Source: a virus
Direction: 5' to 3' (one strand)
DNA length: 22,437 nt
IMG/VR virus record: IMGVR_UViG_3300009481_000119
Coordinates: 1-22,437 of that record
Part shown: piece after piece, positions 1 to 22,437 of the stretch
How the letters are laid out: the number at the start of each line of letters is the position of its first letter
Numbering within the stretch: the stretch's first letter is position 1
Made by a program: the position numbers and the translations under genes
The notes under the pieces: model-generated
What the model was told of the DNA's origin: nothing
What the model saw: the letters and a program-made list of their open reading frames with translations, nothing else
Databases searched by the model: none

Positions 1-102
1 ATGGCCCCAGCCTATGGTGTCAAACCCTTCAGTATCTTGATAAATTTTATTTCTAAAGCCTTCACTTAATTTTACTGAGTTTGATAGATCTTCGTAACTC
101 AT
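1..102 (-). CDS. Phage lysozyme (GH24 endolysin), N-terminal fragment
   Basis: Only the first 34 residues are in the window; the gene runs off the left edge. Residues E14, D23 and T29, in the motifs SEGFR, YQD and TIGWGH, have the same spacing as the E11-D20-T26 catalytic triad of T4 lysozyme, so this is a glycoside hydrolase family 24 muramidase that cuts peptidoglycan at lysis. The ATG overlaps the TAA of the holin gene by one base (TAATG), so the two are probably translationally coupled in a lysis cassette. No signal peptide is visible, which fits holin-dependent release. The family assignment is strong; the C-terminal half cannot be judged. Confidence 0.85.
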   Translation of the reverse strand, partial: MSYEDLSNSVKLSEGFRNKIYQDTEGFDTIGWGH

Positions 103-494
103 TACTTCTTTTTAAACAATCCTATTGCACTAGATCCCGCCTTGATGCCGAAGCTGGCAGATATCGCAATGTACAACAAATTATGATAATACGACGGCAG
201 GTCCTGCAGTGCGAGGAAACCACGATGCACATGTTCTTGTAAGGGCGTGAATACTAAAACTGCTGGAAGTAGTAGGACAATTAATGCTACCTCATCTTTC
301 CAGCTTCCTTTCATTTGATCAACTGCACTTTGCTCCCACGCAACTTTACCAGCAATTTGATCTTCTTTAAGTTTCTGAGTAGCCTTTATTTCAGTAAGTT
401 TTAATTCTTGCTTTGCTTTTTTTGTTTCGACAAAACCCTTGACGCCATCAGCGACGACGCCAAGAAGTGGTTTTGCTAGTAATTGCCATACCAT
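102..494 (-). CDS. Holin-like protein (GTA/3TM holin type)
   Basis: 130 residues. An amphipathic N-terminus (about 4-14) is followed by a charged helical stretch (22-66). Two hydrophobic segments follow at about 69-85 and 103-123, with a short basic tail (KKK). The WKDE motif before the first segment, the GF-x-L-x-LP spacer and the SxSFGIK motif in the second fit the 'holin of 3TMs' family described from gene-transfer agents and many alphaproteobacterial phages. It would form inner-membrane lesions that release the endolysin encoded immediately downstream with a one-base overlap. Family membership is inferred from pattern memory, but position and topology support it. Confidence 0.7.
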   Translation of the reverse strand: MVWQLLAKPLLGVVADGVKGFVETKKAKQELKLTEIKATQKLKEDQIAGKVAWEQSAVDQMKGSWKDEVALIVLLLPAVLVFTPLQEHVHRGFLALQDLPSYYHNLLYIAISASFGIKAGSSAIGLFKKK

Positions 495-503
495 AAATTC
501 TTT

Positions 504-623
504 TTATATTGCTCCAATTATTATGATTACGATTATAGCTACAATTCCAGCTTTAATCCAGTCTTTCATGCTCCAATCAGACCATTCTTTTAAATGATCC
601 CAGAGATCTGTTAAAAGTTTCAT
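504..623 (-). CDS. Small single-pass membrane protein in lysis cassette
   Basis: 39 residues, with a good Shine-Dalgarno GGAGG six bases before the ATG. The N-terminal half is amphipathic and Trp-rich (WDHLKEWSDWSMKDW). Residues 22-39 are almost purely Ile/Val/Ala and form one membrane helix. It sits ten bases upstream of the holin gene, so an accessory lysis role (second holin, antiholin or spanin-like) is reasonable but not shown. The strong RBS and typical composition argue for a real gene. Confidence 0.7.
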   Translation of the reverse strand: MKLLTDLWDHLKEWSDWSMKDWIKAGIVAIIVIIIIGAI

Positions 624-662
624 AGAAACCTCCTATTTAAAGACACATTTTTATACTTTTTT

Positions 663-1169
663 CTAAGTGAAAACAACATTTACATTTACTCTAATATTAG
701 TGTCTGTTTGTGAAACACTCTGATGTTTATGTTTTCCATCAAAAATATAGGCTTGATTTGCTATTGATGGTAGTTTTGTTCCGTCTTCAAACTCAGTATA
801 TCCATTGTTAGTATTTACAGAGTATAACAGAATTCTATGCTCCATCCATGGCATATCAATGTGAAAACCATGTTTATCCTGTGATCCTGTATTTGTGTAT
901 AAATTAACTTTCATTCTATGAATAACGTTATAATTTAATCTTCCTAAGACAGGACCACCGATATCGTGATAAAACTCTGAAATGACATGAGCCTCTCTGT
1001 CTAATAATCTATGATAAAAGAAAAAATAACCAGCATCCGAACTTACGATTCCTGGTTTATAAACATATGGTAGTGGATCTGGATCTAAAGATCTATATTC
1101 TTCACAAGTTCTTTTGTGAAGAAGCGCATGTTGTTCTGGATGTAAAAAATCCGGTATTGTTTCAACCAA
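663..1169 (-). CDS. Putative 2-oxoglutarate/Fe(II)-dependent oxygenase
   Basis: 168 residues. The C-terminal half has the double-stranded beta-helix signature of 2OG-Fe(II) oxygenases: an HxD iron motif at H103-I104-D105, a distal histidine at H149 (KHKHQS) and an arginine at R160, eleven residues later, suited to binding the 2OG carboxylate. Flanking strands (RILLYSVNT, AYIFDG, RVNVNVVF) alternate as expected. Such genes are frequent in marine phages, with substrates that are usually unknown; nucleic-acid, protein or small-molecule hydroxylation are all possible. The only available start is TTG, placed directly after the TAA of the upstream gene, so translation is probably coupled. Its position between small genes and the lysis cassette gives no clue to substrate. 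Confidence 0.65.
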   Translation of the reverse strand: MVETIPDFLHPEQHALLHKRTCEEYRSLDPDPLPYVYKPGIVSSDAGYFFFYHRLLDREAHVISEFYHDIGGPVLGRLNYNVIHRMKVNLYTNTGSQDKHGFHIDMPWMEHRILLYSVNTNNGYTEFEDGTKLPSIANQAYIFDGKHKHQSVSQTDTNIRVNVNVVFT

Positions 1170-1355
1170 TTATTTAACGCCTGTAAACTTTACTTTTTTA
1201 ATTTGTTGTCTGCTTGTCTGTCCTTTAGGACCTGTACCTTTGTTATCTTTTACAACATACGCTGGCATAGTAACAGCAGCTGTATTAGCAACAGCAGGGT
1301 TAGGAAAAGGATTTGTAGACTTTACAGTTTCCATTTTTGCTTGTTTAAATTTCAT
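1170..1355 (-). CDS. Small basic hypothetical protein
   Basis: 61 residues, not recognised. It is rich in Lys, Thr, Pro and Asn without hydrophobic segments, and the C-terminus is basic (RQQIKKVKF). A GAGG Shine-Dalgarno lies a few bases before the ATG. The stop codon abuts the TTG start of the oxygenase gene. Composition suggests a small, perhaps disordered or virion-associated protein, but no function can be assigned. Confidence 0.6.
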   Translation of the reverse strand: MKFKQAKMETVKSTNPFPNPAVANTAAVTMPAYVVKDNKGTGPKGQTSRQQIKKVKFTGVK

Positions 1356-1363
1356 AAGACCTC

Positions 1364-1576
1364 TTAGTGTAACGTTGGTTTTCTTTCTTTAAGAATGTTA
1401 TCTTTATCATTCTCAAAAGCCTTTTTACCACTTTCGCCCATTGTTTGTAAATAGATCATTTGAGCGGCAGTCATAAACAAAGAAGCTACAACCATTCTCT
1501 CTTCTTCAGAAAAACTGTCCTGAAAGGCATAAGTTATTAAATCGTCAACAATTTTATTTATTTGCGGTGCTTCCAT
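1364..1576 (-). CDS. Small alpha-helical hypothetical protein
   Basis: 70 residues, predicted mostly helical and acidic to neutral, with a central hydrophobic helix (MVVASLFMTAAQMIYLQTM) and a charged tail. Not recognised. It lies 8 bases upstream of the next gene and 30 bases downstream of the DUF6496-like gene, in the same direction, so it belongs to the structural/lysis operon. The hydrophobic stretch could be a buried amphipathic helix rather than a membrane span. Confidence 0.65.
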   Translation of the reverse strand: MEAPQINKIVDDLITYAFQDSFSEEERMVVASLFMTAAQMIYLQTMGESGKKAFENDKDNILKERKPTLH

Positions 1577-1606
1577 ATAGTTATTATGGACACAATTTGA
1601 GATTTA

Positions 1607-1750
1607 TCAACTTCTTTTTCTTTTCTTTTTCTTCTTACCAGCTTTAGATAATGCTATTGCAACTGCCTGTTTCATGGGCTTACCTTCTTTTTTCAACATC
1701 TTAATATTCTTAGATATTGTTTTTTGTGACTTACCTTCTTTGAGTGGCAT
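1607..1750 (-). CDS. DUF6496-like small basic protein
   Basis: 47 residues. It carries the motifs [11 protein letters not shown] and [18 protein letters not shown] and ends in a very basic tail (KKKKKRKRS). This matches, from memory, the DUF6496 family of short proteins that recurs in phages and in environmental bacterial genomes; its function is unknown. The ATG lies inside the last codons of the portal gene (20-base overlap, different frame) and the stop is TGA. The basic tail suggests nucleic-acid contact, which is an inference. Confidence 0.75.
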
Positions 1751-4142
1751 TTAATTTTTGCATTTGTATGTTGTTTCTTTGTGCAGCTAGTTGAGCAGTT
1801 TGTTGCAGCTTAGCTGCGTCTATCATAGATTTCTGTTCAAGCTTTGCCATGTCAAGCTCAGTTTTAGCTTGTTTAGCCATCGCATCAGCCATAACTCTTT
1901 GTCTTTCTATATCTATTTCTTCTTTCTTTAAATCAACCAATGGATCAGATCCTTTACCTCCCTCTAGGTATTCTTGCTCCTCTGCAACTAGTTGACCCAT
2001 AATCTCAGATTGCACCTGAGCTATTTGTTCTTGTATCAAATTATTAATTTGTATTTGCACCACGTCAGGAACTTGACCTCCAAATTGATTTGCAAGTTGT
2101 TCTAATTTTTCTCTATTTTTTTCCATAACATTTTTGACAGAGAGTTGTGATACATGTTCCAAAACATGAGAAGTAATATTGACTAAAACGTCTGGTATTG
2201 TTCTAACTAAGACAGAAGACATAAATGCCCTATGTGTTTCAATGTGTGCTACATGATCTTGATCTGGAAAAGCTTTTGCAACTTTTTTATTTAAAAGTTC
2301 AGCATTTTCTATCACAGGATCTTTTGGCATCGGTCTTGCTGGTGGAGGCAAAATTGCATCAATGTTTTGTATGCCAAGTGCTTGATACATTCTTCTATAA
2401 GCCTCATAAGTATTGTGAATTTGTGGATTAGTTTGTGCTAATTGTAACTGTGCTTGAGCCATTTGTATTCTTTGTGACATAGAAAAAATACTAGGATCTG
2501 ATACAGGAATGATATCTACACGATTATCAAAATCTGTTTGTTTAATAAATCTTTGTCCACCTGGAATATTGTAAGGATATTCTGGAGGCAGATATAATTG
2601 AAAAATTCTAGCAAGTAATTTAAACTCAGTTTTTTGTGCGTAATGACATCTTTTGTGGATAGCACTCATAACTTTAGTGCCTTGTTCAATCATTGCCATT
2701 GTAGTCCCTACAGGATTAGCATTATTAGAATCTGCTATTTTCGCATCAGCAACAGCTGCAAATCTTTTACCTGCATCTACACAAAAACCTAAAAGCTGCA
2801 TTAAAGTTTGACTAGGTTCTTTGTAAGGCAAAGGAACAAAATTTTGTCTTAGGTCTCCTCCTGGTGCATCCACGTCTCTAAATTCACCTGGTTGTAATGG
2901 GTTGTCGTCATCACGAATTCTAAGTCCTCTAGCTTTGAAACCTGCTGGTAAATTAGAAAGTGTGCCCGCATCGATAAGTTGACGAAGCGCAGAGGTAGCC
3001 GTTCTGGATAAACCACCGAGCATGTGAATAAGACCAAAACCATAAAAGCCAAGACCTGGCAAAAAACGATAGTGTACAAAGTATTGTATCTTTTTCTTCT
3101 TTGGATCTTCTTGTCTATAGTTACGTCTAATGGATAAAACTTTTCTAGAACCTTCATCAATAGTAACAATGTAAGGAAGTTTAACACCAGTAGGCATATT
3201 GTTCAAACCTAGATCTTCAAAACCAGGTATGTCTAAATCACAATGCATTTCTAACAAAGTACATTGATCGTTATATTGATTGTCGTTTGGTGTTACACCA
3301 TCAATCTTATCGTACTTTTCTTGTATTGAATCTTGTTTATTTATAACATCTAATTCAACGTCTCTATAAAAACCACTTACTTGACTTTTTCTTACATCAT
3401 TTTTATTTTGTTTTAGTACGTGAGTTATTCTAGGCGCAGTCTCTAAATCAGTAGAATGATACGGCACTACTAAATCCTCTACAGGAATAAATTTTGCTAC
3501 TGCTCTATCTAGGTTAGAATCATAATAAATTTTTTTAAATGCAGATCCTGCTAATGCTAGGAAGAATAACATTTGATCCATATCAGAATCATACTCCTCC
3601 ATTACATCTGTAATTTGATAGTTCATAAATTCACGAACTCTTTTTGCTTGTTCTTCTACTTGAGGATTTTCAGCACCTACAATATTACATTTTACTGGAC
3701 CTCCTGCTGGTAGCAATTCTTTGTAAGCTTGTGCTTGAAACTGTGTAACTGATTCTGCTAACAATGGATGTGTAACACCACTAGCGCCCTGAAATGGTTG
3801 AGATCTATCTTCATATTTAAATCCTAATAGATCTAGACCTTGAGTGTATCCATGTTCCCAATCACCTCTTGTTTCTTTGTCATTAAGATAATCTGACATT
3901 AAATCAGATGAAATTTTTTCTAGTTCTGTTTCATCTATAAAATCTGCTAAGTTGTCATCGAAACCTGGACCTCCAGTCATTTGAGGTTGACCAAACAATG
4001 CTCCGCCATCTTGTAACATTTGCACGTCGCTCTGTTGTCCTGTGTTTACATCAACTTCAACAGTTCCTCCTGCATACTGATCAACACGCGGCAGTTCTTC
4101 AACCGGTGGATTGATTGGATTAATTCGTTTATCTATTGCCAT
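1731..4142 (-). CDS. Portal protein
   Basis: 803 residues. The protein has an acidic N-terminal region, then the conserved block at 115-147 ([21 protein letters not shown]) seen in large podovirus-type portal proteins, a central mixed region, and a Gln/Lys/Glu-rich C-terminal coiled coil (about 690-803) that could form the barrel or tail contacts. The portal is the dodecameric ring at one capsid vertex through which terminase drives DNA. The start overlaps the TAA of the upstream 671-residue gene by one base. Context (TerL two genes upstream in the operon) supports the assignment. The length is at the upper end for portals and includes the coiled-coil extension. Confidence 0.85.
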
Positions 4143-6157
4143 TACACGCTCTTCATGAATATTTCGATGTCAATTAGGGGATCACCCATGTCATCTTTTG
4201 TTTTACCACCCTTTTTAAATTGTGGCAAACCAATCTTTTTAAAGAGCTCTAAGTCAAAGCCCTCTGCTCTTAAATCGATATACGGCATATTAATTAATAT
4301 TAGGTCTCTATCTGCTCCACCGACTCTTACATGATTTTTTAATCCTGGAAAATTTTCTATAGCCTGAACATATCTAGATGAGGTAGCCTCAGAATAATCA
4401 TCACCAGGTCTTCTACTAAATTTGTATGTTCCATCTCTTTTTACTTGTAATTGAACTGATTCTATTTGCTTTTCATTAAGACCTAAAGCTTTACCTCTTT
4501 TAGTAATATCTTTGTTAATATCTTTAATAAATTTATCTATTCTACCATCATATATAGTTTTGAATCCTTTATATGTATCTGAATTAGCATCGCCTGCATT
4601 CTCATAAACAGCAACAACATCTGCTGGAGACCATCCTAAATATGCATCACCATCAGCAATAGCTTTCTCTAAATTATCTTTTACTACTTGTTTAATCCAA
4701 TATTGTGCACCACCTGAAAAAGGATAAAAATTATCACTAGCAGTTTCATAAGATTCAGTAGAACCCTCTGGTGGTTGAGATCCAGGAAACTTTATGTCCG
4801 TGCTTTTTATTTTACCATCAAAGAGATCTGTTTGAAGTTCCATCATAACAGTTCCTTTTTGATCATTAGCATAATTTATTAATTTAGCAGATCTAGAAAA
4901 AGCAAAATCATGACCTACTGACGGATGACTACCTTCATGCTGCGAAAGTTTTGAAGGCTGATCATACTCAGGTTTAAATGTGTGTGATAGTATCTGGTAA
5001 TTTTCAGATCTTAAATTAGGAAAAGCAATAGACATATGCTCGTTAGTAAATTGATTGTTACGTAAAGTTTCTGTTATGTTACTAATTGAATTTAATATTT
5101 CATTATTTTGTCTAGTTGCATTAATTGTAGCAGAATCTAGATTAGGATATTCACTCATTAATGTTTCGGTCATCTCAGGTATCTTACCGAGCGCAGCTTC
5201 TGCATCTTCTCTATTAGTAGCTTTTTGCATTTCTTTTAGTTGATCTGTAACTAAATTACGATACTGATCCATGAATTGACCTAGTGGTCCTGGACGGAAA
5301 ACCATATTCATGTTTTCTAATCGTGTAATTTCTGTTCTTAGATTTTGTGGAAGTAATTCTTGATCTTCTCCTAATTTTTTAGCTGATCCTTCTGCGTAAC
5401 CAAAAGCGATTTGATTTGGTCCAGATTGTAGCAATGTTACTAATTCTGATGCAGTGTACTTATCTTTATCCGAGCCACTAGCGATCATGTTATTTAAATA
5501 ACCCATTTGACCAGAATCTCTTAATTCTAAAGTCAAACCTTTTTGAGGATCCGAAAGTTCATTACTCCATTGATCAAGGGTTTTCTTTTCGTTACCTGAA
5601 TAATTTGCTTTTATATAATCTTCTGTTTTACTAAATCTTTTGTTTATAGATTTATCGCCAATATCTATCTCATCTATGTTTTCAATCATCTTTGTTGGAA
5701 CTAAGGCTTTAGATTTTTTCTTATCTCCCATTGTTAAAATAAAATCATCCGCGGTTTTTGGCTCGGGTATAGGAGTAACATTACTTGAATCAATTTTTGG
5801 TTGTTCTACAGTAATATTAGCATCATCTAAAAGACCTTTAGGTTCTGGAAGAGGTGTTATTAATGGATCGTTTTTTACAGGCACAGGTTTTAATCCTGTG
5901 TTTTTTAATCTCTCAGCTTCCTCTTCTTGTCGTTTTCTAATTTCTTCTTCACTTGGTGCAAACACTTTACCTGAAGGAGTGTCGATCATAGGACTCACAG
6001 CTGTGGCTCCCATAGCTAGTATCGGTAACAGATCTCTTAATGCACCTATCTGATCACTTTGTAGATTTGGCTTTTGTATTTGTGGTAAAATATCTAAAGC
6101 ACTAGGATCATCTAGTACACTGGCTGCCCCTGCTTGAAACTTTTTCTTTTTAGCCAT
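4142..6157 (-). CDS. Large phage protein with possible polyvalent-protein (LPD-like) domain
   Basis: 671 residues. The N-terminus is basic and Pro-rich and looks disordered (1-140). The middle (about 170-370) is helical and charged. From about 415 to 560 a pattern appears that resembles the large polyvalent protein-associated domain whose hallmark is 'FxWSR ... EIQSDW ... PF ... GW': here HDFAFSR (416-422), ELQTD (440-444), YPF (478-480), LGWS (507-510) and YKGFKTIYD (529-537). The C-terminus ends in GLPQFKKGG, a motif common in marine phage virion proteins. Its position between TerL and portal suggests a virion or co-injected protein. This LPD match is pattern-based, with Thr in place of the usual Ser and no Trp after it. 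Function is otherwise unknown. Confidence 0.75.
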   Translation of the reverse strand: MAKKKKFQAGAASVLDDPSALDILPQIQKPNLQSDQIGALRDLLPILAMGATAVSPMIDTPSGKVFAPSEEEIRKRQEEEAERLKNTGLKPVPVKNDPLITPLPEPKGLLDDANITVEQPKIDSSNVTPIPEPKTADDFILTMGDKKKSKALVPTKMIENIDEIDIGDKSINKRFSKTEDYIKANYSGNEKKTLDQWSNELSDPQKGLTLELRDSGQMGYLNNMIASGSDKDKYTASELVTLLQSGPNQIAFGYAEGSAKKLGEDQELLPQNLRTEITRLENMNMVFRPGPLGQFMDQYRNLVTDQLKEMQKATNREDAEAALGKIPEMTETLMSEYPNLDSATINATRQNNEILNSISNITETLRNNQFTNEHMSIAFPNLRSENYQILSHTFKPEYDQPSKLSQHEGSHPSVGHDFAFSRSAKLINYANDQKGTVMMELQTDLFDGKIKSTDIKFPGSQPPEGSTESYETASDNFYPFSGGAQYWIKQVVKDNLEKAIADGDAYLGWSPADVVAVYENAGDANSDTYKGFKTIYDGRIDKFIKDINKDITKRGKALGLNEKQIESVQLQVKRDGTYKFSRRPGDDYSEATSSRYVQAIENFPGLKNHVRVGGADRDLILINMPYIDLRAEGFDLELFKKIGLPQFKKGGKTKDDMGDPLIDIEIFMKSV

Positions 6158-6549
6158 TAGCTAAGTCTAGCTTTTCTAAAGCCTCTTTTAGCTGCGCCAG
6201 TTCCACGGACACCGGTTCGCGAACCGTCTTTCGCTTTCTTAATTTTAGCTATTGCAGTTCTTACGCCACCTTTAGCAGTAACCTTTTGTTTAGCTGCTGT
6301 TTTCATTGGCTCAGTTTTATTGCCATCTTTATCGAGATCTAAGAAATCTGGTTTAGATCCTCCGCCGTCTGCAAGCCCTTCACCAGTTTGCTTTGGGTTC
6401 TTTTCTTTCCCACTTGCTATTTTCTTTTTAAGTTTTTCTTTATCTTCTGCTGACATGTTAGCAATTTTCTTTTCAGCTTCACCTAAAGGATCACTTATCA
6501 TTCTATTAGATCCCTCTAAAAATTTTGCAAAGTCTTCTACTAGTCCCAT
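6157..6549 (-). CDS. DLDxDGN-motif basic phage protein
   Basis: 130 residues. The N-terminal 50 residues are helical and Lys-rich. At 68-82 lies DFLDLDKDGNKTEPM, an EF-hand-like calcium loop (D71, D73, D75, N77) that lacks the usual Glu at loop position 12 and is a recurring motif in marine phage proteins. The C-terminus is strongly basic and Gly/Arg-rich (VRGTGAAKRGFRKARLS). A GGGGG Shine-Dalgarno precedes the ATG by a few bases, and the stop overlaps the next ATG by one base. A small head or DNA-associated protein is possible; no firm function. Confidence 0.75.
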   Translation of the reverse strand: MGLVEDFAKFLEGSNRMISDPLGEAEKKIANMSAEDKEKLKKKIASGKEKNPKQTGEGLADGGGSKPDFLDLDKDGNKTEPMKTAAKQKVTAKGGVRTAIAKIKKAKDGSRTGVRGTGAAKRGFRKARLS

Positions 6550-6557
6550 ATTGCCCC

Positions 6558-8021
6558 CTAATAATATTCTCGCATCTGTAAAACACTTGGCTCATCCTCG
6601 TAATCCTCTGGATGCGATATAAAGTTTCCTTGTCTAAATCTTAACAAAGCTTGAGTGGTGGAGTCAACATAATCGTCGTGTTCACCAAAAGGAAAAGCAG
6701 CACATTCCTCAATAACCTCTTGCGCCCATCTCTCATCAGGATACCAGATCTGTCCAGCCTCAAAAAGAGGTGCCACGGCGTTTACTCTTGAATGTTTATC
6801 ATTTCCTTTGCTCGGTGTAAAGTTAACAACTGGAATTCCTGATTGTCTTAATTCGTACGTTAATGGTAATCCTGAAGCTTTCGCCTCCACTATGATGCTT
6901 TCCGGTTCCCAATACTTGTATTGCTCATGCGCTATACGTTTTAACTCTGGAAACTCCCATCTACCTCTTTTCGCATCTAGCAGGATGCACGCCGGCGCTT
7001 TCATTTCATCACGGTAAAAGACTCCCCATGTAGTGATAGCGGAATAGTCCGCTGTTTCTTTTTTAGAGTATGCTGTATCGTAGCTTTGAATTACATGCTG
7101 GAGGGGAGGGGGATCGGCGTACTCGTACAACTTCCACCAGTCACGTTTTATAATGGAACCTTCTTCTGATACGGGTTGCTGTTGCCACTGTGCTTGCCAT
7201 TTTTGCTCGGACAACGAAGCGCGGACCGATAACAGTTCGTCCGCTTTCCAATATTCAGGCCACATAGGATTCTGTGTTTCAGGAAAGATAGCTGGGAATT
7301 CTATAATATCCCATTGATCCGCTTTTATTTCTTTTTGTGCATTGACTAATTTACCTGTAAGATCTTTTACTGACCACCGTGTCATAACCACGACAATAGC
7401 CCCGCCAGGTTGTAAACGCTGTCGAGGGCCACTAGTATACCACTCGTAAGCATTATCCATAGCAGTTTGGCTAAGTGCGTCTTGCTCAGAATGAGGGTCG
7501 TCAATAATGAGCAAATCAGCACCACGACCAGTAATGGCACCCCCAACACCAGCAGCAAAGTATTCGCCACCCATGTTGGTTTCCCAACGGCCCGCGGCCT
7601 TCGAGTCTTGTGATAGTGATATGTTTCTAAAGACATTTTTATATTCCTCCTGGTCCATTAAGTTACGCACCTTTCTACCAAATCTATATGACAATTCTGC
7701 TGTGTGCGTCGTTTGAATAATTTTTAATTTAGGATTGTGGCCCATCATCCATGCAGGAAATAAGAAAGAAGCAAATTCAGATTTTGTATGACGTGGTGGC
7801 ATGTTAACGATTAAACGTTTCAGCTTACCGTCTTTGATCATGTTAAATTTTTCTGCAATCTTTCTATGATGGTATCCACCAATAAATTCTGGCCATACTG
7901 CTCTAACAAAAGAAAGATAGTCATCTCTTGAATGTTCAGCTGTATCTATTTCTGCTTTACGTAATTCTAATTTTTTAATTAGATCTGCAGCTTCATCACT
8001 AGTTACTTGATCTAGATCCAT
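6558..8021 (-). CDS. terL: Terminase large subunit (TerL)
   Basis: 487 residues. The packaging motor has an N-terminal ATPase and a C-terminal RNase H-like nuclease. ATPase motifs are Walker A PPRHTKS (75-81), Walker B LLIIDDPH (170-177) and coupling motif VVMTRW (211-216). Nuclease acidic residues are D315 in SYDTAYS, E379 in IIVEAKASG and the cluster HDDYVDS (448-454). It cuts concatemeric DNA and pumps it through the portal. No clear Shine-Dalgarno precedes the ATG; instead an extended -10 promoter ends about ten bases upstream, suggesting a nearly leaderless message. The gene lies about 3 kb from its small subunit, with accessory genes between. Confidence 0.95.
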   Translation of the reverse strand: MDLDQVTSDEAADLIKKLELRKAEIDTAEHSRDDYLSFVRAVWPEFIGGYHHRKIAEKFNMIKDGKLKRLIVNMPPRHTKSEFASFLFPAWMMGHNPKLKIIQTTHTAELSYRFGRKVRNLMDQEEYKNVFRNISLSQDSKAAGRWETNMGGEYFAAGVGGAITGRGADLLIIDDPHSEQDALSQTAMDNAYEWYTSGPRQRLQPGGAIVVVMTRWSVKDLTGKLVNAQKEIKADQWDIIEFPAIFPETQNPMWPEYWKADELLSVRASLSEQKWQAQWQQQPVSEEGSIIKRDWWKLYEYADPPPLQHVIQSYDTAYSKKETADYSAITTWGVFYRDEMKAPACILLDAKRGRWEFPELKRIAHEQYKYWEPESIIVEAKASGLPLTYELRQSGIPVVNFTPSKGNDKHSRVNAVAPLFEAGQIWYPDERWAQEVIEECAAFPFGEHDDYVDSTTQALLRFRQGNFISHPEDYEDEPSVLQMREYY

Positions 8022-8030
8022 TTTCGTGAT

Positions 8031-8058
8031 GTTATAGCATATAAATTGTTTGTGTAAA
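8031..8058 (-). promoter_or_regulatory. Sigma70-type extended -10 promoter for TerL
   Basis: On the minus strand: -35 TTTACA (8058-8053), 16-base spacer ending in TGC, and -10 TATAAC (8036-8031), i.e. an extended -10 (TGnTATAAC). The predicted start of transcription is near 8024, only three or so bases before the ATG at 8021, in agreement with the missing Shine-Dalgarno. Sequence match only. Confidence 0.5.
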
Positions 8059-8083
8059 ACTTACACGTAGCGTCGCTGTATAA

Positions 8084-8129
8084 ATCTATAGGGGGGAGAG
8101 GGGGGTGGCGTCGTTTTAAAGGATTTTTA
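8084..8129 (-). repeat. 46-bp bipartite repeat, unit U0 (degenerate)
   Basis: Plus-strand reading: ATCTA (8084-8088), 17 variable bases that are almost all G here, then TGGCGTCGTTTTAA and GGATTTTTA. It shows the same length and order as the six better copies, with several substitutions in the right half. It lies 63 bases upstream of the TerL ATG. Confidence 0.55.
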
Positions 8130-8233
8130 TCTGCCAAAATCGGTTTGGGACTCTAGATGTAGTATAAAATGTATATGGATTACTATATGTAGTCGAGGGC
8201 TTCCCTGGATTTACTGGCTGGGCTGCCAGGAAG

Positions 8234-8257
8234 AGCAGGTGGTGACAACCACCTGCT
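8234..8257. other. Perfect 10-bp hairpin next to an A/T run
   Basis: AGCAGGTGGT and ACCACCTGCT flank a GACA loop. Nine A follow on the plus strand, so in the minus-strand transcript the U-run precedes the hairpin; this is the wrong order for an intrinsic terminator. It lies 13 bases after the stop of the 84-residue gene and could stabilise the 3' end of its mRNA or bind a protein. Confidence 0.6.
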
Positions 8258-8270
8258 GCAAAAAAAAATG

Positions 8271-8522
8271 TTAATGATTTATACCAAACTTGCTAGCCAA
8301 ATCTCGAGCTAACTCTATTCCAAAATCTTTTATTCTTGGATCGTTTTGGTTTCGCATTATGAATTCAAATATCTTTCCATCTAAATAGTTAGCTAACAAC
8401 TGCCAATCAATTCGTTGATCTTGAGCATTAGATAAGAAAGTGTTTTGATCTTGTTGGTTAGTAACACCACGATTTGTGGTGTTAGCTAATTCTCTTAATT
8501 GACTTACTAAATCGTTAGGCAT
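8271..8522 (-). CDS. Hypothetical protein, 83 residues
   Basis: Not recognised. It has a polar, Asn/Gln-rich N-terminal half and a helical C-terminal half (LANYLDGKIFEFIMRN, FGIELARDLASKFG). The ATG at 8522 overlaps the stop of the upstream gene by 8 bases. A TTG six bases upstream is an alternative start that sits better relative to AGGAAG. It is probably co-transcribed with the 120-residue gene upstream. The Asn/Gln content is higher than in neighbouring genes. Confidence 0.65.
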   Translation of the reverse strand: MPNDLVSQLRELANTTNRGVTNQQDQNTFLSNAQDQRIDWQLLANYLDGKIFEFIMRNQNDPRIKDFGIELARDLASKFGINH

Positions 8523-8877
8523 TTGCAATTCTTCCTAACTGTTCTTCAATTAAACTTTCTTGTTCTTTGTTATTAGTAACATTCTTAATTGAATAATAAG
8601 TCGATTGTTTAACAGGCATATCAACTTTCTTTTTAACAAAGAAATCTCTAACTTGTTGCATGTCTGTTAAAGTTCTAGTGTGTTCACTAACTGAAAAAAC
8701 ATTATTGTTATGATTGAAAATATAATTTTCTTTTTCAGTTAGGCCTTTATTTTCGATAAGTTCGTAAACTTGTTTTTGTAATTGTTTACATTTTTTATCT
8801 GCTTGGTTTTTAATATCTTGAAACATACGATACTCAATGAGTAACTTAATTTCAAAGTTAGTTAGTTTTTTAGCCAT
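8515..8877 (-). CDS. Hypothetical helical protein, 120 residues
   Basis: Not recognised. The N-terminal 45 residues form a charged, coiled-coil-like helix (IEYRMFQDIKNQADKKCKQLQ). A beta-hairpin-like stretch (FNHNNNVFSVSEHTRTLTD) and a second helix follow. This order recalls the rightward 195-residue protein at 15236, but no firm relation can be claimed. The ATG has a good AAAGGAG Shine-Dalgarno. It is preceded by a promoter/operator-like site (8933-8960) and repeat unit U1, so it appears independently controlled. Confidence 0.7.
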   Translation of the reverse strand: MAKKLTNFEIKLLIEYRMFQDIKNQADKKCKQLQKQVYELIENKGLTEKENYIFNHNNNVFSVSEHTRTLTDMQQVRDFFVKKKVDMPVKQSTYYSIKNVTNNKEQESLIEEQLGRIANA

Positions 8878-8932
8878 TGATAACTCCTTTAGTTTTTCAT
8901 TTAAGGCTACATTACTAATTAATGCATTTACT

Positions 8933-8960
8933 AATTTACTTATAAAAAGTTATAATTCAA
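8933..8960 (-). promoter_or_regulatory. Promoter with TTATAA-N4-TTATAA operator (copy 1)
   Basis: Minus strand: -35-like TTGAAT (8960-8955), then operator TTATAACTTTTTATAA (8955-8940), then a weak -10 TAAATT (8938-8933) at 16-base spacing. The upstream flank GATCATTTTTTT is shared with copy 2. It lies 56 bases before the ATG at 8877. Confidence 0.5.
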
Positions 8961-9094
8961 GAAAATAATGAAAAAAAATGATCTCATAATTGATCGAGAA
9001 TGAGGTTATAGCAACCTTGCCTTATGATTGTACCTCGGAAATTTTTTACTTTTCCCCATTTTCCACGCAACTCGGAAGGGCAACGCTATCCTAA

Positions 9095-9140
9095 ATCTAT
9101 ATTAAAAAAACTTTTTCGGCGAGCTTTTAACGTATTTTTG
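9095..9140 (-). repeat. 46-bp bipartite repeat, unit U1
   Basis: Plus-strand reading: ATCTA, 17 variable bases (A/T-rich here), CGGCGAGCTTTTAA and CGTATTTTTG. It abuts the hairpin at 9140-9164, just downstream of the stop of the gene at 9174-9536. It occupies part of the 8878-9173 spacer, which otherwise contains only promoter copy 1 and no convincing gene. Confidence 0.75.
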
Positions 9141-9164
9141 GTGGGCGAGAGTACATCGCCCACC
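9140..9164. other. Perfect 9-bp hairpin downstream of a minus-strand gene
   Basis: GGTGGGCGA and TCGCCCACC flank a seven-base loop. On the minus strand it lies nine bases after the stop codon (9174) and is followed by AAAAATACG, the start of repeat U1, not by T residues. It is therefore not a standard intrinsic terminator; it may be an mRNA 3'-end structure. Confidence 0.6.
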
Positions 9165-9173
9165 TTACAAAGA

Positions 9174-9536
9174 TTAGTTCAATGTTTCACGAGACTTTTC
9201 GAATTCGGCTTTCATCTTATTAACCTCTTCTTCACTCATCGGTTTTAGTTGAACAGGCTCACAGCCCAAAGCCGATGTAACTGCATTGACACCGACCTCC
9301 AACAACTCTTTAAATGACAAAGTTGGTTTATCACAATCTACCTCATTGTTTTTAATCTCCGAGATAAATGCATGGATTAAAGCCAATCGAAAATTCCGAT
9401 CGGACATGTATGGCTCTAATTCAGGGTGTTCTTTTTTTAGAACATCTTCCCTAAAAGAGTCCAAAGATTTACCAATACCTTTCGCAATAAGCAAAGTAAT
9501 CTTGGTTAAATCGCTTCGTTCTTTTTCGTTTAACAT
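9174..9536 (-). CDS. Hypothetical helical protein, 120 residues
   Basis: Not recognised. It is largely helical and acidic (LNEKERSDLTKITLLIAKGIGKSL at the N-terminus in two segments; MSEEEVNKMKAEFEK at the C-terminus). I chose the ATG at 9536 because AAAGGAG precedes it; in-frame codons extend 36 bases further upstream but without a Shine-Dalgarno. Promoter copy 2 lies 35 bases upstream, and a TGTTATAACA palindrome (9555-9564) sits in the leader. The gene therefore seems to be its own transcription unit. Confidence 0.7.
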   Translation of the reverse strand: MLNEKERSDLTKITLLIAKGIGKSLDSFREDVLKKEHPELEPYMSDRNFRLALIHAFISEIKNNEVDCDKPTLSFKELLEVGVNAVTSALGCEPVQLKPMSEEEVNKMKAEFEKSRETLN

Positions 9537-9570
9537 ATGTACTCCTTTGTTTAATGTTATAACAGAGACC

Positions 9571-9598
9571 ACAATACCTATAATAAGTTATAACTCAA
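9571..9598 (-). promoter_or_regulatory. Promoter with TTATAA-N4-TTATAA operator (copy 2)
   Basis: Minus strand: TTGAGT (9598-9593), operator TTATAACTTATTATAG (9593-9578), weak -10 TATTGT (9576-9571) with 16-base spacing. The GATCATTTTTTT flank is shared with copy 1. The TGA stop of the small membrane-protein ORF lies inside the -35. Confidence 0.5.
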
Positions 9599-9708
9599 GA
9601 AAAAAATGATCTAATCCAAAAAAAAGTGGCGAATAAGATGGCAAACAATAATGCAATGAATGGGTTGCGACCAACCAAGACCAGAGTAAAGAATGTCACA
9701 CAAAACAT
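9595..9708 (-). CDS. Small hydrophobic membrane protein (37 residues)
   Basis: The reading frame encodes MFCVTFFTLVLVG, then a polar RNP turn, then FIALLFAILFATFFWI and RSFFS, i.e. one long or two short membrane helices. A GTG six bases upstream (9714) is an alternative start; GGAG lies 8 bases before that GTG. Repeat unit U2 ends 38 bases upstream of the ATG. The strongly hydrophobic composition is unlike the shadow frames here. No homologue is recalled, so function is unknown. Confidence 0.5.
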   Translation of the reverse strand: MFCVTFFTLVLVGRNPFIALLFAILFATFFWIRSFFS

Positions 9709-9745
9709 CAACACGCAGACAACTCCAGAGGGGGACTGGCACTAA

Positions 9746-9791
9746 ATCTAATGGGATCCTGTGCTTTCGGCGAGCTTCTGCCGTATTTTTG
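9746..9791 (-). repeat. 46-bp bipartite repeat, unit U2
   Basis: Plus-strand reading: ATCTA, 17 variable bases, CGGCGAGCTTCTG, C, CGTATTTTTG. This is the best-formed copy. CGGC and GCCG inside it could also pair as a short stem before the T-run. It is flanked by GACTGG and a GTCCCC/GGGGAC-type inverted pair. Confidence 0.8.
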
Positions 9792-9826
9792 TCCCCACGA
9801 CAGTCCCTGGCTGCCTTGTGCAAGAG

Positions 9827-9872
9827 ATCTATAGCAGCGCAGCGCGCGCGGCGAGCTTCTGTCATATTTTTG
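9827..9872 (-). repeat. 46-bp bipartite repeat, unit U3
   Basis: Plus-strand reading: ATCTA, 17 variable bases (alternating GC here, AGCGCGCG), CGGCGAGCTTCTG, T, CATATTTTTG. It begins three bases beyond the TGA of the 105-residue gene and lies 81 bases from U2 in the same orientation. A GCTGCC box lies 17 bases before ATCTA. Confidence 0.8.
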
Positions 9873-9874
9873 CC

Positions 9875-10192
9875 TCATCCTGCTACCTCAATCATCTCCG
9901 CCATTCTCTGCCAAGCGTGTTCATCCTTGTTCACCATTACATTAGCGCCATCTCCCCAATCCAGAAACCAGTATTCTAAACGGTGAATGCTTTTGTCCAG
10001 GTTAACATACGCGCGCAGCTCATCGCTGGGCCCGCCCCAAGAGAATTGCCACCTGTAATAACCTTCCAATTGGTCGTCCCAGGTCCCCGGTTCAACATAA
10101 TTAAAACCCAAGTAATCAAACTCAGGGTCTTTCAGGTCCTTCTGGCGACCCTTCCACCTTTCTTCTACTACGTCTTTACATTTTTCGTTCAT
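9875..10192 (-). CDS. Hypothetical protein, 105 residues, Trp/Tyr-rich
   Basis: I place the start at the ATG at 10192 because AGGAGG precedes it at ideal spacing; the frame is open further upstream but only through promoter and repeat DNA. The protein has a charged N-terminus (MNEKCKDVVEERWKGRQKDL), then a beta-rich core with YYRWQFSWGGPSDELRAYV and LEYWFLDWGDGA, then a short helix. I recall similar 'SWGGPSDE ... YWFLDW' small proteins in phages and plasmids without known function. It has its own promoter/operator (10256-10284) and is followed by repeats U3 and U2. Confidence 0.75.
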   Translation of the reverse strand: MNEKCKDVVEERWKGRQKDLKDPEFDYLGFNYVEPGTWDDQLEGYYRWQFSWGGPSDELRAYVNLDKSIHRLEYWFLDWGDGANVMVNKDEHAWQRMAEMIEVAG

Positions 10193-10255
10193 GACTCCTC
10201 CTGTGGGCCGGCGTCCTAGGAACTTCCAAACGGATTCGGTACCGACCCTGCTTAA

Positions 10256-10284
10256 TATATAGTTATAACTAGTTATAATGTCAA
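10256..10284 (-). promoter_or_regulatory. Strong sigma70 promoter with palindromic operator (copy 3)
   Basis: Minus strand: consensus -35 TTGACA (10284-10279), exact 17-base spacer, -10 TATATA (10261-10256). The spacer is almost entirely the perfect 16-bp palindrome TTATAACTAGTTATAA (10278-10263). A repressor bound there would block RNA polymerase. It drives the 105-residue gene, 64 bases downstream. Confidence 0.75.
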
Positions 10285-10339
10285 GTCTTTCTAAAAATTT
10301 ATCAGAGGGAACTGGCGTGGTGTGCCTGGTGCACATGTA

Positions 10340-10385
10340 ATCTAATGAGAGCTTCTGTTTTCGGCGAGCTGCAAGCGTATTTTTG
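10340..10385 (-). repeat. 46-bp bipartite repeat, unit U4
   Basis: Plus-strand reading: ATCTA, 17 variable bases that include GAGAGCTTCTG (a partial second copy of the right box), CGGCGAGCTGCAAG, CGTATTTTTG. It lies upstream of promoter copy 3. Confidence 0.75.
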
Positions 10386-10507
10386 AGCTGCAGCAGAGCT
10401 GCCTGGGAACGTCAGGTGAAGGATCTTCAGTTTTTACCTGTTTTCCGCCTAAAAATGTAAAGAAACTCTGGTTCCGTGACTGGTGTGGAGCTGCCAGGAA
10501 GGTGAAG

Positions 10508-10553
10508 ATCTATAATAGTGGCGTAGAAACGGCGTATTTCTGCGGTATTTTCG
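10508..10553 (-). repeat. 46-bp bipartite repeat, unit U5
   Basis: Plus-strand reading: ATCTA, 17 variable bases, CGGCGTATTTCTG, C, GGTATTTTCG. The right box is more diverged, but length and spacing are exact. GCTGCCAGGAAG lies 18 bases before ATCTA. Confidence 0.65.
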
Positions 10554-10597
10554 GCACACGGGGACGGGAGAAGGTGCTGCCTGGGACGCTGCGCCGG

Positions 10598-10643
10598 ATC
10601 CTATAGTAATCTATTAGCTTGGCGAGGACTTGGCGTATTTTTC
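10598..10643 (-). repeat. 46-bp bipartite repeat, unit U6 (overlaps nuclease gene end)
   Basis: Plus-strand reading: ATCCT in place of ATCTA, 17 bases, TGGCGAGGACTTGG, CGTATTTTTC. It covers the last 14 codons and the stop of the nuclease gene at 10601, so that protein's C-terminal tail is encoded by repeat DNA. GCTGCCTGGGA lies 22 bases before it. Confidence 0.65.
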
Positions 10644-11038
10644 ACGTATTTTACAAACTCAATCAGTTGGTTTTCGTTCCATGGTTCGTCAATAATCATG
10701 TCGGGTTCGAGTTTCGCACCTAATTTAGCCAGCTCCGAGCCCCTTTGTCCTGTATATATTCGCGCGCCCCTCTGTAAGAGGGCCTTAACGCAGATGAAAG
10801 ACATACCACCATTCTTGTAGTAGTGATAATGCCATGCAATTTGCTTAGATGTGATCGCAACTTTGTTATGTTTTGTTAACTTTAATTCAAGCCAAAAGGT
10901 ATAGCCAAGTAGATCTTTTGGATCTGCAAAAAACCCATGTAAATCAGGAATTCCTGGAGATGTTTTAGACTCTACTCGAGACCACTTAACAATGTTACTG
11001 TTTTTTAAAATTCTTTGACTTAGATTTCTTTCTCTCAT
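10601..11038 (-). CDS. PD-(D/E)XK nuclease (VRR-NUC / resolvase-like)
   Basis: 145 residues. The nuclease signature is clear: E23 (RVESKT), D32 in GIPDLHGF, E51-x-K53 in WLELKLT, followed by Q66 in SKQIAWH, the order expected for VRR-NUC and Holliday-resolvase-like PD-(D/E)XK folds. The likely role is cutting branched or structured DNA during recombination, or processing packaging intermediates. The start lies 44 bases inside the terminase small subunit gene in another frame, so the two are coupled. The tail (VKNTPSPRQANRLL) is encoded by repeat unit U6 and is probably an add-on outside the fold. Confidence 0.8.
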   Translation of the reverse strand: MRERNLSQRILKNSNIVKWSRVESKTSPGIPDLHGFFADPKDLLGYTFWLELKLTKHNKVAITSKQIAWHYHYYKNGGMSFICVKALLQRGARIYTGQRGSELAKLGAKLEPDMIIDEPWNENQLIEFVKYVKNTPSPRQANRLL

Positions 11039-11510
11039 TCTTTTCTTTTACTTCAAAAGCAACTGAATCAACTACTTTTGGAAAACGTTTTTTAAGTTCT
11101 TCAAGTCTTCTTTCAACTTCTTGTTTAGGCATGTTATCAATTGATCCTGTCAAAATTTCTTTTCTGTCAACATACAAACCTGCTGCCTTTCCACGTGAAA
11201 TTTCTGCACTAACAGCTGCAGTGTAATTACCTTTTTCTTCTGCAGATAAAGAGAGCTCTTTTAATCTTCTCATGTGTCGATTGTAATTTACGTGATATTT
11301 TTTATGTTGTTCATTGCGTAACATTAAAATGTAATCATACACCTTTGGATACTTTTCTCTGTTTTGTAATTGACTGGCAATCTGCCTTGCTGACTTTTCA
11401 GAGTAACCAGCTTCAATAGCGCACTCCGTTGCTGTCCACTCACCATCGTGTAATATCAACAATTCACAAAATTTTCTTTGTTGTGGCGTAATATCTATTA
11501 GTTCAGTCAT
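10995..11510 (-). CDS. terS: Terminase small subunit (TerS)
   Basis: 171 residues. The N-terminal 50 residues have the small-terminase helix-turn-helix pattern: TPQQRKFCELLI, ATECAIEAGYSEKSARQIASQL. The middle is helical and could oligomerise. The C-terminus is very basic (KEKNERKKSKSKNFKKQ). TerS recognises the packaging site and loads TerL. The gene is separated from terL by about 3 kb of accessory genes, whereas the two are usually adjacent. Immediately upstream lies the GTTACCTG iteron array, a candidate binding site. Confidence 0.8.
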   Translation of the reverse strand: MTELIDITPQQRKFCELLILHDGEWTATECAIEAGYSEKSARQIASQLQNREKYPKVYDYILMLRNEQHKKYHVNYNRHMRRLKELSLSAEEKGNYTAAVSAEISRGKAAGLYVDRKEILTGSIDNMPKQEVERRLEELKKRFPKVVDSVAFEVKEKNERKKSKSKNFKKQ

Positions 11511-11574
11511 TATAAGAGCAATTTTTCAAATTTATAATTAATAGCAAAAAACTTCCGCGCGCGATACTAGAAGT

Positions 11575-11675
11575 GTTACCTGTTACCTGAAACAAAAGAG
11601 GATAGGTAACAGTTGAGGTAACAGTTTTTTCCTTGTTTTCTGCATGTTTCATAAGAATGTTACCTGTGTTACCTG
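11575..11675. repeat. Six-copy GTTACCTG iteron array
   Basis: In the 221-base gap between terS and the next gene there are six copies: GTTACCTG at 11575-11582, 11582-11589, 11659-11666 and 11668-11675 on the plus strand, and the inverse AGGTAACAG at 11604-11612 and 11616-11624. The order is two forward, two inverted, two forward. The rest of the gap is AT-rich with no gene seen. Such arrays serve as replication origins, packaging sites or operators; which one is not determinable here. Confidence 0.75.
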
Positions 11676-11731
11676 AGATTCTGACAAAAATTTTAAAAAA
11701 ATTATTTTCAAAATATTTACTTATATAGGGA

Positions 11732-11944
11732 TTAAAAGAATTTTGGATCAGATTCTAATTTTGTTGTCGATAAAATCTTATCCAAAGCCTTGATTCCCTG
11801 CTGTAATACATAATCCCATTCACTTTCTTTATATGTTCTGTCGAAGTCTTCATTTGCAAACCTCACATGTATAGATCCACAGTCTGGACACTTACGCGTG
11901 CTTTTGACTGGACTTTCCGGTAAATGTAATAACGTTGTTACCAT
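11732..11944 (-). CDS. Small CxxC (zinc-ribbon-like) protein
   Basis: 70 residues. It has a single zinc knuckle CPDCG at about residues 19-23 within RKCPDCGSIHVRF, which looks like half of a zinc ribbon; a partner pair of cysteines is absent, so metal binding may need dimerisation. The C-terminal half is helical. The start overlaps the upstream gene by 53 bases, with AAGGA seven bases before the ATG. Unknown function. Confidence 0.6.
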   Translation of the reverse strand: MVTTLLHLPESPVKSTRKCPDCGSIHVRFANEDFDRTYKESEWDYVLQQGIKALDKILSTTKLESDPKFF

Positions 11945-12116
11945 GCCGTTCCTTCATCTTTCTGTTAATGTGTTCTGCTGCAGCTTCTTGATCTGTGAAT
12001 TTAAATTCACTCAATAGGAGGGAACACCTGGAGGAAAAATCATTAGGTGTTAAGCCCTCCAATAAAAAGTCAATCATACTATTTTGAGCATTTAAGATAA
12101 TATTCTTGCTTTTCAT
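11892..12116 (-). CDS. Hypothetical helical protein, 74 residues
   Basis: Not recognised. It is mostly helical (MIDFLLEGL, DQEAAAEHINRKMKERHG), with single Cys and several Ser. The start ATG has GGAGG somewhat far upstream (11 bases). It overlaps the next gene by 53 bases out of frame. A weak promoter-like site lies at 12163-12191, and a tiny eight-codon ORF (MDDPQWRL) just upstream in the leader could act as a leader peptide, which is speculative. Confidence 0.6.
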   Translation of the reverse strand: MKSKNIILNAQNSMIDFLLEGLTPNDFSSRCSLLLSEFKFTDQEAAAEHINRKMKERHGNNVITFTGKSSQKHA

Positions 12117-12162
12117 AACTGTTTACAGCCTCCATTGCGGATCGTCCATTAACAGCCCTAAT

Positions 12163-12191
12163 TGTATACCCCAAATAATGCAAGTACACAA
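12163..12191 (-). promoter_or_regulatory. Weak promoter-like site
   Basis: Minus strand: TTGTGT (12191-12186), 17-base spacer, TATACA (12168-12163). Only TTG of the -35 matches well. The context (140-base gap before the 74-residue gene) makes it plausible, but the match is weak. Confidence 0.3.
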
Positions 12192-12203
12192 CTAATTATA
12201 GGT

Positions 12204-12237
12204 GAGGGCGATTGAAAAAGAATAAAACTTCGCCCTC
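12204..12237. other. 8-bp stem with 18-base loop
   Basis: GAGGGCGA and TCGCCCTC enclose an A-rich loop. It lies about 20 bases after the stop of the zinc-finger gene at 12257. Neither strand has a T-run after the stem, so it is not a typical terminator. The loop and right arm contain ATAAAACTTCGCC, also present in the primase leader hairpin at 16775. Confidence 0.45.
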
Positions 12238-12256
12238 GTGTAGATTATATCAGAGT

Positions 12257-12490
12257 TTAATTTGTTCCACCAGTAACTATGTGTGGTCCACGGGCCTCGA
12301 ATATATGGCCATTATCTGTTGATTTACACCTAGCGTACACGTACCCTTGATTGTTACATTGCTTACAATCCACGGGCAACGGATCGGCATTCAATGTTAC
12401 CACCACATAACCATTGCCCTTGCACTGCATACAAGTTTCTTCTTTTACATAAAATTCTTTATAAACATCTCTATTAGTTTCTTTTTCCAT
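12257..12490 (-). CDS. DnaJ-type zinc-finger small protein
   Basis: 77 residues. Two CxxC motifs, CMQCKGNGYV and CKQCNNQGYV, match one CxxCxGxG zinc module of the DnaJ cysteine-rich domain, though the second has Asn-Gln in place of the first Gly position. There is no J-domain. I chose the ATG at 12490, which overlaps the upstream TAA by one base (TAATG) as elsewhere in this operon; an ATG 12 bases upstream is an alternative. Such free-standing zinc modules are common in phages; the role is unknown. Confidence 0.7.
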   Translation of the reverse strand: MEKETNRDVYKEFYVKEETCMQCKGNGYVVVTLNADPLPVDCKQCNNQGYVYARCKSTDNGHIFEARGPHIVTGGTN

Positions 12491-12711
12491 TATCTCACCC
12501 ATGGTTTATAATCATATCTTCTGGCTAAAATGTTAGCTATTCTTGATTCTCTTATTCGCTCTTTCATCTGGTCAATGGTCCGCGGGTCGCGCATACAGAT
12601 TGGATGTAATCTTTCCCACTCTCTCACTAACCTCGTGCGGAGCGTCGCAGAGCGACTAGTATCTAATTTATCGCGCCTGACTTCATCTGATCCTGCTCCT
12701 TTTTGAACCAT
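12490..12711 (-). CDS. Basic hypothetical protein, 73 residues
   Basis: Not recognised. It is very Arg-rich (LRTRLVREWERLHP, MKERIRESRIANILARRY) and probably helical, so nucleic-acid binding is possible. It overlaps the preceding gene by 49 bases in another frame and the next by one. The long overlap and high Arg content deserve mild caution, but the coupling pattern fits the operon. Confidence 0.55.
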   Translation of the reverse strand: MVQKGAGSDEVRRDKLDTSRSATLRTRLVREWERLHPICMRDPRTIDQMKERIRESRIANILARRYDYKPWVR

Positions 12712-12908
12712 GCTTCCATCTCCTCTTTTGATTTTAATAGTTTAACGTACTCATCACCGTTTTCCGCGGTTACGATTTTGATCATACCGTCTTTTTGTGC
12801 ATGATCTAATGTAAAACGAAAATACTTTTCCATGTGATAAGCAAGGGCCTTACTGCCGTGCTTTTTTGTTAAGTAATCTAAAACTTTACTTTTTGTTTTT
12901 TCGTTCAT
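12663..12908 (-). CDS. Hypothetical protein, 81 residues
   Basis: Not recognised. Lys/Glu-rich, with a helical N-terminus (MNEKTKSKVLDYLTKKHG), a short beta segment (MIKIVTAENGDEYVKLL) and a helical tail (KEEMEAWFKKEQDQ). It overlaps its neighbours by 23 and 49 bases. Shine-Dalgarno is weak (GAAAAAG). Confidence 0.65.
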   Translation of the reverse strand: MNEKTKSKVLDYLTKKHGSKALAYHMEKYFRFTLDHAQKDGMIKIVTAENGDEYVKLLKSKEEMEAWFKKEQDQMKSGAIN

Positions 12909-13188
12909 CTTTTTCTGCTTTCTCTAACAATTGTTCTATCAAACCAGTAACTGACTGAAACCTTTTCTTTGCCAGTGTCTTCAATCGTGCACGAGTTTCA
13001 TGTCTCACTGCAACTGTCGTGAATGGGTTTTTTAATTCTTCTGCTTTCATTCTGTTTTTCCTTGCTTTCCAGTTTTTTAAATTTTCTTTCGCACTCTTGC
13101 CAATACCTAACTTAACAAGATGCGATGCTGCTTTTTCATCCATACCTTTCATTAACTGATTGTATGCTTCTATTTTCTTACGGGACAT
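12886..13188 (-). CDS. Ribbon-helix-helix candidate DNA-binding protein
   Basis: 100 residues. The N-terminal half is Lys-rich and helical. From about 56 the pattern is a short strand (TTVAVRHET), helix (RARLKTLAKK), turn and helix (SVTGLIEQLLEKAEKDE), which is the ribbon-helix-helix (Arc/CopG-type) DNA-binding fold. Members bind palindromes as dimers, making it a candidate for the TTATAACTNNTTATAA operators; that link is an inference. The ATG has AAAGGAG about ten bases upstream, and the start overlaps the preceding gene by 11 bases. Confidence 0.65.
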   Translation of the reverse strand: MSRKKIEAYNQLMKGMDEKAASHLVKLGIGKSAKENLKNWKARKNRMKAEELKNPFTTVAVRHETRARLKTLAKKRFQSVTGLIEQLLEKAEKDERKNKK

Positions 13189-13378
13189 ATTTGCTCAACT
13201 CCTTTAATTTATAATAATATATCCATCTCATCTCTACGTCTTCCGCCGTTATCATAGCATAAACTAAATTATCATGCCTTCTTTCAAATAGTTCTGGCGT
13301 CATTGGTAGTGGTCTATAATCAACAGTGTTACCTGCATGATCAGAATGAGTTTCTGTTTGCCAACCTATAACAACCAT
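13178..13378 (-). CDS. Hypothetical protein, 66 residues
   Basis: Not recognised. The N-terminus is His/Asp-rich (TETHSDHAGN) and is followed by PLPMTPELFERRHDNLVYAM and an aromatic helix (RWIYYYKLKEL). It overlaps the small membrane protein upstream by 13 bases, with a GAGGTGG Shine-Dalgarno. It contains one stray GTTACCTG (13328-13335) within coding sequence. Confidence 0.65.
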   Translation of the reverse strand: MVVIGWQTETHSDHAGNTVDYRPLPMTPELFERRHDNLVYAMITAEDVEMRWIYYYKLKELSKYVP

Positions 13379-13497
13379 TCAAAACCACCTCTCTCCCAAA
13401 CAATGAAAACACCAAATAAAATTGCTATCAATCCAACATGTCTGTAGAGGAGTAACCCCATCGCTATAATCGTGCCTAGTATTAAGTACATAGTCAT
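13366..13497 (-). CDS. Small membrane protein, 43 residues
   Basis: The ATG at 13497 has a perfect AAAGGAG Shine-Dalgarno at good spacing. The protein has two hydrophobic stretches, MYLILGTIIAMGLLLY and GLIAILFGVFIVW, split by RHV, then ERGGFEWLL. A hairpin of two membrane helices or a single long one is likely. Function is unknown; small membrane proteins of this kind often act in superinfection exclusion or host interference, but nothing here shows it. Confidence 0.65.
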   Translation of the reverse strand: MTMYLILGTIIAMGLLLYRHVGLIAILFGVFIVWERGGFEWLL

Positions 13498-13533
13498 GAT
13501 GACTCCTTTCTGAGGTAACCCCTCTATAAGTAC

Positions 13534-13549
13534 ATATAACTATTTATAA
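13534..13549. promoter_or_regulatory. TTATAACTNNTTATAA-type operator (15 of 16 matching)
   Basis: Plus strand ATATAACTATTTATAA, one base from the consensus of the three promoter copies. It overlaps the stop codon of the helicase gene and lies 37 bases before the small membrane protein ATG. No clear -35/-10 pair surrounds it. Confidence 0.45.
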
Positions 13550-13950
13550 GATTTTTTCAACTGTTTTATCCAATCTTTATATTGTTCGTTAAGAACTTTA
13601 TGAGAAATCTTGGTTTTGCTTATTAAATTAGTAATGATATGCTCATCGACTGTGCCTGCACATTGTAGATCTATGTAAGTGCACTTATTGTTTTGACCCA
13701 TTCTATGAATTCTATCTTCTGACTGAACTCTAACTTCAAGATCATAATTGTTAGAATAATAAATAATTGTATCTGACACAACTAGATTTAATCCATAACC
13801 ACCTGTCTTAGGATTAGCCACCAAATATTGTAGATCTGACTTTGGATCTTTAAATCTTTCTATAATGTTTGTTCTCTCCTGGTCCTTAGTGCCTCCATAA
13901 AAAGCTTCTACAACAGCAAAGCTTTCATACTTCTTCCTTATTGCTTTCAC
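13540..13950 (-). CDS. SNF2-like helicase, C-terminal half (after in-frame TGA)
   Basis: 136 residues from the GTG at 13950. Homology-like sequence continues upstream in the same frame to 14010 (KVIIWATYRHNIERI, helicase motif IV region), immediately after the TGA that ends the N-terminal half. Helicase C-terminal domain motifs are present: PKTGGYGLNL (motif V, 47-56) and QSEDRIHRMGQ (motif VI, 76-86). The piece cannot hydrolyse ATP by itself. There is no Shine-Dalgarno before the GTG, so independent translation is doubtful. Together with 14011-15030 it makes one 496-codon reading frame. Either a nonsense mutation, a sequencing error or readthrough explains it. Confidence 0.7.
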   Translation of the reverse strand: MKAIRKKYESFAVVEAFYGGTKDQERTNIIERFKDPKSDLQYLVANPKTGGYGLNLVVSDTIIYYSNNYDLEVRVQSEDRIHRMGQNNKCTYIDLQCAGTVDEHIITNLISKTKISHKVLNEQYKDWIKQLKKSYK

Positions 13951-14010
13951 AATTCTTTCAATATTGTGCCTATATGTTGCCCAAATTATTACTTTGCCAT
14001 CAACTTCATC

Positions 14011-15030
14011 TCAACAATCTAGTAAAGATTCTAGTCTAGGTATCATACCTTTATCATCATGTAAATCTACAGTCATACCCTCATCAGTTGTTAAGAAGCC
14101 ACAAGCGATCTGATGTAATCGCATCATCATAGTAAGCTTTGCCACAGCTGTGGTTTCTTCACCTGTATCTAATCTTGCTATTTGCATTGCTTGCATTTGT
14201 AAATATGCATCTTCTTGTTTTTTATTCATCGATACTTCTCTTGTAAGATATGTCTTATCAGGTAAATCCAAACAATCTTGTTTACGAACTCTAAAAGAAA
14301 AGTTTTGTAATTTATTATTTAGCTCATGTATGTTTTGATATCCTAAAACTTTTTGATAAGTGTAATCGGCAGCGTAACCTGTTTCCATTACACAATACCT
14401 ATTTTTATATGACCAGTAACTTGGTTGACCTAAATGATCTAAATCAAGAAACGCACATTGCGAAAATAGATCTAACGGTGAACGGGTCACGGGCGATCCA
14501 GTCAAGATCCTACGGAACTGGGCCATCGCACCAAGTTTTAATATAGCTTTAGTTCTAGCAGCTTTAGGATTTTTAATTGTTGTAGACTCATCAATAGCAA
14601 ACATTGATGGATATAACTGTAAAAATTTATCAGCTATCTTTTTACCCTTGACACTTGAGAATGCCTCAACGTTCATTAAAAAAATTTTAAAATTATCTAC
14701 ATTATTATAGAAAAAATCTTTTCTACGTCGCATTTCTTTTTTTGTATCTGTGGGATCCCAATCATATACATCATAGTTTTCTACAAGTGGTGACATGTGA
14801 GCTGGCAATTGTTCTACTTTCCAGTTACGATAAACACCTTTAGGTGCTACGACAATTGCGCCTTTAATCTTCTTTGTTAAATATAATAAGCAAAGATTAT
14901 CAATTAAAACCTTTGACTTGCCAGTGCCCATCTCCATAAAATAAGCAAAAGTTTTCTTATTCCAGGATAACTTTAATGCCTTATGCTGATGCTCGAACGG
15001 CTTCGTTCGAAAACGATACGATAACTCCAT
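14011..15030 (-). CDS. SNF2-like DEAD/DEAH helicase, N-terminal half (ends at in-frame TGA)
   Basis: 339 residues. ATPase core motifs: Q-like FEHQHKALKL (12-21), Walker A MGTGKS (34-39), motif Ia APKGVYRNW (62-70), motif II DEST followed by KNP (147-155), motif III TGSP (177-180). This is the ATPase lobe of a SWI2/SNF2-type superfamily 2 helicase, widespread in marine phages and probably used in replication or recombination. I chose the ATG at 15030, preceded by AAAGGA; a TTG at 15054 is less likely. The TGA at 14011-14013 (codon 340, between LLDC and DEVDG) interrupts the frame just before the C-terminal lobe, which follows in the same frame. Confidence 0.8.
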   Translation of the reverse strand: MELSYRFRTKPFEHQHKALKLSWNKKTFAYFMEMGTGKSKVLIDNLCLLYLTKKIKGAIVVAPKGVYRNWKVEQLPAHMSPLVENYDVYDWDPTDTKKEMRRRKDFFYNNVDNFKIFLMNVEAFSSVKGKKIADKFLQLYPSMFAIDESTTIKNPKAARTKAILKLGAMAQFRRILTGSPVTRSPLDLFSQCAFLDLDHLGQPSYWSYKNRYCVMETGYAADYTYQKVLGYQNIHELNNKLQNFSFRVRKQDCLDLPDKTYLTREVSMNKKQEDAYLQMQAMQIARLDTGEETTAVAKLTMMMRLHQIACGFLTTDEGMTVDLHDDKGMIPRLESLLDC

Positions 15031-15140
15031 TTGTCCTTTATACTTGAAAAGCAAAGAAAAAACAAATAAATGTAAAAAGACTTGAGATTGTTCACTTTAT
15101 GATGACTCCTTATAAATCTCAGGTTAAGGCTAAAAGAATT

Positions 15141-15170
15141 AGGGCGCTTTCGGGTGCCCTTTTCTTTTTG
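15141..15170 (+). terminator. Intrinsic terminator, rightward
   Basis: AGGGCGC and GTGCCCT pair (one G-T wobble) around a TTTCGG loop and are followed by TTTCTTTTTG on the plus strand. It lies directly before the rightward promoter, with no rightward gene to its left in the window, so it would stop antisense transcripts from the leftward block or end a small RNA in 15055-15140. Confidence 0.65.
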
Positions 15171-15199
15171 TTGACAATATAACAAATTATATTTACAGA
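15171..15199 (+). promoter_or_regulatory. Rightward promoter for the replication operon (operator-like spacer)
   Basis: A consensus -35 TTGACA (15171-15176) is followed by ATATAACAAATTATAT, similar to the palindromic spacer of minus-strand promoter copy 3, then a poor -10 (TACAGA at 17-base spacing). It lies 37 bases before the first rightward gene. The poor -10 suggests activator dependence or an error in my choice of hexamer. Confidence 0.5.
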
Positions 15200-15235
15200 A
15201 GTTATTGTTGTTAGCTGCAACAGAATAGGAGTCAA

Positions 15236-15823
15236 ATGCCAAAAGATTTAGATTACATTTTAAACACGCTTGAAGAAAAAGCTATTGATCAAAAAATAAA
15301 AGACATCGACACAGAGGGTCTATCTGACATTGGTGCGTTGTGTAAGAAACTTGTTGAAGCAAGAAAAGAAAAAGCAATGCACGAAAAAGCTGTAGAAGAC
15401 ACCACGGAAGAAATACAAAGTTTAAGTGAAACTATTGGAACTTATCTCAAAGAAAAAAATTTAACATCATTCAAACTTACTGATGGAAGTTCTGTAGAGT
15501 ACAATGAAAAACTTAGAGCAAATATTAAAAGAGAAAACATTAGAGAAGCTTATGAGTTCATACGGACAGAGGGCGCCGGAGATCTAATTAAGAACGAAAT
15601 TAAAATGCAGTTCGGCAAAGGACAAGACCAGGACGCAGAACAATTCAAAACATTTTTAAAAGATAAAGGTTTAGTGCCCATGGAGAAACAGGGCATTGCA
15701 TGGAATACTCTCGATGCATGGTGCAGAGAGACTATAGAAAAATACGCAGCACAAGGAAAAGCTTTTCCAGAAGAAGTGTTTGGTATCTTTCGTTATCACG
15801 ACGTTAAAATAAAAAATAAATAG
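15236..15823 (+). CDS. Hypothetical coiled-coil protein, first gene of replication operon
   Basis: 195 residues with a good Shine-Dalgarno (TAGGAG) before the ATG. Residues 30-75 form a strongly charged coiled coil (VEARKEKAMHEKAVEDTTEE). A beta hairpin (FKLTDGSSVEYNEKL), further helices and a C-terminal segment with WNTLDAWCRE follow. I do not recognise the family with confidence; similar proteins precede ssDNA-binding proteins in marine phages. Position as first gene, ten bases before the SSB-like gene, suggests a replication or host-nuclease-inhibitor role, which is inference. Confidence 0.8.
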   Translation: MPKDLDYILNTLEEKAIDQKIKDIDTEGLSDIGALCKKLVEARKEKAMHEKAVEDTTEEIQSLSETIGTYLKEKNLTSFKLTDGSSVEYNEKLRANIKRENIREAYEFIRTEGAGDLIKNEIKMQFGKGQDQDAEQFKTFLKDKGLVPMEKQGIAWNTLDAWCRETIEKYAAQGKAFPEEVFGIFRYHDVKIKNK

Positions 15824-15832
15824 GAGGTCATC

Positions 15833-16684
15833 ATGGCAACTAAAGGAATACCTGCCACTAAAAAATCTACAGCAGTAGCTGAGGTAGATGAGGCATTAGA
15901 ATTAATAATACAAAACGTTGGAGATGGGTTAGGTAATGTTACCACCCAAGATATACTAATACCTAGGTTTCAAATCTTACAACCTATGTCACCAGAAATT
16001 AGTGACAAGACAGTAAAAGGTAATACGCCAGGTAATATAATTAATAAAGCTAACAAAGAAACATTTGACGGCGAGGCAGGCATACGTGTTGTGCCTTGTG
16101 AGTTTTTTAGAAATTATGTTGAGTGGGAGAAGAGAGGACAGACTTCAAGAAAAGCACCTGTTAATACTTATCCTGCAACATCTGACATAATGAGTAAAAC
16201 CAAAAAGGATGAAAAAGATAATTTAAATTATCTACCTAATGGTAATTACATTGAAGAGGTTGCGAATCATTTGGTTGTGGTTCTAGACGAAGATGACCTA
16301 CCGCTATCTAAAGCTTTGATCACTATGAAAGTTTCACAGATGAAAAAAAGTAGAATGTGGTTGTATATGCAAAAGACTGCTATTCTAAAGGTAGCTGGTA
16401 GAGTCATTCAAAATCCACCAAGTTATTCGTTTATATACAAGTTAGGTACCACATTGGAACAAGTCGGCGGTAACCCTGTACATAGTTGGGTTATTGAAAG
16501 ACTCGATATGGTATCAAATAAGGATACCCTAGAATCCTGCATCAGCTTTGCTAAATCATTCCAGCAGGGGGAAGTTGGAATAGCTCCAGATCATGATGAA
16601 GAGCAGCAGGAGGAAATGGCTGATGTCACTCCAAACTCTAATAGTGCACAGGATGCTGAAGAAATTTCTGGCGTGAAATTCTAG
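15833..16684 (+). CDS. Putative single-stranded DNA-binding protein
   Basis: 283 residues with an AGGAGG Shine-Dalgarno. The N-terminus is flexible. The core (about 30-230) is beta-rich (IPRFQILQPMSPE, GIRVVPCEFFRNYVEW, HLVVVLDEDDLP). The C-terminal 35 residues are highly acidic and end in a hydrophobic aromatic residue (ISGVKF). An acidic tail with a terminal Phe is typical of phage and bacterial SSBs, which use it to recruit replication partners. Context (primase, helicase and polymerase downstream) agrees. Sequence similarity to a named family is from memory only. Confidence 0.6.
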   Translation: MATKGIPATKKSTAVAEVDEALELIIQNVGDGLGNVTTQDILIPRFQILQPMSPEISDKTVKGNTPGNIINKANKETFDGEAGIRVVPCEFFRNYVEWEKRGQTSRKAPVNTYPATSDIMSKTKKDEKDNLNYLPNGNYIEEVANHLVVVLDEDDLPLSKALITMKVSQMKKSRMWLYMQKTAILKVAGRVIQNPPSYSFIYKLGTTLEQVGGNPVHSWVIERLDMVSNKDTLESCISFAKSFQQGEVGIAPDHDEEQQEEMADVTPNSNSAQDAEEISGVKF

Positions 16685-16824
16685 GGTACAGGTTCGTAAC
16701 AATGAATGGGAAAACTATGATGACCTCATGTGTACCGTTGGTTGTTGCGCGTGGGTGTGTTGAGCTTTGTTCGTATAAAACTTCGCCGTTTTATTGCTCA
16801 GCACACACCACTTACATGAGGTCA
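16685..16824 (+). promoter_or_regulatory. Structured 5' leader sequestering the primase ribosome-binding site
   Basis: The 142-base gap before the primase ATG (16827) contains nested perfect or near-perfect stems. P1 is TGACCTCATGT (16721-16731) with ACATGAGGTCA (16814-16824), whose right arm holds the GAGG Shine-Dalgarno. P2 is GTGTGTTGAGC (16755-16765) with GCTCAGCACAC (16796-16806), one G-T. P3 is ATAAAAC (16775-16781) with GTTTTAT (16788-16794) and a TTCGCC loop. An alternative pairing GGTACA (16685-16690) with TGTACC (16731-16736) competes with or knots P1. It looks like a translational switch; ligand or protein is unknown. Confidence 0.65.
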
Positions 16825-16826
16825 AA

Positions 16827-18332
16827 ATGTTCAAAAAATTTAAAAATATATTTAGTGGTTTAGAAAGAGCGCATGGTGAATACATCGCTGGCGATCTTGA
16901 CGAAAAAGGCAAAAAAGGCGGTAAAGCCTTCATTAAGAAAACGCCTGTTACAGATGATATGTGGAGCGCTCACTTACGTGGGGACAATCCTTCTCTTGGC
17001 ATTGTTCCTATCAATGATGACAGCATGTGTCGTTGGGGGTGTATTGATGTGGATACTTATCCAATTGATCATAAGGCCATCGTTGAAGAAATACAGAAGC
17101 TGGAGCTCCCGTTAGTAGTAGCTAGATCAAAGAGTGGTGGAGCTCACATTTTTTTATTCTTATCTGAATGGGTGCCAGCAAAAATTGTTAGAAGTAAATT
17201 AATAGAATGGTCAGCGGACCTCGGGCATGCAAACACAGAAGTCTTTCCAAAACAAATAAGCATTAACACCGAACGTGGTGACGTAGGTAATTTTCTTAAC
17301 TTACCATACCATGGTGGAGATGACTCTTTCCGTTATGCATTTAACGATGCAGGCGAAAGCATGACATTAGAAGAATTTTATACAAGAGTCGACGCGGTGT
17401 CGTTGACTAAAAGTCAATTAACAAAAAGAAAAGCTAAAAGAGAAATAGCTGCAGAGATGGATGATGGTCCTCCTTGTTTACAAACATTGATGTCAATGGG
17501 TATATCAGAGGGTGGACGCGATCAAGTTTTGTACCAGTATGCAGTTTATGCAAAGAAAGCTTTTCCAGATTCATGGCAAACAAAGATTGGTAAATTTAAT
17601 TATCAATACTTCTCTCCAGAGCTATCAATAGAACAAGTTAACAAGACAATAAAACAACATGAGAAACAAGATTATCAATACAAATGTAAGGACCAACCTA
17701 TGTGTTCTGTTTGTAATCCAGTGCAATGTAAACTTAGAAAACATGGCATAGGATCCGCCTATCAACATCAATTGACAGATCTAACTAAATTAGAAAGTGA
17801 TCAACCCGTTTGGTTTTTAAATGTTGATGGTAAACGTATGGAGTTAGATACAGATACTCTATACGATCAAAACAAATTTAGAAAAAGATGCATGGATGTA
17901 TTGACAGAATTACCACCAAGAATGAAAGAAGTTGATTGGTCAGCAAAAGTAAATTTTCTTTTAGAAAATTGTGACATCATTGAAATGCCTAAAGAAATAA
18001 CGAAGCAAGGTAGATTCGATGAACATCTTAAATCATTTATGAGAGAGAATGGCGAAGCATTGTCTATTGATGAGGTTTTAATTGATAAAGTGTTTACGGA
18101 TAAAGATGATGTGTCCTGGTTTACTTTAAGTGCGTTAGAATCTTTTTTAAAATCAAGAAAGTTTGCAGACTATAATGAAACACAAATCTGCGGTAGAATA
18201 AGAGAACTAGATGGTGGTAGTAAAAAGAAAAGAGTAAAGGGTGAGCTAGAGCATTTGTGGTATATGCCCTCATTTAATTTCGATAATACACCTTTGCCAG
18301 TGCAGAGTTTAGAAGACGAAACACCTTTTTAA
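16827..18332 (+). CDS. Archaeo-eukaryotic-type (AEP) primase, TOTE-like
   Basis: 501 residues from the ATG at 16827, which has a GAGG Shine-Dalgarno; a TTG 33 bases upstream lies inside the leader stem. AEP catalytic motifs are visible: CIDVD (72-76; D74, D76), SKSGGAHIFLF (101-111; H107), and EVFPKQ (138-143) with GNFLNLPYHG (154-163), resembling AEP domains of TOTE-type systems. A four-cysteine cluster (C287, C293, C296, C301; CxxxxxCxxCxxxxC) could hold zinc or an Fe-S cluster. The C-terminal part is helical and ends LEDETPF. It would lay down primers, or act as primase-polymerase, for the adjacent PolA. A one-base gap separates it from the helicase gene. Confidence 0.75.
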   Translation: MFKKFKNIFSGLERAHGEYIAGDLDEKGKKGGKAFIKKTPVTDDMWSAHLRGDNPSLGIVPINDDSMCRWGCIDVDTYPIDHKAIVEEIQKLELPLVVARSKSGGAHIFLFLSEWVPAKIVRSKLIEWSADLGHANTEVFPKQISINTERGDVGNFLNLPYHGGDDSFRYAFNDAGESMTLEEFYTRVDAVSLTKSQLTKRKAKREIAAEMDDGPPCLQTLMSMGISEGGRDQVLYQYAVYAKKAFPDSWQTKIGKFNYQYFSPELSIEQVNKTIKQHEKQDYQYKCKDQPMCSVCNPVQCKLRKHGIGSAYQHQLTDLTKLESDQPVWFLNVDGKRMELDTDTLYDQNKFRKRCMDVLTELPPRMKEVDWSAKVNFLLENCDIIEMPKEITKQGRFDEHLKSFMRENGEALSIDEVLIDKVFTDKDDVSWFTLSALESFLKSRKFADYNETQICGRIRELDGGSKKKRVKGELEHLWYMPSFNFDNTPLPVQSLEDETPF

Positions 18333-18333
18333 T

Positions 18334-19899
18334 ATGGCTGAAGTTTTTAAAATATTTGGACCGCCAGGAACTGGTAAAACAAAAACTCTTTTGGATATTG
18401 TAGAAAAAGAATTGAAAGAAAATTGTACACCTGATGATATTGCTTTTTTGACTTTTACAGTAAAAGCCAGAAACGAGGCGATAACAAGGGCTAGTCAGCT
18501 TTTGAAAGTCGATTCTAAAAAATTTCCGTACTTTAGTACCTTGCACAGTATAGCTTGGAAAGTTGGCGGATTCCAAAACAAGAACAAGATGACAACTAAA
18601 CATTGGTTTGAATTTGCAAACTTAATGAAACAACACAGAGTGTCGGGAGATACAGACATAAAAGTAGATAAGACACAATCTGAAATGGGAGGAGAGATAG
18701 CATCAAACAAATATATATCATTAATTAACAAAGCTCGACAGCAAAGATTAAGTATAAAAGAGTTTAGTCAAAGAAATAGAATTCCTGAGGGTGGATATCT
18801 CATGTTAGAAAAGGTAAGTGATTTATTAATCGAACATAAAAAACAATTAGATGTTTATGATTATACTGGTAGCATTGAATTTATTGTTGAAGAAGATGTA
18901 GAGATACCAAAACTAAAAGTAGTCATTGTAGACGAAGCTCAAGATCTAACAAAACTACAATGGGCTCTCGTTAAAAAATTTGTAGATAAAGCTGATAGAG
19001 TATACGTTGCAGGTGATGATGATCAAGAAATTTATGAGTGGGCAGGAGCAGAAGCGTTATATTTTAAGAACTTAAAGGGAAAATCTAGAGTGCTAGACAA
19101 GTCTTACAGGGTGCCTAGAAACATAGCAGAAAAGTCTAGAAGACTAATAGAAAGAATACCAAAACATTTAAGAGAACAAAAAGATTGGAGAGCCGTAAAA
19201 GACGGAGGTAAAATAATTTATCTAGAAAACGAAAAATTTATTAACTATGAATTACCTGGATCTTACTATTTTTTAGCAACATGCAGCTATATGCTTAATG
19301 ATGTAACCCGAGAGTTGCGAAAGCGAGGTAAGTTCTATAAAAGAGGAGGTGACCTATCAATTAGAGAGGAAGTAATCTATGCGATTAACACTTGGAAAAA
19401 GTTACAAAGAGGCGAACAAGTGTACGCAGACTCAATTAAAAATTTATTTAATTTTATGAAAAGTAGAAACAAAAACAAACCTAATGCAAGTTTAAAAATA
19501 GGTGCAAAGAAAAAAGTAGAGAGCATAGACGTAGATAAAAAGTATAACTTTAATGATGTAAAAGAGTTAGGTTTATTTGCTGAAGCAGATTGGAAGTGGC
19601 ATGAAGCATTAGACAATCTTGATAATCCAGACATTGTTTACATTGAAAAAGTTTTTAGTAACGGCACTGATTTAAACAAAGAGCCAAATATAGTTGTTAA
19701 TACTATTTATGCTGTAAAAGGTGGAGAAGCAGATAACGTTATTATGTTTTCTGATTTATCACCCGCAGGTAAGAGAGGTTTGAAAGAAAACATTAATGAA
19801 GTTAGAAAAGTTTTTTATACTGGCATGACCAGGGCAAAAACAAATTTATACATTGTAAAACAAAATCATGAATATGCATTTAAGGAACTATACGCGTAA
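18334..19899 (+). CDS. UvrD/Rep-type SF1 DNA helicase
   Basis: 521 residues. Superfamily 1 motifs in order: Walker A GPPGTGKT (9-16), Ia FLTFTVKARNE (38-48), II VDEAQD (199-204), III AGDDDQEIYEWAGA (226-239), IV SYRVP (257-261), V TIYAVKGGEADNVI (457-470), VI VFYTGMTRAKTNLYIV (493-508). It resembles phage Dda/UvrD-like helicases and likely unwinds the fork or removes bound proteins. There is no obvious nuclease domain. The start codon follows the primase stop by one base, and the stop overlaps the polymerase ATG (TAATG). Confidence 0.9.
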   Translation: MAEVFKIFGPPGTGKTKTLLDIVEKELKENCTPDDIAFLTFTVKARNEAITRASQLLKVDSKKFPYFSTLHSIAWKVGGFQNKNKMTTKHWFEFANLMKQHRVSGDTDIKVDKTQSEMGGEIASNKYISLINKARQQRLSIKEFSQRNRIPEGGYLMLEKVSDLLIEHKKQLDVYDYTGSIEFIVEEDVEIPKLKVVIVDEAQDLTKLQWALVKKFVDKADRVYVAGDDDQEIYEWAGAEALYFKNLKGKSRVLDKSYRVPRNIAEKSRRLIERIPKHLREQKDWRAVKDGGKIIYLENEKFINYELPGSYYFLATCSYMLNDVTRELRKRGKFYKRGGDLSIREEVIYAINTWKKLQRGEQVYADSIKNLFNFMKSRNKNKPNASLKIGAKKKVESIDVDKKYNFNDVKELGLFAEADWKWHEALDNLDNPDIVYIEKVFSNGTDLNKEPNIVVNTIYAVKGGEADNVIMFSDLSPAGKRGLKENINEVRKVFYTGMTRAKTNLYIVKQNHEYAFKELYA

Positions 19900-21767
19900 T
19901 GGCATTAGATGAAAAAGAGTGGCTGCTACCAGAAAACATACCTGATGCAGTTTTTGATTCTGATATAATATCAATAGATCTAGAAACACACGATCCTAAT
20001 ATTAAAACTTTAGGTCCTGGTTGGACAAGAAACGATGGCAAAGTCATTGGCGTAGCTTTGGCCATAGAGGGTTGGAAGGGTTACTTTCCTATCAAACATA
20101 ATATTGGACCTAACTTTGACGAGAAAGTTTTAAAACGTAATTTAAAAAAGATATTAAATAATAATTCAATAAAAGTTTTTCACAATGCTTCTTACGATGT
20201 TGGTTGGTTATCTCGTATGGGGTTAACGGTCCACGGGCAAATGGTAGACACCATGATTATGGGCGCCTTAGTAGATGAAAACAGATTAAGTTACAGTCTT
20301 AATAACTTATCCAAAGATTATTTAGATGATAAGAAAAGCGAATCAGGTCTCTATAAAGCCGCGATTGAATATGCCGCCGATGCAAAAGCAGAAATGTACA
20401 AGATGCCAGCCATGAACGTTGGACCATACGCTGAACAAGACGCTGTATTAACATTAAAACTATATAACAAATTTTTACAATTAATAAAAGATGAAGAAAT
20501 GATGACAGTTTACGATTTAGAAATGTCATTGTTTCCTACAATATTTAAGATGATACAAAAAGGTGTAAGGGTAGATTTAGAAAAAGCAGACATCACAGAA
20601 AAAGATTTAATAAAAAGAGAGAAAAAAATATTAGATGCAATATTAAAAGATACGGGTGTAGCAATAGATCCTTTCAATGCAAGATCAATAGCAAAAGCAT
20701 TTGATGCAAAAGGCATTAAATATGACAGAACAGAAAAATCTAAAGCACCTAAATTTGACAAAGATTTTTTATCTAATCATGAATCTGGTTTAGCAAAGAA
20801 TGTAGTACAGCTTAGGGAAATAAACAAAGCAAGAACTACTTTTGTAGAAACTATTAAGAAACACGCACATAATGGAAGAATACATGCTTCTATCAATCAG
20901 TTGCGCAACGACATGGGTGGCACAGTATCAGGCAGGATATCCATGCAAAATCCAAACTTACAACAAATGCCTGCAAGAAACAAAGAAGTTAAAAATATTA
21001 TTAGGACGTTATTTTTGCCTGAGGAAGGTCAAACATGGGGCACCTTTGATTATTCACAACAAGAGCCTAGGATCATGACTCATTTTGCTTATGATGTGAG
21101 AAGAAACAAACAAGAGTTACCTGGCGTAAGAGATGTTGTGGAGGCATACAAAGACCCAAGCACAGACTTTCATCAGCAGATCGCTGATATGGCTGATATT
21201 GATAGGAAGAGTGCTAAAACTATTAATCTAGGTTTATCTTATGGCATGGGTATTAAAAAGCTTGCTGGTGAGCTAAACATGGACTTAAACGATGCAAAGC
21301 AATTGTTTAATAAATATCACAGTAGAGTTCCTTTTATAAAGGCTCTAATTGATATAGCTACACAGAAAGCGGAGAAGAACGGATTTATTCGCACACTAAT
21401 GGGCAGAAAATGTCGGTTTAATCTTTGGGTTCCTACGGAGTGGGGTGTCTTTAGACCCTTACCTAAAGAAGATGCAGAGAGAGAATATGGCACTGGACTA
21501 CATAAAATTCAACGTGCGGGTACGTTTCGAGCCCTCAACAGATTAATTCAAGGGTCAGCTGCAGATCAAACCAAAAAATCAATGGTAGATTTAGCATCTG
21601 AAGGATTACTCCCTTTGATACAAATCCATGATGAGTTGGATTTTTCTGTTGAGGATGAGAAACAAAAGGCAAAGATCATAGAAATTATGCAACACTCGGT
21701 TAAGCTCAACGTTCCTAGTAAAGTAGACGTTAGTGAAGGGCGTAACTGGGGAGAAGCAAGTGATTGA
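19899..21767 (+). CDS. polA: Family A DNA polymerase (PolA) with 3'-5' exonuclease domain
   Basis: 622 residues. The proofreading exonuclease comprises Exo I SIDLET (25-30; D27, E29), Exo II FHNASYD (94-100; D100) and Exo III YAEQD (177-181; D181). Polymerase motif A is FDYSQQEPR (383-391; D384), motif B is RKSAKTINLGLSYG (436-449) and motif C is IHDE (576-579). In motif B the residue equivalent to E. coli Pol I F762 is Leu (L444). There is no 5'-3' exonuclease domain. It is the replicative polymerase of the phage. The start overlaps the helicase stop by one base. Confidence 0.95.
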   Translation: MALDEKEWLLPENIPDAVFDSDIISIDLETHDPNIKTLGPGWTRNDGKVIGVALAIEGWKGYFPIKHNIGPNFDEKVLKRNLKKILNNNSIKVFHNASYDVGWLSRMGLTVHGQMVDTMIMGALVDENRLSYSLNNLSKDYLDDKKSESGLYKAAIEYAADAKAEMYKMPAMNVGPYAEQDAVLTLKLYNKFLQLIKDEEMMTVYDLEMSLFPTIFKMIQKGVRVDLEKADITEKDLIKREKKILDAILKDTGVAIDPFNARSIAKAFDAKGIKYDRTEKSKAPKFDKDFLSNHESGLAKNVVQLREINKARTTFVETIKKHAHNGRIHASINQLRNDMGGTVSGRISMQNPNLQQMPARNKEVKNIIRTLFLPEEGQTWGTFDYSQQEPRIMTHFAYDVRRNKQELPGVRDVVEAYKDPSTDFHQQIADMADIDRKSAKTINLGLSYGMGIKKLAGELNMDLNDAKQLFNKYHSRVPFIKALIDIATQKAEKNGFIRTLMGRKCRFNLWVPTEWGVFRPLPKEDAEREYGTGLHKIQRAGTFRALNRLIQGSAADQTKKSMVDLASEGLLPLIQIHDELDFSVEDEKQKAKIIEIMQHSVKLNVPSKVDVSEGRNWGEASD

Positions 21768-22059
21768 TGCAAAACATAAAAAAGGTTTTTTAAATCATTG
21801 GAAAGCTATAGAGTGGCTTACTAAACACGAATACTACGTTTATAGTAATGTAAGCGGCCTTGGTCCTTGCGACTTAATCGCAATGGATATGGATGGCAAC
21901 ATAATCAAAATAGATGTCAAAAGCGAAAGCACTAGGAAAACAGGTAGATTTGCAGGTTATAAAATAAAAAGAATTTTATCTGATGCACAAAAGAAAATGG
22001 GCGTAAAATTACTCATGGTAAGTGATGAAGGAAAGTGTTACTTTTACAAACATGATTAA
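21760..22059 (+). CDS. PD-(D/E)XK nuclease, Holliday-resolvase-like
   Basis: 99 residues from the GTG at 21760, chosen because GGGGAG lies eight bases upstream; it overlaps the polymerase gene by 8 bases. Catalytic pattern: E18 in KAIEWL, D38 in GLGPCDLIAMD, and D52-x-K54 in IIKIDVKSES, followed by basic residues. This is a minimal PD-(D/E)XK fold like those of small archaeal-type resolvases and restriction-like nucleases, suited to resolving branched replication intermediates before packaging. Confidence 0.75.
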   Translation: MIDAKHKKGFLNHWKAIEWLTKHEYYVYSNVSGLGPCDLIAMDMDGNIIKIDVKSESTRKTGRFAGYKIKRILSDAQKKMGVKLLMVSDEGKCYFYKHD

Positions 22060-22270
22060 AATATGGGTTTTATTTGTTTTTTTATCTTTACCTGATAGCC
22101 CAGGTATAAAACACATTAGTGAAATTACTTATTCAGAGCAAGAATGTTTAGTTAAGAAAGAACTTAAATCTGTTTACACAGAACAATGGGCATTGAAAAA
22201 CGGTATCGAACAGTTTTACTACGAAGTAAAATGTGTGGAAACTAAAATGTATAATACATTAGGTACTTAA
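22052..22270 (+). CDS. Small exported or membrane-anchored protein, 72 residues
   Basis: The ATG at 22052 overlaps the nuclease stop by 8 bases. The N-terminus (MIKIWVLFVFLSLPDSPG) looks like a short signal or anchor helix. The rest is polar with two cysteines (QECLVKK, VKCVET) that could form a disulfide in the periplasm. Not recognised; proteins of this layout are frequent at the ends of phage operons. Confidence 0.65.
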   Translation: MIKIWVLFVFLSLPDSPGIKHISEITYSEQECLVKKELKSVYTEQWALKNGIEQFYYEVKCVETKMYNTLGT

Positions 22271-22437
22271 TCAATTAATTTATCTAACTTTTCGTTTATT
22301 TCTATTAGTTGTACTTCAATAACTGATAATCTTGTATCAATACGAAGCATATCAAGATCTTTTATTTTAGATTCTAAAGCTGTTACACGGTTCGCGAGCA
22401 TACCATAAGTGCTAGCTATACCTGCAGCTATAACAAT
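22267..22437 (-). CDS. Membrane/coiled-coil protein, C-terminal fragment
   Basis: Open to the right edge; 56 residues are visible. The fragment begins inside a hydrophobic stretch (IVIAAGIASTYGML) and continues as a heptad-like coiled coil (VTALESKIKDLDML, LSVIEVQLIEINEKLDKLI). It converges on the rightward operon, its stop overlapping the last plus-strand stop by four bases with no terminator between. It marks a return to the leftward strand. Unknown function. Confidence 0.65.
   Translation of the reverse strand: MVIAAGIASTYGMLANRVTALESKIKDLDMLRIDTRLSVIEVQLIEINEKLDKLID

Follow-up and report, generated by a model that had tools for sequence, protein, structure and literature searches.

Several described systems are relevant here. 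The middle and late promoters of phages that depend on T4 MotA, P2 Ogr or Mu C form lineage-specific sets, are used by the host RNA polymerase and carry a phage-specific upstream box. Mycobacteriophage stoperators and start-associated sequences are single sites of about 13 bp, short, oriented and repeated between the genes of one phage group. Among bacterial activators, those of class II have sites with their centre at -41.5 (PMC10936776); at such promoters of the CRP/CAP type the site stands over a poor -35 element and the -10 element is present. Promoters of the PhoB/OmpR type and of the SARP family carry two direct repeats, spaced by 11 bp, which replace or overlap the -35 element; in SARP promoters the 3' repeat lies 8 bp from the -10 element and the afs box has its centre at -29.5 (PMC10936776).

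The 46-bp unit described here shares features with each of them. As in CRP/CAP class II promoters, its predicted protein site would lie at -41.5 over a poor -35 with a -10 present; however, the site is a direct repeat whereas theirs is inverted, and activation is a prediction in our case. The two 11-bp-spaced repeats at the -35 position recall PhoB/OmpR-type and SARP promoters, but unlike in the latter there are 18 bp from the end of the repeat to the -10, and the centre is at -41.5. Like the MotA, Ogr and C promoters, the units form a lineage-specific set with a phage-specific upstream box, presumably for the host RNA polymerase; the boxes of those three phages differ from the unit in sequence, length and position. 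The mycobacteriophage elements, proposed in the preliminary description of this DNA as the nearest analogy, seem to fit poorly in architecture, since the unit is bipartite, 46 bp long and has a -10-like half. A literature search found no description of this 46-bp element, and an Rfam search gave no match.

The stretch of DNA analysed here (the window) is a complete IMG/VR record of 22,437 bases. Its terminase shares 60-67% identity with those of 023Pt_psg01 and of two pelagiphages in culture, HTVC027P and HTVC023P, and the phage is therefore of the HTVC023P type (PMC9599517); from this kinship we infer SAR11 as the host. SAR11 is a dominant surface-ocean bacterium, and HTVC023P-type phages are described as widespread and among its most abundant viruses (PMC9599517). 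The close relatives used for comparison are all metagenome-derived contigs, for the most part fragments. The leftward genes of the window run from a helicase (15054) over the small (terS) and large (terL) terminase subunits to the portal protein, and the replication proteins are encoded rightward. The helicase is broken into two ORFs (13540-13950 and 14011-15054) matching consecutive parts of phrog_62, which could reflect a frameshift, an intervening sequence or a sequencing error. The first gene of the late operon is terL, and we presume that the units feed this operon.

The seven units of the preliminary description, all 46 bp long, in one orientation and with a 17-bp spacing, were confirmed. 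A profile trained on 12 non-redundant units from other genomes (TerL at most 91% identical), with the window left out against circularity, recovers exactly these seven with 24.0-36.1 bits, all on the minus strand (Table 1). The only other high-scoring position is a shifted register of the last unit at 10598 (22.6 bits); the next position in the window reaches 7.5 bits, and the best among 200 Markov-shuffled windows 18.3 bits. Sliding the second box by -5 to +5 leaves at most one match above 22 bits in the window, versus eight at the true spacing. Six of the original starts stand. The seventh unit, formerly placed at 10598 with ATCCT, is better read 11 bp away with ATCTA (27.2 bits); the old register is also readable because of a third copy of an 11-bp direct repeat.

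Table 1. Coordinates of the units, terminase genes, proximal elements and candidate regulators in the window.
Feature	Position	Strand	Score or evidence	Remark
terL	6558..8021	-	phrog_38, 2e-111	Terminase large subunit
U1	8084..8129	-	24.0 bits	Degenerate member 5' of terL, C-tract spacer
Proximal element, third copy	8941..8960	-		TTGAA + TTATAACTTTTTATA, before ORF 8515-8877
U2	9095..9140	-	36.1 bits	Predicted start ~210 nt 5' of ATG, ORF 8515-8877
Proximal element, second copy	9579..9598	-		TTGAG + TTATAACTTATTATA, before ORF 9174-9539
U3	9746..9791	-	28.0 bits	Predicted start ~202 nt 5' of ATG, ORF 9174-9539
U4	9827..9872	-	29.7 bits	Tandem with U3
Proximal promoter-like element	10256..10284	-		TTGACA-N17-TATATA with palindrome TTATAACTAGTTATAA, between U5 and its gene
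U5	10340..10385	-	30.6 bits	Predicted start ~140 nt 5' of ATG (10192), ORF 9875-10192
U6	10508..10553	-	25.7 bits	
U7	10609..10654	-	27.2 bits vs 22.6 at 10598	Three tandem 11-bp repeats
terS	10995..11510	-		Terminase small subunit; second border of unit-bearing interval
Second candidate regulator	11892..12116	-	Co-occurrence with motif	74-aa protein
Candidate regulator	12886..13188	-	PHROG profiles	Arc-like ribbon-helix-helix (RHH) domain

The units are restricted to the interval between terS and terL, so that their earlier assignment to every leftward intergenic spacer was too broad: none was found in front of the remaining leftward genes (10995-15054), in positions 1-8021, 3' of terL or by the replication genes. 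Since U7 overlaps the 3' end of ORF 10601-11038, not every unit is strictly intergenic. Relatives down to about 73% TerL identity share a conserved non-coding sequence upstream of terL (8020-8170 in the window), which contains GTTTTACACAAACA and a C-tract (CCCCCACCCC-like) and is a possible cos or pac site. U1 lies within this family-wide conserved region and is kept upstream of terL in relatives; its sequence is degenerate (TGGCGTCG..., C/G-tract spacer) and may derive in part from the conserved, possibly packaging, region. The interval between terS and terL, a usual place for pac or cos sites, together with the conserved non-coding stretch before terL, would suit units that serve as binding sites for TerS or a replication protein and have no promoter role. 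We regard this as very improbable, because TerS or iteron sites would not be expected to show a strict strand bias, irregular distances between units (81-1011 bp in the window), a link to individual gene starts and a -10-like half at a constant 17 bp.

Read on the minus strand, each unit consists of two copies of AAAAATACGCC, 17 bp and TA[GC]AT(T/C), with the 46-bp consensus nAAAAATACGYTRA....TCGCC[A/G] - N15 - [TA]ATA[GC]AT. The long left box had been taken as one site; it is instead a tandem direct repeat of AAAAATACGCC / ARAAnnTCGCC with a period of 11. Among 30 non-redundant units its self-similarity peaks at shift 11 alone (0.47, against 0.09-0.30 at other shifts). The spacer is constant in length, as first described, but some units carry a third repeat copy within its supposedly variable bases. 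When left boxes were sought without requiring a right box in 23 clade sequences, some of them overlapping, 131 were found. A right box followed 8-25 bp away in 108 cases, 103 of them at exactly 15 bp (17 bp to TAGAT). Conserved left boxes without a right box also exist in the clade, as is expected of a binding site able to stand alone.

The best-supported reading is the one suggested at first, a non-canonical promoter that drives leftward transcription, given the strand bias, the site before genes, the 17-bp spacing and a -10-like TAGAT(T) on the appropriate strand. On the basis of the sequence we consider it reasonably probable that the units are activator-dependent, phage-specific promoters from which the host RNA polymerase transcribes towards the late genes. 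TA[GC]AT(T/C) would be the -10, agreeing with four of six consensus positions; TAGAT is followed by T in most units and by C in those at 9827 and 10508, which breaks -10 position 6. The -35 position 17 bp upstream would hold the poor hexamer TCGCC[A/G], which has the spacing of sigma70 promoters but matches only 3-4 of six positions. If TAGATT is the -10, the tandem repeat that stands in place of a good -35 falls at about -52 to -31 with its centre at -41.5, the class II position, beside this weak -35. An activator might bind there as a head-to-tail dimer on one face of the DNA and touch RNA polymerase, and terL and the structural operon would be fed by read-through from the units. The scan for consensus promoters calls none of the units, and both terminator and consensus-promoter scans of the sequence stayed at chance level.

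The recognition could also be brought about by a phage factor that re-targets the host RNA polymerase as an altered sigma, with CGCC as the true -35 and the A-tract as an UP-like element. Few parts of the left box indeed vary as little as CGCC, and 17 bp is the distance of a -35/-10 pair. However, the 11-bp periodicity and the units with three repeats point to a separate repeat-binding protein, and sigma region-2 was unmatched in 13 records, which makes this explanation improbable. The T7-type RNA polymerase profile PF00940 matched none of the 13 records, but no control genome either. The transcriptome paper on HTVC027P lists an RNAP as specific to HTVC022P, the other phage (PMC12753301).

In seven clade genomes the predicted start of the final unit before each interval gene lies 136-214 nt 5' of the RBS/ATG; the leader of ORF 9875-10192 was measured directly from the window sequence. 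Every gene cassette of this interval has one to three units in front of it, which would act as its promoters. They stand before each interval gene even where gene content differs between relatives: this content varies by subclade, with genes for 105 and 121 aa in the window and one 211-aa gene in G001, G003, G012 and G013.

The leaders from the units to the genes are long, which speaks against the promoter reading. A further point against it is that a more canonical repeat, TTGA[CGA]..TTATAACTnnTTATAA, is nearer to the ATG of three window genes than the units are and forms once the full TTGACA-N17-TATATA; the units could then be auxiliary. With its TTGAN-like -35 and the palindrome TTATAACTnnTTATAA, this element looks like an operator-bearing proximal promoter, and in the other subclade a variant of the palindrome stands before the 120-aa gene. 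Promoters in similar positions exist in HTVC027P (TTGACA-N17-TAGGAT) and in the sister group (TTGACT...TGGGACTATATA). At first we took these for orthologues of the units. They lie mostly about 50-60 nt from the start codon, in some cases about 140, and so match the proximal TTATAAC-palindrome element better; the orthologue argument was dropped. Proximal promoter-like elements here and promoters at like places in relatives thus make the 46-bp units an additional, distal layer.

At the exact spacing, 2.9 million viral contigs contained 22 matching stretches, spread over 20 contigs of which most had several matches, and the contigs inspected were members of the clade of the window phage. With one base added to the spacer, as a control for the spacing, 16 stretches were obtained, all at one coding position in one gene of an unrelated phage group with 50-53% GC. 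The 257 Gb of bacterial and archaeal genomes yielded 13 scattered single matches in unrelated phyla and none in SAR11 genomes. Our own estimate of the chance expectation for a pattern of about 18 informative bases is 7-8; the observed number is near to it and the unit is not enriched in cellular genomes. Two observations had been named that would speak against the element, namely random scatter in unrelated genomes and loss of the 17-bp spacing in related phages. Neither enrichment nor clustering was found in the former and the spacing is kept in the latter. Within about 0.5 Mb of related phage genomes the units are confined to the close HTVC023P-type clade and to the interval between terS and terL; sister phages with 67-76% identical TerL lack them.

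Other repeats occur in this interval in relatives. 023Pt_psg01 has five copies of GGGCCCACCC(N)CCCC on one strand (15431-17848, L103), and HTVC027P has arrays of GCTTGnn heptads (16499-17746, L091). The sister phages L063, L077, L027, L058 and L048 carry GC-rich CCATT repeats 5' of terL, followed by TATAGT. The spacing of these repeats is mostly 7 bp; the elements keep no rigid spacing, so that their analogy to the units is no more than suggestive.

If the units are activator-dependent promoters, their regulator is probably encoded by the phage. No homologue of T4 MotA, P2 Ogr or Mu C was recognised among the proteins searched. Two small proteins are candidates by their co-occurrence with the motif, which inside one clade cannot separate a regulator from other clade-specific genes. 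One has a C-terminal RHH domain by profile: Arc-like repressor PHROGs matched in eight of ten orthologues (best 4.6e-5), Pfam RHH matches were weak, and the monomer model is poor (pLDDT 73, pTM 0.33, no strand). All 11 motif-bearing records tested encode it, and diverged relatives of it occur also in phages without the motif. For the 74-aa protein the tally was 11 of 11 records with the motif and 0 of 7 phages without it. Its model consists of three helices, and a structure search gave no PDB match better than E = 2, so that the fold was not recognised.

Arc-like proteins are classically repressors. The presence of the RHH protein in every motif-bearing record tested would also suit promoters of the same -10/-35 geometry in which an early phage repressor, for example this protein, has the repeat as its operator and silences the units until late. 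In favour of repression, the -35 position is covered by the repeat, and in several relatives an orphan repeat without a -10 recurs about 88 bp past the first unit. Yet the unaided TCGCC[A/G] is a weak -35 that leaves little to repress, and activator sites typically have their centre at -41.5, which makes activation likelier than repression; we therefore think repression rather unlikely.

Transcription control in HTVC023P-type phages was left unexplained by the transcriptome study, since none of the early genes of HTVC027P has a known function (PMC12753301). As a tentative and still doubtful generalisation of the activator-dependent promoters, the interval between terS and terL and the late operon of these pelagiphages may be under a lineage-specific set of activator promoters whose specificity is swapped wholesale between sisters: 11-bp repeats of AAAAATACGCC here, whereas the sister phages would use CCATT repeats of about 7 bp with TATAGT after them. 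The activator would then be a small, undescribed and clade-restricted phage protein. With a putative clade-specific promoter set, a clear binding site and two small candidate regulators, the transcription control of these phages becomes a testable question, and the unit sequence provides a handle on promoter activity in marine metatranscriptomes.

Follow-up and report, generated by a model that had tools for sequence, protein, structure and literature searches.

In phage T4, a pseudoknot of about 28 nt located 67 nt upstream of gene 32 enables gp32 to repress its own mRNA, and the ribosome-binding site lies in an A+U-rich stretch free of structure (PMC535899, PMC3014915). This operator varies between relatives (T4, RB69 and T2) and is absent in RB49 (PMC535899, PMC3014915), and, according to a 2010 review, the T4-type gene 32 pseudoknot is possibly the sole viral example in translational autoregulation (PMC3014915). 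The RNA described here resembles that operator in being a pseudoknotted RNA in a phage replication operon beside an SSB-type gene; however, it measures about 130 nt, follows its SSB-like gene (a Pam3 gp34-like gene, hereafter gp34), precedes a primase gene and holds the Shine-Dalgarno sequence of the latter within one of its helices, P2. The mRNA pseudoknot is indeed present, as the covariation of the crossing helices P1 and P2 indicates, but it does not lie in the SSB-like gene's own leader, and membership in the T4 gene 32 operator family was therefore rejected for the wrong gene position. From its sequence, we infer that the RNA may work like a pseudoknot translational operator.

STAXI, a small pseudoknot that comes as two or three repeats, is likewise found near SSB genes and other DNA-handling genes (Weinberg 2010, PMC2864571). 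The RNA studied here shares this neighbourhood, but it is single and larger, and no Rfam 15 family (riboswitches, ribozymes, STAXI, manA and wcaG among them) matched this RNA or the related loci searched at the gathering threshold, in line with the earlier note, which could name no riboswitch class for it; at E-values up to 10, chance snoRNA matches alone appeared. SAM-II and preQ1-II are H-type pseudoknot riboswitches that act on translation and carry the Shine-Dalgarno sequence on their last strand, preQ1-II having an inserted hairpin as well. The present RNA also bears the Shine-Dalgarno sequence on the last strand of its pseudoknot and, like preQ1-II, has an inserted hairpin, whereas its helices are much longer, it has no sequence or covariance match to either, and it is restricted to one phage gap. 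Literature searches of open-licence papers returned no description of this RNA or of a second family, type I, which occupies the same gap in relatives.

Uncultivated, largely marine-type phages have two knotted RNA families with covariation support at their SSB-like/primase boundary; neither family is in Rfam 15, and terminator-like hairpins sometimes take their place. The start of the replication genes appears, from sequence comparison, to be gated by RNA structure, which offers a testable system for how phages adjust SSB and primase to each other and gives structural biology a new class of pseudoknot.

The gap between the gp34-like and primase genes

The stretch of DNA that was analysed (the window) is a virus record of 22,437 bases. 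Its rightward operon encodes, in order, a Pam3 gp33-like protein (DUF7307), the Pam3 gp34-like protein, an AEP primase, a UvrD-type helicase and a family A DNA polymerase (PolA). The genes abut, overlap or are spaced by 0–9 nt with a single exception, the 142 nt at 16685–16826, and the ORF map confirms the earlier description of this stretch as the sole large gap in the operon. The helicase and PolA genes of the window start at sites that abut or overlap the preceding stop codons (TAA-T-ATG and TAATG) and have no evident Shine-Dalgarno sequence; the primase gene, unlike them, has one of its own, GAGG, which lies inside P2. The features of the locus are as follows.

15833–16684, + strand: gp34-like protein gene (Pam3 gp34-like, PF23977) with an SSB-like acidic C-terminal tail; upstream neighbour
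16685–16826, + strand: gp34-primase gap, holding the entire RNA element (ORF map and homologous gaps)
16685–16690, + strand: GGUACA, the upstream partner in the earlier note; not conserved
16695–16703, + strand: P1 5′ strand CGUAACAAU, 10 nt past the gp34 stop codon; covaries
16705–16709, + strand: P1b 5′ strand AAUGG, an extension of P1 that encloses the P2 5′ strand (MFE fold)
16721–16732, + strand: P2 5′ strand UGACCUCAUGUG, the anti-Shine-Dalgarno, in the P1 loop (stem search, covariation)
16735–16739, + strand: P1b 3′ strand CCGUU, within the conserved UGUACYGUUG (MFE fold, alignment)
16741–16749, + strand: P1 3′ strand GUUGUUGCG (stem search and covariation)
16751–16765, + strand: P3 5′ strand, GUGG followed by GUGUGUUGAGC (MFE fold; compensated changes among close relatives)
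16775–16794, + strand: apical hairpin AUAAAAC-UUCGCC-GUUUUAU
16796–16811, + strand: P3 3′ strand, GCUCAGCACAC-A-CCAC with one bulged A (MFE fold, stem search)
16813–16824, + strand: P2 3′ strand UACAUGAGGUCA, containing the Shine-Dalgarno sequence (sequence, stem search)
16818–16821, + strand: Shine-Dalgarno GAGG of the primase (sequence); L004 and L005 retain GAGG or GGGG
16827–18332, + strand: AEP primase gene (PHROG 21866, AEP-TOTE domain); downstream neighbour

Helix P1 pairs CGTAACAAT with GTTGTTGCG and is extended by AATGG/CCGTT (P1b). P2 pairs TGACCTCATGTG with TACATGAGGTCA over 12 bp, namely 11 Watson-Crick pairs and one G-U, and covers the GAGG located 5 nt 5′ of the primase ATG at 16827. 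P3 (GTGTGTTGAGC/GCTCAGCACAC) comprises 11 bp including one G-U, is lengthened by GTGG/CCAC and is followed inward by the 7-bp apical stem ATAAAAC/GTTTTAT. The stem over the primase Shine-Dalgarno sequence, the enclosed 11-bp stem and the 7-bp hairpin had all been recognised in the earlier note, and all of them are present and covary; however, their strict nesting is refuted, since a stem that had been missed, P1, covaries as well and crosses P2. The P1 loop contains the 5′ strand of P2, whose 3′ strand follows P3, and the two helices therefore form an H-type pseudoknot into which hairpin P3 is inserted. The further upstream pairing GGTACA/TGTACC is present and shares one base with P2, as had been noted, but it is unconserved, reading GGTTACA in L002, being absent from L004 and L009, and being partial in L005.

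The folding z-score of the window leader was −2.47, with 2 of 200 shuffles equally stable. Crossing stems as strong as P1 and P2 arose in 16 of 200 shuffles of the window leader, a frequency at which the window alone is suggestive and its relatives decide, and in 1 of 200 shuffles each for L004 and L005. No intrinsic terminator, taken as a G+C-rich stem with an immediate U-tract, was reported at 16685–16826, where AAAAUG follows P2. A stimulator of stop-codon readthrough or frameshifting was ruled out, because the gp34 frame meets another TAA a few codons past its stop.

Two other observations were made to the left of the gap. A SNF2-type helicase gene at 13540–15054 (− strand) contains one in-frame TGA at codon 348 (LLDC*DEVDG), whereas the frame is open in most relatives, with leucine at this position; either a point nonsense change or a sequencing error is involved. 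In addition, the + strand of the divergent region that precedes the rightward operon contains a terminator-like hairpin (AGGGCGCTTTCGGGTGCCCT TTTCTTTTTG) at 15141–15160.

Covariation among window-type leaders

The window-type leader, which we named type II, was collected from eleven IMG/VR contigs by protein and pattern scans, and its subclades are A (the window, L001, L002/L003 and L058), B (L004 and L009) and C (L005–L008 and L139). In L004 and L005, the sequence 3′ of the primase stop (after position 5506) is unlike the abutting helicase start of the window, which indicates that gene order or spacing varies within the clade. P1, P2 and P3 rank among the strongest stems in every subclade and occur at corresponding places: P1 reads CGTGAGTTA/TAATTTGCG in L004, where it is continuous with P1b (15 bp), and CGTAAGCAAT/ATTGTTTACG in L005, where P2 reads TGACCCTTTATG/CATAAGGGGTCA.

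Because MAFFT failed to align P1 across the subclades, the helix counts come from a hand-made structural alignment, which is biased toward structure and covers few independent sequences (three subclades): in P1, pair 7 is C-G or T-A and pair 8 is A-T, T-A or G-T; in P2, pair 6 is T-A or C-G, pair 8 is A-T or T-A and pair 10 is G-C or A-T. Pairs 11 and 12 of P2 also vary on both sides, but pairing there is partial or by chance in L004 and L009, which have partly lost P2 past the 7th pair and gained two upstream A-U pairs instead. Several covarying pairs each were found in P3 and the apical stem, and two-sided changes in P3 occur even among the window, L001 and L058, whose leaders are about 92–93% identical. 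Between L004 and L005, the flanks are 92–94% identical and the leaders 74%, with P1, P2, P3 and the apical stem all kept. A Shine-Dalgarno-like AGG, GAGG or GGGG lies inside P2 in all three subclades, and the apical loop UUCGCC and the segment UGUACYGUUG (Y aside) are invariant in the clade.

This comparison shows that compensatory changes have preserved the pairing in P1, P2, P3 and the apical stem, that P1 and P2 cross, and that P2 contains the Shine-Dalgarno sequence. The earlier note had made its proposal of a structured leader hiding the primase Shine-Dalgarno sequence depend on compensatory substitutions in homologous leaders; these were found in all four helices, and the proposal is borne out for the window's clade. 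The window leader is real, conserved and new as a sequence family. On this basis, the gap RNA is rather likely to be a cis-acting mRNA structure that sets primase translation relative to that of the upstream SSB-like gp34.

Type I RNA and hairpins in the same gap

Relatives of the window carry in their gp34-primase gap another RNA, type I, of about 100 nt with four covarying helices and two pseudoknots. The route to this family, which is diverse, led through L078 and L079 (primases 48–49% identical). Its strands follow the order P1 5′, P4 5′ (YGGRG), P2 5′, P4 3′ (CYUCR), a short YYA joint, P3 5′, P1 3′, P3 3′, P2 3′ and CA. In P2 and P3 together, 97.2% of cells are paired, compared with 73.6% after shuffling and 24–37% in slid controls, and two-sided changes affect 16 of the 19 pairs. 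P1 forms 163 of 170 pairs, compared with 124 on average after shuffling, and P4, which was fitted by best complement and is thus the least independent of the four helices, is fully paired with C-G/T-A and G-C/T-G exchanges. P1 starts 1–4 nt past the gp34 stop and P2 ends 16–23 nt short of the start codon, so that the fold takes up the room that separates a terminating ribosome from an initiating one; this distance to the ATG also means that hiding of the Shine-Dalgarno sequence is specific to the window's clade and is not the common denominator.

A covariance model of the type I P2+P3 core (R1) found one copy per type I record. The type I pattern scan of all viral contigs returned 24 stretches, 18 of which are real (17 R1 matches plus L160) and lie in the gp34-primase gap wherever context was read, the rest being without R1 support. 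R1 gave no match to the window or the type II loci, and homology of the two types is therefore not claimed; they have in common the slot and the crossing of P1 with P2, and form separate clades on the primase tree. A third knotted version is possibly represented by one sequence, L030, whose gap before the primase (about 3875–4000) contains the crossing stems TATTTCTAAT/GTTAGAAATG and TAGGGGCGAA/TTCGCCCCTA (0 of 200 shuffles as strong); the near-identical L032 has a plain hairpin in the gap.

All of the 43 remaining gaps examined carry a hairpin, with at least four T in the next 9 nt in 29 of them. These hairpins of sister phages occupy the identical genomic slot and probably serve the same task, limiting flow into the primase, but each is a single G+C-rich hairpin, with or without the T-rich tail, and has no knot. 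Two T-tailed hairpins replace the type I RNA:

L169, 2462–2500: T-tailed hairpin
L238, 2460–2500: T-tailed hairpin

Both sequences nest inside the type I clade on the primase tree and share with part of it the sequence GCTGTCT ahead of the start codon, which gives the impression that one device was exchanged for another. Such replacement, together with the presence of hairpins in every one of these gaps and their frequent T-tails, would suit an element acting on the transcript, in which the knot is a barrier that pauses or terminates the polymerase, or forms and protects the 3′ end of the gp34 mRNA, and thereby stands in for the intrinsic terminators of sister phages, so that primase is limited by transcript level and the Shine-Dalgarno pairing is incidental. 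We consider this unlikely, since no U-tract follows P2 or P3 in either the window type or type I, and the pairing of P2 to the Shine-Dalgarno sequence is kept in all three type II subclades.

Proposed control of primase translation

If the gap RNA controls primase translation, as we prefer to think, formation of P2 would block 30S subunits and keep primase translation low. Judging from the gene layout of the window, the helicase and PolA would follow the primase by translational coupling, because both lack an evident Shine-Dalgarno sequence there and abut or overlap the upstream stops; such coupling does not obviously hold in L004 and L005, given their differing sequence after the primase stop. 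Relief would correspond to a P2-open state, reached when P1 and P1b outcompete P2 or through binding of a phage protein, and a ribosome or a phage protein would probably bring it about. Forced folds with P1 and with P2 had nearly equal energies in the window (−48.2 and −48.0 kcal/mol) and were at most 0.2 kcal/mol apart in L001, and the P1 fold was favoured by 4–8 kcal/mol in L004, L009 and L005. With about 1–2 and 2–6 unpaired nt around P3, a full 15-bp P1+P1b beside P2 looks strained by our estimate, which makes it plausible that P1 and P2 are a two-state switch instead of a coexisting knot. The window RNA, type I and the terminator-like hairpins may share the task of throttling expression from gp34 into the primase, which fits the finding that relatives hold type I or a terminator-like hairpin in the same slot.

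A metabolite riboswitch controlling primase translation, an option raised in the earlier note, is improbable. The covarying pseudoknot over the Shine-Dalgarno sequence does resemble small translational riboswitches, and the UUCGCC loop and a UGUAC segment are invariant in the clade, but the Rfam searches were empty bar the chance snoRNA matches, and neither RNA was found outside the gp34-primase gap: for the window type, viral pattern scans returned the same clade plus two coincidental matches, and the scan of genome contigs gave just three chance matches, all in unrelated contexts. Type I, moreover, has very few invariant unpaired bases (the A before P3 and the CA after P2). The cores of known ribozymes are richer in such bases, which makes a self-cleaving ribozyme cutting the gp34-primase message even less probable, although the type I fold is compact and doubly pseudoknotted, begins 1–4 nt past the stop codon, and has a strand order (P1 crossing P2 and P3, P4 crossing P2) that recalls double-pseudoknot ribozymes. 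No Rfam ribozyme matched, and the helix order is unlike that of HDV; an HDV-like ribozyme, which would have a short P1, a P3 hairpin placed between the 5′ strand of P2 and the 3′ strand of P1, and a catalytic C in J4/2, was rejected by inspection of strand order together with the empty Rfam search. Least probable of all is a DNA-level role as an origin of replication or a site of primase loading, with the fold formed by single-stranded DNA, a reading suggested by the adjoining SSB-like and primase genes and by the discussion of STAXI as possible structured ssDNA (PMC2864571), as the type I helices contain 23 G-T (G-U) cells versus 4 A-C cells, so that the sense-strand RNA is the folded and selected molecule, and P2 coincides with the Shine-Dalgarno sequence in the window's clade.

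Returning to translational control, we favour, by analogy, protein feedback among the options of the earlier note. The likeliest relieving protein would be the gp34-like SSB, followed by the primase itself, and SSB sensing is the leading idea because of the autogenous repression that T4 gp32 exerts by way of its mRNA pseudoknot. It is conceivable, though we would not expect it, that marine phages of this group evolved interchangeable knotted RNAs (window type, type I and perhaps L030) that read their own SSB level and gate primase translation, with an origin separate from that of the T4 operator; if true, RNA feedback would link ssDNA coating and priming in a manner more intricate than the T4 gene 32 operator. 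The tails of gp34-like proteins, in the window and in homologues, are acidic and in most cases terminate in PF, as in bacterial SSB. A structure model of gp34 (pLDDT 77) is OB-fold-like; it gave no Foldseek match with a significant E-value, and a PDB sequence search with gp34 gave no match. In VIA-align, the model best matched a PhiC31 integrase-RDF chain (Z 8.2), followed by the RB69 and T4 gp32 cores (Z 5.9 and 5.8), middling scores that represent a weak fold match, and the predicted protein may to this extent resemble the gp32 core.
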